Below the pieces are notes generated by a model. That model saw nothing but the letters and a program-made list of their open reading frames with translations, did no database searches and had not been told where the DNA came from. Positions 1 to 64,000 of a stretch of 64,000 nucleotides of DNA are shown piece by piece. The first letter of the stretch is position 1, and each line of letters starts with the position of its first letter. Location: positions 1-64,000 of the forward strand of contig NZ_JACHIJ010000002.1 of assembly GCF_014203115.1 (NCBI RefSeq), in the 5' to 3' direction. The stretch is from Afipia massiliensis. Its GTDB lineage: Bacteria; Pseudomonadota; Alphaproteobacteria; Rhizobiales; Xanthobacteraceae. Made by a program: the position numbers and the translations under genes.

Positions 1-134
1 GCTCACACCAAGCGAGTTTGCCAACCGTTCAAACAGGGACGAAAACCAGAACAGAGTCTACTTATAAACGAGGGCAATCAGGGGTGCAGGTCAAACTAGA
101 GCGCAGCTAACGACAATCAATCTAAGAAATCATT

Positions 135-335
135 TTATTTCCAATCCCCGATCTTATCTGCTTCCCCGTAGACTTCGTCCAATATCTCGTCGAACATCCC
201 GTCAAATTCCGATAACTCGAACGTAGGCTTGCCGCCATCTATCCTTAATGTCCAAGTTCGGTAGGCTCGGTTGGGTTTGCTGGCCAGCTCAGCCGCCAAG
301 GCGTGCATACCTTTCTCCCATTCGTGATCGTCCAT
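135..335 (-). CDS. small hypothetical protein, 66 aa
   Basis: An unrecognised acidic small protein with several Asp/Glu clusters near the C-terminus and no membrane segment or signal peptide. I chose the ATG at 335 because an AAGGG ribosome-binding site lies about six bases upstream; a GTG at 359 would add eight residues but has no such site. It lies downstream of, and on the same strand as, the ClpP-like gene that ends at 395, so the two may be co-transcribed. No function is proposed. Confidence 0.45.
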   Translation of the reverse strand: MDDHEWEKGMHALAAELASKPNRAYRTWTLRIDGGKPTFELSEFDGMFDEILDEVYGEADKIGDWK

Positions 336-394
336 GATTTGGCCCTTACTCAACTTCACGGAAACGGGATAAGCCGAAGCAGGTTGTCCTCAAA

Positions 395-1285
395 TTATCT
401 TTGGCCCGTTGCCAACACCCTTTTCTGGCAATTGGAGTATTCAAGATGATCAGTCACGACTTCACCGGACATTGTGAATAGACATAGGGTTGCTCCAATC
501 GACTTGCGTCGGGTGTATTCTCGGCGATCCAAGTTTAACTGTTTTGCCTCCTCAATATCGCTAACCTCTCTTGCGACCGCTCTCTTTTGCTGTTCTGCTG
601 GATCCACTCCCGTTAATCGGTACCCCTTAAGCTCCTCAGTTGTTAGGATACGATTACTTTCGGGTTCGACAGCTAACATGTCATCAGCGAGCCGTTGCGA
701 TACGTTCATTTCGCGCAGATAGCTCCGCATATCCTGCAATACACGCTTATATGCCTCCGTTAGGCGATCTACGTCGAACGGCGTGTTTGGTGTCGTTCCA
801 AGATATGGCCTGTGTATACCGATTTTTGAACTGCCAACGTGCCGATCCACTGCGCCCGCCAAAACTAGCACGCATGCGCTAAAACAAACGCCGTTCACTC
901 CAATCGACACAGCTTCATTTCTAAACATTCTTCCAATTGCCATCGCAGCATTGATGCTGCCGCCCCGGCTACTAATCTCAAAATGCGTTCCGAAGGCACT
1001 GAGGTCTGGCAAAGTTTCCTTCGTGGCACTGTCATCGCACTGGAAACCCGATTTCGTTTTCTTCTCTTTCTCATGAAAATCGTCAAACAGCTTTCTTATG
1101 CTCTCTGCGGTGGCGGCAGTTAGCTCGCCGTCTATGTCAATGGAAATGCCGACAGAGCTGCCAGCACATGAAACTTTGCCGCTGACGGTTGCGGACTCAC
1201 CGTGCGCGGCCCGCTGGAGTGCCAGGGTCAACATGACAACGGTACTTAGGACCGCGAGAGTTGGTGATTTCAGCAATGCAGACAT
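395..1285 (-). CDS. periplasmic ClpP/crotonase-fold-like protein (COG3904-like), 296 aa
   Basis: The N-terminus has a hydrophobic export signal (roughly residues 1-32, ending in an Ala-rich stretch before HGES). The central part matches the ClpP/serine-dehydrogenase fold: an ISSRGGSINAAMAIG segment, then VCFSACVLVLAGA with the serine at the usual nucleophile position, then IGIHRPY with the histidine. Secreted proteins of this COG3904 type are common in alphaproteobacteria but their substrates are not known. The ATG at 1285 has GGAG eight bases upstream and is preferred to a GTG three codons earlier. It is transcribed away from the XRE regulator at 1367, so they share an 81-bp control region. 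Several Cys residues (C-terminal pair) could form disulfides in the periplasm. Confidence 0.7.
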   Translation of the reverse strand: MSALLKSPTLAVLSTVVMLTLALQRAAHGESATVSGKVSCAGSSVGISIDIDGELTAATAESIRKLFDDFHEKEKKTKSGFQCDDSATKETLPDLSAFGTHFEISSRGGSINAAMAIGRMFRNEAVSIGVNGVCFSACVLVLAGAVDRHVGSSKIGIHRPYLGTTPNTPFDVDRLTEAYKRVLQDMRSYLREMNVSQRLADDMLAVEPESNRILTTEELKGYRLTGVDPAEQQKRAVAREVSDIEEAKQLNLDRREYTRRKSIGATLCLFTMSGEVVTDHLEYSNCQKRVLATGQR

Positions 1286-1339
1286 GCCTGTCACTCCGAT
1301 GAATGTGCAAACGCGTTATGGCGAGCAATATAGTGCGTC

Positions 1340-1351
1340 GCAATTAATTGC
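1340..1351. promoter_or_regulatory. perfect 12-bp palindrome, candidate operator of the XRE regulator
   Basis: GCAATTAATTGC is a perfect palindrome 15 bp upstream of the XRE start codon and inside the divergent control region shared with the ClpP-like gene. Small XRE regulators commonly bind such sites and repress or activate their own promoter. That this is the binding site is inferred. Confidence 0.4.
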
Positions 1352-1366
1352 ACGTCCTGCCCGATT

Positions 1367-1609
1367 ATGTCCATGGCAGAGGATGTGCGACTCACTGTGG
1401 GGCGAAATGTGAAGAGGCTGCGAATCGCAGCCGGCCTCACACAAGCTGCGCTTGCCGAACGTATGGGTGTGGATCGGGCATATGTTAGTGGCTTGGAATT
1501 AGGTCAGCGCAATCCGACAATCGTGACATTGTGGCATGTAACGAAAGCACTTGGCGTCACGCTCCATGCCCTTTTTGTTGACGATAAGCCGCGGCGCAAC
1601 GTGCGTTAG
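1367..1609 (+). CDS. XRE-family transcriptional regulator, 80 aa
   Basis: Almost the whole protein is one helix-turn-helix of the XRE/Cro type: GRNVKRLRIAAGLTQAAL followed by the recognition helix region RMGVDRAYVSGLELGQRNP and a third-helix TLWHVTKALGV. Its size is that of the controller (C) proteins of restriction-modification systems, and a methyltransferase lies 660 bp downstream on the same strand, so a controller role is plausible but unproven. A second ATG two codons later is an alternative start. The 12-bp palindrome at 1340 may be its operator. Confidence 0.85.
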   Translation: MSMAEDVRLTVGRNVKRLRIAAGLTQAALAERMGVDRAYVSGLELGQRNPTIVTLWHVTKALGVTLHALFVDDKPRRNVR

Positions 1610-1722
1610 GCTGCCTCTTCCAAGATAAGGGCGCTGTGCGAAAATCATGAATTACGCACAGCGCTGTTGACGTTGATGTTGATGAGTTTAAATTGTGCAT
1701 ATTATACGTGCAAAAAGAGAGC

Positions 1723-2265
1723 ATGATGGTCATTGGATATGCCCGCGTTAGTACAGAAGTCCAGTCTTTAGCTGCGCAATTGACGCAACTTCAAGCGGCC
1801 AATTGCACCAAGATATTTCGCGAAAAAGTTAGCGGCGCGCGAACAGATCGCAAGCAGCTTGCTGCGCTGATAAAAGAACTTTCAAAAGGAGATGTCGTTC
1901 TAGTTACTCGCTTAGACAGATTGGCGCGATCCACGCGAGACCTTCTCAACGTGCTTGCAGCAATTGCCGAGAAAGGCGCTGGATTTAAATCGCTAGGGGA
2001 TGCCTGGGCTGACACTACGACAGCTCATGGTCGCTTGATGTTGACTGTTTTAGGTGGCTTGGCTGAGTTTGAGCGAGAGCTTATCCGTGCACGAACAGGA
2101 GAAGGGAGAGAGCGAGCAAAAGCGCGGGGGGTGGTTCTAGGTCGCAAGCCAAAGCTGACGAAGCATCAACAGAGAGAAGCGATTGCTCGTCGCGACGCTG
2201 GCGAAGTTCTAACCAAAATCGCGCGGTCATATAATGTAAGCCATAGCACAATTAGCAGATTATAA
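1723..2265 (+). CDS. serine recombinase (resolvase/invertase family), 180 aa
   Basis: The N-terminus IGYARVSTEVQSL carries the catalytic serine of small serine recombinases; RLDRLARSTRDLLN and the GRLMLTVLGGLAEFERELIRARTGEG segment hold the other conserved arginines and the long E helix. The C-terminus (TKIARSYNVSHSTISRL) is the usual DNA-binding helix-turn-helix. Length is normal for the Hin/Gin/Tn3 resolvase class. The double ATG at 1723/1726 follows an AAAGAGAG ribosome-binding site, so I start there rather than at 1693. The stop codon is only five bases before the methyltransferase start, so the two are probably co-transcribed. It could be a leftover of a transposon, a dimer resolvase of the island, or an invertase acting on the neighbouring genes. 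Confidence 0.9.
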   Translation: MMVIGYARVSTEVQSLAAQLTQLQAANCTKIFREKVSGARTDRKQLAALIKELSKGDVVLVTRLDRLARSTRDLLNVLAAIAEKGAGFKSLGDAWADTTTAHGRLMLTVLGGLAEFERELIRARTGEGRERAKARGVVLGRKPKLTKHQQREAIARRDAGEVLTKIARSYNVSHSTISRL

Positions 2266-2270
2266 CATGG

Positions 2271-5135
2271 GTGTCACATTCCTGCCGCACGACTTCCGAA
2301 ATGGTTCGTGCGAATTGTCTCACGGAGTTGCGAGAGTTGAAATTGAACTCCGTCGAAATTGAAGAAGCCATATCGGCTCTGGCCGAGCAGCCTTTCGACG
2401 GCGAAGAGTTTCCGTTCGCGTTCCTGCAAGCCTTCGGCAACAAGGAAACGACAATCAAGAAGCTGCGGGCCGGCGCGTCGAATAGCTCCGACCTGGGTGG
2501 CGTCCTGCAACGGAACCACATTCACATCGCCGTCTGCGCGCCGGGCGCGGTCACGAAGACTCTGGCCGCGCTGAAAGCCAGTCCGGCGACGGCGAAGGCG
2601 AAGGCGCGTTTTACCCTCGCTACCGACGGCGCGGACTTCGAGGCAGAGGATTTTGACACCGGTGAAACCGTCGCCTGTGCCTATGCCGATTTTCCCGACT
2701 ATTTCGGATTCTTCCTGCCGCTCGCGGGCATCACCACCGTCAAGCAGGTCCGCGAAAGCTCGTTTGACATCCGCGCCACCAGCCGCATGAACCGGCTCTA
2801 TGTCGAGCTTCTGAAAGACAATCCCGACTGGGGTACCGCGGCCCGACGCCACGACATGAACCACTTCATGGCGCGGTTGATCTTCTGCTTCTTCGCCGAG
2901 CGCACCGACATCTTTAACGGCATCGGCCTATTCACCGACACCATCGCTCGGATGAGCGCCAAGGACTCGTCCGACACCCATAAAGTGATCGGCGAATTGT
3001 TCCGCTCCATGAACACCAAGCGGGGGGACCGAGCGAGCGCCGGCATTCCCCGATGGGCCGACGCCTTTCCCTATGTGAATGGCGAACTGTTCTCCGGCAG
3101 CGTGGAAACGCCGCATTTCAGCAAGATCGCCCGCGCCTATCTTCTGCATATCGGCAGTCTCGACTGGACGAAGATCAATCCGGATATCTTCGGGTCGATG
3201 ATCCAAGCTGTCGCCGAGGACGAGGAACGCGGCGCGCTTGGCATGCACTACACGTCCGTGCCGAACATTCTGAAAGTTCTCAATCCGCTGTTCCTCGACG
3301 ATCTGCGGGCCCGCCTTGAAGAAGCGGGCGACAATTCGCGCAAGCTGCTAAACCTCCGTAATCGCATGGCGAAGATCAGAGTGTTCGACCCGGCCTGCGG
3401 CTCCGGTAATTTTCTTGTCATCGCCTACAAGGCGATGCGTGAGATTGAGGTCGAGATCAACAAGCGGCGAGGCGAGCCAGACCGGCGCACGGAAATCCCG
3501 CTCACCAATTTTCGCGGCATCGAACTACGTGACTTCCCGTCCGAAGTTGCGCGCCTCGCGCTCATCATCGCGGAGTTTCAGTGTGACGTGCTTTATCGTG
3601 GCCAGAAGGAGGCGTTGCAGGACTTCCTGCCGCTCGACGCACAGAACTGGATCACCTGCGGCAACGCCCTGCGGCTCGATTGGTTGAGCATCTGTCCGCC
3701 GACCGGAATGGGCGTGAAGCTGCAAGCAGAGGACTTGTTCCAAACGCCACTAGATCAGACGCAGATCGATTTTGAGAACGAAGGCGGGGAGACTTACATC
3801 TGCGGAAACCCTCCTTACGTAGGAGACAAAAAGCAAAATGAAGCCCAGAAATCTGATTTGCGAGAGTTACTTTCTCATCGATGTAGCCAATGGAAATCAT
3901 TGGACTATGTTTCCGGTTGGTTCATAAAGGCATGTGATTACGCACAGAGTACAAAGTCTGACAGTGCATTCGTCTCCACCAACAGCATTTGCCAAGGGCA
4001 ACAGGTGTCCATTCTCTGGCCGTTGATTTTAGATCACGGCCGTATCATCAAGTTTGCGTACCCGAGTTTCAAATGGTCCAACCTGGCCAGTAAGAACGCT
4101 GGCGTGACTGTTTCCATTATCGGACTGTCTTCATCGTCCTCTAGCACGCGCAAGATTTACAACGAGGGGGATGTCGGGAGTGTATCCGTCATAGAATGTG
4201 ACAACATCAATGCTTATTTAATACCCGGCAAAAACATTGAGATAGGGAAATCATCCAAGCCCATATCGGAAGTGCCCGCGATGACGCTGGGTAACGTCCC
4301 CTATGATGGGGGAAATCTCCTCCTATCGCCGAGTGATCTGGAGGGGCTAGGCTTGAGTACCGAGCAAAAACGAGAGTTTGTCCGGCGGTTTTTCGGTTCG
4401 GCCGAATTCATTCGTGGAATCGAGCGGTACTGTCTCTGGATCAGCGATTCTAACTTACAGGATGCTCTTTCACTCCCGCTAATCGCCGCACGGATTGATG
4501 GTGTAAGGCAGATGCGATTAGCGTCCACCGACGCCGGGACGGTTGCTATGGCAGCTCGACCCCATCAGATGCGAGAGATGAATATTGGTCGAGAGAAGAC
4601 CATTGTTGTTCCTCGTGTGAGTTCGGAAAATCGTCAGTTCTTGCCTGTCGGGTTGGTTGGGAGTGATGCTGTTATTGGCGACAAGAACTACGCGATGTAC
4701 GACGGTCCGATTTGGTGTGTGGCACTCCTTGCGTCGAGATTGCATAGAACGTGGATCGGAGCAGTCTGCGTCAGACTACGAACCGATTTCTCTTATGGCA
4801 GCACTTTAGGTTGGAATACATTTCCGGTCCCTGCGCTCACCGAAAAAAACAAGGCTGATCTGACTCGCTGCGCGGAAGACATTCTGCTGGCACGCGAGGC
4901 GCATTTCCCGGCGACGATTGCCGACCTTTACGATCCGGAGAATATGCCCGCCGAGTTGCGTGCGGCGCATGAACGCAACGACGAAGTGCTTGAACGTATC
5001 TACATTGGCCGCCGCTTCCGCAATGACACGGAGCGACTGGAAAAGCTGTTCGATCTTTACACCAAAATGATTGCGTCGTCTGGTGCTGGCAAGAGCACGG
5101 CGGCGAAGAAGAATAGGGCAAGGGCAAGCGCGTGA
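2271..5135 (+). CDS. N6-adenine-type DNA methyltransferase, YeeA/DnmA-like, 954 aa
   Basis: Motif I (VFDPACGSGNF, near residue 370) binds S-adenosylmethionine and the catalytic motif IV is NPPY (near residue 513), the form used by adenine-N6 methylases of the gamma class. About 350 residues precede motif I, with a helical region rich in RHDMNHFMARLIFCFFAERT, as in the large YeeA/MmeI-like methylases. The C-terminal part after NPPY should hold target recognition. The next two genes overlap or nearly so and encode a helicase and a GIY-YIG nuclease, the same set as B. subtilis yeeA-yeeB-yeeC, where YeeA (DnmA) is an adenine methylase. The GTG at 2271 is the longest start; ATG at 2301 is possible. 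Bases about 3770-4840 are clearly AT-richer than both flanks, suggesting a swapped recognition domain. Confidence 0.85.
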   Translation: MSHSCRTTSEMVRANCLTELRELKLNSVEIEEAISALAEQPFDGEEFPFAFLQAFGNKETTIKKLRAGASNSSDLGGVLQRNHIHIAVCAPGAVTKTLAALKASPATAKAKARFTLATDGADFEAEDFDTGETVACAYADFPDYFGFFLPLAGITTVKQVRESSFDIRATSRMNRLYVELLKDNPDWGTAARRHDMNHFMARLIFCFFAERTDIFNGIGLFTDTIARMSAKDSSDTHKVIGELFRSMNTKRGDRASAGIPRWADAFPYVNGELFSGSVETPHFSKIARAYLLHIGSLDWTKINPDIFGSMIQAVAEDEERGALGMHYTSVPNILKVLNPLFLDDLRARLEEAGDNSRKLLNLRNRMAKIRVFDPACGSGNFLVIAYKAMREIEVEINKRRGEPDRRTEIPLTNFRGIELRDFPSEVARLALIIAEFQCDVLYRGQKEALQDFLPLDAQNWITCGNALRLDWLSICPPTGMGVKLQAEDLFQTPLDQTQIDFENEGGETYICGNPPYVGDKKQNEAQKSDLRELLSHRCSQWKSLDYVSGWFIKACDYAQSTKSDSAFVSTNSICQGQQVSILWPLILDHGRIIKFAYPSFKWSNLASKNAGVTVSIIGLSSSSSSTRKIYNEGDVGSVSVIECDNINAYLIPGKNIEIGKSSKPISEVPAMTLGNVPYDGGNLLLSPSDLEGLGLSTEQKREFVRRFFGSAEFIRGIERYCLWISDSNLQDALSLPLIAARIDGVRQMRLASTDAGTVAMAARPHQMREMNIGREKTIVVPRVSSENRQFLPVGLVGSDAVIGDKNYAMYDGPIWCVALLASRLHRTWIGAVCVRLRTDFSYGSTLGWNTFPVPALTEKNKADLTRCAEDILLAREAHFPATIADLYDPENMPAELRAAHERNDEVLERIYIGRRFRNDTERLEKLFDLYTKMIASSGAGKSTAAKKNRARASA

Positions 5136-7207
5136 CCGACGACAAGAAAACCATTCCTGCCGTTTCGGTTTCCTATGCCCGCAACGGTTCATCGACCAAG
5201 GCCAACGCGCTTGGCATGCGGCCGATGCAGGAGCGCGCTTATGAACGGCGCGGCGAGCAGTACCTTCTCATCAAGTCGCCGCCTGCTTCCGGGAAGAGTC
5301 GGGCGCTCATGTTCATAGCGCTCGACAAGCTCGCCAATCAGGGTCTCGAGCAGGCGATTATCGTCGTGCCGGAAAAATCCATCGGCGCGAGCTTCCATGA
5401 CGAGCCGTTGACCAAATACGGTTTTTCGGCCAATTGGATCGTTGTGCCCAAATGGAACCTCTGCGACGCGCCGGGCTCGGACAACGGCGGCAAGGTCAAT
5501 TCCCTCGGTGCGTTCCTCGACAGCGATGATAAGGTTCTGGTCTGCACCCACGCGACCTTCCGCTTCGCCGTGGACAAGTTCGGGGTCGAGAAGTTCGACA
5601 ACCGGCTGATCGCGGTGGATGAGTTTCACCACGTTTCCGCCGACCCCGACAGCAAGCTCGGCCAGCATCTCGGCGCGTTCATCGCCCGCGACAAGGTGCA
5701 TATCGTGGCCATGACCGGCTCATACTTTCGGGGCGATGCCGTGCCGGTGCTCGCCCCCCACGACGAGGCGAAGTTCGATAGTGTCACCTATACCTACTAC
5801 GAACAACTCAATGGCTACGAATATCTCAAGCAACTCGACATCGGCTATTTCTTCTATTCCCGTACCTTCCCCGAGACCTATGCCGACGACATACTAAGTG
5901 TCCTGGACCCGAACGAAAAAACCATCATCCACATCCCAAGCGTCAATTCGCGCGAAAGCACGAAAGATAAGATTAGGGAGGTGGAACACATCATCGAGGC
6001 GTTGGGCGAGTGGCAAGGCGTCCACCCCACGACCGGATTCCAGTTGGTCAAGCGGCCCGACGGTCGCGTCCTGCACATCGCCGATCTGGTCGATGATGAT
6101 CCCGCGAAGCGCGACAAAGTTTCTGCTGCACTGAAAGACTCGACGCAGAAGAACAACCGCGACCACGTGGACATCATCATCGCGCTCGGCATGGCGAAGG
6201 AGGGTTTCGACTGGATTTGGTGCGATCACGCGCTGACCGTCGGATATCGATCGAGCCTTACCGAGATCGTGCAGATCATCGGCCGGGCCACCCGTGACGC
6301 GCCGGGCAAAACCCGGGCGCGGTTCACTAATCTGATCGCCGAGCCGGACGCCTCCGAGGAAGCTGTCACCGAGGCCATCAACGATACGCTGAAAGCCATT
6401 GCCGCCAGCCTGTTGATGGAGCAGGTGCTCGCGCCACGCTTCAACTTTACGCCGAAGAATCCGCAGAGCGGCCCGGTTGAAGGCTTCGACTATGGCGAGG
6501 GCGGCTACGACCCAATTAAGGGGAACGTCGGCTTCAATGAACAGACCGGGCAGTTCCATATCGAGATCAAGGGTCTTGTAGAACCCAAGAGCAAGGAAGC
6601 CGCACGCATCTGCACTGAGGATCTGAATGAAGTCATCGCCGCCTTTGTTCAGGACAAAACCACCATTGAGCGCGGACTGTTCGACGAGGAACTGATTCCC
6701 GAGGAGCTGACCCAAGTGCGTATGGGGAAGATCATCAAGGACAAGTATCCCGAACTTGACGAGGAAGATCAGGAAGCTGTGCGTCAGCACGCGATCGCCG
6801 CGCTTAACGTAACGCAGCAGGCCAAGCAGATCGCGCTTGGGAGCGAAAACGATATTGAGCGAAAAGCCAATACAGCCTTAATCGATGGCGTGCGGAAATT
6901 TGCCCTGAGTGTAACCGAACTTGATATCGACCTTATCGATCGCATCAACCCGTTCGGCGAGGCCTACGCCATACTCGCCAAGACGATGAACGAGGAAAGT
7001 CTGAAGCAGGTCGGGGCGGCGATCGCCGCCAAGCGCACAAGTCTGACGCCGGTGGAGGCCAAAGAGCTTGCCGTCCGCGCGTCGCGGTTTAAGAAGGAGC
7101 GAAGCCGGCTGCCATCCATCGACGCCCAGGACCCCTGGGAAAGACGCATGGCCGAAGGAGCCGTGGCGTTCATGCGTTTCAAGAAGGAGGGCCGCTATGA
7201 CGGATGA
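5132..7207 (+). CDS. SF2 DEAD/DEAH-type helicase, YeeB-like, 691 aa
   Basis: Walker A is SPPASGKSRA (near residue 48), motif II is VDEFHHV (near 162), motif III MTGSYFRGD, and motif VI QIIGRATRD (near 380), a complete superfamily 2 helicase/translocase core of the restriction type. The C-terminal 280 residues match no domain I can name. The GTG start overlaps the methylase stop (GTGA) and the gene ends 11 bp inside the nuclease gene, so the three proteins are translationally coupled and probably act together. By analogy with type I and type III restriction enzymes it would use ATP to move along DNA once an unmethylated site is recognised; this is inferred. Confidence 0.85.
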   Translation: MTDDKKTIPAVSVSYARNGSSTKANALGMRPMQERAYERRGEQYLLIKSPPASGKSRALMFIALDKLANQGLEQAIIVVPEKSIGASFHDEPLTKYGFSANWIVVPKWNLCDAPGSDNGGKVNSLGAFLDSDDKVLVCTHATFRFAVDKFGVEKFDNRLIAVDEFHHVSADPDSKLGQHLGAFIARDKVHIVAMTGSYFRGDAVPVLAPHDEAKFDSVTYTYYEQLNGYEYLKQLDIGYFFYSRTFPETYADDILSVLDPNEKTIIHIPSVNSRESTKDKIREVEHIIEALGEWQGVHPTTGFQLVKRPDGRVLHIADLVDDDPAKRDKVSAALKDSTQKNNRDHVDIIIALGMAKEGFDWIWCDHALTVGYRSSLTEIVQIIGRATRDAPGKTRARFTNLIAEPDASEEAVTEAINDTLKAIAASLLMEQVLAPRFNFTPKNPQSGPVEGFDYGEGGYDPIKGNVGFNEQTGQFHIEIKGLVEPKSKEAARICTEDLNEVIAAFVQDKTTIERGLFDEELIPEELTQVRMGKIIKDKYPELDEEDQEAVRQHAIAALNVTQQAKQIALGSENDIERKANTALIDGVRKFALSVTELDIDLIDRINPFGEAYAILAKTMNEESLKQVGAAIAAKRTSLTPVEAKELAVRASRFKKERSRLPSIDAQDPWERRMAEGAVAFMRFKKEGRYDG

Positions 7208-8378
7208 CCTCGATCTTGACGAACTGGCGGCGGACCTCGCTGACTTCGCGCCACCGGACAAGAAAGGCGGCCGTAGCGCACGCGAGGAACGTATTATCGC
7301 GGGCTTTGAAGAAATCCAGCGCTTCGCTGAGGTCCACGGCCGCGCGCCAGCGCATGGCGAGAGCAACGACATCTTCGAGCGGCTTTATGCCGTACGGCTC
7401 GACCGGTTGCGCGGGCTGGAAGAGTGCCGTGCGCTTCTCGCTCCGCTCGACAAGCAGGGTCTCTTGGCAGATGCGGTGACGCCGGCCACCGAGCCAGTCG
7501 AATCGATGGATGACGATGTATTGCTTGCCGAACTGGAAGGCGTGGGTGGCGCGTCCGACATTACAGAGCTTCGCCATGTGCGAACCGCCGCCGACAAGCG
7601 TGCGGCTGAGGAAATCGCCAATCGCACACCCTGCAAGGACTTCGATAACTTCAAGCCGCTGTTCGTTCAGGTAAAGAAAGACCTCGATGCCGGCATACGC
7701 CAGACGCGGCGGTTCCAGACGATGGCCGAGATCAAGGAGGGCGAGTTTTTCATCGTCGGTGGCCAGATCGTCTATGTCGCGGGAGTCGGCAAGGAATTTG
7801 TGACCGAGTACGACCGTCGCGATAGCCGGTTGCGGGTGATCTACGACAACGGCACCGAGAGCGATGTTCTATTGCGCTCGTTGCAACGTGCCCTCCACCG
7901 CGATGAGGCGGGCCGGCGCATCACCGACCCCACGGCGGGGCCGCTGTTTTCCGGCGAAAGCGAAGACGGCGACCTGGCCAGCGGCACGATCTACGTGCTG
8001 CGTAGCAAGTCTGACCATCCGACCGTTGCGGCCCACCGCGATGTGCTGCACAAGATCGGCGTCACTGGCGGCGACATTGCGCGCCGCATTGCCTCTGCAA
8101 GGCAAGATCCGACGTTTCTCATGGCCGACGTTGACGTGCTCGCTACTTACGAGCTGTTCAACATCAACCGCACGCGCCTTGAGAACCTGATACACCGGGT
8201 TTTCGACTCGGCGCGCCTGGACATCGAGATCAAGGATCGCTTCGGACAGCTAGTGATACCACGCGAATGGTTTCTTGTACCTGTGTTCGTAATTGACGAA
8301 GCAGTTGAACGCATCAGGGACGGAACGATTACAGAGTATAAGTACGACCCCAAGGTCGCTGCGTTGGTGAATCGATGA
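7197..8378 (+). CDS. GIY-YIG nuclease of the T5orf172/MUG113 type, YeeC-like, 393 aa
   Basis: The C-terminal domain (about residues 262-365) has the GIY-YIG pattern of the T5orf172/MUG113 branch: IYVLRS, then HKIGVT, the arginine of GGDIARRI, the metal-binding glutamate region LENLIH and a final REWF. The N-terminal 250 residues are acidic then helical and may bind the partner proteins. An ATG at 7197 with AAGAAGGAGG just upstream is the start, overlapping the helicase gene by 11 bp. In the YeeABC arrangement this would be the cleaving subunit. A bare colony-type nicking role or a non-cleaving role cannot be excluded from sequence. Confidence 0.82.
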   Translation: MTDDLDLDELAADLADFAPPDKKGGRSAREERIIAGFEEIQRFAEVHGRAPAHGESNDIFERLYAVRLDRLRGLEECRALLAPLDKQGLLADAVTPATEPVESMDDDVLLAELEGVGGASDITELRHVRTAADKRAAEEIANRTPCKDFDNFKPLFVQVKKDLDAGIRQTRRFQTMAEIKEGEFFIVGGQIVYVAGVGKEFVTEYDRRDSRLRVIYDNGTESDVLLRSLQRALHRDEAGRRITDPTAGPLFSGESEDGDLASGTIYVLRSKSDHPTVAAHRDVLHKIGVTGGDIARRIASARQDPTFLMADVDVLATYELFNINRTRLENLIHRVFDSARLDIEIKDRFGQLVIPREWFLVPVFVIDEAVERIRDGTITEYKYDPKVAALVNR

Positions 8379-8458
8379 GTGGAACCTGACAGGGAGTGAA
8401 GAGGGAGGCCCCCGACCAGCTTTAAGCTTTCCCGCTGCGTGAATGGTCTGAGCGCTGA

Positions 8459-8896
8459 ATGATGTCTGAGTTGCTTACACATTCATTGGAAGCCGCTGTA
8501 ACCGCTGCTTTTGAAGTAATATCAGAGCTTGCTGATGAAATGGACGCGCAATTTGAGAACGCGGCAGATTGGGCGCAAGGTTCTGATGCAAACCGCAGTC
8601 GATTATCGGCTAGTGTTACGCTCGGCGGTGTGAGAAGGCCGTCGATATTGAAATCATTGCGCGCGAAGAATCTGCAAATCGAGTTTTTCTGGAAGACAGA
8701 ACGCACAAGGCCCGATCGACTTTGGAATGCGGTCAACTGTCTAGAAATTTGCATATTCCATCTTTCAAAATTGTCCGGTAATGACGCGGCTATTCTCAAG
8801 GTGGAATTGCAGCAAGCAGTTGACGCAGTAAAGGACACCCATTTTCCACCTATGTTCTCCAAGAGAGGAGCAAGGAAGCGCAGGAAAAATGTGTGA
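8459..8896 (+). CDS. hypothetical protein, 145 aa
   Basis: Not recognised. It is predicted to be helical with no signal peptide or membrane segment, acidic at the N-terminus and strongly basic at the C-terminus (a KRGARKRRKN tail). It follows the nuclease gene by 80 bp on the same strand, so it may be the last gene of the defence operon or a separate unit. An open frame of 170 codons on the opposite strand covers the same bases; I prefer this strand because of the double ATG start, the direction of its neighbours and the basic tail, but the choice is not certain. Confidence 0.45.
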   Translation: MMSELLTHSLEAAVTAAFEVISELADEMDAQFENAADWAQGSDANRSRLSASVTLGGVRRPSILKSLRAKNLQIEFFWKTERTRPDRLWNAVNCLEICIFHLSKLSGNDAAILKVELQQAVDAVKDTHFPPMFSKRGARKRRKNV

Positions 8897-8932
8897 TACG
8901 CGAATCTGCTCAGTACAACGAAATGCAAATTC

Positions 8933-8980
8933 ACTTTAGCTAAAGTCAGGTGATACCCCTTTCATTTGGGTAAAGTTAGG
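8933..8980. promoter_or_regulatory. palindrome plus direct repeat upstream of the second nuclease gene
   Basis: ACTTTAGCTAAAGT at 8933-8946 is a perfect 14-bp palindrome. Its right half recurs 30 bp on: TAAAGTCAGG at 8941 and TAAAGTTAGG at 8971, nine of ten bases alike. Spacing of about three helical turns between repeated half-sites suggests a regulator binding on one face of the DNA. It lies about 150 bp upstream of the nuclease start at 9131, in a 180-200 bp stretch with no gene. Confidence 0.4.
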
Positions 8981-9130
8981 TCGTTCTTCGATGCGGTGAC
9001 CAATCGTATATACGCGGGGAGTGTTGGTTTCCGGCTAGGGTGCCGCGAAGCATGGTCCGAAGAGACCGTATCTTGAGCCTGTTTGGAATCGGAAATACTC
9101 AACGACAACTGCTTTGCAGGGAGCTGCTTA

Positions 9131-10303
9131 GTGACTGATGCGTATACTCAGGGCGGCGATGCTCAAGCGATCCAGCGGGTCGCGCACTCTTTCTATGGCA
9201 GCTTTCGGAATATGTTCGATGTGCACGGGTGGGACGTGCCAGGTAACAAGATGATGATCTCCGCTCCGAGCTTGATCGTCAGCTCCTATGGCAGCATTAA
9301 ACGTTTTGAAGAGCTGCACGAACCCGGTGAGTTGATGTCGCCGATGCAAGCCATCTATTCTGATCCACCGAATGTATGGCTGACGAGCTTCTACGGCTTC
9401 CGGCCCGAAGAATGGGGCCTCCTCGGATTCGCGGACGACAGTCGTCGCCGCGGATTCATCGAAGGGAGCAAGCCCGGAGTCCTTGTCGTGGTCTACGGCG
9501 CGGGTGAAGCGTCTAAGAATGAGCTTCACAAAATTATCGGCGTGCAACAATGCTCGCATCAAACGGGCCATACTAGCAGTTTCATGTCGCCTGCCGCTTG
9601 GAAAGCGAAGGAACTAGACCCAAACCGAAAAGGACGTTGGAACTTTGCTGTGAAGGCAACTCGTGCTTGGCGTGTGACTCCTGAATCTCGAGTGGATGTA
9701 AGGGAATTTGCGCCGCGCGCGACCGCGAGCGGTGCTTGGCAGCATATTGGATCACGCGGCGAACCTCTTACTCGTCAGGAAGCACTAAATGTTCTAAAAC
9801 TTGACCTTCAAGAAGTGCAAGTTTACGGCGAAAATCCGATTTTTGGTTCACAGCCCGGAAGCGCAAAAGAAATCCTCGCTCCGAGCAGGGGTGGCCCTGT
9901 ATCCCAAAGTCCATTTGTTACTCGAGAATCTGAGGGACCCAAGCATCTTTACGTTTTGAGGCTAGTCGGAGACACCAATGCTTTTTTGGGCGAGGAATCC
10001 AACGGCCAAATCGTCGTAAAAGCAGGATTTTCCAGGAGCCCGCAAACTCGTTGCGATGACCATAATAGAGCGCTTCCGAAGTGCGCGTTTCGGTGGGAAA
10101 TTCTTTGGTCAGGACAGTCGGTAGGCTATGAGCCATATCCGTCTTCCGATCATGCGAAGGCTGGTGAGCGAGCGATGCAGCAGGTGCTTTGTACTCCTAA
10201 ACGAGGTTGCTCACTTGGAGGAGAGTTTTTCCTAGCCGAACAAGCTCTCATCGCGGAAGCATGGGACAAGGGCAATTTCGTAGCAAAAAATTACAAGAAC
10301 TAA
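9131..10303 (+). CDS. putative modified-DNA-dependent nuclease: PUA/EVE-like domain plus T5orf172 GIY-YIG domain, 390 aa
   Basis: The C-terminal third (about residues 270-385) matches the T5orf172 branch of GIY-YIG nucleases: LYVLR, then VKAGFSRSPQTRCDDHNRAL with the conserved Lys, Gly, Ser and Arg, then GERAMQQVL with the glutamate, then GGEFFLA. The middle (about 110-195) has the strand pattern of PUA-like domains such as EVE or ASCH: GVLVVVYGAG, KIIGVQQCS and WNFAVKATRAWRV. Such domains read modified bases in several type IV restriction enzymes, so the fusion could cut modified phage DNA; the middle-domain call is a pattern judgement only. I chose the GTG at 9131 because AGGGAG lies seven bases upstream; a TTG at 9083 lacks one. 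It lies alone between the orphan gene and the tRNA. Confidence 0.6.
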   Translation: MTDAYTQGGDAQAIQRVAHSFYGSFRNMFDVHGWDVPGNKMMISAPSLIVSSYGSIKRFEELHEPGELMSPMQAIYSDPPNVWLTSFYGFRPEEWGLLGFADDSRRRGFIEGSKPGVLVVVYGAGEASKNELHKIIGVQQCSHQTGHTSSFMSPAAWKAKELDPNRKGRWNFAVKATRAWRVTPESRVDVREFAPRATASGAWQHIGSRGEPLTRQEALNVLKLDLQEVQVYGENPIFGSQPGSAKEILAPSRGGPVSQSPFVTRESEGPKHLYVLRLVGDTNAFLGEESNGQIVVKAGFSRSPQTRCDDHNRALPKCAFRWEILWSGQSVGYEPYPSSDHAKAGERAMQQVLCTPKRGCSLGGEFFLAEQALIAEAWDKGNFVAKNYKN

Positions 10304-10731
10304 CTTGCTCGCCTAACAGGCAGATCAAATCGTTCGCGTTCTGGCCGGCATCGCGGTGCCACCGACGACAAATTGCAAACTGCCCCGACCCGGCGTCCCA
10401 ATGCCGACCTGACCGAAGTCCACCTGAAGCGATTCGACCGGCGGGAGGCTACGCATCGAGGGCGGAAGGCTTCGCGCTAGGTTTTGCCTCCGAAAAATGA
10501 ACGCTGCCTTTTGGACCACTTTTTCAGGATTGCAGGGGCTGCGATGGGGCCAAATAGAAGTAGGTCCCATGGCCATGCCGTTGCGCACGAAGACAATGAC
10601 GAAGCCACTGAGATTTACGACGAAGACGCAGGCGAAGTGGAAGTGCCCGACGATAATGTGGGCTGCAATGAGGGGTGTAAAATTTTAGAGTCGGAATAGT
10701 TGAATCATTGCAATGGCATGAGGGGCGTCCG
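10304..10731. other. 428 bp without a convincing gene, island end
   Basis: Between the last nuclease gene and tRNA-Ser there are only short overlapping frames on both strands (the longest about 90 codons) with no recognisable domain or clear ribosome-binding site. The GC content is higher in the first half. It may hold the attachment-site arm of the island or a decayed gene. Confidence 0.4.
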
Positions 10732-10821
10732 TGGCGGAAGGGGTGGGATTCGAACCCACGGTGCCCTTGCAGGCACGCCGGTTTTCAAGACCGGTGCCTT
10801 AAACCACTCGGCCACCCTTCC
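10732..10821 (-). tRNA. tRNA-Ser (UGA anticodon)
   Basis: Read on the minus strand, the gene begins GGAAGGGTGGCCGAGTGG, has a class II long variable arm, the anticodon loop CTTGAAA giving UGA, the T-loop GGTTCGAATCC and an encoded CCA end at 10732-10734. The acceptor stem pairs GGAAGGG with CCCTTCC. Its 3' end points at the accessory island, the usual side for integration of mobile islands. Confidence 0.95.
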
Positions 10822-10934
10822 TGCGCTTTGGAAACCAAGCACTTAGCAAAGCGAACGGGGTAGCGAAAGAGGCGATTGCCTCCAAAACCGCTGCCCTGAT
10901 GACCATTCAGCCTTGTCGCTGACCCGACCGCAAA

Positions 10935-10962
10935 CAAAGCCCGGCACGATGGCCGGGCTTTG
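10935..10962 (-). terminator. rho-independent terminator of the outer-membrane protein gene
   Basis: A perfect 11-bp stem (CAAAGCCCGGC and its complement) with a six-base loop lies 25 bp beyond the stop codon of the porin-like gene; on the minus strand it runs into TTTGTTTG. The stem-loop and its position fit an intrinsic terminator. Confidence 0.8.
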
Positions 10963-10986
10963 ATCTCAAAACCGGAGTGGCGAAGA

Positions 10987-11730
10987 TTAGTACTTCGCGA
11001 CCACCGGGCTACCCCAGTTGAAGCGGTAGTTCAGGCCGACCTTCACGGTGTGGATATCGGTCTCATAGGACACGCCGGTCGCGGGTGTGAATGTCAGTGG
11101 CGATAACACGTCGGTGCGGTCGAAGTTGTAGTACTGGTACTCGACCTTTGCCGACCAGGACGGAGCGAACATGTACTCCAAGCCGCCGCCGACAGTGTAG
11201 CCGGTCTGCTCGCGGCTCAGGGTGAACGGCTGGGCGACGCCCGCCAAGCTGACGCTGACGCCGTTGTCGTCACGGAACGCGACACCGCCCTTGGCGTAGA
11301 TCAGGCCCGGACCCCAAGTGTAGCCGAGGCGGCCGGTGACCGAAGCGAGCCATTCGGTACGATCGGTGAGCGAAATCGCACCAACCGTGAACGAGCGGTC
11401 GTTGCTGGCGAGGGCGGAGATTTGTCCTTCGATACCGATCAGCCAGTTCGGCGCGAACTGGTAGTCAGCGCCGATCTGTCCGCCGCCGAGGAACACAGCG
11501 TCGCTGTTATTGCTGGTGAATGCCGGTGCAGGGCCGGGAGCGCCGGTGAAAACGCCGTCGCGGTCATCGCCAAAACCTGCGCCGATGTGCGCGCCGACGT
11601 AGAATCCGGTCCAGTTGTAGACTGGCGCGACATAGACAGGAGCCTTCGTGTAGGGGCGGCTCATGTCAGCGGCGGATGCGGAGGCGATGGCTGCGCCGAG
11701 AATTGTCGTGGCGAGGAGGAGCTTTTTCAT
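10987..11730 (-). CDS. Omp31/Omp25-type outer membrane beta-barrel protein, 247 aa
   Basis: A signal peptide MKKLLLATTILGAAIASASAA ends in a classic AxA site at residue 20-21. The mature protein opens with the motif NWTGFYVGAHIGAGFG typical of the rhizobial/Brucella Omp25-Omp31 family, then alternates hydrophobic strands (LIGIEGQISAL, RLGYTWGPGLIYAKGGVAF, VGGGLEYMFAPSWSAKVEYQY) and ends with VGLNYRFNWG, close to the C-terminal barrel signature. Eight strands are expected. It is a single gene, with a strong terminator downstream, and should sit in the outer membrane as an abundant structural barrel or small pore. Confidence 0.9.
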   Translation of the reverse strand: MKKLLLATTILGAAIASASAADMSRPYTKAPVYVAPVYNWTGFYVGAHIGAGFGDDRDGVFTGAPGPAPAFTSNNSDAVFLGGGQIGADYQFAPNWLIGIEGQISALASNDRSFTVGAISLTDRTEWLASVTGRLGYTWGPGLIYAKGGVAFRDDNGVSVSLAGVAQPFTLSREQTGYTVGGGLEYMFAPSWSAKVEYQYYNFDRTDVLSPLTFTPATGVSYETDIHTVKVGLNYRFNWGSPVVAKY

Positions 11731-11861
11731 ATCAAAATGTCCTGCGTTCGAAACAATTCAATTCCATCGTTTGTAATCTAGAATCACCGCTCCACCTGTC
11801 ACGCCCCGGCAACACCGGCGGCAAAAAAAGTGCGCCTGCCGAACGGTCCCTCTCTGGCCGG

Positions 11862-12179
11862 TCAGGAACGGCTGATGGCCACAATCCACTTCACGATCAA
11901 CAGGATGAGGGCCGAGACGACGAGCGGCAGCAGGAATGTGCTCGCGACGCTGGCGAGAATGATCTGGTCCTTTCCGTCGCTGCCGTCCGACCAGAAGAAC
12001 GCAGGCAGGTAGCGCGACACGTCACCGCTGACGAGGTTGTAGAGGGGTCGAAACAGCAATCCGGCCCGCGCCAGGATCAGCAGATAGTTCCACCATCGCC
12101 GCACGGCCCGACGGATCAGAACAACCGCTGCGGCGATCAGAAACGCGCCGATAAGCAGGACCGAAAACCAGCCGTTCAT
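11862..12179 (-). CDS. small membrane protein, 105 aa
   Basis: Two hydrophobic segments are clear: FSVLLIGAFLIAAAVVLI at the N-terminus and FLLPLVVSALILLIVKWIV near the C-terminus, with a positively charged stretch RRAVRRWW after the first, suggesting an inner-membrane protein with both helices crossing. I start at the ATG at 12179 because the longer reading frame upstream is Arg/Pro-rich and overlaps the promoter side of the divergent rlpA gene. No family is recognised. Confidence 0.6.
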   Translation of the reverse strand: MNGWFSVLLIGAFLIAAAVVLIRRAVRRWWNYLLILARAGLLFRPLYNLVSGDVSRYLPAFFWSDGSDGKDQIILASVASTFLLPLVVSALILLIVKWIVAISRS

Positions 12180-12411
12180 GTTGGATCTCAGACGCTTCCA
12201 CCGCCCCAAGGTGGTCGAGGGGCGCGAAGATCGCCTGCGCAACGGGTGACGGTAAGCGCCAGGAAAATCAATCTCTGGTTTACCACCTCGCGTATCTCGC
12301 CGTTCCGGGCATGGAAGCAATAGGTTAAGGTAATCGCCGTATGAAGTGCGAGCGTCCGGCCTGGCGATGCCCGGTAGGCAAGACGGCGCAAAAAGTGCTA
12401 TTTGGGGTTCT

Positions 12412-13335
12412 ATGGGGATTAGCGTCAGGGAATCAGGCAAGGCGGGCCTGCGTGTCGCAGCGGCCGGAGCCGCGTGCCTGCTGGTCGCCAATTGCGGCGC
12501 GTCCAACAAACTCTCCAGTCGTGTTGATCCGAAATACGGCGTGTCCAGCAGCCCCCGGGTGGTCGATTTCGGCGAAGCCGTTCCCAAGGGCGGCGGCACC
12601 TATCGCGTCGGCAAACCCTACGTCGTTGCCGGTAAAACTTATGTGCCGGAAGAAGATCCGAACTATCGCGCCGAAGGCATGGCCTCCTGGTACGGCGATG
12701 CTTTCCACGGCCGCCTGACGGCCAACGGCGAGGTGTTCGACATGACGTCGCTCACTGCAGCCCACCCAACGCTGCCGCTCCCGAGCTACGCGCGCGTCAC
12801 CAATGTAGCCAACGGCAAATCGGTAATCGTGCGCGTCAACGACCGTGGTCCTTACCACGGCAATCGTTTGATCGACGTCTCAAATACGGCGGCCAAGCTT
12901 TTGGAATTCCGTGAGAATGGCGTTGGGCGCGTTCGTGTCGAATATGTCGGGCGCGCGCCGCTGGAGGGATCGGACGACCGCCAGTTGATGGCGACGCTGC
13001 GAACGGGGCAACCGGCCCCGGCGCCTTCAACTGTCAGGGTCGCCTCCGCAAACGCCTTCATCCCTGAGGTTCCGGCGACACGCGGTGTCGTACGGGGCGA
13101 TATCCCGCTGCCGGCGGGGCGTCCCTATACGCTTGGCCATACCAAGGAAGATTTTGCGGCAGCCGGCGCGTCGGAAGTCTCGGCATCACGCGCCGCGCGG
13201 CCGGGCGGACGGCGTTTCGAACGCAGCATTCAGGCTGACGCTGAGGGGGAGGAGACCTCTCAGCCTGTCGCTTCCTTTGTGGCAGCTCCGCGCACCAGCA
13301 ACAACAACCTGATGTCGGGTCGCGGTCTCTACTGA
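12412..13335 (+). CDS. rlpA: septal ring lytic transglycosylase RlpA-like lipoprotein, 307 aa
   Basis: A signal peptide ends in a lipobox (LLVANCGAS), so the protein should be lipid-anchored. The core is the double-psi beta-barrel of RlpA: GMASWYGDAFHGRLTANGEVFDMT, then HPTLPLPSYARVTN, VNDRGPYHGNRLIDVS and AAKLLEF. The catalytic Asp and the DRGPY motif are present. RlpA cleaves naked (stem-peptide-free) glycan strands and acts at the division septum in Pseudomonas. The usual SPOR domain is not evident in the Pro/Ala-rich C-terminal 110 residues. I start at the ATG at 12412, which leaves a normal-length signal peptide. A murein-acting dac gene lies about 1.1 kb downstream. Confidence 0.85.
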   Translation: MGISVRESGKAGLRVAAAGAACLLVANCGASNKLSSRVDPKYGVSSSPRVVDFGEAVPKGGGTYRVGKPYVVAGKTYVPEEDPNYRAEGMASWYGDAFHGRLTANGEVFDMTSLTAAHPTLPLPSYARVTNVANGKSVIVRVNDRGPYHGNRLIDVSNTAAKLLEFRENGVGRVRVEYVGRAPLEGSDDRQLMATLRTGQPAPAPSTVRVASANAFIPEVPATRGVVRGDIPLPAGRPYTLGHTKEDFAAAGASEVSASRAARPGGRRFERSIQADAEGEETSQPVASFVAAPRTSNNNLMSGRGLY

Positions 13336-13355
13336 GACCAGTCGCTGTCGACAGG

Positions 13356-14294
13356 CTAATCCCGTACGCCGTTCAGGAATTCCACCAGCGCCGCGTTGAC
13401 CTCGTCGGGGCGCTCCTGCTGAATCCAGTGACCGGCACCTTCGATCAGCAATTTTCGTCGCAGGTTAGGCAGCACACGATCCATCTCGGTAACCCGCTTT
13501 CCACCGATGATACCAGTGACCACGGAATCGTTTGCACCGGCGATGAAGATTGACGGCTGATAGATCTTTGCGCGATGCCACGGAGCGGTCAGATCCCAGT
13601 TCCGGTCGATGTTGCGATACCAGTTAAGGCCGCCTCGAAACCCGGTGCGTGAATAGGTTTCAACGACGTGTGCCAGATCCTGCTCGCTCACCCAGGCTGG
13701 GCGGGGTCGCGCCTTTGCAGGATCGCCCAGAAAACCCTGTCCGTCTTTCAGGAACAGGGACGAGGCGACGCCGAAGGTGACCGCACGCATCGTGAAATCG
13801 ACGTCGCGTTCGAACTCGGCTTCCGCCACACCCGGCTTCTGGAAATATTGCCAGTAGAAGTTGTTGACCCCGCTCTTTGCCAGGGTCTCCAGCGGCCGCT
13901 CGCGCCCTCGCCATGGCGGCGGGACGCTCAGGCCGCCGACGGCGGTGAATATATCGGGCCTGAACAGGGCGGCATGCCATGCGACCGGCGCGCCCCAATC
14001 GTGGCCGATGATGATCGCCTTGGTTTCACCTAGCGCTGCGACCAACGAGACCATGTCGCCGACCAGATCGAAAATGGAATAGGCCTCGACGCCCAGAGGT
14101 GCCGAGGTCCGGCCGAACCCGCGCATGTCGGGAGCGACGACATGGAAACCGGCCGCCGCGATGGCGGGGAGTTGGTGCCGCCATGAATGGGACAGTTCGG
14201 GCCAGCCGTGGCAGAGCAGCACGAGCGGTCCGGAGCCCTGTTCGGTCACAAAAATCTCGATCCCGTTGGCTGAGATCATCCGCGATGACGACAT
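13356..14294 (-). CDS. alpha/beta hydrolase, epoxide-hydrolase-like, 312 aa
   Basis: The order of motifs is that of soluble epoxide hydrolases: the HGWPELSHSWRHQL oxyanion-hole segment, the nucleophile elbow GHDWGAPVAWH with aspartate as nucleophile, a cap region with FWYWQYFQ-like aromatic residues, and the general-base histidine in GAGHWIQQERP. The enzyme would open epoxides by adding water in the cytoplasm; substrate unknown. Haloalkane dehalogenases share the fold but normally differ at the oxyanion hole. ATG at 14294 has AGAGG upstream. The gene is convergent with rlpA with only 20 bp between. Confidence 0.82.
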   Translation of the reverse strand: MSSSRMISANGIEIFVTEQGSGPLVLLCHGWPELSHSWRHQLPAIAAAGFHVVAPDMRGFGRTSAPLGVEAYSIFDLVGDMVSLVAALGETKAIIIGHDWGAPVAWHAALFRPDIFTAVGGLSVPPPWRGRERPLETLAKSGVNNFYWQYFQKPGVAEAEFERDVDFTMRAVTFGVASSLFLKDGQGFLGDPAKARPRPAWVSEQDLAHVVETYSRTGFRGGLNWYRNIDRNWDLTAPWHRAKIYQPSIFIAGANDSVVTGIIGGKRVTEMDRVLPNLRRKLLIEGAGHWIQQERPDEVNAALVEFLNGVRD

Positions 14295-14407
14295 CGATTT
14301 TCTGCCTCTTTTCAGGATTTTGACAGCTGCAGGCACGCCGTGACGGCTCGCCACACGTTGTTTGGTACCAGCCCAACTGTTACAACGCGATCCTCAGGAA
14401 TCTCGAC

Positions 14408-15658
14408 ATGGCAGCCATTCTCATAGCATCCCGGATTCGCGGACGTCGGACTGGGCGGTTCTGGCCGCTCGTCGCCGTTGTGCTGACGGCCGGCGTGGCG
14501 CTAAGCGGCATGGCCTATGCCGCCAACAACAGCGTGCAGGGCGCCAAGAAAGAGGATGGATACGAGATCGATGCGCCGACCGCGATCCTGATCGAGGCAA
14601 AATCCGGCAGCATCCTGTTCGAGAAGAACGCTGACGAATTACGCGCGCCGTCCAGCATGATGAAGCTGATGACGGCCGAGGTGGTCTTCAACGCGCTCAA
14701 GAAGGGCGAGATCAAGCCCACCGATGAATTCAGGATCAGCGAGAACACCTGGCGCAAGGGCGGCGCGCCGTCCGGTGGCTCAACCATGTTCGCGGCGATC
14801 AACAGCCGTGTCAGCGTCGATGATTTGCTCCGTGGCGCCGTGATCCAGAGCGGCAACGATTCCTGCATGGCGCTGGCCGAGGGACTGTCGAACACCGAAG
14901 CCGCCTTCGCCGAGCGAATGACCAAACGCGCGCGCGAACTTGGGCTGACGAAATCGACCTTTGGGAATTCGAGCGGCTTGCCGGACCCCGGCAACAAGAT
15001 GACCGTGCGCGAACTTGCAATGCTCGCGCGCCACATCGTTCTGACCTATCCGGATCAGTACAAGCTGTTCGGCGAGCGCGAATTCACCTGGAACAAAATC
15101 CGTCAGCAGAACCGCAACCCGCTGCTGACGATGCTCGAAGGTGCCGATGGTATGAAGACCGGCCATACCAAGGAGGGCGGGTATGGCATGGTCGGCTCCG
15201 CCGTGCAGAACGGCCTGCGGTTGATCGTGGTCGTCAACGGCCTGACGGATCCGGACGATCGTGCGACAGAAGCCAAAAAACTGCTCGAATGGGGTTTCCG
15301 CAATTTTGAGGCGCGGACACTGTTCGCTGCGAACCAAGCTGTCGGTTTCGCGCGCGTGTTTGGCGGCGAGAGCCGTTCGGTCAAGCTTGCAAGCCCCGAA
15401 CCTATCAAGGTCATGGTGCAGCGAAACGGAACCGACAAGCTGGTGGCGCGCATCGTTTACACCGGCCCGGTGCGTGCGCCGGTCGAGCCCGGCCAGCGGA
15501 TCGGCGTGTTGAAAGTCTGGCGCGGCAGCAACATCGCGATGGAGTCTCCGCTTGTTGCCGCAGAACCGGTCGCGACAGGTTCAACCACCCGCCGCGCGAT
15601 GGACGGCGCCAGCGAACTGGTCATCGGCCTGTTCCGCGCCGGCGCGGAGAAACTGTAG
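14408..15658 (+). CDS. dacF: D-alanyl-D-alanine carboxypeptidase (peptidase S11, DacF/DacC type), 416 aa
   Basis: After an N-terminal signal anchor (residues 15-38) come the three penicillin-binding motifs: SSMMKLMT (SxxK), SGNDSC (SxN) and KTGHTKEGGYG (KTG). The C-terminal region resembles the PBP5 beta-rich domain. It trims the terminal D-Ala from peptidoglycan stem peptides in the periplasm and so limits cross-linking. Length is normal. Its stop is one base before tmk, so it heads the dac-tmk-holB run; this order is common in Rhizobiales. Confidence 0.92.
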   Translation: MAAILIASRIRGRRTGRFWPLVAVVLTAGVALSGMAYAANNSVQGAKKEDGYEIDAPTAILIEAKSGSILFEKNADELRAPSSMMKLMTAEVVFNALKKGEIKPTDEFRISENTWRKGGAPSGGSTMFAAINSRVSVDDLLRGAVIQSGNDSCMALAEGLSNTEAAFAERMTKRARELGLTKSTFGNSSGLPDPGNKMTVRELAMLARHIVLTYPDQYKLFGEREFTWNKIRQQNRNPLLTMLEGADGMKTGHTKEGGYGMVGSAVQNGLRLIVVVNGLTDPDDRATEAKKLLEWGFRNFEARTLFAANQAVGFARVFGGESRSVKLASPEPIKVMVQRNGTDKLVARIVYTGPVRAPVEPGQRIGVLKVWRGSNIAMESPLVAAEPVATGSTTRRAMDGASELVIGLFRAGAEKL

Positions 15659-15659
15659 T

Positions 15660-16352
15660 ATGGCTGACACCGTTAAACCGAAACAGCCGCCGCGCGGGCG
15701 CTTCATTACCTTTGAAGGCGGTGAGGGCTCCGGCAAATCAACGCAGATCCAGCTGCTGGCGGATCGCCTCAACGCCGCCAAGCTGCGGACGATTACGACG
15801 CGCGAGCCCGGCGGATCGGCGGGCGCGGAAATCATCCGGCATCTGTTGCTCTCCGGCATGGCCAAGGCGTTCGGTCCCGAAACGGAATCCCTGCTGTTCG
15901 CCGCTGCGCGCGACGACCACGTCAGTCAGGTGATCGAACCGGCGCTGGCGCAGGGAACGTGGGTGCTGTGCGACCGCTTCACGGATTCCACGCGGGTCTA
16001 TCAGGGCGAATTGGGCAAGGTCGATCCGAAATTGATCCGGGCAATGGAGCGCGTCACCATCGGCAATCTCAAACCTGATCTCACGATCATTCTGGACGTG
16101 CCCGTCGCAATCGGCATGGAGCGCGCGCTGAAGCGGCGCGGGACGGCTGTGCCGGATCGGTTCGAAGGCGAGGGCGTGAGCTTTCACGAGAAGCTGCGCG
16201 ATGCCTATCGCAAGATCGCCGAAGGCGATCCGCAGCGTTGTGCGCTGGTGGATGCCAATGCCGATCCCAAGACCGTCGCCGAGCGGGTCTGGAAAGCTTT
16301 GCGCGACCATCTGTTCACGGTGGCCACGGTTCGCGAGACCACCAAGGCATGA
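15660..16352 (+). CDS. tmk: thymidylate kinase, 230 aa
   Basis: The P-loop FEGGEGSGKST near residue 22, the DRFTDSTRVYQG motif that replaces the usual DRY, and a lid region RRGTAVPDRFE identify dTMP kinase, which phosphorylates dTMP to dTDP for DNA synthesis. The start ATG is placed one base after the dac stop. It overlaps holB by four bases (ATGA), so translation is coupled. The N-terminal 18 residues before the beta-1 strand are rather longer than in E. coli. Confidence 0.95.
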   Translation: MADTVKPKQPPRGRFITFEGGEGSGKSTQIQLLADRLNAAKLRTITTREPGGSAGAEIIRHLLLSGMAKAFGPETESLLFAAARDDHVSQVIEPALAQGTWVLCDRFTDSTRVYQGELGKVDPKLIRAMERVTIGNLKPDLTIILDVPVAIGMERALKRRGTAVPDRFEGEGVSFHEKLRDAYRKIAEGDPQRCALVDANADPKTVAERVWKALRDHLFTVATVRETTKA

Positions 16353-17410
16353 GCGCGAAGTCATCCGAACCAGAGACTGCCGTTCCCGCGCCGCGTGAAA
16401 CAACCGCGCTGTTCGGTCATCGTGACGCCGAGCAGACGTTGCTGACGGCCTATCGCAGCGGACGTATTCCGCACGCGTGGTTGATCGGCGGTGCGCAAGG
16501 CATCGGCAAGGCGACGCTAGCGTATCGCATGGCGCGGTTTGTGCTGGCCCATTCCGATCCTGCGGCACAAGCCGTTCAGAGTGCTGACAACCTCTATGTC
16601 GATCAGGATCATCCTGTGGCGCGACAGGTCGCCAACGGAAGTCACGGCGGGTTGCTGACGCTGGAGCGCACCGCCAACGAGAAGGGCACTATGCGCACCG
16701 TCATCACGGTAGACGAGTCGCGCGAAACCATCGGATTTTTCGGTTCGACTGCGGCATCTGTTGGCGGCTGGCGCGTCTGCGTGGTCGACATTGTCGATGA
16801 ACTCAACGCCAACGCCTCCAACGCATTGCTCAAGATTCTCGAAGAACCCCCGGCACGTTCGCTGTTCCTGCTGATCAGTCACGCGCCGGCGCGTGTGCTG
16901 GCCACCATCCAGTCGCGGTGCCGGAAACTGTCGTTGCGGCCGCTGGAAACCGACGAGGTCGTTCAGGCTGCGGCTGAAGCAGGCGGGTTAACTCGCCGCG
17001 ATCCCGCGCTGGGCGAGGCGGCGGATGCTGCGGAGGGAAGCGTTGCCCGCGCGCTAACGCTGCTCGGAGGGCAATCGCTCGGGCTTCACCAGCGCACGCT
17101 CGAACTCCTCAACCGACTACCGCAGCTCGATCAGCGCGCACTTCATGCTCTCGGCGATGCGCTTCCGCTCAACGACCGTGTTGGATTGAAAGCGTTTGTC
17201 GACACCATCGACCGCTGGCTGACGGGGCACCTTCATGCGCCGGATGCTGGCGCAAATCTGCCGCGCCTTGCACGGCTTGCCGAGGTATGGGAAAAGATCA
17301 ACAGTGCCGCGCGCGACACGGAAAGCTTCAATCTGGAGCGGAAACCGTTGGTTTTCTCAGTATTTGGCATGCTCGCCGAAGCCACCGCGGCCCGCTCGCA
17401 GGCTCGCTAA
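16349..17410 (+). CDS. holB: DNA polymerase III delta-prime subunit, 353 aa
   Basis: The AAA+ fold shows in HAWLIGGAQGIGKATLAYRMARF (modified Walker A), VVDIVDELNANASNALLKILEEPPARSLFLLISH (Walker B region and the SRC-type segment that follows, TIQSRCRKL). This is the clamp-loader delta-prime signature. The zinc-binding cysteines of the E. coli protein are missing, as I recall is usual in this bacterial group. It overlaps tmk by four bases. Confidence 0.92.
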   Translation: MSAKSSEPETAVPAPRETTALFGHRDAEQTLLTAYRSGRIPHAWLIGGAQGIGKATLAYRMARFVLAHSDPAAQAVQSADNLYVDQDHPVARQVANGSHGGLLTLERTANEKGTMRTVITVDESRETIGFFGSTAASVGGWRVCVVDIVDELNANASNALLKILEEPPARSLFLLISHAPARVLATIQSRCRKLSLRPLETDEVVQAAAEAGGLTRRDPALGEAADAAEGSVARALTLLGGQSLGLHQRTLELLNRLPQLDQRALHALGDALPLNDRVGLKAFVDTIDRWLTGHLHAPDAGANLPRLARLAEVWEKINSAARDTESFNLERKPLVFSVFGMLAEATAARSQAR

Positions 17411-17494
17411 CTGGACAATCGCAGCGGTTTCGCAGCACCCCCGTTTGAGTGATCGCGCGCACGTCGGCGCCGTTTGAAATTCTAAGGAAGCGTA

Positions 17495-19441
17495 ATGGCC
17501 AAAGCCAAGACAACCGCCGCGAAGAAGAAAAAGAAAGCAGTCAAGACGGCTGGCAAAGTAGCGTCCCGGCGCGCGAAGGTTTCTCCGAATAAAAAGGGAC
17601 GCAAGGCGGTCGCCAAAAAGACGGCCAAGAAAGCTGTCACGAAAACCACAAAGAAAGCCGTCAAGAAAACGGCCAAGAAGGTTGCGAAGAAAGCGGCCGC
17701 AAAGCGCCCAGGCAAGAAAGCTACAGCCAAAAAAGCCGGCGCCAAGAAGAGCTCCGTCAAAAAGTCCGTCACAAAGCCTGCGGAGAAAGTCACCGCGAAA
17801 ACTGCGCAACCTGCAAAGCAGGTGACAAAGAAAGCGCCGGCAAAACCAGCGAAGCCAAAAACGCCTGCTTCGCAGAGCGCCGCGAATGTCCGTTCGAAGA
17901 ATTCGTTCTACATCACGACCGCGATCGCTTACCCGAACGGCGCGCCGCACATCGGTCACGCCTATGAGGCGATTGCGACCGATGCGCTCGCGCGCTTTCA
18001 GCGTCTCGACGGCAAGGATGTGTTCTTCCTCACCGGCACCGACGAGCACGGTCAGAAGATGGTCCAGACGGCGCAGAAGGAAAACATGACGCCGATGGAT
18101 CTTGCGACGCGCAACGCCGCGCGTTTCATGGAGATGGATCAGCGCCTGAATGTTTCCTACGACCGTTTCATCCGCACCTCGGAGTCCGTGCATCATCAGG
18201 CGACGCAGGAAATCTGGAAGCGGATGACGACGAACGACGACATCTATCTCGACAGCTACGCCGGCTGGTACTCCGTGCGCGATGAAGCCTATTACGCCGA
18301 GGACGAAACCGTCGTCGGCGAAGACCAGGTGCGTCGCGGCCCGCAAGGCACGCCGGTCGAGTGGGTCGAGGAGAAGAGCTATTTCTTCAAGCTCTCCGCC
18401 TATCAGGACAAGCTGCTCGCGCTTTACGAAAACCAGCCCGACTTTATCGGACCGGACTCGCGCAAGAACGAAGTCATCAGCTTCGTCAAAAGCGGGCTGA
18501 AGGACCTGTCGATTTCGCGCACGACGTTCGACTGGGGCGTGAAGGTGCCGGACGACGAAGGCCACGTGATGTATGTCTGGGTTGATGCGCTGACCAACTA
18601 CATCACCGGCGTCGGGTTTCCGGACGAGGGCGACGCGAACTGGCATTACTGGCCGGCGGATGTTCACATCATCGGCAAGGACATCATCCGCTTTCACGCG
18701 GTGTACTGGCCGGCATTCCTGATGTCGGCGGGCATTCCCGTGCAGAAGCGCGTGTTCGCGCACGGATTCCTGTTCAACCGCGGCGAGAAAATGTCGAAGT
18801 CGGTCGGCAATGTGGTCGATCCGTTCAGTCTCGCTGATGCATATGGCGTCGATCAGCTTCGCTACTTCTTCCTCCGCGAAGTGCCGTTCGGTCAGGACGG
18901 CAACTACAATCACGAAGCTATCGTCGCACGCACCAATGCGGACCTCGCCAACGATCTCGGCAATCTGGCACAGCGTTCGCTGTCGATGATCGGCAAGCAG
19001 TATCAGGGCGTGCTGCCGGTGCCGGGCGAATTCAGCGACAACGACAAGGCCATTCTCGCGATGGCGGACGGCATGCTCGAGCAGGCGCGCATCGCCATGA
19101 GCACGCAGCAGATCCATCAGGCGCTGAATGCGATCTGGGCTGTGGTGGCGGAAGCCAACCGCTACTTCGCGGGAGAGGCGCCGTGGGCGCTCGCCAAGAC
19201 GGATCCCGCGCGCCAGCAGACGGTGCTGTATGTCACCGCCGAGGTTGTGCGGCAGATTGCGATCCTCGCTCAGCCCGCGATGCCGGGTGCATGTGCCAAG
19301 CTGCTCGATATTCTCGGTGTCGCGCCGGACGCGCGGGACTTCGCGGCACTCGGAACGCGAATCAAGGGGGGCACGCAATTGCCGCCGCCCGAACCGATTT
19401 TTCCGCGTTACGTCGAACCCAAAGAAGACGCGCCGAGTTAA
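17495..19441 (+). CDS. metG: methionyl-tRNA synthetase with a lysine/alanine-rich N-terminal extension, 648 aa
   Basis: The catalytic domain starts near residue 133 ([22 protein letters not shown], the HIGH motif) and contains [12 protein letters not shown] and [10 protein letters not shown] (KMSKS, near residue 432), ending in the anticodon-binding helical domain. It charges tRNA-Met. The first about 130 residues are almost wholly Lys, Ala, Thr and Pro with repeated AKKA/VKKT units, like histone H1 or AlgP tails. The ATG at 17495 has a good AAGGAAG site, so the extension is very likely translated. No C-terminal dimer domain is evident. Confidence 0.95.
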
Positions 19442-19446
19442 GCCTG

Positions 19447-20241
19447 ATGCTTGTCGATAGCCATTGCCACCTCGATTTCCCCGACTTCGCCGACGATCTC
19501 GACGCCATCGTCGCGCGGGCCGAAGCTGCGGGTGTCGGGCGCATTGTCACGATCTCGACGCGCGTGCGCCGCGTCGATGCGCTGCTGGCAATCACCGCGC
19601 GGTTTCCGAACGTCTATTGTTCGGTCGGCACGCACCCGCATAATGCCGACGAAGAAGACGGCATCACCTCGAGTGAGCTGATCGCGCTGACGAAACATCC
19701 GAAGGTGGTGGCGCTGGGCGAAGCGGGGCTGGACAATTTCTACAAGGACGGATCGCCGGAGGCGCAGGAGCGGGGCTTTCGTGCACACATCGCGGCGGCG
19801 CGGGCGACCGGCCTGCCGCTCGTGATCCACACCCGCGAAGCGGATGAGGCCTGCGGCCGCATTCTTGAGGACGAGATCGCAAAGGGGCCGTTCAAGGCTG
19901 TGCTGCATTGCTACACCGGCGGCCGCGAGCTCGCAATGAAGGCTGTCTCGCTCGGACTGTCGGTTTCTTTCACCGGAATCCTGACGTTCAAGAATTCGCA
20001 GGCGATCCGCGACATCGCGGCCGAGTTGCCGGCGGACCGGATCATGGTCGAGACCGACGCGCCGTATCTCGCGCCGGGGAAATTCCGCGGCAAGCGCAAC
20101 GAACCGTCCTTCGTGACCGAGACCGCCAGGGTGCTGGCGGAAACGCGCGGCGTTTCGCAGGACGAGATCGCGCAGCAGACCACGGAAAACTTCTTCCGGT
20201 TGTTCGACAAGGTGCCGCGCCCGGACGCAAAAGCCGTATGA
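19447..20241 (+). CDS. tatD: TatD-family metal-dependent hydrolase (DNase), 264 aa
   Basis: The start DSHCHLDFPDF gives the first metal-binding HxH; GEAGLDNFYKDGSPEAQERGFRAHI, LPLVIHTREAD, VLHCYTGG and VETDAPYLAPGKFRGKRNEP complete the TatD TIM-barrel metal sites. Family members are metal-dependent 3'-5' exonucleases (YcfH/TatD). It starts five bases after metG and overlaps the next gene by four bases. The pairing metG-tatD-MBL is common in proteobacteria. Confidence 0.9.
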   Translation: MLVDSHCHLDFPDFADDLDAIVARAEAAGVGRIVTISTRVRRVDALLAITARFPNVYCSVGTHPHNADEEDGITSSELIALTKHPKVVALGEAGLDNFYKDGSPEAQERGFRAHIAAARATGLPLVIHTREADEACGRILEDEIAKGPFKAVLHCYTGGRELAMKAVSLGLSVSFTGILTFKNSQAIRDIAAELPADRIMVETDAPYLAPGKFRGKRNEPSFVTETARVLAETRGVSQDEIAQQTTENFFRLFDKVPRPDAKAV

Positions 20242-21038
20242 CGGTGATACTGACAATCCTTGGCTCCGGATCGTCCGCCGGCGTGCCGCGTCCCGCGCTG
20301 GGGTGGGGCGCCTGCGATCCCAACAATCCGAAGAACCGCCGCCGCCGCTGTTCGCTGCTGGTCGAGAAGGGGGGCGCGAACGGTCTGACGCGCGTGCTGA
20401 TCGATACGTCGCCGGATCTGCGCGAGCAGCTGATCGACGCCAACGTGGATCATCTTGAAGCGACATTCCTGACCCATGAGCATGCTGACCAGACCCACGG
20501 CATCGACGACCTGCGCTCCGTCGTGCTGCATCAGCGCAAACGGATTCCAGTTTATCTCAATATATCGACCGGCAAGGATATCCTGCTGCGCTTCTCATAC
20601 TGCTTCGAGCAGGCGCCGGGCAGCGACTATCCGGCGATCCTCGAAAAGCGATCGATCGAGGCCGGAGAAACGCAGAGCATCGAGGGGAAGGGCGGCTCCC
20701 TCGCCCTGACCGCATTTCAGGTCCAGCACGGCAATATCCCGGCGCTCGGTTATCGCATCGGCGCCGCCGCCTACACGCCGGACCTCCACGACATTCCACC
20801 CGAGAGTTTTCACGCGCTGGAAAATCTCGATCTGTGGATTATCGATGCGCTGCGCTACGCGCCGCATCCGAGCCATTTCAGCCTTGACGATGCGCTGTCA
20901 TGGATTGCGAGATTCAAGCCGCGCCGCGCGGTGCTGACGAACCTGCATTCCGATCTGGACTATGACGTGCTCAAGGCGAAATTGCCGCCGGGTATCGAGG
21001 TGGGCTACGACGGCATGCGGTTGGCGATCGAGGCGTAA
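20238..21038 (+). CDS. MBL-fold metallo-hydrolase (PhnP-like), 266 aa
   Basis: The metallo-beta-lactamase zinc motif THEHADQTHGID (HxHxDH), LGSGSSAGVPRP at the N-terminus and the late LTNLHSDLDY segment match the COG1235 branch that includes PhnP cyclic phosphodiesterases. Its ATG overlaps the tatD stop, so it is coupled to the operon. Substrate unknown. Confidence 0.85.
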   Translation: MTVILTILGSGSSAGVPRPALGWGACDPNNPKNRRRRCSLLVEKGGANGLTRVLIDTSPDLREQLIDANVDHLEATFLTHEHADQTHGIDDLRSVVLHQRKRIPVYLNISTGKDILLRFSYCFEQAPGSDYPAILEKRSIEAGETQSIEGKGGSLALTAFQVQHGNIPALGYRIGAAAYTPDLHDIPPESFHALENLDLWIIDALRYAPHPSHFSLDDALSWIARFKPRRAVLTNLHSDLDYDVLKAKLPPGIEVGYDGMRLAIEA

Positions 21039-21041
21039 GAA

Positions 21042-22688
21042 CTAAGCCGAAATCGCCTTCGCGGAATTCGCCTGATCGCGCAGCATGAATTTCTGGATCT
21101 TGCCGGTCGATGTCTTCGGGATCGCGCCGAACACCACGGACTTCGGTGATTTGAACCCCGGCAAGATGCTTTTGCAGTAAGCGAGAATCTCAGCCTCGGT
21201 TGCGGTTGCGCCTTCCTTCAGCTCGACGAAGGCGCAGGGCACCTCGCCCCATTTGGGGTCCGGCTTGGCGACCACGGCTGCAAAGAGAATCGCCGGGTGC
21301 TTGTACAGAACGTCCTCGACCTCGACCGACGAGATGTTTTCGCCGCCGGAGATGATGATGTCCTTCGAGCGGTCCTTGATGATGACGTAGCCGAACTCAT
21401 CGAGCACGCCGAGATCGCCGGTGTGAAACCAGCCGCCTTCGAACGCTTCCCTGGTGGCTTTTTCGTTCTTCAGATAGCCCTTCATGACAATGTTGCCGCG
21501 GAACATGACTTCGCCGATGGTCTCGCCGTCGCGCGGCACCGGCTGCATGGTCTCCGGATCGAGCACAGTGACGGCTTCCTGAAGCGGATAGGGCACGCCC
21601 TGTCGGCGCTTGAGCTGCGCGCGCTGGTCCGCCGGGAGGTCATCCCAGCCGGGCTGTTCGGCGCACACGGAGGCGGGGCCGTAGACCTCTGTGAGCCCAT
21701 AGACGTGGGTCAGCTTGATCCCGATATTTTCCGCGCCCTCGAGCACGGCCACAGGCGGCGCTGCGCCAGCGATTAATCCGACGACCGGCTTTGTGGACTT
21801 GCCCTTGGGCGCGCTGGGCGCATTGATCAGCGTGTTGAACACAATCGGCGCGCCGCACATGTGGGTCACGCCGTGGGCCTTGATCAGCTCGAAGATCTTG
21901 GCCGGATCGACCTTGCGCAGGCAGACGTTGATTCCGGCCGATGCCGCGATGGTCCACGGGAAGCACCAGCCGTTGCAATGGAACATCGGCAGTGTCCAGA
22001 GATAGATCGGATGCGTGCCGAGATTACCCGCGAGAATGTTGCTGACGGCGTTGAGATACGCGCCGCGATAATGGGTCACAACACCCTTGGGATTGCCGGT
22101 GGTGCCCGACGTATAACCCAGTGCAATGGCGTCCCATTCGTCCTGCGGCTGCAGCCACGCAAACTCAGGGTCGCCCGACGCGACTGCGGCTTCGTATTCC
22201 AGTTCGCCGATCCGCTTGCCGCCGGGAAACGCTGCGTCGTCGACATCGATCACCAACGGCTTCGAGCCCTTCATGAGATCGAGCGCGTCGGAGATCACGC
22301 CTGTGAATTCAGGATCGACCAGAATGATCTTTGCGCCGCCGTGGTCGAGCTGGAACGCAATCGAGGCCGCATCCAGCCGGATATTGAGCGCGTTGAGCAC
22401 GCCGCCGGCCATCGGCACGGCGAAATGGACCTCGTTCATCGCCGGAATGTTCGGCAGCATGGCCGCGACGGTGTCGCCACGCTGGATGCCGCGCTGGGCG
22501 AGAAACGACGCAAAGCGCTTGCAGCGCTCATAGGTCTGCGCCCAGGTGAAGCTGCGGCCTTCATAGATGGCGCTGGTATGGTCCGGATAGACGCTCGCGC
22601 TGCGGACAAGGAAGCTCAACGGCGACAGCGGCACGTAATTGGCGGCGTTCTTGTCCAGACCGATGCTGTATTGGCCTTGGCTGCTCAT
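21042..22688 (-). CDS. medium/long-chain acyl-CoA synthetase (AlkK-like), 548 aa
   Basis: The AMP-binding signature YTSGTTGNPKGVVTH, the GYTSGTTG P-loop, the HTGDLGVLDEFGYVIIKDRSKDIIISGGENIS core (A5, A8 motifs) and the catalytic lysine in KTSTGKIQKF are all present. It ligates fatty acids to CoA with ATP. The start at 22688 has GGGAGG nine bases upstream; an upstream ATG at 22748 is less likely. It converges on the MBL-fold gene with three bases between the stops. Confidence 0.92.
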   Translation of the reverse strand: MSSQGQYSIGLDKNAANYVPLSPLSFLVRSASVYPDHTSAIYEGRSFTWAQTYERCKRFASFLAQRGIQRGDTVAAMLPNIPAMNEVHFAVPMAGGVLNALNIRLDAASIAFQLDHGGAKIILVDPEFTGVISDALDLMKGSKPLVIDVDDAAFPGGKRIGELEYEAAVASGDPEFAWLQPQDEWDAIALGYTSGTTGNPKGVVTHYRGAYLNAVSNILAGNLGTHPIYLWTLPMFHCNGWCFPWTIAASAGINVCLRKVDPAKIFELIKAHGVTHMCGAPIVFNTLINAPSAPKGKSTKPVVGLIAGAAPPVAVLEGAENIGIKLTHVYGLTEVYGPASVCAEQPGWDDLPADQRAQLKRRQGVPYPLQEAVTVLDPETMQPVPRDGETIGEVMFRGNIVMKGYLKNEKATREAFEGGWFHTGDLGVLDEFGYVIIKDRSKDIIISGGENISSVEVEDVLYKHPAILFAAVVAKPDPKWGEVPCAFVELKEGATATEAEILAYCKSILPGFKSPKSVVFGAIPKTSTGKIQKFMLRDQANSAKAISA

Positions 22689-22931
22689 GGTTCGGACCTC
22701 CCGGTACTGCTGCCGTTCCCAAACTCGCAAGGCCGGCGGCATTTGCATCTGGTTCTACAGCGGCGACATTTCCGGTCAATGATCGCGCCGGGCCGCGCTT
22801 GTGGTGAATGGCGGCGTGAGGTCGGATCTTGCTCTCACGAGGCGAGAGCTTCTTATAAATTACTTGAAATACCTAAGATTCAATTTCGATGTAAATCAAT
22901 AAGATATTGAATTATATAGCTTTATTATCCG

Positions 22932-23357
22932 TCAAATCCTTTGATGCGCGGGTTTGGAGTTCAAGCCCTTCCACAAATCGGGACGTTCCGGCCCTCGCAG
23001 CGCTCTCGCTACGTGCTGGGTGACGGCTTGATCCAAATCCAGATCGAGAACGGCGACGAACGCTCGTTTCATGCGCTGGTCGCTCATCCGGTCCAGATGA
23101 CAGCGCAAGACGTCCGTACTACCGCGACCGGGGGTTGCCATCGCTTCGCAAAGCCTGGCGCTGGTACGATGAAAGAACCGAAAGTCACCGGATTGCCGTG
23201 TGCCCGATTTGTCGATCTCCGAGGCTACAGCCAGCGCTACAAGCCGGTCTTCGTCGTCCAGCGTGATCGCGTACCGCAGCAGCGCCAACAACCATGCCCT
23301 GATTGTCCTGTCGTAACGATCGTCGATAGGAAGACACGCGGCAGTCACGACGTTCAC
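22932..23357 (-). CDS. hypothetical protein coupled to the DapA-like gene, 141 aa
   Basis: Not recognised. Its GTG start overlaps the stop of the DapA-like gene (GTGA), so it is translated from the same message. It is predicted to be mostly helical and soluble. Downstream is a 200-bp AT-rich stretch that marks the end of the accessory block. Confidence 0.55.
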   Translation of the reverse strand: MNVVTAACLPIDDRYDRTIRAWLLALLRYAITLDDEDRLVALAVASEIDKSGTRQSGDFRFFHRTSARLCEAMATPGRGSTDVLRCHLDRMSDQRMKRAFVAVLDLDLDQAVTQHVARALRGPERPDLWKGLNSKPAHQRI

Positions 23358-24322
23358 CGGACGGAATTGGCGGGCTGTGCATTAGACGTTTCGATGCCCC
23401 TCAAGGCATGCCGGGCTGGACCTTCCTCTGCCGTGCGGATCGCCTCCGCGACTGACTCCTTGGCAGTATCCGTGAGTTCTAGAAGCGGCAGGCGGACGTG
23501 GGGCGTCATCAGGCCGAACAGGCTCAGAGCGTATTTGATGGACACGGATGGAGGCTCGCGCAGCAACGTCGCGGTGAGGCGGCCGATCCTGATCGCCAAG
23601 GCTCTGGCGCTTTGCAAATCGTCGTCCTTGCAGCACCGATACAGATACTGGCACAGATCCGGCATCAGGTTCGACGTGACAGATATGCAGCCATCTCCAC
23701 CGTGCACCAGAAAAGCTGGCGCGGTCGCGTCGTCACCTGACAACAGTCGAAACTCGGGCCGGGTCAATGACCGCAGCCGCTGCGGACGGGAAATATCGCC
23801 CGTTGCATCTCTCAGACCGACGAACTGCGCCGATTGCGAAAGCTGCGCAACCGTGTCGTCGGATAATTCGCGAACAGTGCGGGAAGGGACGTCGTGCAGG
23901 ACAATGGGCAGGCGTGTCGCTTCGGCGATAGCGCAGAAATGTGCGTAGAGCCCCGCTTGCGTCGGCTTGTTGTAATACGGAACTACGGACAGCACAGCAT
24001 CGGCGCCGTCTGCCTCGGCCCGCTGGGTCAGTTCGATGGCGGCACTCGTGGAGTTTGAACCTGCCCCGGTGATCACGGCCGCGCGGCCTCGCGACGTGCG
24101 AACAGCAATGCGGGTGAGCGCGGAGTGTTCCGCATCGCTCAACGTTGAATCCTCGCCTGTGAGTTCGCCGACCACCAGCGCGGTCGCGCCGGCTGCGATC
24201 TGCCGTTCACAGAGCCGCCGAAAGGCCGCGAGGTCCAGTTCGCCGGCGCTGTCAAAGGGTGTCGGAAGATCGGGAATGTAGCCCGCCAGCCAGGTGGCGG
24301 GATGGTTCATCGCATATGTCAT
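23354..24322 (-). CDS. dihydrodipicolinate synthase/N-acetylneuraminate lyase family protein lacking the catalytic lysine, 322 aa
   Basis: The TIM-barrel family signature is clear: YIPDLPTPFD at the N-terminus, GELTGEDSTLSDAEH in place of the usual GTTGE-x-TL, VVPYYNKPTQAGLYAHF with the catalytic tyrosine (residue 117), and DVPSRTV. At the Schiff-base position, however, FVGLRDATGD carries Arg171 where family members have Lys (GIKEATG). Such a protein cannot form the usual pyruvate imine, so lysine synthesis is doubtful; a lysine-to-arginine mutant of E. coli DapA is known to keep some activity. It precedes and overlaps the 141-residue gene. Probably not the housekeeping dapA. Confidence 0.85.
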   Translation of the reverse strand: MTYAMNHPATWLAGYIPDLPTPFDSAGELDLAAFRRLCERQIAAGATALVVGELTGEDSTLSDAEHSALTRIAVRTSRGRAAVITGAGSNSTSAAIELTQRAEADGADAVLSVVPYYNKPTQAGLYAHFCAIAEATRLPIVLHDVPSRTVRELSDDTVAQLSQSAQFVGLRDATGDISRPQRLRSLTRPEFRLLSGDDATAPAFLVHGGDGCISVTSNLMPDLCQYLYRCCKDDDLQSARALAIRIGRLTATLLREPPSVSIKYALSLFGLMTPHVRLPLLELTDTAKESVAEAIRTAEEGPARHALRGIETSNAQPANSVR

Positions 24323-24331
24323 GAGATGCCG

Positions 24332-24559
24332 TCACGCTGCCTTGGTCATGTGGCTGAAGTCATGCCGTCGTCCCGACAGCAGAAACTGCTCGTGGCATCT
24401 CACACCGGCTTCGATATGGAAACCGAGCCTTTCAAGCTTCTCCCGCACTCGCATGCCTGAACCCTCGGCCGCGCGGAATGCCTCGGCTTGTCGTCGAAAC
24501 GCGCAGGAAGCCACGACGCCGCAGATCGAGTTCGGCTGCAGCGCTGTCGCAACCTGCAA
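24332..24559 (-). CDS. short frame of doubtful status, 75 aa
   Basis: Nothing is recognised. A second frame on the same strand (24432-24650) starts MIQLNFDLTREQ and overlaps this one in another register, so a single ancestral gene broken by a frameshift is possible. It ends nine bases before the DapA-like start. Confidence 0.25.
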   Translation of the reverse strand: MQVATALQPNSICGVVASCAFRRQAEAFRAAEGSGMRVREKLERLGFHIEAGVRCHEQFLLSGRRHDFSHMTKAA

Positions 24560-24680
24560 GAATGATCCGATGGAGGATCGACGGACGTGTCAGATCAATC
24601 ATGGTCGTCATGATCTGCTCACGTGTTAGATCGAAATTTAGCTGAATCATTGCGATGTCCTGAACGTGGCGCTGAACGCG

Positions 24681-24944
24681 TTACGCAACCCGAAGCAGCG
24701 CGAGGCTCTCTTGGCCGTGCGAAGTGCTGCCGCCCATATCGAGCTCTAGGGTGCTGGGCGCTGCCATGATGGATTCGGGATGATGGCCGTTCTCAAAGAG
24801 GGCGTAGCGAACGGCTGCGGCACGGCTGATGAATAGACCGCCGAACAGCCCGTTCTGCTCCTGCGCGACCCACTGGCCGCGGCTGTTCTTGCCGATGAAA
24901 ACCAACGCGGAACTGCACGACGGAGGTTCAGTCTGGATCGTCAT
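24681..24944 (-). CDS. small conserved-looking protein, 87 aa
   Basis: The sequence SSALVFIGKNSRGQWVAQEQ NGLFGGLFISRAAAVRYALFENGHH is of a kind I recall as hypothetical proteins in Bradyrhizobium and related genera, but no function is known to me. A GAGG site lies seven bases upstream of the ATG. No membrane segment. It may belong to the same accessory block as the DapA-like gene. Confidence 0.6.
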   Translation of the reverse strand: MTIQTEPPSCSSALVFIGKNSRGQWVAQEQNGLFGGLFISRAAAVRYALFENGHHPESIMAAPSTLELDMGGSTSHGQESLALLRVA

Positions 24945-25352
24945 TTAGTGGCCTCGAAAAGTCATTTTCTGGGACGTCGCGCCCGACCTTCGAGAATCGA
25001 AAAGCCGCCGCGCAATCACACCGGCAATGTCATGTGGGGCCCATATGAATTCGAGATGGAATCTGGGGTGATCTCATTAGCGGGACATAAATGACGGCAA
25101 TCAGTTACGTTCGCCAATAACGCCGCCCAGAAGCCGTGTGGCGACCGCCTGAGCCGGGTTTTCCGCTCAACATCATGGAAAAACAGATATATTTATTTCG
25201 CAAAGTATGCGGTTTCGATCGAGGAGCTGGGTGAGTGAGTGGGCGACTCTCGTTGAATCGACGACCTAATTCTCACTCGGTGTGTTTCGGGCCTGTTGCT
25301 GACGGGCGGAAGCCTAGATCGTTGCTTCATCAGACCCCGACAACGCAACACG
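24945..25352. other. 408 bp without a gene, holding a candidate left attachment site
   Basis: No frame of note. GCGGTTTCGAT at 25209-25219 recurs at 33912-33922 on the far side of the recombinase operon, and CAAAGTAT at 25201-25208 recurs inverted at 33890-33897. These may be the left end of the mobile element that starts with the helicase gene. Confidence 0.4.
25209..25219. repeat. candidate attL, 11-bp direct repeat with 33912
   Basis: GCGGTTTCGAT here is identical to 33912-33922. The two copies bracket the helicase and recombinase operon exactly. By chance an 11-base match between two such intergenic stretches is expected in only about 1-2 percent of cases. Confidence 0.4.
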
Positions 25353-27851
25353 CTATTCCGAGAGTGCTTCTGTGAAGCGCACCGAAGAACCAATTTGTTG
25401 CTCATCTAGCATGTCCTCCAGTTGGAGCCCCGATGCTCGATTGGTTGTTTTCGGAGCCGTGTGGATCGCGTTGCTGATCACGTCGGGGTCGCCGATGAGC
25501 ACGACCGTTTCAACGGCTCGCGTTGCGGCTGTGTAGATCATCGTCCGATCGAGAAGCCGAGACCGCGCGATCGGCAGGATGACGCGCCTGAAGGCCGATC
25601 CCTGCGCCTTGTGGACGCTGATCGCCCAGCCGTGAGTGAGCTTCTCGAGGTCGGCCGCCAAGATCGCGTCTGCGGTGCCATCGTCGAAGGCTACCCACGC
25701 GCCATCCTGATGAGGGTGCCTGATCGTCCCGATAGCCCCGTTCATGAAGCCGGAGTAGGTCGGTTCGTTCGTAAGCGGGTTGAGCACCACGTTGCCGTCC
25801 CGATCGCGGAGAGGGGCCTTGCGGTAGTCGTTCTTCAGCCACAGGATCTTTGACCCGGTGCTCAGCCCCCAATCCCGAATGCGGGCTTGTCGGGCCATGT
25901 ACTCTGCCTCGATACATTGGTTGAGCGCTTTTGCGCCGGCAGGGCCGTTCTTCGTCTGAGTGAGGATTTGCACGTCGAGAGCGTGCAATCGCTCTGCCTG
26001 ATCAGCATCCGGAGCGGGACCGCACATTGCTCGGAACACCTGCAGGGTTTTCGAGGCGATGTCGTCGTCTTGCCTGGCCGGCACGAGGAACACTCCCGGC
26101 GCAAGTGGTGCTGTCTCGTTGAAGGGAAGGAACGAGGGGACGGCGCCCGCCCGGATCATCCCGCCGGCACACGGGATGCCCGTCTGATCTGCTTGCCGAT
26201 GGATGACGTCGAGAGCCACGCGCGGGATCGCGTCCGCGGCGACCATCGAGCGGAACAAGATGCCTGGGCCGATCGGCGGAAGCTGGGCAGGGTCGCCGAT
26301 GAAGACGAGATCGACCTCGACCGGGATCTGCGAGAGGATGCGGTACACCGAGGGCGTGTCCAGCATGGACGCCTCGTCGAAGATCATCAGCCCTCGTTGA
26401 AGTCGCCGGCCGCCACTTTCGATCTGATGAAGGAAGCGAGCGATCGTGGTCGCTTCCTTGCCAGTCGCCTCGGCAATTCGCCGAACGGCCCGTCCGGCCA
26501 GGGCGACCTGGGGGTACTCGAAGCTGCTTTGCTCAGCAGTGGGGAGGACGGCACGGCGCGCTTCCGACGCCCGGAGAACGGCTCTGACGACCGTGGTCTT
26601 GCCGGTCCCGGCGCCGCCGGTGATGACGCTGACCGCGCTTGACGTTGCCATGAACACAGCTTCGCGCTGCAGCTTCGTGAGTTGGTAGCCGACCTCCGCC
26701 TCGACCTTGCTGATGGCATCGTCGATGGCTGCGGGATCTATAGGCTCGACGTCTCGCGTGAGCCGCTCGCGGAAGAACCGCTCGAGCTCGTGCTCCATGA
26801 ACCAGCAGGCGCGGGACTGCAGCAGGTCGTTGCCGATCGCAATGATCCGCCCGGCCTGAATCGCAATCGCCAGGGCCTGCCCCGGGTCGCCGCTCCAAGG
26901 CGTTGCAAGGTGTTTCACCAGCGGCAGGATCGACGAGGAGGGCGCTGCCATGTGACCCTGGCGGAAGCGGACCGCGAGGGCCTCCTCGACGACCGAGCAC
27001 AGACGCCGCTCGTCGTCGAGCGGCAGGCCCAGGCGTAATGCCCGGGCATCCACTTCGGCCCATGGCTCAAGGAGCGTCAGGGCGTACGGATCCGCTTTAA
27101 TCCGCTCGATGGCCTGCAGGCCCCAGAGGCTTGCGGTCGCGCCCGCCACGCGCGGCGAGACGCCATATCGATCAAGCCATCGGAACACCTCAACCTCATC
27201 GGCGAGGAGCCCGAAGCCATCAACGATCGCGGCCGCTTTCTCGGGCCCGACGACGGCGGCGATCGGCGCCAGTTGTCTGGCTTGCACGTGCGCGTAGATG
27301 TCGTCTCCGAGGGCCGACCAGAGCTTCTCCGCCGTCGACCAGCCGACCCCGACAAAACGCTTATCGGTCGCCAGATAGCGGATCAGCGCCCGACCCTTGG
27401 GGATGAGCGGTAGCGCTATATCAGCGTAGAGTTGAAGGCCGTACTCGGAATGTACGCGCTCGGTCCCAGTCAGCCTCCACGATTCACCCACGGCAGGATC
27501 CCGGGCACTGATCTTAGCTGGCGTAACCGCCCGCCTAAGAGCTCCCGCTTCGTCGCGGCCGATCAGGATCAAGCCGCCGTATCCACTTCGATGTACCGAC
27601 GTGATGCAAAGTTCGAACGATGACGGGGAAGTTTGCTCGGGTCGCTCACCAAGGACCAGACCGGGCGTCTGATCCCCTAAGCCACTCCGTCGCTTTTCAG
27701 CCCCTGCCACAGCGCTCGTCTCTCCGTTCACTGCGGCCACCCACGCCGTACCGGCCGCGGGTCCCTGCGCCTCGTTCACTGCGAGCCGCTCGCTGTGGCT
27801 TTTCGGGGCTGCGACGGAGCGGCTCCGAGGACCAGACTTCTCACCCAGCAT
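25353..27851 (-). CDS. RecD2-like ATP-dependent DNA helicase (SF1B), 832 aa
   Basis: The order matches RecD2: an N-terminal beta-rich part (VHRSGYGGLILIGRDEAG), helix-hairpin-helix-like RFVGVGWSTAEKLW, then helicase motifs: Walker A GGAGTGKTTV (near residue 411), motif II MIFDEASML (near 488), motif III GDPAQLPPIG (near 517) and motif VI VHKAQGSAFRRV (near 748), a UvrD_C_2 end. RecD2 is a 5'-3' helicase of repair and of some mobile elements. Its ATG overlaps the stop of the preceding gene (TAATG), so it is the last gene of the recombinase operon. An N-terminal extension of about 80 low-complexity residues is unusual. Its role may be processing recombination intermediates of the island. Confidence 0.85.
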   Translation of the reverse strand: MLGEKSGPRSRSVAAPKSHSERLAVNEAQGPAAGTAWVAAVNGETSAVAGAEKRRSGLGDQTPGLVLGERPEQTSPSSFELCITSVHRSGYGGLILIGRDEAGALRRAVTPAKISARDPAVGESWRLTGTERVHSEYGLQLYADIALPLIPKGRALIRYLATDKRFVGVGWSTAEKLWSALGDDIYAHVQARQLAPIAAVVGPEKAAAIVDGFGLLADEVEVFRWLDRYGVSPRVAGATASLWGLQAIERIKADPYALTLLEPWAEVDARALRLGLPLDDERRLCSVVEEALAVRFRQGHMAAPSSSILPLVKHLATPWSGDPGQALAIAIQAGRIIAIGNDLLQSRACWFMEHELERFFRERLTRDVEPIDPAAIDDAISKVEAEVGYQLTKLQREAVFMATSSAVSVITGGAGTGKTTVVRAVLRASEARRAVLPTAEQSSFEYPQVALAGRAVRRIAEATGKEATTIARFLHQIESGGRRLQRGLMIFDEASMLDTPSVYRILSQIPVEVDLVFIGDPAQLPPIGPGILFRSMVAADAIPRVALDVIHRQADQTGIPCAGGMIRAGAVPSFLPFNETAPLAPGVFLVPARQDDDIASKTLQVFRAMCGPAPDADQAERLHALDVQILTQTKNGPAGAKALNQCIEAEYMARQARIRDWGLSTGSKILWLKNDYRKAPLRDRDGNVVLNPLTNEPTYSGFMNGAIGTIRHPHQDGAWVAFDDGTADAILAADLEKLTHGWAISVHKAQGSAFRRVILPIARSRLLDRTMIYTAATRAVETVVLIGDPDVISNAIHTAPKTTNRASGLQLEDMLDEQQIGSSVRFTEALSE

Positions 27852-28258
27852 TAAGGAAGCTTCCCCGTTTCAGTCATCAGGGCGTTCATACGACGCCAAC
27901 GTTCCGATTCTCGGCGGAGCGAGGCGTTCTCGGCCATCAACCGCAGATTCTGCGCCTCGAGTTCGGCTCGGTCTGCGTCCACCTTGCCCTTCTGCTCGCG
28001 AACCGCTTCGGCCTGCTCCAGCCGGGTCAGGTTCACTTTCCGGTCGGCTGCTTCGGCCTCATCGAGAATGCGGGCGCACCGTGGATTGGTCTGGAACACT
28101 TTGCGATCGAAGCCGCAGGCCTTGGCGATCGCGCTTCGATTGAGTTCGACACCATAGCGGGGGAGAGGCTTCCCGCGCTGACCTTCCAGGTATTCGATGA
28201 GCGCATCGACGTTCTCGTGGGCGAGCTCGATGCCGCTCTTGCCGGTCCCCTTGGCCAT
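27851..28258 (-). CDS. small HTH plus coiled-coil protein of the mobile element, 135 aa
   Basis: Residues 35-60 (LNRSAIAKACGFDRKVFQTN) look like a helix-turn-helix, and residues 70-125 form a heptad-rich coiled coil (LTRLEQAEAVREQKGKVDADRAELEAQ). Such proteins bind DNA and dimerise through the coil, like KfrA or the TnpC-type proteins of three-recombinase elements. It overlaps both neighbours (TGATG upstream, TAATG downstream). Confidence 0.6.
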   Translation of the reverse strand: MAKGTGKSGIELAHENVDALIEYLEGQRGKPLPRYGVELNRSAIAKACGFDRKVFQTNPRCARILDEAEAADRKVNLTRLEQAEAVREQKGKVDADRAELEAQNLRLMAENASLRRESERWRRMNALMTETGKLP

Positions 28259-28713
28259 CAGGGTTGCTCCGAGAGTGGATGACGCACGACCTCAGCCCGC
28301 GGGAGGGCGCCCATGCCGTCCAAGGCATCGATAGCCGCTTGGTACTTGTCGAAGAACCGCTTCCAGGTGCCAAAACCGCCCATCTCCGCGGTCGACAGGA
28401 TCATCGCCCGGTGAGACGCGATCAGGAGCTCCTTCTCGCCGCGAAGGCGCTCGATCTCGCTGTTCTTCAGAGAGATTTGGCGTTCCAATTCAACGCGCGA
28501 CGACTTGCTCGATCGCTCGACAGCGGACCGGATTTTGTCCTGCCGACCGGCGTAATCCGCAACGAGCGCCTTTCGCTTCTCGTTTCGGGTAATGTCGGTC
28601 GGATACTTGAGGACACCGCTCATTCGGCGGATCACGGCCCGTGCTGTGATCTTCTCGTCATCGACGAGCATTGCCTCAAGCACCTCTTCAAGACGAGCAA
28701 TTTTGTCGGTCAT
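28258..28713 (-). CDS. small coiled-coil accessory protein of the recombinase operon, 151 aa
   Basis: An N-terminal helical region (LEEVLEAMLVDDEKITARAV) precedes a long coiled coil (about residues 55-90: VELERQISLKNSEIERLRGE) and a C-terminal FFDKYQAAIDALDG. In three-recombinase islands (GInts) the fourth gene, ginD, encodes a small accessory protein needed for integration, and TnpC does this in Tn554; this gene lies at the same place and is about the same size. That equivalence is inferred from position only. The start ATG at 28713 overlaps the recombinase stop (ATGA). Confidence 0.55.
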   Translation of the reverse strand: MTDKIARLEEVLEAMLVDDEKITARAVIRRMSGVLKYPTDITRNEKRKALVADYAGRQDKIRSAVERSSKSSRVELERQISLKNSEIERLRGEKELLIASHRAMILSTAEMGGFGTWKRFFDKYQAAIDALDGMGALPRAEVVRHPLSEQP

Positions 28714-31070
28714 TGGCCATCCTGCAAGAAGGTCACTGTATCGAGAACGGAGGTGCCGCGTCGGCTCTCCGCAGATTGATAGAGATCCGGGCCCTCGGGG
28801 AACGGCTTCTCGCCCGGCCGCGTGTCGATTGCCGTCAAAATGTTGGAGAGCCGAGTTTGCGCGTGCGCAATCTGGTTGTGCCATCCGGCCGAGCGTTGAT
28901 GCTCGGGCAGAGCTTCCAGCGTCTTGACCGTTCCGGTCATACGGTCGCGCAGGCGTTCGAGATTCTCCCGTTCCTTGTCAACGTCCGACCTGGCAAGGTG
29001 CCTGCAGCCGTTGAAGCACTCGAGGTGCTTGGGGCAGGGGTCGACGGCGAAGCTGTTTACGCAGAACCCATACGGCGTCACATGCAGGCCGTCCGCCTCG
29101 GCGTTCAGGTACTCGAACGCCACGTCATCGCCGTGTTGGCGTTGGATGCGACGGAACTCGTCAATGATGGGGCCGCTGACCTTGTTGGCGGCAATCAAGC
29201 GATAGACTTGCCGCGCGTTGCCGCTAAGGGCTTCCTCGGCCGGCTCGGGGGTATCGATGTTGGCCAGATCTTCCGCCAGGCTCCGATGATCATACTCATA
29301 GCTCTGGGCGACGCTCCGCCGGTTGAAGCGCTTTGTGATGATCGTGTCGGCAACACCTAGCCGGAACAGTTCTGTCGTTTGCAGATGTCGAAGCGCGTGG
29401 GGATTGAGACTGAGCTGGCGGTCCTGCTCTGAGGCGCCATACCGGCGGAAGATAGATCGAGAGTCTTCCAGCGCTCTGTTTATGTCTCGTGTAGCTATTC
29501 GACCAAATGCGAAGTAGCGGGTCGGATCCAGCAAGCCTTCGTTTCGTCCCTCGATGAGGTTTCGGATCGGCAACAGGAACATCAGTTCGTGGGGATGTAT
29601 CGAAGTCCCGTTGGTAAGCGTCGCGGGCTGCAAATCGGGGTGTATTGTCGGGCTAGTGGCCCGCATGCAGGCCTCGACCTCGCCAACACGCAGGAAGGCG
29701 CGCTTCCACTCGATGCGGCCGTCGACGATCTCGTCGCCGGTGCTGTTTCGGATGGCGATCTGGCCGGCCTTGCGTCGTCCGAGCCAGAAGACGGATGTAG
29801 CTTGGAAGGGGGCATCGCTGGCGAGCTGAACAGCACGGATGTCCTCGAACACGCGGGGGTCCAGCGTTTTTCGATATCTCGCTTCTAGTTCGGCCGGTAC
29901 CTCAGCCTTCGAGAACAAAGCGCTGCCGCTCATCCGGGTAAACATCTCGTGCGCCGGGACCAGCGCCTCCGGGGGATATTCCGGGATCAAGCGTCCGGTT
30001 TCGATTTGCAGACGCAGTCGTTCCCGCACGGGGGCGGTTAACTCCCGGACGGTCGAGAGTGTCTCCAAAACGAGCTCCTCGAACATCGGCGGGACATGCT
30101 GGGCGTTTTCGTACAGACACACGCCATCGATGGTCTCGTCTTCGACCTGCTTCTCGGCGAAGTGGCGCAGCATGAGAGATCGCGATGTGCCGCCCTTGCT
30201 GCCGGCAGGTAGGCCGTCACCGTCGACGTATTCGCGCCATCGGATACAGTCGAACGGCAGCAAAACGATCTCACCGACGCGAAGCCCAGAGATCACGCCG
30301 AGCTTCAGGATTGCGAAGCGGATCACGTCGGAGAATGTTCGGGGCGTTTCTGTGAAGATGATCCGTATCATCTCCCAGAAGGCCTGTTCTTCGGGAAGTT
30401 TCGCGGCGGATTTGCGCTCTGACAACGTGCTCCGAAGGCGACTCGCACTGAACATGCCTCCCACGCGTGAGCGTTCGCCCCGCGTGCGCTGGTGCCCTTC
30501 GCGTGTCTGCTCCCATTCAAGCGGTAGGCAGAACCGGGCAAGAGCAGGGATGTCAGCCAGGTGCTGATCGTCCAGTTCGTTCCGGACTGTCATTTCAAAG
30601 TTGAGCGCATTCTTGCCGGACTCACCAGCAAGGAGGGCTGCGTTATACGCTTGCCGTACCTGGTCTGGCGTGACGGCCCACGGCTGCGTATCGCGCGCGG
30701 CCGAGGCGAGGTGCCTGATCCAGCGGGCCGGCACCATCGCGCTGGCTGGCTTGTTTTTCCGCACCAACAGATGATGGATGATTATGGCGAGGTACAGGTC
30801 TCGCCATGATTGGCTCATCGGTGCGGGCTCGAGCTCGGGTTGCCCCATCTGTCGCCTGACTTCGTTCAGGCGCTCAAAGGATCCCTCGATGACGCCAAGG
30901 TCGGTGACGTAGATGGAAGGTGGTGGGATCATTCCCACCAGAGCGGTCAAATCCCAGCGGCTTGCCTTGGCGATCTTGCCGGTGTCATCGCACGGCAGAT
31001 CCCACTTGAGGCCACGATCAGCGGCCAACACCTTGGCGGAAGCCACGTAGGCTGCGAACGCCGCGTTCAT
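28710..31070 (-). CDS. large tyrosine recombinase (third of three), 786 aa
   Basis: Tyrosine-recombinase motifs are ISGLRVGEIVLLPFD with Arg I (near residue 261), LNPHALRHLQTTELFRLGV with HxxR (near 557) and RSVAQSYEYDHRS with the likely nucleophile tyrosine (near 590). About 550 residues precede Arg II, far more than in phage integrases, and the C-terminus has a cysteine cluster (near 650-680; CVNS, DPCPKHLEC, GC) that may bind zinc. This size and layout matches the largest recombinase of GInts and Tn554-like elements. The ATG at 31070 overlaps the preceding gene (ATGA). Confidence 0.85.
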   Translation of the reverse strand: MNAAFAAYVASAKVLAADRGLKWDLPCDDTGKIAKASRWDLTALVGMIPPPSIYVTDLGVIEGSFERLNEVRRQMGQPELEPAPMSQSWRDLYLAIIIHHLLVRKNKPASAMVPARWIRHLASAARDTQPWAVTPDQVRQAYNAALLAGESGKNALNFEMTVRNELDDQHLADIPALARFCLPLEWEQTREGHQRTRGERSRVGGMFSASRLRSTLSERKSAAKLPEEQAFWEMIRIIFTETPRTFSDVIRFAILKLGVISGLRVGEIVLLPFDCIRWREYVDGDGLPAGSKGGTSRSLMLRHFAEKQVEDETIDGVCLYENAQHVPPMFEELVLETLSTVRELTAPVRERLRLQIETGRLIPEYPPEALVPAHEMFTRMSGSALFSKAEVPAELEARYRKTLDPRVFEDIRAVQLASDAPFQATSVFWLGRRKAGQIAIRNSTGDEIVDGRIEWKRAFLRVGEVEACMRATSPTIHPDLQPATLTNGTSIHPHELMFLLPIRNLIEGRNEGLLDPTRYFAFGRIATRDINRALEDSRSIFRRYGASEQDRQLSLNPHALRHLQTTELFRLGVADTIITKRFNRRSVAQSYEYDHRSLAEDLANIDTPEPAEEALSGNARQVYRLIAANKVSGPIIDEFRRIQRQHGDDVAFEYLNAEADGLHVTPYGFCVNSFAVDPCPKHLECFNGCRHLARSDVDKERENLERLRDRMTGTVKTLEALPEHQRSAGWHNQIAHAQTRLSNILTAIDTRPGEKPFPEGPDLYQSAESRRGTSVLDTVTFLQDGQ

Positions 31071-32596
31071 GATGCGGTGCTCTCCGCTTTCAGACTCTCG
31101 ACCACCCGGCGAACTCCGTCGAGCGTGGTGCGGAGTTGCACAAAGGCCGGCGATTGCTCGTTGTTGCGTGAGGCCCCAGCGAACTCGAGGACCACGGGTC
31201 GCAGGTCCTTGAGGACCTGCTCGTGGATCGCGTGGTCCCGCAGCGGCATAAAGCGTCGGCATGTGTAACAAGACAGCACCGGATTCTTGCTACAGACGCT
31301 CTGTCCGACCTCGCAGCCGCCGATCCCGGCGATCGGGATCCCGTGTGGGACGCCGCCGATCTGCTTGTTGGCCGGAAGCCGGAGCAGCATTTCTTTGTCG
31401 ATCGACCGGGTGCGGGCGATCCTTGCCACATTGGCGTAGATCGGAGAGATCGCCAGCGCCTGGTTCACTCGCTGAGCTTGCGTCGGAGAAGTGTCGAAGT
31501 AGACGTTCGCGGTCCGGTAGTCGGCGTGCACCATGAACTCCGAAAGAGCGATGTGGGCAACACCGGCGTCCGCAAGGCGCTGAGCGGCCGTGTGGCGCAG
31601 ATCGGTCGGTGTCCATGGTTCGCCGGTCAGGTTCTCACAGAGGTCCGTTAGGACGTCACTGATCTCATCTGGCGTGAGTCTAAAGAGCAGCCGTTCGGGC
31701 GTTTCTTGATTGATCGGAAGGCCGTTATCGAGTCCGCAGCGACGAAGAAGCTCGATAAACAGCGGTGCCCATTCGCGCTTGATCCGCCGGGTCACACGCA
31801 CGCGCTTTTTCTTATCGCGCTGTTTGGCGGCGATGACGGCCACGTGCACCGCGCCGGTCGAGAACACGCGAACGTCAGCGACCTCTATCCGGGCGATCTG
31901 CCCAGGTCGGAAGGCGTACTGGTAGGCGATCACCAGGACACAAGCATCCCGGAGCTCATTGCCATCCACTGCTGCATTGGATTTAGATAAAAGTCCGCAG
32001 ATCTCGTCGATGTAGTCGATGATGGCCGCTTGATGGTCGAGCGGCAGGAAGCATTCGCCCGTCCGGATGACACGGTGCTGGTCGCGCTTGGGGCTCGTCA
32101 GTCTGCGAACAAGCGGCGTGCTGGCCGGATTCCAGTGTCCAATCGACAAGCTGCAGAGGGATTGAAGCATTGCCCGTAAAGCTGCGGCCTGACCTGGGGT
32201 CGATTTTACGCGGGCGAAGACATCCCAATGCGAGCGGGCATCGAAGATTGGAGCCGAGATCAGCGTGTTGAGGGACCAAAGACCGTTGTCACGTACGTAC
32301 GCCGCGAGGCTGCTCGCATAGGACACAACGGTGTGCGGGTCATGACGCGCAAACCAATCGACTAACACGTGTTTTGCGACGTGGGAGGCCAATCCATACA
32401 GACTGAACTCGATGTTTTGACGTCTACCATCCAAAGTGATGGCCACAGACAGCGCTTCCGACCAGTCCCTCAAAGATCGGACTTCGTCGGCAAAGTCGTC
32501 GTGATATCGGACGAGCGCCGGGAGAGGCGGCAACGACCCGACGATGGCCGTCATCGCGGTCTCGAGGTCCTGATCGGCCTTTCCTGCCGCAATCAT
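31067..32596 (-). CDS. tyrosine recombinase (second of three), 509 aa
   Basis: Arg I lies in YQYAFRPGQIARIEVADV (near residue 228), HxxR in TPTDLRHTAAQRLADAGV (near 330), and the nucleophile in MVHADYRTANVYFD (tyrosine near 365). Its C-terminus holds clustered cysteines (GGCEVGQSVC, LSCYTCRRFM), again a possible zinc site. It has the extended N-terminal domain of island recombinases. ATG at 32596 overlaps the first recombinase by four bases. Confidence 0.85.
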   Translation of the reverse strand: MIAAGKADQDLETAMTAIVGSLPPLPALVRYHDDFADEVRSLRDWSEALSVAITLDGRRQNIEFSLYGLASHVAKHVLVDWFARHDPHTVVSYASSLAAYVRDNGLWSLNTLISAPIFDARSHWDVFARVKSTPGQAAALRAMLQSLCSLSIGHWNPASTPLVRRLTSPKRDQHRVIRTGECFLPLDHQAAIIDYIDEICGLLSKSNAAVDGNELRDACVLVIAYQYAFRPGQIARIEVADVRVFSTGAVHVAVIAAKQRDKKKRVRVTRRIKREWAPLFIELLRRCGLDNGLPINQETPERLLFRLTPDEISDVLTDLCENLTGEPWTPTDLRHTAAQRLADAGVAHIALSEFMVHADYRTANVYFDTSPTQAQRVNQALAISPIYANVARIARTRSIDKEMLLRLPANKQIGGVPHGIPIAGIGGCEVGQSVCSKNPVLSCYTCRRFMPLRDHAIHEQVLKDLRPVVLEFAGASRNNEQSPAFVQLRTTLDGVRRVVESLKAESTAS

Positions 32597-33807
32597 GCGT
32601 CGCTCCGATGAACTGAACGACGCAGAGCGTCGACAAAGCGATCGAACTTCTCATTCCAGACTTCGGCGAGTTCGGTCTCGAAGTATGCTCGTGCATAGAG
32701 GCGTGGCATGTCGGACTCGGGAGACCACCCAAAAAACAGGCGGAGCTTTTCCATTGCACGGTCTAAGCCGTCGCCGGCGTCCTGATAGCGCCGCATCCGG
32801 ACAACCGCGCATGTGTGTCGCAGGTCGTGGCAGGAGACGCTCGAAAGCCTTTGCTTTTCGAGGGATCGGCGGGCCGTTTCCGAGAGCGCTTCTGTTGCAG
32901 TCTCGAAGATCTCGTTCATGGCCCGCAGTGACAACGGCCGGCCTTTCTGGGACATCAGCAGGTGCGGATAATGCGTTCGCCCTCGATAATTCTGGACGTA
33001 CATGTCGGCCAGCAGCGGAAGCTCCTGGGGAACGGGAAGCTGCCGCCTTGAGAACGCGGTTTTCAGCCCTGGCTCCTCGTACCGAGGGTCGTCGTCAGGA
33101 GCAGTTTCGACATCGATCCACGTGACGCTTTGGCCGGATGTCGGATCGGTGTCGTCCTTGATGGCGTTTGCCGACAGCAACGCGGCCTCGCCGCGTCGCA
33201 GACCCAATCGAAGCAGCAGCATGAAGACCAACAGATTGCGCCAGCGCAGCGTTTCGGTCTTGAACGGGTTGCGATCCGAAGCGGGATCGAAGATCGCATA
33301 TAGGTCGTCGATGACGGTCGGCGGCAAAGCGCGGATTGGAGGAGGGGCGCGAACGGGGGCCGGGCTTAACTGGCTGTACAGGCGCTCCAGGCGCAGCAGC
33401 CGGGTCTCGATTAGCCCTGCCCGGATTCCAGCGGACGAACTGCCGTGCCGCAAGATGTCCATCACGAAGGCCAGCGCCGAAGCCCAGGTCTGAGATCGAT
33501 CCGCACCATCAACAGCGGCCTCGTTCCTGAGCTGGGCCAAGAAGCCCATCAGGACATCCTCGATCACATCGAAGTCCAGTTCTGCCAGAAGCTGGTCGAG
33601 GCAGTCGGTACCTCGCTGGCGCTGCGCGGACTCGTAGAGCCGTCCCAGTGCGCCTAGGTGCCGCAGCTTGGTTGATCCGTCCAGCGACCCCTTGAGCACA
33701 TCGATCCAGATAGATGCCCAGAACCTCGGAACGCCAGATGGTCCAAGGCAGACCCGGCCGACAAGCGACGACGGAACAAGCGCTGATCGAAGGTTACTGG
33801 TGGACAT
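32593..33807 (-). CDS. tyrosine recombinase (first of three), 404 aa
   Basis: Arg I is in LLRLGLRRGEAALLSANA (near residue 200), the HxxR motif in SCHDLRHTCAVVRMRRY (near 325), then LRLFFGWSPESD and YARAYFE with the candidate tyrosine (near 370). It is the most phage-integrase-like of the three. I start at the ATG at 33807; a TTG at 33873 would add 22 residues. It opens the six-gene minus-strand operon and has the repeat-rich presumed attachment region just upstream. Confidence 0.85.
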   Translation of the reverse strand: MSTSNLRSALVPSSLVGRVCLGPSGVPRFWASIWIDVLKGSLDGSTKLRHLGALGRLYESAQRQRGTDCLDQLLAELDFDVIEDVLMGFLAQLRNEAAVDGADRSQTWASALAFVMDILRHGSSSAGIRAGLIETRLLRLERLYSQLSPAPVRAPPPIRALPPTVIDDLYAIFDPASDRNPFKTETLRWRNLLVFMLLLRLGLRRGEAALLSANAIKDDTDPTSGQSVTWIDVETAPDDDPRYEEPGLKTAFSRRQLPVPQELPLLADMYVQNYRGRTHYPHLLMSQKGRPLSLRAMNEIFETATEALSETARRSLEKQRLSSVSCHDLRHTCAVVRMRRYQDAGDGLDRAMEKLRLFFGWSPESDMPRLYARAYFETELAEVWNEKFDRFVDALRRSVHRSDA

Positions 33808-33870
33808 GGACGGACCGCTGCTGTGGGCGTACCGACTAAGGTCCGGTGCACGATGGCTATTCGCAACGGC

Positions 33871-33948
33871 CAAAACCGCCTTTCAACAGATACTTTGTTG
33901 CAGCGGAATCAGCGGTTTCGATTAAAAAGCTACAGTTTCAAAACCGCC
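33871..33948. repeat. repeat cluster at the right end of the recombinase element, candidate attR
   Basis: CAAAACCGCC occurs twice in direct orientation (33871 and 33939), 68 bp apart, with the near-complement AGCGGTTTCG at 33911 between. GCGGTTTCGAT at 33912-33922 is identical to 25209-25219. Multiple copies of a 10-11-bp unit next to the first recombinase gene are what one expects of core and arm binding sites of a tyrosine recombinase. Confidence 0.45.
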
Positions 33949-34030
33949 TGCCCATTCCATAATATACCTTATGCGAATCCGAGGCGTGGCCAAGCCTGAC
34001 CACGGATACGGGTTTGCAGCTGTCTCCACC

Positions 34031-35623
<1,593 letters not shown>

Positions 35624-35801
35624 GCGCTGTGCCGGATGACTGGTGGTTGAATGGTCGGTAATCGGCACTTAGTCGCAGCGCACAGCCGTTGGCAAGATTG
35701 TCTTGAACCCGGCGCGCGCAAGTACATAATTCAGGTAATGAATCGCAATTGCGCGACTGCGCGACATAAAAACTTCACACAGAGCCGAGTTGCATTCGCG
35801 C

Positions 35802-36380
35802 ATGATTTTTCAAACACCGCAGCGGCGGCAGCCACGCGGACCGGTTCGGCTCAGTTCGGACACAAGGCGTTGGGGCGTGATGCTGATCGTGCTGATCGGC
35901 TCGCTCGGTGTCTATGCGGCCGAGCGTTGGATGCGGACCCCGGACGCGCCCATTGCCGGCAATGCCTTTGTTGCCGACGGCGATACGCTGACAATTTCCG
36001 GGACGCGGATTCGCCTCGTCGACATCGATGCACCTGAACTCGATCAGACGTGTCTGGATGCCCAGGGCCGCGACTGGCCCTGCGGGCGGCAGGCCTCAGC
36101 TCAACTGCGAAGCCGCGTGCGCGGCCACGACCTGACGTGCCAGCCGAAGTCGACCGACAAGTATGGGCGCTCGCTGGCCACCTGCACCCTGCCCGACGGC
36201 ACCGACATCAACGCCTGGATGGTCCGGCAGGGCTGGGCCGTGACGTCAGGCGCCGCGAATGTCTATGACCCGCAGCAGGACGAGGCGAAATCCGCGAAGC
36301 GCGGATTGTGGGCTGGATCGTTCACGCCGCCGCGCGAGTGGCGGCAGCAGCATCCGCGAACAGACAATCGCAAAGATTGA
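35802..36380 (+). CDS. membrane-anchored thermonuclease (SNase-like), 192 aa
   Basis: A hydrophobic segment (MLIVLIGSLGVYAA, about residues 25-40) precedes the nuclease domain: NAFVADGDTLTISGTRIRLVDIDAPEL with the first Arg and Asp, and STDKYGRSLATC with the second Arg. These are the active-site parts of staphylococcal nuclease. The domain should face the periplasm. Six Cys may form disulfides. The ATG at 35802 is preferred to a TTG at 35790. Confidence 0.85.
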   Translation: MIFQTPQRRQPRGPVRLSSDTRRWGVMLIVLIGSLGVYAAERWMRTPDAPIAGNAFVADGDTLTISGTRIRLVDIDAPELDQTCLDAQGRDWPCGRQASAQLRSRVRGHDLTCQPKSTDKYGRSLATCTLPDGTDINAWMVRQGWAVTSGAANVYDPQQDEAKSAKRGLWAGSFTPPREWRQQHPRTDNRKD

Positions 36381-36395
36381 GGGCTTTGATTATAC

Positions 36396-36444
36396 GAGCA
36401 TGATCTTGTCGGAAAACCGGTTCCCACTTTTCCGGATCATGCTC
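36396..36444. repeat. palindromic intergenic repeat (49 bp)
   Basis: GAGCATGATC and GATCATGCTC form the arms, with CGGAAAACCGG and a near-complement CTTTTCCG inside. I recall this type of repeat as abundant in Rhizobiales genomes. It lies just past the nuclease gene and supplies two bases of the stop codon of the DUF1272 gene on the other strand. Confidence 0.7.
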
Positions 36445-36694
36445 AGCCCGCTTTCGCGAGGCACGGCTGTTCGCGCAGATGTCGTTCGGTCGAAGCCGGA
36501 TACTTCCGCAGCATCGCTGCAGGCCTGATCGGGCGCGGCACGAAATTTCCGCCGCAGTTCGGACAGGCGCCGCCAAACACCGTATCCGCGCAGGTTGCGC
36601 AGAATGTGCACTCGAACGTGCAGATCACAGCTTCGTCGCTCTCCGGCGGCAGGTCCTTGTCGCAACATTCGCAGTTCGGCTTGAGCTTCATCAT
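36443..36694 (-). CDS. DUF1272 zinc-finger-like protein, 83 aa
   Basis: MKLKPNCECCDKDLPPESDE, then CTFECTFCATCADTVFGGACPNCGGNF: about eight cysteines in CxxC pairs, as in the DUF1272 (COG3813) family, so it probably binds zinc. Function unknown. GGGAGAAG lies upstream of the ATG. The stop codon falls in a palindromic repeat; the C-terminal tail may have been altered by it. Confidence 0.85.
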   Translation of the reverse strand: MMKLKPNCECCDKDLPPESDEAVICTFECTFCATCADTVFGGACPNCGGNFVPRPIRPAAMLRKYPASTERHLREQPCLAKAG

Positions 36695-36830
36695 TGTGCT
36701 TCTCCCGTGCGCGGCTTGCCGAGCCTATGCGGCTGCCACAGCGCGCGCAAGGCAGCCGAGCGGTGTCCAGCGCTTGCGCAGTGGCGGCTTTTGATCTTAC
36801 CTGCGCGCAGAAAAAAAGAGGAAATGCCAA

Positions 36831-37544
36831 ATGTCGAAGACCGAAAGAGTGCCGGAATCCCGTATCGCCGAGTCGGAAGTGCTCTATGCGATCGACGGCA
36901 ACATCGCCACCATTACGCTCAATCGCCCGGAGCGGCTGAACACGATCTCGCGTCCGATGCTGGAGCTGCTCGGCCAATTGCTTCTGCAGGCGGACAACGA
37001 TCCTGCGGTGCGCGTTGTCATCCTCACCGCGACCGGACGCGCCTTCTGTGCCGGCCTTGATGTGGCCAGCGCATCCAGCGGCACTGGAATCGGCTCACAG
37101 AATGATACCGATGGCGCACGGACAACACTCGACCTCAAGACCGCGCCTCCAACAATCCTGTTCAACATGGAGAAGCCGACAATCTGCGCGCTCAATGGCG
37201 CCGCGGCTGGTTACGGCATGGACACAGCGCTGGGCTGCGATATTCGCATCATGGCCGAAAGCGCGAAGTTCGCAGCCGCCTTCGTCAAGCGCGGCATCGT
37301 GCCTGAGTCAGGCGGCACATGGTTTCTGCCGCGCATGCTCGGCTGGGCAAAGGCCGCCGAAATCATCTTCACGGGGCGCACGCTGTCGGCCAAGCGCATG
37401 ATGCGTGTCGGGCTTTCCGAGAACTTCAACGATCATGTCCATCACGTCTTCCTGCAACTGCTGCCCTTGATGCGAACGCAGGATTTTCGTGAAGGTCTTG
37501 CATCGTTCCTCGAAAAGCGGCCAGCCGATTTCAAGGGGCGCTGA
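36831..37544 (+). CDS. enoyl-CoA hydratase family protein with an internal deletion, 237 aa
   Basis: The crotonase oxyanion-hole segments AFCAGLDVASAS and LNGAAAGYGMDTALGCDIRIMAE are present, as is RGIVPESGGTWFLPR with the catalytic glutamate. After TLSAKRMMR the sequence jumps to GLSENFNDHVHHVFLQLLPL, which in relatives follows some 45 residues (the GLVnevvp...aplavqaskRMM part). The gene is still in frame. The lost helix region lies near the active site and trimer contacts, so the protein may be inactive or altered. SD AGGAA precedes the ATG. Confidence 0.85.
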   Translation: MSKTERVPESRIAESEVLYAIDGNIATITLNRPERLNTISRPMLELLGQLLLQADNDPAVRVVILTATGRAFCAGLDVASASSGTGIGSQNDTDGARTTLDLKTAPPTILFNMEKPTICALNGAAAGYGMDTALGCDIRIMAESAKFAAAFVKRGIVPESGGTWFLPRMLGWAKAAEIIFTGRTLSAKRMMRVGLSENFNDHVHHVFLQLLPLMRTQDFREGLASFLEKRPADFKGR

Positions 37545-37546
37545 GC

Positions 37547-38104
37547 CTACGTCACACCCAGGCGCTGGTCCCTGTTGCGCATCCAGCGGATCGCCGGCAG
37601 CGTGAGCAACACCATCACGGCCTTGCCGACGATCTGACCCGACAGAAAATCGAGACTGTCGAAGGCGAGCCACAGAAACAGCAGCGAGTCCGCCACCAGT
37701 CCAACGAGGCTGCTCGCCGCGACGGCGAGCACAAGCCCGCGCTTCTGCAACGGCGTATAGACCGCGAAGTCGGCCAGTTCCGACAACAGGAACGCAACCG
37801 CTGACGCGACCACCAGCGGCGCGGGGGCCAGCGCCGCCGAGAGCACAGTCCCTGCTCCGATCGCTGCTAATCCATAGGTCACACCAAGCCGCCGCTGCAC
37901 CAGATCGCGCAGCACCAGTGCGAGGCCGGCCATAAGCACCCCGCTCGGAGCCATCAGGCCCGGTGCCACCGGGATAAGACACGGACCGTTCGGTGGGCAG
38001 ACCGTGCCTACATGCTGGATCAGCCAGTTCGCGATCGGGATGCAGGCGATATAGGCGGCAAGGAAAACCAAGCCTTCCGCGCGAAGACGCCGAGCGAATG
38101 TCAT
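37547..38104 (-). CDS. VUT-family putative queuosine-precursor transporter (YhhQ-like), 185 aa
   Basis: Six or so hydrophobic helices ([87 protein letters not shown]) with the RDLVQR and [12 protein letters not shown] segments of the VUT family. YhhQ imports queuosine precursors (preQ0/preQ1) in E. coli. The ATG overlaps the queC stop by four bases, so it is coupled to the preQ0 pathway gene. Confidence 0.88.
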
Positions 38105-38829
38105 CGCACCTCAGGGACGGCGTGTGCAGCGTAAGCCGCCCAGCCCCTGGCGCGCAGGCTGCAGGCGGGACATTCGCCACAGCCGTAGCCCCAGTCATGA
38201 CGCGCACCGCGTTCACCGAGATAGCAGGTGTGGGAGTGTTCAACGATGAGATCGACCAGCCCTTTGCCGCCGAGTTCTTCCGCCAGCGCCCAGGTGTCCG
38301 CCTTGTCGCGCCACATCAGCGGCGTGTGCAGTTCGAACGGACGCGCCATGCCGAGATTGAGCGCTACATTGAGCGCCTTGATGGTCTCGTCGCGGCAATC
38401 GGGATAGCCGGAGAAATCCGTCTCACACATACCGCCGACAATGTGGGTGATGCCCCGCCGGTAAGCCAGCGCGGCGGCGAAGGTCAGGAACACCAGATTG
38501 CGGCCGGGTACGAAGGTGTTGGGCAGGCCGCCCTCGCCCATCTCTATCGCCGTATCGCGCGTCAGCGCGGTCTCCGAGATGTCGCCGAGCGTCGGAATAT
38601 CCAGCGTGTGGTTTTCACCCAGTTTCGAAGCCCATTCGGGCCGGAGCGCCACCATACCGTCGATCAGTTTCGCCCGGCTATCGAGTTCAACGGCGTGGCG
38701 CTGGCCATAGGAAAACCCGATGGTTTCCACGCGCGCAAAACGCGCCAGCGCCCACGCCAGGCAGGTCGCGGAATCCTGCCCGCCGGAGAACAGCACCAAG
38801 GCTGCGTTGTTTTGGCCCAAATCCGTCAT
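38101..38829 (-). CDS. queC: 7-cyano-7-deazaguanine (preQ0) synthase, 242 aa
   Basis: The PP-loop [16 protein letters not shown] binds ATP and the C-terminal [27 protein letters not shown] holds the zinc cysteines. QueC turns carboxydeazaguanine into preQ0, a step to queuosine in tRNA. I start at the ATG at 38829; a longer frame has no reason to be used. It is coupled to the VUT transporter. Confidence 0.93.
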
Positions 38830-38925
38830 GGGATTGCACTTAGCATCCGGACATCGTGCCGCCAATTGTCTCCAGACCGTCATTGCGGCATAGAGGGCAA
38901 GCCCTTTTCATGCCCATGGTGCGCC

Positions 38926-39741
38926 ATGCCTGCTTCCCATCACATCTCCAAACTCCTCGACATCATGGCGGCGCTGCGCACGCCCGAAACCGGATGCCCA
39001 TGGGATCTGGAGCAGACCTTCGCGACCATAGCGCCCTACACCATCGAGGAAGCCTATGAGGTTGCGGAGGCCATCGCCCGGGACGATCTCGAGGACCTGA
39101 AGGAGGAACTCGGTGATCTGCTGCTTCAGGTGGTGTTTCATGCACGGATGGCCGAGGAGCAAGGCGCATTCGTCTTCGGTGACGTCGTCAATGCCATCAC
39201 AACGAAGATGACCCGGCGCCATCCCCATGTGTTCGGCGAAAAAGCCGGACACATGACGCCCGACGAAGTGAAGGGTCTGTGGCACAGCATCAAGGCGGAG
39301 GAGAAAGCCGAGCGTGCAGCGTTGCGCGGTGAAACCCCCGATGCAAAGCCCGGCCTGCTGGACGGCGTGAAGAAGAGCCAGCCTGCATTGGCGCGGGCGA
39401 TGGATTTGCAGCGCACTGCCTCGACCGTCGGCTTCGACTGGAACGACCCGCGCGCGGTGCTGGCGAAGATCCGCGAGGAAGCCGACGAAATCGAAGCGGC
39501 GCTGGACAGCGGTAACGATGCCCACATTGCCGAGGAGACCGGCGATCTGCTGTTCGCCGTCGTCAATCTGGCGCGCCATGCTAAAGCCGATCCCGAGATG
39601 GCCCTGCGCGCCACCAATGCGAAGTTCGAGCGGCGCTTCGCCTACATCGAACGCACCCTCGCCGCGCGCGGTTCATCGCTGGAAGCGGCAACCGTGGCCG
39701 AGATGGATGCGCTGTGGAACGAGGCGAAGACCGCGAAATAG
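38926..39741 (+). CDS. mazG: nucleoside triphosphate pyrophosphohydrolase MazG, 271 aa
   Basis: Two MazG domains, each with the EExxE and DxxD-type helical motif: YTIEEAYEVAEAIARDDLEDLKEELGDLLLQVVFHA near the N-terminus and KIREEADEIEAALDSGN..AEETGDLLFAVVNLARHAKADPEMALRATNAKFERRF. This hydrolyses NTPs and dNTPs and lowers levels of abnormal nucleotides. Length normal. Divergent from queC with 96 bp between; convergent with hflX. Confidence 0.93.
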   Translation: MPASHHISKLLDIMAALRTPETGCPWDLEQTFATIAPYTIEEAYEVAEAIARDDLEDLKEELGDLLLQVVFHARMAEEQGAFVFGDVVNAITTKMTRRHPHVFGEKAGHMTPDEVKGLWHSIKAEEKAERAALRGETPDAKPGLLDGVKKSQPALARAMDLQRTASTVGFDWNDPRAVLAKIREEADEIEAALDSGNDAHIAEETGDLLFAVVNLARHAKADPEMALRATNAKFERRFAYIERTLAARGSSLEAATVAEMDALWNEAKTAK

Positions 39742-39760
39742 TTTTCGCAGCAAGCGCCTT

Positions 39761-41137
39761 TCAGTGCGTGCTTGGCACCGCGCCGAACTTGGCAATGGTG
39801 ATGTCGCGCTTGGTTTCATCGACGCGCACGGTCATCGCAAACCGGCCGTCCAGCATCTGCTTGTCGAGCACCTCAGCGTTCCGGTGCAGCCAACTGATGC
39901 CTGCGCCGTCTGAGGCATCGATGGAGAGTTCGAGCGTCACGCGCGTGGTCGCAAGACGATCCTCGATGGCCGCGAGCAGGGCTTCGACGCCCTCACCCGT
40001 CTCGGCTGAGACCGGAAAGCACGGCCGCTCGGCTGGCCGACGCGCGGCAATATTCGCGAGGTTGGCGCGCTCGTCTTCGTCGAAGCGATCGATCTTGTTC
40101 CAGACTTCCAGGATGCGCTGACCGCTGTCCGGATCGATGCCGAGCTGGCGCAGCACGCCTTCGACGTCGTGCTGCTGGGCTTCGGCATCTTCATGCGAAA
40201 TATCGCGCACATGCAGGATGACGTCGGCCTCAATGACCTCTTCCAGCGTGGCGCGGAACGCTGCCACCAGCATGGTCGGCAAATCCGAGATAAAGCCGAC
40301 GGTATCCGACAGCATCGCCTTGCCGCCGTGCGGCAATGTCAGTGCGCGTAACGTCGGGTCCAGCGTCGCGAACAGCATGTCGGCGGCTTGTACGTCGGCG
40401 CGGGTCAGCCGGTTGAACAGCGTGGACTTGCCGGCATTGGTATAACCGACCAGCGCGACGACGCGGTAAGGCACACGCTGGCGCCCTGCCCGGTGCAAGC
40501 GGCGCGTGGCCTGCACCTTCTTGATTTCGTTCTCGATGCGCGTGATGCGCTCGCCGATCATCCGGCGGTCGGCTTCGATCTGGGTTTCTCCGGGGCCGCC
40601 CATGAAGCCGAAGCCGCCGCGCTGGCGTTCGAGATGGGTCCATGACCGGACGAGACGGCTGCGTTGGTAGTTCAGGTGAGCGAGCTCGACCTGCAACGTG
40701 CCTTCGCGGGTCTTCGCACGGCGGCCGAAGATTTCCAGAATGAGTCCGGTGCGGTCGAGCACCTTCGCATTCCATTCCTTTTCGAGGTTGCGCTGCTGAA
40801 CCGGCGAGAGCGCGCAATCCATCACGACCAGATCGACATCGTTGGCCTTGATCAGGCCGATCATCTCCTCGACCTTGCCCTTGCCGAGATAGGTAGCGGG
40901 CCGGATCTCGCTCAGCGGCGCCACAACCGCTTCCGCCACGGTCAGATCGATGGCGCGCGCCAGACCGACGGCTTCTTCAAGCCGGGCGTCGGGATTGCGT
41001 GTGCCATGGGACATCGTTGGCGCGTCAGGATCGCCCCGCCGCGCACGTTTATAAGGACCGATGACCAGCACCCGTCCTGTATCGCCCCTCGCCGACCGCG
41101 GACGATCAGCGGCCCCGTCGAAGTTCCGGGGTTCCAA
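39761..41137 (-). CDS. hflX: ribosome-associated GTPase HflX, 458 aa
   Basis: The N-terminal HflX domain (TYLGKGKVEEM, DCALSPVQQRNLEKEWNAKVLDRTGLILEIFGRRAKTREG) is followed by the coiled linker with GGFGFMGGPGETQIEADRR and the G domain (GYTNAGKSTLFN, DTVGFI, NKID, SAETGEG). It rescues stalled or stressed ribosomes. The start codon is TTG (GAACCCCGGAAC follows), just one base after a large palindrome, and no good ribosome-binding site is seen. It is downstream of hfq, the usual order. Confidence 0.93.
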   Translation of the reverse strand: MEPRNFDGAADRPRSARGDTGRVLVIGPYKRARRGDPDAPTMSHGTRNPDARLEEAVGLARAIDLTVAEAVVAPLSEIRPATYLGKGKVEEMIGLIKANDVDLVVMDCALSPVQQRNLEKEWNAKVLDRTGLILEIFGRRAKTREGTLQVELAHLNYQRSRLVRSWTHLERQRGGFGFMGGPGETQIEADRRMIGERITRIENEIKKVQATRRLHRAGRQRVPYRVVALVGYTNAGKSTLFNRLTRADVQAADMLFATLDPTLRALTLPHGGKAMLSDTVGFISDLPTMLVAAFRATLEEVIEADVILHVRDISHEDAEAQQHDVEGVLRQLGIDPDSGQRILEVWNKIDRFDEDERANLANIAARRPAERPCFPVSAETGEGVEALLAAIEDRLATTRVTLELSIDASDGAGISWLHRNAEVLDKQMLDGRFAMTVRVDETKRDITIAKFGAVPSTH

Positions 41138-41138
41138 A

Positions 41139-41214
41139 CTAGTGATCCGGTTCTGACATTCGTATCATTTCTCAGCTTATACCTTTACGAATGTCAGAAC
41201 CAAAGGATCACTAG
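41139..41214. repeat. large imperfect palindrome next to the hflX start
   Basis: Arms CTAGTGATCC and GGATCACTAG, continuing into TTCTGACATTCGTA and TACGAATGTCAGAA, form a hairpin of about 24 paired bases with a short unpaired difference and a 21-base centre. The end of the palindrome is one base before the TTG start of hflX. Confidence 0.85.
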
Positions 41215-41225
41215 AATTATGATTG

Positions 41226-41300
41226 CTAGTGTCCTTTCGTATCCGACGTTCGCTCCGGACGTGCTGCAAGATGAAGCGAACGTCGGATACGGGACACTAG
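41226..41300. repeat. second palindrome between hfq and hflX
   Basis: Arms CTAGTGTCC and GGACACTAG continue into CGTATCCGACGTTCGCT and its complement AGCGAACGTCGGATACG, a stem of about 26 pairs with a three-base difference and a 20-base loop. The ends CTAGTG/CACTAG match those of the first palindrome 11 bp away, but the inner part differs. It lies eight bases beyond the hfq stop. Confidence 0.85.
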
Positions 41301-41307
41301 TTCAATC

Positions 41308-41556
41308 TCAAGCTGGCGCGTCCTCGCCGCCTTCGAACAACTGGATCGGAGCGCCCGGCATGATCGTCGAGATCGCATGCTTGTAGACAAGCTGCGAGTG
41401 ACCATCGCGCCGAAGCAGCAGGCAGAAATTGTCGAACCAGGTAACAATGCCCTGCAGCTTCACTCCATTGACCAGAAAGATCGTCAGTGGCGTTTTGGTT
41501 TTGCGAACGTGATTGAGAAAAGTGTCTTGTAGGTTTTGTGCGCGGTCTGCCGCCAT
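41308..41556 (-). CDS. hfq: RNA chaperone Hfq, 82 aa
   Basis: Both Sm motifs are present: [58 protein letters not shown]. The residues lining the RNA-binding proximal face (YKHA) are there. The ATG at 41556 gives the normal short N-terminus; the longer frame upstream is basic and not family-like. It should act with small RNAs. 169 bp separate it from dat, enough for its own promoter. Confidence 0.96.
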
Positions 41557-41725
41557 TTTCTTATCCCGCATTCTTGTTTTTGGGCCAGCCTGCCCTCTTC
41601 GGGGCGTGGTCTGGCTGCCGGCGTCCCTGAGATCCCCCTCCGGGTGCTGCAGCGCGATTAAAGGACACGCCCGGTTGTTAGGCAAGACCGTGGTACCCGG
41701 CTAAGCGGCCAAAGGGCGGAAAAAC

Positions 41726-42583
41726 TTACGAAAATGCTGAAAAACGGTGGAATTCTTCACGCAACCGCATGGAAATGGAGCCCGGCTTGCCGTCTCCGAT
41801 GTTGCGGCCGTCGATCCGGACCACCGGCATGACGATCTGGCTGGAAGCCGTCACGAACGCCTCAGCCGCTTCATAAGCCTCGGCAGGGGTGAACGGCCGT
41901 TCCTCGAGCTTGATCTGGAGCGCCGCCAGCACCTCCATCAGCACGGCGCGGGTGATCCCGGCCAGGATGCCGCTGTCAACTGATCGGGTGATCACTTTGC
42001 CATCCGTGGTCACGATCCATGCATTGCTCGATGAGCCTTCGGTGACATGACCGTCGTGATCGACAAACCAGGCTTCATAGGCGTTGTTCTCGCGCGCCTG
42101 CTGTTTCGCCAGCACGTTGGGCAATAGCGACACGGATTTGATGTCGACGCGCGGCCAGCGGTTCTCGGGCACGGTGATGACGCCGATGCCCTTCGCAGCG
42201 GTGTCCTGATTCTTCTGAAAATTGAGACCGCGCGCAGTCACCACCAGGGCCGGTTTCACCGGATTGACCGGGAATGCATGATCGCGCCGTGCGACGCCGC
42301 GCGTGACCTGCAGATAGACGATTCCGTAACTGACGCGATTCCGCCGCACAGTCTCATGGATCACGATTTCTAGCGCGGCCAGCGGCATCGGCATGTCGAT
42401 CCGCAATTCACGCAGCGAGCGCTGCAGCCGCGTGAGGTGGCGCGGCATGTCGACGACTTTGCCGCCCCTGATCTCGCAGACCTCGTAGACGCCATCGGAA
42501 AACTGATAGCCGCGGTCCTCGATATTCACGCTGGCGTCCCGCATGTCGCGGTATTGGCCGTTCACATAGGCGATGCGGGACAT
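41726..42583 (-). CDS. dat: D-amino-acid aminotransferase, 285 aa
   Basis: Class IV PLP-dependent transaminase: YVNGQYRDMRDASVNIEDRGYQFSDGVYEVCEIR at the N-terminus, the PLP lysine in RVDIKSVSLLPNVLAKQQA, and EGSSSNAWIV plus GITRAVLMEV. It makes D-alanine and D-glutamate. It lies two bases after ntrX, on the same strand, so probably in the ntr operon. Confidence 0.9.
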   Translation of the reverse strand: MSRIAYVNGQYRDMRDASVNIEDRGYQFSDGVYEVCEIRGGKVVDMPRHLTRLQRSLRELRIDMPMPLAALEIVIHETVRRNRVSYGIVYLQVTRGVARRDHAFPVNPVKPALVVTARGLNFQKNQDTAAKGIGVITVPENRWPRVDIKSVSLLPNVLAKQQARENNAYEAWFVDHDGHVTEGSSSNAWIVTTDGKVITRSVDSGILAGITRAVLMEVLAALQIKLEERPFTPAEAYEAAEAFVTASSQIVMPVVRIDGRNIGDGKPGSISMRLREEFHRFSAFS

Positions 42584-42585
42584 GT

Positions 42586-43956
42586 TTAACCTACACCCAG
42601 CGCCTTGAGCTTGCGATGCAGGGCGGAGCGTTCCATGCCGACGAATTCAGCTGTTCGCGAGATGTTGCCCGAGAAGCGGCTGATCTGCGCAATCAGGTAA
42701 TCGCGCTCGAACACTTCGCGGGCTTCGCGCAGCGGTAGACCCATGATGTGCTCGCCGTTGTTACCGGTCGGCATGGCCGGGATCATCGAGCCGACATCCT
42801 GCGGCAGCATGTCCGCGGTGATGGCCGCCTCGGCATCGCCGCCGGCCAGAATCATCACGCGCTCGACGTTGTTGCGAAGTTGCCGGACGTTGCCCGGCCA
42901 GACGTGCGATTGCAGAACCGCCATCGCGTCCTCTCCGATCCGCCGTTTCGGCAGACCGGTCGCGGACGAGATCTGGTCCATGAAATACTCGACGAGGTCC
43001 GGAATGTCCTCGCGGCGCTCCGAGAGCGGCGGCACGCGGATCGGAACGACGGAAAGCCGATGATAAAGATCTTCGCGGAATTTCCCCTCAGCGATCTCGG
43101 CTTCGAGATTGCGCGCCGTCGAGGACACGATGCGGACATCGACGCTGACTTTGGTGGTGCCGCCTGCCCGCTGGAACGTCTGATCGACCAGTACACGTAG
43201 AATCCTGTTCTGGGTTTCGCGCGGCATGTCGGCGATCTCATCGATAAACAAGGTGCCGCCGTGCGCCTCTTCGAGCGCCCCCGGCTTGCGGCCGGTCTCG
43301 CCGTCCGACAACTCGACACCGAACAGTTCGACTTCCATCCGCTCGGGCGTAATCGCCGCGGCATTGATGACGACGAACGGTCCATCGGCGCGGCTGGACA
43401 TCGCATGCAGCGTGCGCGCCGCGAGCTCCTTGCCGCCCCCTGACGGGCCGACGATCATGATGCGGCTATTGGCCTTGGCTGCACGATCGATGGTCTGACG
43501 CAGTTGGTTCATACTGGGGGAGCGGCCAACCAGCGTTCCGGACGACGGCGCATGCTGTTTGAGTTCGCGCACCTCACGTTTGAGCCGCGACGTTTCCAGC
43601 GCGCGGTTGGCGACGAGAATCAACCGGTCCGCCTTGAACGGCTTCTCGATGAAGTCGTAGGCACCGCGTTTGATTGCCGCGACCGCTGTTTCGATATTGC
43701 CGTGTCCCGAAATCATCACGACCGGCACTTCGGGATGCTCGAGCTTGATCTGTTCAAGCAGTTGCAACCCATCCAGACGGCTGCCCTGAAGCCAGATGTC
43801 GAGGAATATCAGGTTCGGCCGGCGGCCCGAAATTTCTGCCAGCGCGGTATCGCTGTCGCGCGCGGTACGCGTCTTGAAACCTTCGTCATCGAGAATACCC
43901 GCTACGAGGTCTCGAATGTCTGCTTCGTCATCGACGATCAAAATGTCATTGGCCAT
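42586..43956 (-). CDS. ntrX: response regulator NtrX, 456 aa
   Basis: Receiver domain with phospho-acceptor Asp in NLIFLDIWLQG (near residue 53), AAA+ domain (GPSGGGKELAARTLH, GTLFIDEIADMP), and a Fis-type HTH at the end (SGNISRTAEFVGMERSALHRKLKALG). Where sigma-54 activators have GAFTGA, this one reads ELFGVELSDGETGRKPGAL, so it cannot contact sigma-54 in the usual way; NtrX proteins of alphaproteobacteria commonly lack it. Partner of NtrY. Confidence 0.93.
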   Translation of the reverse strand: MANDILIVDDEADIRDLVAGILDDEGFKTRTARDSDTALAEISGRRPNLIFLDIWLQGSRLDGLQLLEQIKLEHPEVPVVMISGHGNIETAVAAIKRGAYDFIEKPFKADRLILVANRALETSRLKREVRELKQHAPSSGTLVGRSPSMNQLRQTIDRAAKANSRIMIVGPSGGGKELAARTLHAMSSRADGPFVVINAAAITPERMEVELFGVELSDGETGRKPGALEEAHGGTLFIDEIADMPRETQNRILRVLVDQTFQRAGGTTKVSVDVRIVSSTARNLEAEIAEGKFREDLYHRLSVVPIRVPPLSERREDIPDLVEYFMDQISSATGLPKRRIGEDAMAVLQSHVWPGNVRQLRNNVERVMILAGGDAEAAITADMLPQDVGSMIPAMPTGNNGEHIMGLPLREAREVFERDYLIAQISRFSGNISRTAEFVGMERSALHRKLKALGVG

Positions 43957-43973
43957 AAATCATGCCCGTTCTG

Positions 43974-46244
43974 TCAATTGCCGGTTACGGCTTCTGCTTT
44001 TATTTCATTGGATTCCGCGGCACCGGCGTCCTTCGCCTGGCCGAAGACGGAGAATCTCATTCGCACCCAGGCACCCCGTGCACCGGAACGAAGGGTGGAT
44101 GCGTCGTTCAGTTCGATGCGTCCGCCGTGATCTTCCAGAACACGGCCAACAATCGCGAGGCCCAGCCCGGTGCCTTTCTCGCGGGTGGTGACATACGGCT
44201 CAAGCAGGCGCGCGCGGCTTTCTTTGGGCAGCCCGATTCCGTTGTCCACAACGTCGATCACGATATCGTCGTTCTCGCGCGCGGCGATGACATTAATGTG
44301 TCCGCGCTCGATCTCTCCGGGAGGAACCGCGCCGATAGCTTCGGTCGCGTTCTTGATAATGTTGGTCAGCCCTTGCGAGATCAGCCGCCGGTCGAACTTC
44401 GCATGCATCGGCTCCTGCTTGATATCGGCTTCGATATCGACATCGGGATGCCCGACGCGCATCAGGAACACGACCTGACGAACGGTGTCCGCGACATCCT
44501 CGCCCTCGATCACCGGCTTGGGCATGCGCGCGAATTTCGAGAATTCGTCCACCATCCTGCGAATGTCGTCGACCTGACGGATAATCGTATCCGTGCACTG
44601 ATCGAAGATCAGCCGGTCCTCGGTGATCACCTTGCCGAACTTGCGGCGAATGCGCTCGGCGGACAACTGGATCGGCGTCAGCGGATTCTTGATTTCGTGA
44701 GCGATGCGGCGCGCGACGTCGGCCCATGCCGAGGTACGCTGAGCCGTGACAAGCTCGGTAATGTCGTCGAGGGTAATGATGTAGCTCTCGTTGGATTGTC
44801 CGGTCTGTTCGGAACTGACGCGCACCGACAGGTTGCGTTCGACGCTATCGCGGCTGATCTCGATCTGGCCCTGCAACAGCCGTTGCGCACTGCTGCGCGC
44901 CGTCGCCATCAGATCGTTCAGTTCAGGCACGATCTCGGACAACGGCTTGCTCAAGACCTCGGATTCCGAATGCCCGATCAATTTCTCCGCAGAGCGATTG
45001 AGGACAGCAATCTTGCCAGCGCCATCGACGCCGATGATGCCGGCGCTCGCGGATGAGAGAACGGCCTCGATGAACCGCCGGCGGCTGTCGATCAGTCCGC
45101 TCGCATTCATGAGATCGTCGCGCTGTGTCCGCAACTCCTGCGTCATTTTGTTGAAAGTCTCGCCTAGACTGGCGAGGTCGCCCTCGGATTTAATGACGGG
45201 GACCTGAACGTGGAGGTCACCGGTGGAGACGAGATTCGCGGCACCCATCAGTCGCCGGATCGGAGCAACCAGCCAGTTGGCGAAATTCAGGCCAATCAGC
45301 ACCGACGACATCAGCACGGTCAGCGCGATCACCGTGAACATCAGTGCGAAGGCGACCTGAATTCCGAGACGCCGCGATTCGAGTTCGGCGTATTCCTTCA
45401 CGCTCGCCTGTGTCTGCTGCAACTGGGCAACGACACGCGGGTCGAGCAACCGCGCCACGTAGAGAAACGTGTCCTGAAACGCGCGCAGGCGGATGACCGC
45501 GGCAACATAATTTTGTTCGATGAACACCGCGATCTGGGGGTCTTCCTCCGTGACGTTCTTGAGGAAGTCTGCGGCCGGTGTCTGGAAGTCCTGCCGGATT
45601 CCGGTTGCCGCCGTCTCGAGGATATTGCGGTCCTTATCGATGATCATGGCACCGGGAAGATTGCGCGACTTCGCGCTCGACGTCAGCACGCTGCGGAAGG
45701 TTTGCCGGTCCTGATCGTACAGTGGCCGCGCACGCGCAATGTCGTTCGACATCCCAAGGATGTCGCCGCGAATGAGTTGGGCGTGCTCGTAGACATAGGC
45801 ATTGGCGACGATCAGCGAATTCTCGATCACCGCACGGGTGCGAACCGAAAACAATCGATCCAGACCGCGATCGATGGTGACATTGGCAACGATCGACACC
45901 AGCACCGCAGGCAACACCGCGATCACCGAGAACAGGCTCACGATCTGAACATGGAGGCGCGCGGCAGCCCGGCCGCGTCGCCGGGCCTGAACGACTTGCC
46001 ACACCTCGCGCGCGATGATTCCGAGCAGCAACAGGATGGTTGCGCCGTTGATCAGGAGGAACGTGACGACGATTTCGTGGGTCGGTGCGATCGGGGTCAG
46101 CCCGGTCAGCACCACGAAGGTCAGGAATGCGGACAGCAGCGCAAGCGCGACCGCAAACGGGGCCAATAGCCGATGCCACGGCCGGCTGGCCGGCTCGACA
46201 GCCGACGGTTCAATGGATTGGGCCGACGCCTCTGCTGCGCTCAT
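43974..46244 (-). CDS. ntrY: sensor histidine kinase NtrY, 756 aa
   Basis: Three hydrophobic segments near residues 28-125 and one near 300 (VAFALMFTVIALTVLMSSVLI) place it in the inner membrane with a periplasmic loop; then HAMP, PAS (VLSSASAGIIGVDGAGKIAVLNRSAEKLIGH), HisKA with the phospho-histidine in [15 protein letters not shown] (near residue 515), and HATPase (LTNIIKNATEA, DNGIGLP, GTGLGL). It controls NtrX in response to nitrogen or redox signals. Confidence 0.93.
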   Translation of the reverse strand: MSAAEASAQSIEPSAVEPASRPWHRLLAPFAVALALLSAFLTFVVLTGLTPIAPTHEIVVTFLLINGATILLLLGIIAREVWQVVQARRRGRAAARLHVQIVSLFSVIAVLPAVLVSIVANVTIDRGLDRLFSVRTRAVIENSLIVANAYVYEHAQLIRGDILGMSNDIARARPLYDQDRQTFRSVLTSSAKSRNLPGAMIIDKDRNILETAATGIRQDFQTPAADFLKNVTEEDPQIAVFIEQNYVAAVIRLRAFQDTFLYVARLLDPRVVAQLQQTQASVKEYAELESRRLGIQVAFALMFTVIALTVLMSSVLIGLNFANWLVAPIRRLMGAANLVSTGDLHVQVPVIKSEGDLASLGETFNKMTQELRTQRDDLMNASGLIDSRRRFIEAVLSSASAGIIGVDGAGKIAVLNRSAEKLIGHSESEVLSKPLSEIVPELNDLMATARSSAQRLLQGQIEISRDSVERNLSVRVSSEQTGQSNESYIITLDDITELVTAQRTSAWADVARRIAHEIKNPLTPIQLSAERIRRKFGKVITEDRLIFDQCTDTIIRQVDDIRRMVDEFSKFARMPKPVIEGEDVADTVRQVVFLMRVGHPDVDIEADIKQEPMHAKFDRRLISQGLTNIIKNATEAIGAVPPGEIERGHINVIAARENDDIVIDVVDNGIGLPKESRARLLEPYVTTREKGTGLGLAIVGRVLEDHGGRIELNDASTLRSGARGAWVRMRFSVFGQAKDAGAAESNEIKAEAVTGN

Positions 46245-46483
46245 GCGGGGATCGTGTCAGGCCAATTTTGCCGGAACACGGCGGTTGCCGTATCCAGTGA
46301 TGCATTCATATCACAATGTTGCTGAATTGCGACAATTCCTAGGCGTGCTAACGAACAAAGCAACACCTTCAACCGGTTCTAACCCGAGCAAAGGGCTTTC
46401 AGCACCGATCCAGTTACCGGAATGCCACGCGACCTGCCTCGAGCAGAATTAGCTGTCCCCGGGAAAGAGCGCCAAGGAATGAA

Positions 46484-47926
46484 CTAGCTGCCGCTGCGAT
46501 AGACCTGAATATCGAGATCCCGGATCTTCTTGCGCAGGGTGTTCCGGTTCAAGCCCAGCAGATCCGCAGCCCTGATCTGGTTGCCGCGATTGGCCGCCAG
46601 CGCTGCAGTCAACAGCGGGATTTCGATCTCCTTCAGGATGCGATGGTAGAGTCCGGGCGGTGGCAGCCCGTTCGGAAAACCGGCGAAATGCGATGCCAGG
46701 TACATCTCGACCGCGCCGCCGAGGTTGTCGACATTTTGCGGCATGCTGCCACCGGAGACGACAGCAGGTGGCGCCAGTTCACCCTCGATGACCGAGCCTG
46801 TAATGACGTCCTGCGGATAGAGCGCGGCAAGCCGGCGCGCGAGGTTTTCAAGCTCGCGGACGTTGCCAGGCCAGCGATGCTGCTTGAGCCGCTCCAGCGC
46901 CTGCGCGTCGAGTTTCTTCGGCGGCAGGCCATCCTTCTCCGCCAGAGCAAAGAAGTGCCGGATCAGGTCAGGCAAATCCTCGATGCGCTCGCGCAGCGGC
47001 GGAAGCCGCAGCGGTACCACGTTGAGACGGAAGAACAGATCTTCGCGGAACAGGCCCTGCTGAATCAGGATGCGCAGGTCCTTGTTGCTGGCCGCGACGA
47101 TCCGCACATCGGTCTTGATGGGGGTGCGGCCGCCGACCGTGGTGTACTCGCCCTGCTGCAGCACGCGCAGCAAGCGGGTCTGCGCCTCCATAGGCATGTC
47201 GCCGATTTCGTCGAGGAACAGGGTGCCGCCCTCGGCCTGTTCGAAGCGGCCGGTCGCGCGGGCATTCGCGCCGGTGAACGCGCCGCGTTCATGACCGAAT
47301 AGTTCGGACTCGATGAGGTCACGCGGGATTGCCGCCATGTTGACGGCGACGAATGGACCATTGCGGCGCTTGCCATAGTCATGAAGCGCGCGTGCGACCA
47401 ATTCCTTGCCGGTGCCGGACTCGCCGGAGATCATCACCGTCAGATCGGTCTGCATCAGGCGTGCGAGCACGCGATAGATTTCCTGCATCGCCGGCGAACG
47501 GCCGACCAGCGGAATGGAATCGAATTCACCCTCGTCCTTGACCGAGGCCGGACGCTCCTTCGGTTCTGACAGGGCTCGGCCGACGATTGCGATCAGTTCC
47601 TTCAGATCGAACGGCTTCGGCAGATACTCATACGCGCCACGTTCCGACGCCCTGATCGCCGTCATGAAAGTGTTTTGCGCGCTCATGACGATGACCGGCA
47701 GATTGGGACGCATCTTCTTGATCCGCGGTAGCAGATCGAAAGCGTTCTCATCAGGCATCACGACGTCGGTGATGACGAGATCCCCCTCGCCCTGGCTGAC
47801 CCAGCGCCACAGCGTGGCGGCATTTCCGGTCAACCGCACCTCGTATCCGGCGCGTGACAGCGCCTGATTGAGGACGGTTCGGATGGCTGTGTCGTCGTCA
47901 GCGACAAGTATGCTACCTGCGGGCAT
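46484..47926 (-). CDS. ntrC: nitrogen regulation response regulator NtrC, 480 aa
   Basis: Receiver domain with Asp in [19 protein letters not shown]+ domain with Walker [17 protein letters not shown] and the intact GAFTGA loop in [21 protein letters not shown], and a C-terminal Fis-type HTH ([25 protein letters not shown]). It activates sigma-54 promoters under nitrogen limitation. Two bases separate it from ntrB. Confidence 0.95.
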
Positions 47927-47928
47927 TT

Positions 47929-49098
47929 TTAGTCCTCATCTGCAGTCTGTGAGGCATGCAACGGCGTTCCCGGGCGCGCGTCGCTATTGCTTTTGGTTGG
48001 GTTGAACATTGGCAGCAGCACGCGGAATACCGTTTTCCGCGGCAGAGATTCACACTCGATGATTCCGCCATGATCACCGACGATCTTGGCAACGAGTGCA
48101 AGACCGAGCCCGCTTCCCGTCGGCTTCGTGGTGACGAACGGATCGAACAGGTTGGGCAGCAGATCGTCGGGGACGCCTGGTCCGTTATCCTTGACGCAAA
48201 ATTCAAGCGGCAGCGAGACCCGCGATTTCTTGCCTGGAACGGAAAGGCGCACGCCGGGCCGGAACGCCGTGGTAAGATGGATTTCGCCATCGGTGCCAAG
48301 CTCGGCAACGGCTTCGGCGGCATTCTTCACGAGATTCAGAAACACCTGAATTAGCTGATCCTGATTGGCCAGCACCGGCGGCAGCGATGGATCGTATTCC
48401 TCGACGAACTTGACGTTGCGCGCAAAGCCCGACTGCGCGAGCCGCTTTACGTGATCGAATACGGAGTGGATGTTGACAGGCCCCCGCGCCACCGGCCGCT
48501 CGTCACCGAATACTTCCATGCGATCGACCAAGGTCACGATCCGGTCCGCTTCATCGCAGATCAGTCGCGTCAGCGTGCGATCTTCGGGAGATGCCGCTTG
48601 TTCGAGCAGTTGCGCGGCTCCACGGATACCCGACAGCGGGTTCTTGATCTCGTGCGCGAGCATCGCGGCCAGCGCGATCACCGAACGCGCAGCACTTCGA
48701 TGGGTAAGCTGCCGGTCCATCTTGTCGGCGATGGTGCGTTCCTGAAGCATCACAACGATGTGCCCCGGATGCTCGCCCAGCGGCGCGACATGCAGATCGA
48801 CCTGACGGTCGCCGCCGATGCGTGGCGTTCCGAGATCGACCTTGTATTCGTTCACCGCGGAGCCGGTGCGACGGACCTGATCGATCAACGCCAGCAGCGG
48901 GCTGCCGAACGGGACAAGTTCGCGCAGCATCTGCCGCTGCAAATGCGGGATAGATGTTTCAAAGAAAGATTCGGCCGCGATATTCGCATCGAGGATCTTG
49001 CCATCCGGAGCAATCAGCATCACCGGATTGGGTAGCGCGTTGAGAATCGCGTCGCTGTTGGCGAGCTGCGGAACGCGTTGCTCGGCGACGTTGCTCAT
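47929..49098 (-). CDS. ntrB: nitrogen regulation sensor kinase NtrB, 389 aa
   Basis: PAS domain ([29 protein letters not shown]), HisKA with the histidine in [22 protein letters not shown] (near residue 148), HATPase ([30 protein letters not shown]). No membrane segment, so it is the soluble NtrB regulated by PII. It overlaps dusB by four bases. Confidence 0.95.
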
Positions 49099-50120
49099 GC
49101 AGCAGCGCTCCAGGAAAATTCGCCAAAGGCATCATGAAGCGAGCGGCGCACGTGAGCCGGGTCAGTTGCAGTCAGGATGATTTGCCGCCATCGCTTGAGG
49201 ACATCGCCGGACGCAGCACTCCCCTTCGCGGCCACATCGAGCGCCCAGCCGAGATGCTTTCGCGCGTGGCGTGTGCCGACACGAGGTCCGTAGTGCTCCA
49301 CCACCTGATCGTAGAGATTGCAGAGATGGTCCAGTTGCGTGCTGAGTTGCGGCGTCTGTTCCAGCTCGCCGCCGTCGAGACGGCGGGCGATCTGTCCGGG
49401 CAGCCACGGCTGCCCCTGCGCGCCGCGTCCGATCATGACCGCGTCCGCGCCAGAAGCTTCGAGCGCGATAGCGGCTTGTTCGAACGAGGTGATATCGCCG
49501 TTGACCACCACAGGCACGGTCACAGCATCCTTGACCGGCCGCACCGCAGTCCAGTCGGCGCTTCCCTTGTAGAACTGGCAGCGCGTGCGGCCGTGGACGG
49601 TGATCATTTTCACGCCTGCCGCTTCCGCGCGGCGTGCAAGCTCTGGTGCGTTGAGCGACGTGTCGTCCCAGCCCAGCCGCATCTTCAGCGTCACCGGGAC
49701 GCTGACCGCAGACACCGTGGCCTCAACAAGCCGCAGCGCATGATCTAGATCGCGCATCAGCGCAGAGCCGGACTGGCCGCCGGTCACGTGGCGCGCCGGG
49801 CAGCCCATGTTGATGTCGATGATGTCGGCGCCGGCGGCTTCCGAGATTCGCGCGCCCTCGGCCATCCAGTGCGTTTCACAGCCGGCGAGCTGAACTACAT
49901 GCGGGCCGATACCGGCGGCCTCACAGCGCAGGACGGACATTGGGCGGCCGCGCGCCAGATCGTCGCTGGCCGTCATTTCGGAGACGACGAGACCGGCTCC
50001 CAGCTCGGCGGCGATGCGGCGAAACGGAGCGTCGGTCACGCCCGACATCGGTGCGAGCAGGACGCGATTGGCAACTTCGATGTCGCCGATGGTCAGCGCT
50101 GCCTGACGTGCCGGTGCCAT
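49095..50120 (-). CDS. dusB: tRNA-dihydrouridine synthase DusB (NifR3), 341 aa
   Basis: FMN barrel with [15 protein letters not shown], the [29 protein letters not shown] segment with the catalytic cysteine, [15 protein letters not shown] and [11 protein letters not shown]. It reduces uridine in tRNA D-loops. The order dusB(nifR3)-ntrB-ntrC is classical in alphaproteobacteria. ATG at 50120 is chosen; a GTG three codons earlier is possible. Confidence 0.94.
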
Positions 50121-50375
50121 GCCGATCACCGCGTATCCCGTTTTCTGACGAACCCCGCCTCATTGCGGAGGGCGCATAGCTCAATTTCTAAGCATCGAAA
50201 ATCATGCCTACACTTTAGCCATTTATGGGCGGCACGCAAGTGCAACGCACCAATTCTTCCAAATTCTTCACAGGGTTGGGAATCGTGCTGTTCCCGGCCC
50301 AAATATGCTAAGGGCAGCACCCAAACCCGCCAACATTCGGCTCATCTACCCTGCTCGGACGGTCGTTACCTACTC

Positions 50376-51575
50376 ATGCCAACTTCAAAACGGACTGCCG
50401 CTATCATCGTTGCCGCCGGCCGCGGGCTTCGCGCCGGCACTGGCGGCCCCAAGCAATACCGATCCATCGGCGGTAAAACCGTCCTTTCGAGGGCGATGGA
50501 GCCGTTCTGCACACATCCGGATGTCTTCGCCGTTCAGCCGGTGCGCAACCCGGATGACGCCGATATTTTCGACCAGGCTGTCTGCCACCTCAAATATCAG
50601 ACGCCTGTAAGCGGCGGCGCGACGCGGCAGGCTTCCGTTCGTGCCGGTCTTGAAGCGCTTGCGAGTGAGGCGCCGGACATCGTTCTTATTCACGATGCGG
50701 CGCGCGCGTTCGTCACCGACAAAGTGATCTCGCGCGCCATCGATGCGGCGCTGATCACGGGTGCTGCGATCCCGGTCGTTGCGGTAACAGACACCATCAA
50801 GGTCGTAGATGGATCGGGCGCGGTACAGGCGACGCCTGATCGCGCGAACTTGCGGATCGCGCAGACGCCGCAGGCGTTTCGTTTCGATGTGATTCTGGAA
50901 GCCCATCGCCGCGCCGCGCGCGAGGGCCGCGACGATTTCACCGACGACGCTGCAATTGCCGAATGGGCAGGATTGACCGTCGCGACCTTTGAAGGCGATG
51001 CTGCGAACATGAAGCTGACCACCCCCGAAGATTTTGCACGCGAAGAAGCGCGCCTCGGCGCCATGCTGGGCGATATCCGCACCGGCACCGGCTACGATGT
51101 GCATGCGCTGACCGACGGCGATCACCTGATGCTGTGCGGCGTGCGCGTGCCGTTCAATCGCGGCTTTCTTGCTCACTCCGACGGCGACGTCGGACTGCAT
51201 GCGATTGTCGACGCCATCCTCGGCGCGCTGGCCGACGGCGACATCGGCTCGCACTTTCCGCCGAGCGATCCGAAGTGGAAGGGCGCTGCGTCCGATCAGT
51301 TCCTGAAACATGCCGTCGAACTCGTCGGCAAGCGCGGCGGGCGTATCGCGCATCTCGAAGTAACGATGATTTGCGAAGCGCCTAAAATTGGTCCGCTGCG
51401 TGACGCGATGCGCGCGAAGATCGCCGAGATCACCGGGCTTCCGCAGTCGCGCGTTGCAGTGAAAGCAACGACAAGCGAGCGGCTCGGTTTCACGGGACGC
51501 CAGGAAGGCATTGCCGCGACCGCGAGCGCGACCATCCGGTTGCCTTGGGACGCTAACGACGGGCAGTTCGCATGA
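50376..51575 (+). CDS. ispDF: bifunctional IspD/IspF (MEP cytidylyltransferase / MECDP synthase), 399 aa
   Basis: The N-terminal IspD part has [29 protein letters not shown] and TPQAFRFD; the C-terminal IspF part has [44 protein letters not shown]. Two steps of the non-mevalonate isoprenoid pathway are fused, as in many alphaproteobacteria. It overlaps the next gene by four bases (ATGA) and diverges from dusB. Confidence 0.94.
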
Positions 51576-52201
51576 GCACCAGCGCCATTCGCGCCCTCTC
51601 CCGCTCGTTGCTGGATCTGTGCCGGATGCGCAAGCTGACGATTGCGACCGCCGAATCCTGCACCGGCGGTCTGGTCGCAGCGGCATTGACCGAAATTCCC
51701 GGCTCTTCCGATGTGGTCGATCGCGGCTTCGTCACCTATTCCAACGAGGCCAAGCACGCGATGCTAGGTGTCGAGACCTCGACGCTCGAAACATTCGGTG
51801 CGGTGAGCAAGGAAACCGCGACTGCGATGGCATTCGGTGCGCTCGAACATGCCGATGTCGATCTGGCGGTTTCCATTACCGGGATCGCAGGCCCCGGCGG
51901 CGCAACGCCGGGAAAACCTGTGGGACTGGTGCATCTGGCGGTCGCCGCGCGCGATGGCCGTATCGCGCACAAGGAATGCCGCTTCGGGGCCGTCGGCCGC
52001 AACAATGTCCGCGAACAGTCGGTCGTGGAAGCGCTGAAGATGCTGGCAGAGATGGCGCGCGGACCGCAGCCGCCGCTCAAGAAGCGCCCGCGCGCGGCCG
52101 CCCATAGATTGCGTCCGCGCGTTTCTCGAACGCCGCGGCGAAGCGGTGGAAAGCTGCGTCGAACATCGCGCCCATCAGCACCGCGAGTATCCGACTCTTG
52201 A
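51572..52201 (+). CDS. pncC: nicotinamide-nucleotide amidase (CinA C-terminal domain), with a basic C-terminal tail, 209 aa
   Basis: The CinA C-terminal domain is complete: [40 protein letters not shown] (catalytic serine in ESCTGG), [23 protein letters not shown]. It removes ammonia from NMN in NAD salvage. The usual protein ends near residue 165; here a 40-residue Arg/Pro/Ser tail continues over the 3' end of the convergent RatA-like gene by 125 bp. Confidence 0.9.
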
Positions 52202-52547
52202 ACTCGTAGGCGATAAAGAATCCGACGATGCAGGCATCATCGGATTTCGCCTCGAAGGTCCAGCGGTTCTCGAACTTGCTGAACGGACCTTGCAAATACT
52301 CGACCATGATTTTCAGGTCCGGACGATCGAGCGTCACCCGGCTTGTGAATTTCTCGCGGACAAGCTGAAACGACACCGTCATGTCGGCGACGATGACCTC
52401 GCGGCCGTCAGGCTTCGCTGTCCGCTGGCGGACTTTCAACGACTGGCATAACGGCACGAATTCGGGATAGCGTTCGACGTCGGCGACCAGATCGAACATT
52501 TTCTCTGCGCTGTGATGCACGCGGCGCTTGTTTGAAAAGTGTGGCAT
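52077..52547 (-). CDS. RatA/COQ10-type START-domain protein, 156 aa
   Basis: MPHFSNKRRVHHSAEKMFDLVADVERYPEFVPLC is the opening strand and helix of the Coq10/polyketide-cyclase fold, followed by VIVADMTVSFQLVREKFTSRV and FENRWTFEAKS. In mitochondria COQ10 binds ubiquinone for respiration, in E. coli RatA (a ribosome-association toxin) has the same fold; the respiratory lipid role is more likely here. Ten bases after lipA start; convergent overlap with pncC. Confidence 0.85.
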   Translation of the reverse strand: MPHFSNKRRVHHSAEKMFDLVADVERYPEFVPLCQSLKVRQRTAKPDGREVIVADMTVSFQLVREKFTSRVTLDRPDLKIMVEYLQGPFSKFENRWTFEAKSDDACIVGFFIAYEFKSRILAVLMGAMFDAAFHRFAAAFEKRADAIYGRPRAGAS

Positions 52548-52556
52548 CGTGGAAGG

Positions 52557-53516
52557 CTAGCGTCCGGCTGCCGCACGCGCTGTTTGCAGCTTGGCAAAAT
52601 CCTCGCCGGCGTGATGCGACGAGCGTGTCAGCGGGCTCGCAGATACCATCAGGAAGCCCTTGGTGTAGGCAACCTTCTCGTAACCGCCGAATTCATCCGG
52701 CGTCACGTAGCGCATCACGGCGTGATGCTTGAGGCTCGGCTGCAGGTACTGGCCGATGGTGAGAAAATCGACATCCGCCGAGCGCAGGTCGTCCATCACC
52801 TGCAGCACTTCGTGGCGTTCTTCGCCGAGGCCGACCATGATGCCGGACTTGGTGAAGATGGTCGGGTCCATTTCCTTGACCCGCTGCAGCAGCCGGATCG
52901 AATGGAAATAGCGCGCGCCGGGACGTACGGTCAGATAGCGCGACGGCACGGTTTCCAGATTATGATTGAACACATCGGGCTTGGCCGCAACGACCTGCTC
53001 CAGTGCGCCGTCCTTGCGCAGGAAATCCGGCGTAAGAATCTCGATCGTCGTGGTCGGGCAGCTCGCGCGAATCGCGCGGATGGTTTTCGCGAAATGATCG
53101 GCGCCGCCGTCGGCGAGATCATCGCGGTCCACCGAGGTGATAACGACATGGTTCAGGCCGAGCTTCGAGACGGCCAGTGCAACATGCTCCGGCTCGGACG
53201 CATCGAGCGCGTTCGGCATTCCTGTTTTGACGTTGCAGAAGGCGCAAGCCCGGGTGCAGGTGTCACCCATGATCATGAAGGTGGCGTGCTTCTTGTCCCA
53301 GCATTCGCCGATGTTCGGGCAGCCCGCTTCCTCGCATACGGTGACGAGGCCGTTTTCCTTGACGATGTTGCGGGTGTTGGCATAGCCGCGCGAATTGGGC
53401 GCACGCACCCGAATCCAGTCAGGCTTCGCCGGCGACTTCGAATCCGGCCGGTTGACCTTCTCCGGATGGCGCGGGCGCACCTGATTGGAAGACACCGTAT
53501 CGATCAGAACAACCAT
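52557..53516 (-). CDS. lipA: lipoyl synthase, 319 aa
   Basis: Two iron-sulfur clusters: [13 protein letters not shown] (auxiliary) and [13 protein letters not shown] (radical SAM CxxxCxxC), with the C-terminal [13 protein letters not shown] carrying the serine ligand of the auxiliary cluster. It inserts two sulfurs into octanoylated proteins. The RatA-like gene is just downstream, a common neighbour of lipA in this group. Confidence 0.95.
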
Positions 53517-53655
53517 GAAAAGTCCGCGTTTTCCTTCGACTTACCTAAGCCTGCCGGTTCGTTGGTGCAAGCCGCCCTCGCCGTGCTACTTTGGAATGCA
53601 TATCACGTCCTGAAGCAATCCAGCATGCCCCTCCGCGCACATCCCCTGCCCATAA

Positions 53656-54252
53656 ATGGCTGAAAACCGCCTTTCCGCCCCTGCCGGACGCCTGCTGACG
53701 CGCAAATTCTTTGCCCGCAGCGTCCATGAGGTTGCGCCCGACCTGATCGGGGCGACGCTGCTGGTGGATGGCGTCGGCGGCATCATCACCGAGGTCGAGG
53801 CCTATCACCACACCGAGCCGGCGGCGCACTCCTTCAACGGACCGACGCCCCGCAACATGGTGATGTTCGGCCCGCCGGGGTTTCTCTACGTCTATCGCTC
53901 CTACGGCATCCACTGGTGCATGAATATCGTTTGCGAAAAGGAAGGCTCCGCCAGTGCGGTGCTGATCCGGGCGATTGAGCCTACCCACGGCATCCCGGCG
54001 ATGCGCCGCCGTCGCGGACTGCACGACGAGCGAACGCTGTGTTCGGGGCCAGGCAAGCTCTGCGAAGCAATGGCCGTGAGCGACAAACACAACGCGCTGC
54101 CGCTCGACGCGCCGCCGATTGCGATTCACATGCGACCGCGAAAGCCCGAGATCGTCAGCGGCATCCGTATCGGCATCACCAAGGCGGTCGAACTGCCGTG
54201 GCGATACGGATTGAAGGGCTCGCGATTTCTCAGCAAGCCATTTCCGGCATAA
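53656..54252 (+). CDS. mpg: DNA-3-methyladenine glycosylase (AAG/MPG type), 198 aa
   Basis: [21 protein letters not shown], the catalytic [49 protein letters not shown] and [13 protein letters not shown] are the AAG signature. It removes alkylated bases. Divergent from lipA. Confidence 0.92.
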
Positions 54253-54600
54253 GGCGAAACGGTGACGAACTTCGCTGCAAAGGGCGAAGCGGTGACGTAA
54301 CCTCGACATCTCGGAATTTCGCGATGTTTGCATCGCGGTGACGTCGTTCCGTCGGAGCGAGTGCTCGTTATGCGTAGTGAGCATGGGTGTAACGGCACGC
54401 ACGCCTCGAAAACGTGCATCCATCAGAATACAGGCAGCCAAGACACGCCAGTTTTTCCGACTGCGGGATCGTCATCCTGAGGTACGCGCTCTTGCGCGCC
54501 TCGAAGGATGACTGAGGAAAACCTTTCATCATCCTTCGAGGCTCGCCCAAGATGGCTCGCACCTCAGGATGACGACCGCACGCCGCGCTTCGGCGTCCGA
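54253..54600. other. 348 bp of repeats, no gene
   Basis: GGCGAAACGGTGACG at 54253 and GGCGAAGCGGTGACG at 54283 differ in one base, 30 bp apart, and a third partial copy (GCGGTGACGTCG) follows near 54336. A large inverted repeat then lies at 54470-54574. Nothing looks coding. Confidence 0.6.
54470..54574. repeat. inverted intergenic repeat of the Bradyrhizobiaceae type
   Basis: CGTCATCCTGAGGT (54470) pairs with ACCTCAGGATGACG (54561), and CCTCGAAGGATGA (54499) pairs with TCATCCTTCGAGG (54529); the inner arms differ. This is a widespread repeat in Rhodopseudomonas and Bradyrhizobium genomes as I recall it. Two copies face each other and could form a hairpin between mpg and the VOC gene, which are convergent. 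Confidence 0.8.
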
Positions 54601-54987
54601 TCAAATCGCCGCGTGGCAGACGGCCTCGATCCGGTTGCCGTCCGGGTCGCGCAGGAACGCGGCGTAGTAGGACGCGTGGTAATTGCGCAGGCCCGGTGCG
54701 CCGTCGTCGCTGCCGCCTGCTGCGAGCCCCGCATCCCAAAACGCGTCGACCTGAGTTTGCCACTTCGCCTTGAAGCACCAGTGCCGGCCGGCGGCGTCCT
54801 CGGGCTTCGCCCCCTTGCGGATCGAGATGTAGACGCGATCCGGATAGGCGGAACGCGAACGTTCGCCGTAGCCCAGCCAATCGTCTCGGCGTCCGACCTT
54901 GACGACGCCAAGCGCATTCATGATCGCATCATAGAACCGCTCGGCAGCAGCTATGTCGGAGACGGTAATCGAAACATGATCGAGCAT
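54601..54987 (-). CDS. VOC-family protein (glyoxalase/bleomycin-resistance fold), 128 aa
   Basis: LDHVSITVSDIAAAERFYDAIMNALG opens the first beta-alpha-beta unit, with the metal His in MLDHVSI; later DGNRIEAVCHAAI gives the final metal site Glu. Fold clear, substrate not. The stop follows the repeat region closely. Confidence 0.8.
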   Translation of the reverse strand: MLDHVSITVSDIAAAERFYDAIMNALGVVKVGRRDDWLGYGERSRSAYPDRVYISIRKGAKPEDAAGRHWCFKAKWQTQVDAFWDAGLAAGGSDDGAPGLRNYHASYYAAFLRDPDGNRIEAVCHAAI

Positions 54988-55036
54988 CGGTTACTCCGGG
55001 ATTATCACTCCGTGATGTTCATTAGCCAGACTACAT

Positions 55037-56199
55037 TCAGGCCCGGCGTTTTGAGAAGTCAGTCAGCAATGCAAACAAGATGACGGGAAGCGTTGCTACT
55101 GCGATGGGGATGAATGCAAACGCCGGATTTCCGCTGGCGTCCCACGCGATCCCGCCAATGATTGAGATGAGCATCGCGAGGCCATAACCGATCGTGAATA
55201 CCCCCGCAGACATGCGGGGCACGTCATCGGATGCAACCAGCAGAGCGGGCAGCGTCAGAACGAGGGTCAGCACAACCGCGCAGGAAAAGCCGATAAAGGC
55301 GGCTGCCGCCAGAACGCCCCACAGGCTCGTTGCGAACAAAACGCCTGCAATGGCGGCGAGTCCAATCACCGCGCCACCAATGAGCGGCCACTTCTTTCGT
55401 TCCCATCGGCTCGACATGACCAGCAGAATGAACGACGCAGGCAGCTGCCCGACGTTCAGCGCGGTGAGCGCGGGACCAATCAGGTCCGTACGCTCGGTGT
55501 GGAGCAAAAATCCGGGAAGGAATGCGTTGGAGCAGAAGTAAAGCTGGTTGCTGGTGCTCATCATCAGGCCAAGCTTCCAGAGCAACGGATCGCGCCAGTC
55601 CGGCATCCACTGGCGTGGGCGGGAGACCGGCGCGCTCTTCCCTCCCGGCTGAAACCAGAAGATGACGAGCGCGATGACGACCAGCGGAATTGACCACAGC
55701 ACGAGGCTGGCCCGCCAGCTTCCGCCAACGACCGGCAATATCACGGCGGCAAGAAGCACCGGGAAGATTTCGCCGAACAGAAGTCCGTTGGTGTAAACGG
55801 CGGTGGCGAAGCCGATCTGCCTCGGCACCCATTGGCGCACGATCGGCGGCATCGCCGGTTGCATCACCGCGATCCCCGCCGCCATGACGATGGTTGTGAT
55901 GTAAAGCACGATCGTATCGGACGTCAGGCCGCGCAAGGCCGAACCCGCCGCAGCGATCAAAAGCCCGATGATCAGCGCGGGCACGGCACCGACACGCGCG
56001 ATCAGCAGCGAGCCCGGGATCGCGACCAGGGCGAACAGGAAAACCGGAATGGCGTTGAGAATTCCGACTTCCGTGCCGGAAAGCTTGAGATCGAGAATAA
56101 TAAGCGCCAGCACCGGCGGGATCGCAAGGATGGTCAGACGAAGACCATTCCCTGCCAGCCAAAGAAGAAAGAGCGCGCCGAATGTCGAGCGTGCCGAGC

Positions 56200-56203
<4 letters not shown>
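55037..56203 (-). CDS. MFS transporter, CynX/NimT-like, 388 aa
   Basis: About twelve hydrophobic helices, with [21 protein letters not shown] and [37 protein letters not shown] matching the CynX/NimT branch (cyanate or nitroimidazole transport). The GTG start overlaps the valS stop (GTGA), so it is coupled to valS. Confidence 0.82.
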
Positions 56204-59058
<2,855 letters not shown>

Positions 59059-59277
59059 CTTGCGTGCAATCGTCGGTTTATCGCGCTGGAACGCATCCAG
59101 CGCGCTCTAGCGCGTTTTCAGGCGTTGTGAAATCCGGAATGCGTTCGGAAACGCGAGCATAACTATATTGGGTGTTGGCCCTGAAAGCAAAACCTGCGGT
59201 ATTCCGGGCACTTCCTGCCAGGAATTGAAGGTTCTGGGTAAAGCCGCCTACCTGGGATGGTTTGGCTTGGCGCGCGG

Positions 59278-60096
59278 TCAGCGGCCGCGGGAGACCCGTT
59301 CGATCTCGGCCTTGACGATCCGCTCGACCAGATTGGGCAGATTATCGTCCAGCCAGGACTTCAGCATCGGACGGAGCATCTCCTTGACGAGATCCTCCAG
59401 CGTCCGCGCGTTGTTACTCAGAACAGTGTTCTGCAGCGCGTTGAAAGCGGACTCGACCGCGGACACCGTCGAGCCGGACAGAATCTGCTGCGATGACATC
59501 TGTGGCGACGACATCTGGGGCGAAAGCATTTCGCGCGGCGGCGCCCGCTCGGTGAAGCTGGGCGCTTCCATCGCCGGGGCTCGGTGAGGAGAAACTTGAA
59601 CCATCGGCGACTCGGTAAACTCCAGATCATCCTCGGGTTCGATCTTGTTGAACGACGGCGGAGGCGTTTCCGGCACCGCCATTTGTTCAGTCAGTTCGAA
59701 CACGTCATTGTCTTCCTCAGGCTCTTCGGCCTTTGGCAGCGCGGCGGGCGCATCAAAGCTCGCCATCATCGCGTCGATTTCGTCCTGGCTGTTCTTTGCT
59801 GCAGGTGCAGGGGCCGGCTTAGGTGCAGGCGCCGCAGCAACAGCCGGTTTAGCCGGTGCGATCTTGGACGGCGGAATTCCCGACATCACCGGACGCGCCG
59901 GTGCGGGACGGGACATTTCCGCCTTGGGAACTTCCGTCTTTGGAGGCGCGGCAGCCGGAACAGCGGCAACCGGAGCCGCCGCAGCCGGTGCGGCAGTTCC
60001 TGCAGCCGGTTTCGCTTCGTCATCCGAAATGATGCGCCTGATCGACGCCAGAATCTCCTCCATGGAGGGCTCCTGCGCCTTTGCCGGTTGCGTCAT
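59278..60096 (-). CDS. popZ: PopZ-family (DUF2497) polar organising protein, 272 aa
   Basis: The N-terminus EPSMEEILASIRRIISDDEAK is the PopZ interaction helix; a Pro/Ala-rich disordered middle (about residues 25-190) and the C-terminal NARTLEDLVKEMLRPMLKSWLDDNLPNLVERIVKAEIERVSRG form the oligomerisation domain. In Caulobacter PopZ anchors the ParB-parS complex at the pole. ATG at 60096 has GGAG six bases upstream. It lies between valS and the TolC-type gene. Confidence 0.9.
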   Translation of the reverse strand: MTQPAKAQEPSMEEILASIRRIISDDEAKPAAGTAAPAAAAPVAAVPAAAPPKTEVPKAEMSRPAPARPVMSGIPPSKIAPAKPAVAAAPAPKPAPAPAAKNSQDEIDAMMASFDAPAALPKAEEPEEDNDVFELTEQMAVPETPPPSFNKIEPEDDLEFTESPMVQVSPHRAPAMEAPSFTERAPPREMLSPQMSSPQMSSQQILSGSTVSAVESAFNALQNTVLSNNARTLEDLVKEMLRPMLKSWLDDNLPNLVERIVKAEIERVSRGR

Positions 60097-60347
60097 CTCC
60101 GACTCCAAATCCTCGGCTCCAGATCATCGGACCTGCAGAGCCGCACACCACCGTCACGAATCGCTTTAGCGACCCTTCAGAACGGTATGTCATGGCAACA
60201 ATTGATTGCAAGCAACGGCCTGCAAACTCGGCCGGTTGATCACAGCGCTGACGTGAGACGGTTAACCGGCGGCCTCGTGGAGCGGATAAGAAATTCGCGC
60301 CGGTTTCCCGACGCGAATATCAAATCCAGAACCCTACGAGAAACTCA

Positions 60348-61760
60348 CTAGCGGCCGTCGGGAGTCCGTACGCCGAACCAGCTATCGCGAACCTGGTGAT
60401 AGTGGACGCTCGGATCGTAGACGTTGGTCGCGAGTTTCAGGACGCTCGGCGACAGACGGCCGATGGAGTTCAGCACGCTGTAGGACGCGACGACGCGATC
60501 GTGCTGCGCCGTCACCAGCGCGACGCGTGCGTTCACCAGTGCCTGCTGCGCGTTCAAGACGTCGAGCGTCGTGCGCTGCCCGACCCTCGCCTCTTCGCGA
60601 ACGCCGTTGAGCGCGATTTCAGATGCGGCCACCTGCGATTGCGCCGACTGAACCTGCGCCTTGCCGGCAGTAAGCTGGCCCCACGCCTGCGCAACGGTCG
60701 CGCGGGTCTGATCGCGAACCTGTTCGAGGTTGAGGCGCTGCTGCGCCAGCGATTCTTTCGACTGACGGATCAGCGAGTATTCCGCGCCGCCTTGATAGAC
60801 CGGCACGGTCAACTGGGCGACGGCGGATGCGCCGAAGGCCCGGTACGTGGCCATCGTGCTTTCATAGGACTGCTGAACGCTGCCCTGAAGCGTGACAACC
60901 GGGAACAGCGCGCCTTCGCTGACCTTCACCTGAAGGAAGCTCACGTCGATGCCGTACATGGCGGCTGTGACGTTGGGGTTTTCCAGGAGGCCGCGATCGA
61001 TCGCGCCGTTCAGCGTGGTCGGCAGGAAACGATCGACGGGCGAACCGGGCGCAAGATTGACGGGGTCGTTGCCGATGATGCGGCGGAAGTTCGCGCGCGT
61101 CGTCGTCAGGTTGGATTCCGCCGTCAAAAGCTGCGTCTTGCCTGCGGCAAGCTGCGCTTCGGACTGGGCCACGTCGGTGCGCGTCACTTCGCCGACATTG
61201 AAGCGATCGCGGGTCTGCTTCAGCGTCTGCTCGAGCACGCGGACGTTGCTCTTCTGCACTTCGACGATGGCCGAGTCGCGCAGATAGTCCATGTAGATCG
61301 TCGCAGCCGAGAACAGCACGGTCTGTTCGAGCACGCGCAAACCTTCGCGCGCAGCGGAGACCTGACTTTCCGCGGCGCGGGTGCGGTTGCCGGTCTGTCC
61401 GCCGTTGAACAACGTCTGGGTCACCGTCGCACCGACCGAACGCGGCGCATTTACGCCCGCGATGCTGGTGGTGCTCACGCGCCCACCAACTTGGGTGTTT
61501 TGCGCGGTGTCGGTGTACTGCGTTCCGGCGCTGGCCGTCACGGCGACGCGTGGACGATAACCGGACAATGCCTGTGGCACGCTTTCGTCAGTGGCGCGGA
61601 CCGATGCGCGCTGAGCGTTCAATTGCGGGTTATTCTGGTAGGCACGCACCAGTGCGGCTTCGATGGTGTCAGCCATGACAGGAGTCGCCATGACCGAGCA
61701 CACCAGGAGCGCGGCCAAAGCGGCACCAGCACTAAGCTTCATCCGATAGTTAGCTTGCAT
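60348..61760 (-). CDS. TolC-type outer membrane channel protein, 470 aa
   Basis: Signal peptide (LAALLVCSVMATPVMA) then two OEP repeats: IEAALVRAYQNNPQLNAQRASVRATDESV and SKESLAQQRLNLEQVRDQTRATVAQAWGQL; RTTLDVLNAQQALVNARVALVTAQHDRVVASYSVLNSIGRL is a typical coil end. It forms the outer part of type I secretion or efflux pumps. I start at the ATG at 61760 because the longer frame upstream has no signal-like order. Confidence 0.92.
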   Translation of the reverse strand: MQANYRMKLSAGAALAALLVCSVMATPVMADTIEAALVRAYQNNPQLNAQRASVRATDESVPQALSGYRPRVAVTASAGTQYTDTAQNTQVGGRVSTTSIAGVNAPRSVGATVTQTLFNGGQTGNRTRAAESQVSAAREGLRVLEQTVLFSAATIYMDYLRDSAIVEVQKSNVRVLEQTLKQTRDRFNVGEVTRTDVAQSEAQLAAGKTQLLTAESNLTTTRANFRRIIGNDPVNLAPGSPVDRFLPTTLNGAIDRGLLENPNVTAAMYGIDVSFLQVKVSEGALFPVVTLQGSVQQSYESTMATYRAFGASAVAQLTVPVYQGGAEYSLIRQSKESLAQQRLNLEQVRDQTRATVAQAWGQLTAGKAQVQSAQSQVAASEIALNGVREEARVGQRTTLDVLNAQQALVNARVALVTAQHDRVVASYSVLNSIGRLSPSVLKLATNVYDPSVHYHQVRDSWFGVRTPDGR

Positions 61761-61903
61761 TCTTCGTTCCCCAAACCGGCTCCGCTCGCCATCTGAGGCG
61801 CGCTCAAAAACCGGGCAACTGAGTCGGGCTATGCCGTCCCGCGTCAGTGTATGCATCGGCAAGCCGGGGTGAAACCCCGTCCCGCCTGGACGCAACCGAA
61901 ACA

Positions 61904-61929
61904 GTGTGGCTGGGACATTGTAGCCACAC
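61904..61929 (-). terminator. hairpin after the isoaspartyl methyltransferase gene
   Basis: GTGTGGCT and AGCCACAC form a perfect 8-bp stem with a 10-base loop, 26 bp beyond the pcm stop on the minus strand and followed by TGTTTC. It may end the pcm message before the tolC promoter. The T-run is short, so the call is tentative. Confidence 0.5.
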
Positions 61930-61954
61930 CTGCGTAATTCCGAGGAAAACGATC

Positions 61955-62620
61955 CTAGAAAGTGAACGCCGGACGGCGCTCCAGACCCGTCAGGACCGGC
62001 GCGGAGGCATCAAAAAGCACCCGGCTGCCGAAATCCGCCGGCGATCGCGCTACCAGATTGGCCCGCGGAGGCCTGCTGGTTGCAAACACACCGACGAGCC
62101 GCCCGCCCACCTTCAACTGCTCATACAGCCCGTCAGGCTCGATCTCGGTGGCGCCGTCCATGACGATGACGTCATACGGCCCATGGGCGCGGTCGCCCTC
62201 GGCCGGTGCGGCGGTGGTGATGGTCACATTGGCGAGGCCCAGAGCGGCCAGATTCTTTGTCGCTGCAGCAGCCAGCGCCGGATCCGGCTCGGTCGCGAAC
62301 ACCTCGGCGACGATATGGGCAAGGACAGCGGCCGAATAGCCGGTCGCGCAGCCGACCACCAGCACGCGGTCCGTTTCGGAAATCGCGGCGGCCTGAATCA
62401 TTTTCGCGAGCACGACCGGCTTGATCAGGTGGCGTTTCGCCTGCCCGTCCGCGGCAACATCGATATCCATATCCAGATAGGCGATCGGACGCTTGCCATC
62501 CGGCACGAACTGTTCGCGCGGCACCGCGAGCATCGCGTCAATGATACGCAGGTCCGTCACATCGCTCGGCCGCACCTGACAGTCGACCATATTCTGCCGC
62601 TGGGCCGTGAAATCTGACAT
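61955..62620 (-). CDS. pcm: protein-L-isoaspartate O-methyltransferase-like protein, 221 aa
   Basis: RPSDVTDLRIIDAMLAVPREQFVPDGKRPIAYLDMDI is the PCMT N-terminal part and VLVVGCATGYSAAVLAHI the SAM site, slightly changed from the usual GTGSGY. PCMT repairs damaged aspartyl residues. The C-terminus is shorter on the substrate side than E. coli Pcm, so the target may differ. It is the gene upstream of the TolC channel, as in other alphaproteobacteria. Confidence 0.85.
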   Translation of the reverse strand: MSDFTAQRQNMVDCQVRPSDVTDLRIIDAMLAVPREQFVPDGKRPIAYLDMDIDVAADGQAKRHLIKPVVLAKMIQAAAISETDRVLVVGCATGYSAAVLAHIVAEVFATEPDPALAAAATKNLAALGLANVTITTAAPAEGDRAHGPYDVIVMDGATEIEPDGLYEQLKVGGRLVGVFATSRPPRANLVARSPADFGSRVLFDASAPVLTGLERRPAFTF

Positions 62621-62764
62621 GGGATAACCTCAAGACGGAACTGATTGGGACAGCCGGATCGACGTATCCGGCGCGGGCATATTTGCGGCAAGGCAGAATA
62701 CGTTGCAAGCCTGTCTATGGTATGGGCTTACGGCCGATGGCAGCATGCCGGGGCATGGTGGGAA

Positions 62765-63427
62765 ATGATGGCACATCATATGACGACACTTCCGTTCCGC
62801 TTTCACATTTCTGGCCTGGTGCTGGCTGCACTGCTGATTGGCGCAAGCATCATCCCCGCCCCTGCGCAGACGGCGGCGACACCGATGGACCCCGCGGATC
62901 AGGCTCCCAAGCGCAAGAAGATGGTCGAGCGCGCCGCCGCCGTCATGAAGGCGCTCGGAGATGCTTCAGCGAAGCGCGGGCAGAAACTCCCGGCGCTGGC
63001 CGACTATTACGCCGCCAAGGCCGACCTCAAGTCGATCGATCCGTCCGCTCCGGAAGCGCCGCGGGCCAAGAAGCTGCTGGCGGCGATGCAGAAGAACGAG
63101 CGTGAATATGTCCGCAAGCTCGGGTCCAACAACATCGATGCCAAACTTGATTCGCTCGCCGGCAACGTCGAGGGCCGCAGGAAATTCGCAACCGATACCC
63201 GCAAGCAGATGTCGCGGCGGGGGCTTTCAATGGATATCGGCACGTCCGACGAGCACGAGACGGTGTTGAGCATCAAGTATTTCAAGATGGATCGGCCGAC
63301 GGTTCTCAGTCTCGCGAGATCCGGCAAGATATTCGACAGGGCGCGCGATCTCGGATTCCGGTCCGTGATCTTCACGGACGGCCGCCTGACATGGACCTAT
63401 GACGTGGCAGCCAATTCATTCAAATGA
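62765..63427 (+). CDS. exported hypothetical protein, 220 aa
   Basis: Not recognised. A signal peptide (HISGLVLAALLIGASIIPAPAQT) leads to a Lys-rich helical mature protein, ending in a small beta region (SVIFTDGRLTWTYDVAANSFK). Starts at 62765, 62768 and 62780 are possible. It overlaps the next gene by four bases. Confidence 0.65.
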   Translation: MMAHHMTTLPFRFHISGLVLAALLIGASIIPAPAQTAATPMDPADQAPKRKKMVERAAAVMKALGDASAKRGQKLPALADYYAAKADLKSIDPSAPEAPRAKKLLAAMQKNEREYVRKLGSNNIDAKLDSLAGNVEGRRKFATDTRKQMSRRGLSMDIGTSDEHETVLSIKYFKMDRPTVLSLARSGKIFDRARDLGFRSVIFTDGRLTWTYDVAANSFK

Positions 63428-63711
63428 AGAAAGATCAGCGCAAACGTCGCGGCGGAATGCCGGCATCGGGTACGGACACATCTGTTCCGGAGTCTGGGTC
63501 CGGCGCGCTGTCCGCAACCGGCTTGTCGACTGTCCGGCGGCAGATGGGAGAGTTCGACGACCTGCCGCCCGAGGTGCGCGCGGCATTGATGTCCGCGAAC
63601 GAGCCCAGCGATCAGATGATCGATGTCCTCTGCACCATGCATCGCAGTGGTTTTCCGGTCGAAGCCCTGATGAAGGTGATCACGGCAAGCAACGCCAAGG
63701 GCAGCAGCTAA
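63424..63711 (+). CDS. hypothetical protein, 95 aa
   Basis: Not recognised. Basic N-terminus (KKDQRKRRGG), a disordered Ser/Gly stretch, then two helices (EFDDLPPEVRAALMS, DQMIDVLCTMHRSGFPVEALMKVI). Coupled to the exported protein upstream by an ATGA overlap. Confidence 0.6.
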   Translation: MKKDQRKRRGGMPASGTDTSVPESGSGALSATGLSTVRRQMGEFDDLPPEVRAALMSANEPSDQMIDVLCTMHRSGFPVEALMKVITASNAKGSS

Positions 63712-63833
63712 ATTGAGGGCTTGGTTATCACCGCCGCAAATCCGCCCAACCGGGCTCGGCTGCGGCATAAAGACGGGCCCCGGTCACGGGATTGCATAAG
63801 TGCCTGTGCCCTTGTAACTAGTCGCGCGAGTGG

Positions 63834-63907
63834 GGCCACGTGGCGGAGTGGTTACGCAACGGTCTGCAAAACCGTGTACACCGGTTCAATTCCGGTCGTG
63901 GCCTCCA
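63834..63907 (+). tRNA. tRNA-Cys (GCA anticodon)
   Basis: Acceptor GGCCACG pairs with CGTGGCC; the anticodon loop is CTGCAAA giving GCA; the T-loop is GGTTCAATTCC; the discriminator base is T (U73, typical of tRNA-Cys) and CCA is encoded (63905-63907). Confidence 0.95.
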
Positions 63908-64000
63908 ATATTCTCTTATCCATTCACGCACATCGCGCTTTTTTCGGCGATTTACGCTTTGCAAGACTCGGGGCCTTTGCTATAGGCGGCCCATTGCTGC

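Follow-up and report, generated by a model that had tools for sequence, protein, structure and literature searches.

A probable compact mobile element of the GInt, SE and Tn554 kind at the chromosomal dif of Afipia massiliensis, with a helicase gene and a candidate regulatory hairpin

The first 64,000 nucleotides of the Afipia massiliensis contig NZ_JACHIJ010000002.1 (hereafter the window) carry, at 25353-33807 on the minus strand, six co-directional open reading frames that form an operon encoding tyrosine recombinases of 404, 509 and 786 aa, small proteins of 151 and 135 aa, and a RecD2-like helicase. This combination raises the question of what kind of mobile element the locus represents, and whether the helicase belongs to its machinery or merely adjoins it. 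The genes are:

32593-33807, minus strand: gene A, tyrosine recombinase, 404 aa (PF00589 27.1 bits, exactly at the cut-off)
31067-32596, minus strand: gene B, tyrosine recombinase, 509 aa (clear PF00589 match, E 3.3e-12)
28710-31070, minus strand: gene C, large recombinase-like protein, 786 aa (PF00589 stretch, 24.2 bits)
28258-28713, minus strand: gene D, small protein in the GinD position, 151 aa (similar to the fourth gene of four-gene operons)
27851-28258, minus strand: gene E, VPA1267-family-like, 135 aa (NF040697 46.5 bits, cut-off 90)
25353-27710, minus strand: gene F, RecD2-like helicase of the SF1B class, 785 aa when read from the conserved start (TIGR01448 356.5 bits)

All six same-strand genes were recovered with the sizes given by the first-pass annotation, as were its five junctions: ATGA at A/B (32596-32593), B/C (31070-31067) and C/D (28713-28710), TGATG at D/E (28260-28256) and TAATG at E/F (27853-27849). 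Its claim of an overlap at every junction holds for the window, but at E/F this is a peculiarity of the window copy, seen in 0/11 alignable relatives. The description of three tyrosine recombinases also stands, with PF00589 clear in B, at the cut-off in A and below it in C. Among relatives, gene A retains R, HxxR, W (in GWS) and Y, and its 404-aa ORF likewise occurs in L009, L016, L020-L022 and L050; the R, TxxR, H or Q, and Y positions are present in aligned gene B, and gene C retains HxxR, with Y in the window and H at the aligned position in some relatives. Gene D shares 33-38% identity with its fourth-position counterpart in five four-gene operons (L011, L012, L013 and L015 by tblastn, L014 by blastp), and gene E appears by eye to comprise an HTH-like part followed by a coiled-coil-like part. 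Gene F, whose open frame extends to 27851 (832 aa), carries Walker A GGAGTGKTT and DEAS (by eye) and matches the RecD2 structure 3e1s (E 7.9e-29); it is RecD2-like, but its TIGR01448 score lies under the NCBIfam RecD2 equivalog cut-off of 500 bits.

The extent first assigned proved too short, as the operon is the entire content of an 8.76-kb GInt-type element at 25203-33953 that, with its 6-bp junction spacers, runs from 25197 to 33959. The ends were defined by an exact tandem pair of elements on a Bradyrhizobium plasmid (period 8754 bp), by shared termini and by empty sites:

33954-33959, minus strand: attL 6-bp spacer TGGAAT (also the spacer of L046 and L048, empty sites in the same genus)
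33808-33953, minus strand: A-side terminus, core motif GCGGTTT and operon upstream region (resembles the termini of L016, L017 and L020)
25203-25352, minus strand: helicase-side terminus, CACTCACTCACCCAGCT...AACCGCATACTT (10 further distinct copies have a similar one)
25197-25202, minus strand: attR 6-bp spacer TGCGAA, a foreign footprint (unlike the TGGAAC/TGGAAT of empty sites)

The two ends carry inverted core motifs and are similar to those of the tandem pair, whose inner joint reads ACTT-TGGAAT-GGAAA, as expected of a circle; the pair itself might be an assembly artefact. Empty sites were found for the window copy in the same genus (L044, with spacer TGGAAC, L046 and L048), for the L020 copy (L096 and L097, flank identity 98.5-99.7%) and for the Bradyrhizobium copy (L100, flank identity 98.8% and 77.9%). 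Two further loci, L099 and L101, share a left flank and dif-like site resembling those of L008 and were left out of this count because their right flanks had no match. The attB of the window copy was reconstructed from other species, and genome G402 reads TGGAAC where attL has TGGAAT. In both copies with differing spacers attL holds the target's 6 bp and attR 6 bp of foreign origin (TGCGAA in the window, TGACAC in Bradyrhizobium), a rule reported for SEs and Tn554 (PMC10214605, available in part). Apart from TG, the two spacers of the window copy have little in common, and L020 has TGGAAC at both ends.

The earlier comparison with GInts and Tn554 is borne out by the order of the genes, the lengths of the recombinases and the presence of the small D protein, as well as by the 6-bp footprint, the empty sites and the tandem pair. 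Genes A-B-C-D occur in GInt order with 30-43% identity to the five four-gene operons, and the assignment was made through architecture and intermediates rather than published GinABCD sequences. GInts (ginABCD islands, Bardaji et al. 2017), of which four-gene forms excise and integrate in assays, share with the window element a terminal operon of three recombinase-type genes and a small fourth one, a 6-nt staggered exchange, and cargo, if any, towards the other end; unlike them, the window element has gene E and the helicase as extra backbone genes, a structured leader and a dif target, and is cargo-less (PMC5385486, in the part accessible). GInts are further described as tripartite, with 2.5-70 kb of cargo between operon and 3' end, which the window copy lacks, as flanked by imperfect direct repeats of 10-17 nt, and as needing all four gin genes for excision and integration. 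SEs likewise follow the 6-bp footprint rule and combine recombinases with a small protein likened to TnpC, but their order is intA-tfp-intB-srap, with the large non-canonical recombinase second rather than third; Tn554 shares tyrosine recombinases (two), a small protein (TnpC) and the footprint, but has three genes, no GinC counterpart and no listed helicase, and the three recombinases of RIT elements measure 315-410 aa, against 404, 509 and 786 aa here (accessible portion of PMC10214605). The Gamma-mobile-trio (GMT) islands are represented only by the VPA1267-like score of gene E and by weak GmtY matches of B and A (12.0 and 10.9 bits, cut-off 340), and a profile search of the operon proteins listed no match to GmtX or GmtZ. 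The VPA1267 family is one that we take to belong to GMT islands. It is highly probable, in our assessment, that the window holds a compact, cargo-less mobile element of the GInt, SE and Tn554 kind at the chromosomal dif, moving by a mechanism, including roles for E, F and the hairpin, that we infer below.

Linkage of the helicase to the recombinases in other genomes had been set beforehand as the check on the first-pass annotation, which withstood it: all 13 close plasmid records (gene B identity at least 55%) carry the helicase near recombinase B, as do two further loci. The E/F pair holds the same position in the window, L006, L050 and 11 of the 13 plasmid records, the helicase being present in the other two as well. 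This constancy bears on the possibility that the locus is an ordinary GInt whose gene E and helicase are cargo that happens to adjoin ginD. Published GInt cargo does begin at the ginD stop (PMC5385486, accessible part), the helicase is absent from 5/5 four-gene relatives examined, which lack E/F, and distances for F track those of A-C less closely than A, B and C track one another (A-F 0.761, B-F 0.628; 110 and 97 of 5040 permutations as high), while E and F diverge together (r 0.964, 7 copies). However, extra DNA of 1.4-4.8 kb, present in 5/11 copies with both ends and absent from 6/11, lies beyond the helicase, so that the helicase counts as backbone; the window copy has 150 bp from helicase stop to terminus. 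The pair is also found with diverged recombinases at 8/10 NF040697 matches, the window's own counted, and a divergent small-protein/helicase pair stands beside other recombinases, including in a second element of the Afipia massiliensis genome. Cargo is therefore an unlikely status for E and F, and the helicase may be required by the recombination machine. The view that such a helicase is unusual survives in part: the word is missing from the accessible text of the GInt paper PMC5385486 (as is 'dif') and of the SE papers searched, PMC10214605 among them, and from the four-gene relatives the gene itself, but throughout the rhizobial branch the gene is constant, and together with the small protein it recurs more widely. 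A literature search for RecD2 or VPA1267 together with mobile elements returned nothing usable.

The start of the helicase coincides with a second conserved feature:

27708-27710, minus strand: presumed helicase start (GTG in the window, ATG in 11/11 aligned relatives)
27681-27823, minus strand: hairpin of 143 nt on the sense strand, containing the helicase start (z -6.5)

The conserved start lies 138-140 nt downstream of the E stop, within the hairpin; translation could alternatively begin at in-frame GTGs some 20 and 30 nt further upstream. In 0/11 alignable relatives is the start codon at the E stop in the helicase frame; in 10/11 it opens a separate 41-codon leader ORF that ends 20 nt before the helicase start, and a 1-nt difference in the window fuses the two frames. 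Between E and the conserved start the helicase frame contains a stop in 7/11 relatives; in the other four (L008, L010, L019 and L022) it stays open beyond the E stop. A programmed frameshift between leader and helicase was considered because the first ~30 residues of the window helicase are out of frame in relatives, and is not favoured given the conserved start and the leader's earlier end; in divergent relatives, moreover, the helicase start and the E stop overlap by 4 nt.

The hairpin is better conserved than coding DNA and has 8 pairs with two-sided changes; on four of the five covariation measures 0/500 shuffles come up to the observed value, the fifth, further pair types, being not above shuffles (184/500). 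A double-stranded cruciform is not favoured, as the main hairpin on the sense strand has 44 G-U against 0 A-C cells, with 7 other unpaired cells; the sense strand may still act as single-stranded DNA. Neither a known RNA nor a dispersed repeat was identified: the hairpin scores below every Rfam family's gathering score, one match (E 3.2) lying outside it, and its sequence occurs in 14/72,556 plasmid records, all rhizobial, with matches covering at least 80% of the query in 12 of them. A covariance model found it in 2/397 genomes of the order, the Afipia massiliensis genome included. The covarying hairpin is a candidate new regulatory RNA.

Compensatory pairs would not be expected of a dead relic, in which the genes are free of selection and the hairpin a by-product. 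Several relatives are indeed decayed, with B, C or F broken in L009, L010, L019, L020, L022 and L023, the last having lost most of the hairpin, and the window leader has its 1-nt change. Yet all six window ORFs are open with recombinase motifs kept in A and B, and the identical tandem copies, together with one contig that starts and stops at element termini, suggest recent activity in relatives, which makes a relic quite improbable.

The left junction of the element lies in a recognizable site, which, like the hairpin and the exact ends, the first-pass annotation had overlooked:

33955-33977, minus strand: chromosomal dif, TTCGCATAAGGTATATTATGGAA, spanning the left junction (found with at most one mismatch in 28/29 genus genomes)

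In the relative G402 the GC skew changes from +0.021 to -0.028 across this site, a switch seen in 20 samples, and a dif-like site, CATAA-N6-TTATGGAA, adjoins 12/12 flanked copies; flanking genes common to L008 and L023 mean that these may represent fewer than 12 insertion events. The element targets an Xer site, which for the window copy is the chromosomal dif; most of this dif is left intact by the insertion. Close relatives at dif-like sites are mostly on plasmids, and a scan of genome contigs, sensitive to close relatives only, found one locus. No dif-like site was found beside gene A in L012 and L014 or in the divergent loci L065-L071, so the claim of dif targeting is confined to the close branch; likely additional cases, though lacking empty sites, are L011, L013 and L015. 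A literature search on alphaproteobacterial dif gave nothing usable. A phage origin was rejected, with no gene B relative among 50,697 phage records and none in a scan of viral contigs able to detect close relatives only. Integration by host XerC/XerD, the operon serving another purpose, would match the 12/12 targets and the known IMEX such as LME-1 that use host Xer at dif (PMC9765430, available in part), but is very unlikely given that the element encodes its own recombinases, its ends bear their own core motif, attR has no dif-like site, and the Xer central 6 bp are unchanged, with the spacer TGGAAT beginning 3 bp into the arm beyond them.

For the GInt-type element, A and B, with C and D, would exchange strands between attL and attR, producing a circle with the left flank's 6 bp in its joint; on integration at another Xer-type site, the target 6 bp would stay at attL and the circle's own 6 bp would pass to attR. 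Less certainly, E and the RecD2-like helicase may displace or process DNA after strand exchange in a copy-out step, and ribosomes translating the leader might open the hairpin that covers the helicase start, which would thereby set the amount of helicase. The movement of GInt, SE and Tn554-type elements is described as not resolved, and a copy-out model has been proposed for SEs (PMC10214605, accessible part). A full copy-out/copy-in transposon, in which the recombinases join one strand, the helicase peels it off and the hairpin acts on both single-stranded DNA and mRNA, for example as the second-strand start site of a single-stranded intermediate, is conceivable though unlikely; its Xer-site home would let it ride the dimer-resolution region and spread to plasmid dif-like sites.

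Compared with known GInts, the novelty is the helicase and conserved hairpin in the backbone and dif as target; the overall kind is already known. With known ends, an empty site and a constant helicase, this minimal 8.8-kb natural copy offers a small system for testing copy-out, and the element may provide a marker for dif in the order Rhizobiales. Homing to dif and dif-like sites with its own recombinase trio would explain how such an element settles on chromosomes and large rhizobial plasmids without gene damage.

Six genes in an overlapping run, with the junctions ATGA, ATGA, ATGA, TGATG and TAATG, had been described in the first-pass annotation, and all are present in the window, inside an element with definable ends.

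25353-33807, minus strand: six-gene operon (A to F), from the ORFs read in the window
33959-33954 and 25202-25197, minus strand: 6-bp spacers of the element, one at each junction
27681-27823, minus strand: conserved 143-nt hairpin holding the conserved helicase start

Profile searches matched PF00589 in the recombinase genes A, B and C, exactly at the cut-off for A and below it for C. Of the small proteins D and E, the latter matched NF040697 under the threshold and by eye consists of an HTH-like part followed by a coiled-coil-like part. The product of F is a RecD2-like SF1B helicase; it scored 356 bits against the RecD2 model (cut-off 500), shows by eye a Walker A motif (GGAGTGKTT) and DEAS, and has 3e1s as its best solved relative.

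A helicase not linked to the recombinases in other genomes had been named as refuting the first-pass reading, and linkage was found in all 13 close plasmid records. A tblastn search with B matched 79 plasmid records. Those reaching 55% identity, 13 in all (H1-H13), were the same 13 that topped the helicase search (H41-H53), with the two genes about 6 kb apart or less. We fetched 11 of these 13, together with L006 (Rhizobium oryziradicis) and L050. The order A-B-C-D-E-F was kept in the loci compared (judged by ORFs in L050), except in L009, where D is gone and C largely so; B, C or F is broken in L009, L010, L019, L020, L022 and L023. Five loci fetched from the remaining 66 records (L011-L015) were all four-gene; neither E nor F had a match within the 25 kb covered. 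In whole genomes this rhizobial B branch is rare, matching 2 of 397 in the order, the window's genome included. Searching 299 genomes of the phylum for the NF040697 family yielded 10 matches, spread over nine genomes; three exceed the cut-off, and 14 controls had none. A RecD2-like helicase accompanies E at eight of the 10 matched loci, including that of the window, about 1.5 kb away in L069 and adjacent in the other seven; none was found beside the match in L072 and L073. At the seven helicase-bearing loci other than the window's, upstream genes matched recombinases by tblastn or by mostly sub-cut-off profile hits, weakly in L068 and L069, and B of L065 exceeds the NF041502 cut-off. A 4-nt overlap joins E to F in five divergent loci (L065-L068 and L071). 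L065 (10019-16633; G000:C3) belongs to the window's own genome and forms another, divergent element there; its genes resemble the recombinases, E and the helicase, and no dif-like site was seen beside it.

The ends of the element were delimited by Bradyrhizobium ottawaense plasmid pBoOO86, which holds two head-to-tail copies (period 8754 bp) with no difference between them; two sister plasmids, one of which was read (L017), each gave a single place in the B tblastn listing. The terminal motifs of the tandem pair, TGGAATGG...GCGGTTT and ACTCACTCACCCAGCT...AACCGCATACTTTG, recur in the window. The 8744-bp L050 contig starts and ends at the element termini (1-8744) without terminal overlap. A copy that is repeated or circular would be assembled in this way, which suggests that the genome has either multiple copies or a circular form; the assembly does not tell which. 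Both ends were found in 11 distinct copies (window, L008, L009, L010, L016/L017, L018, L019, L020, L021, L022 and L050), and no right end was found in L006 or L023. According to helicase ends and annotations, F lies only about 150-200 bp from the right end in six of these, and 1.4-4.8 kb from it, with cargo between, in five (L008, L009, L020, L021 and L022). L009 and L019 have an additional right end and L008 a gene A fragment past its right end; copies therefore appear to accrete at one site. Such extra right ends, left-end-like sequence or gene A fragments (L008 23923-24305, L009 19738-21187, L019 19040-19306) would represent repeated insertion and decay at a single dif-like site.

Directly outside the A-side end, all 12 flanked copies (window, L006, L008, L009, L010, L016/L017 and L018-L023; L050 has no flank) carry CATAA-N6-TTATGGAA(C/T), in which CATAA is intact or altered at a single position. 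The motif lies outside the element, since the inner tandem copy lacks it. The 12 site sequences are mutually distinct and need not represent 12 separate events, as L008 and L023 have flanking genes in common. The palindromic pattern, with at most one mismatch, gave 26 hits on both strands of about 293 kb of these loci, many being insertion sites counted twice. With one mismatch permitted, TTCGCATAANNNNNNTTATGGAA was found in 28 of 29 genomes of the genus, in exactly one copy in 20 and two or three in eight, and its reversed control in none. In the same-genus genome G402 (matched contig 4.5 Mb), 20 spaced samples placed the positive-to-negative GC-skew switch at 3.70-3.93 Mb and the opposite switch at 1.45-1.68 Mb; the site lies at 3.851 Mb, and within the surrounding 20 kb the skew changes across it from +0.021 to -0.028. 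The site arms presumably resemble those of Escherichia coli dif. We conclude that the window's target is the chromosomal dif, and the plasmid targets are dif-like in sequence. Dif-like sequence also occurs upstream of gene A in three of the four-gene relatives, carried by plasmids of Cupriavidus, Caulobacter and Paraburkholderia (L011 10585, L013 10593 and L015 10573). A second dif-like site in the window's genome (G000:C5:182367-182389), with a different centre (TTCGCATAATGGCCGTTATGGAA), is either that of another replicon or a chance occurrence.

The site occurs without the element in the same-genus genomes G402, G420 and G364. The empty site of L020, an uninterrupted TTATGGAACTAGGGG, is present on two plasmids (L096 and L097; flank identity 98.5-99.7%), and that of the Bradyrhizobium copy is TTATGGAATATATTCC (L100; 98.8% and 77.9%). 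In both copies with differing spacers (window and Bradyrhizobium), attL holds the target's 6 bp and attR a foreign 6 bp, and the inner joint of the tandem pair holds the left-flank 6 bp; in the remaining copies with both ends the spacer is TGGAAC at the right end as well as the left, and thus uninformative for the footprint. PMC10214605 reports the same rule for SEs and Tn554, and the footprint fits the exchange with a 6-nt stagger that PMC5385486 proposes for GInts.

The hairpin was more conserved than the helicase body in all 28 pairs among eight copies (97.2% and 73.3% between the window and L016), and folded better than each of 200 shuffles in the window (z = -6.5) and L008 (z = -3.9). In the alignment of 12 sequences, with 57 pairs, pairing holds in 98.7% of cells and eight pairs show two-sided changes; slid controls gave 31-49% and zero or one. 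Four of five covariation measures were reached by none of 500 shuffles and the fifth, further pair types, was ordinary (184 of 500), in a comparison where the structure came from the same alignment and kin sequences can surpass shuffles. With 44 G-U cells and not a single A-C cell, the main hairpin looks like a structure of the sense strand. A 41-codon leader ORF opens at the E stop in 10 of 11 relatives (ATGA, but GTGA in L019) and ends 20 nt ahead of the conserved helicase ATG, beside GGAGAG; L016 has no leader ORF, the window's leader runs on into the helicase, and most of the hairpin region is gone in L023. A ribosome leaving E may translate the leader, unfold the hairpin and thereby permit helicase synthesis.

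Boundaries, target, footprint, gene content, linkage and covariation were all read from sequence. Because the Xer central region stays whole and the junction falls beyond it, A-D rather than host Xer would form the circle and integrate it. GInts, SEs, Tn554 and IMEX elements each have part of these features. Among the open-licence papers searched, mostly represented by listings, none was found to describe a helicase among the invariable genes of GInts, or elements of the GInt type inserted at dif. The window copy lacks the cargo that defines a GInt and adds genes beyond the GInt set, and the element is therefore a GInt-kind variant rather than a plain GInt. RecD2 enzymes move 5' to 3', and the added helicase might displace the exchanged strand during a copy-out step.
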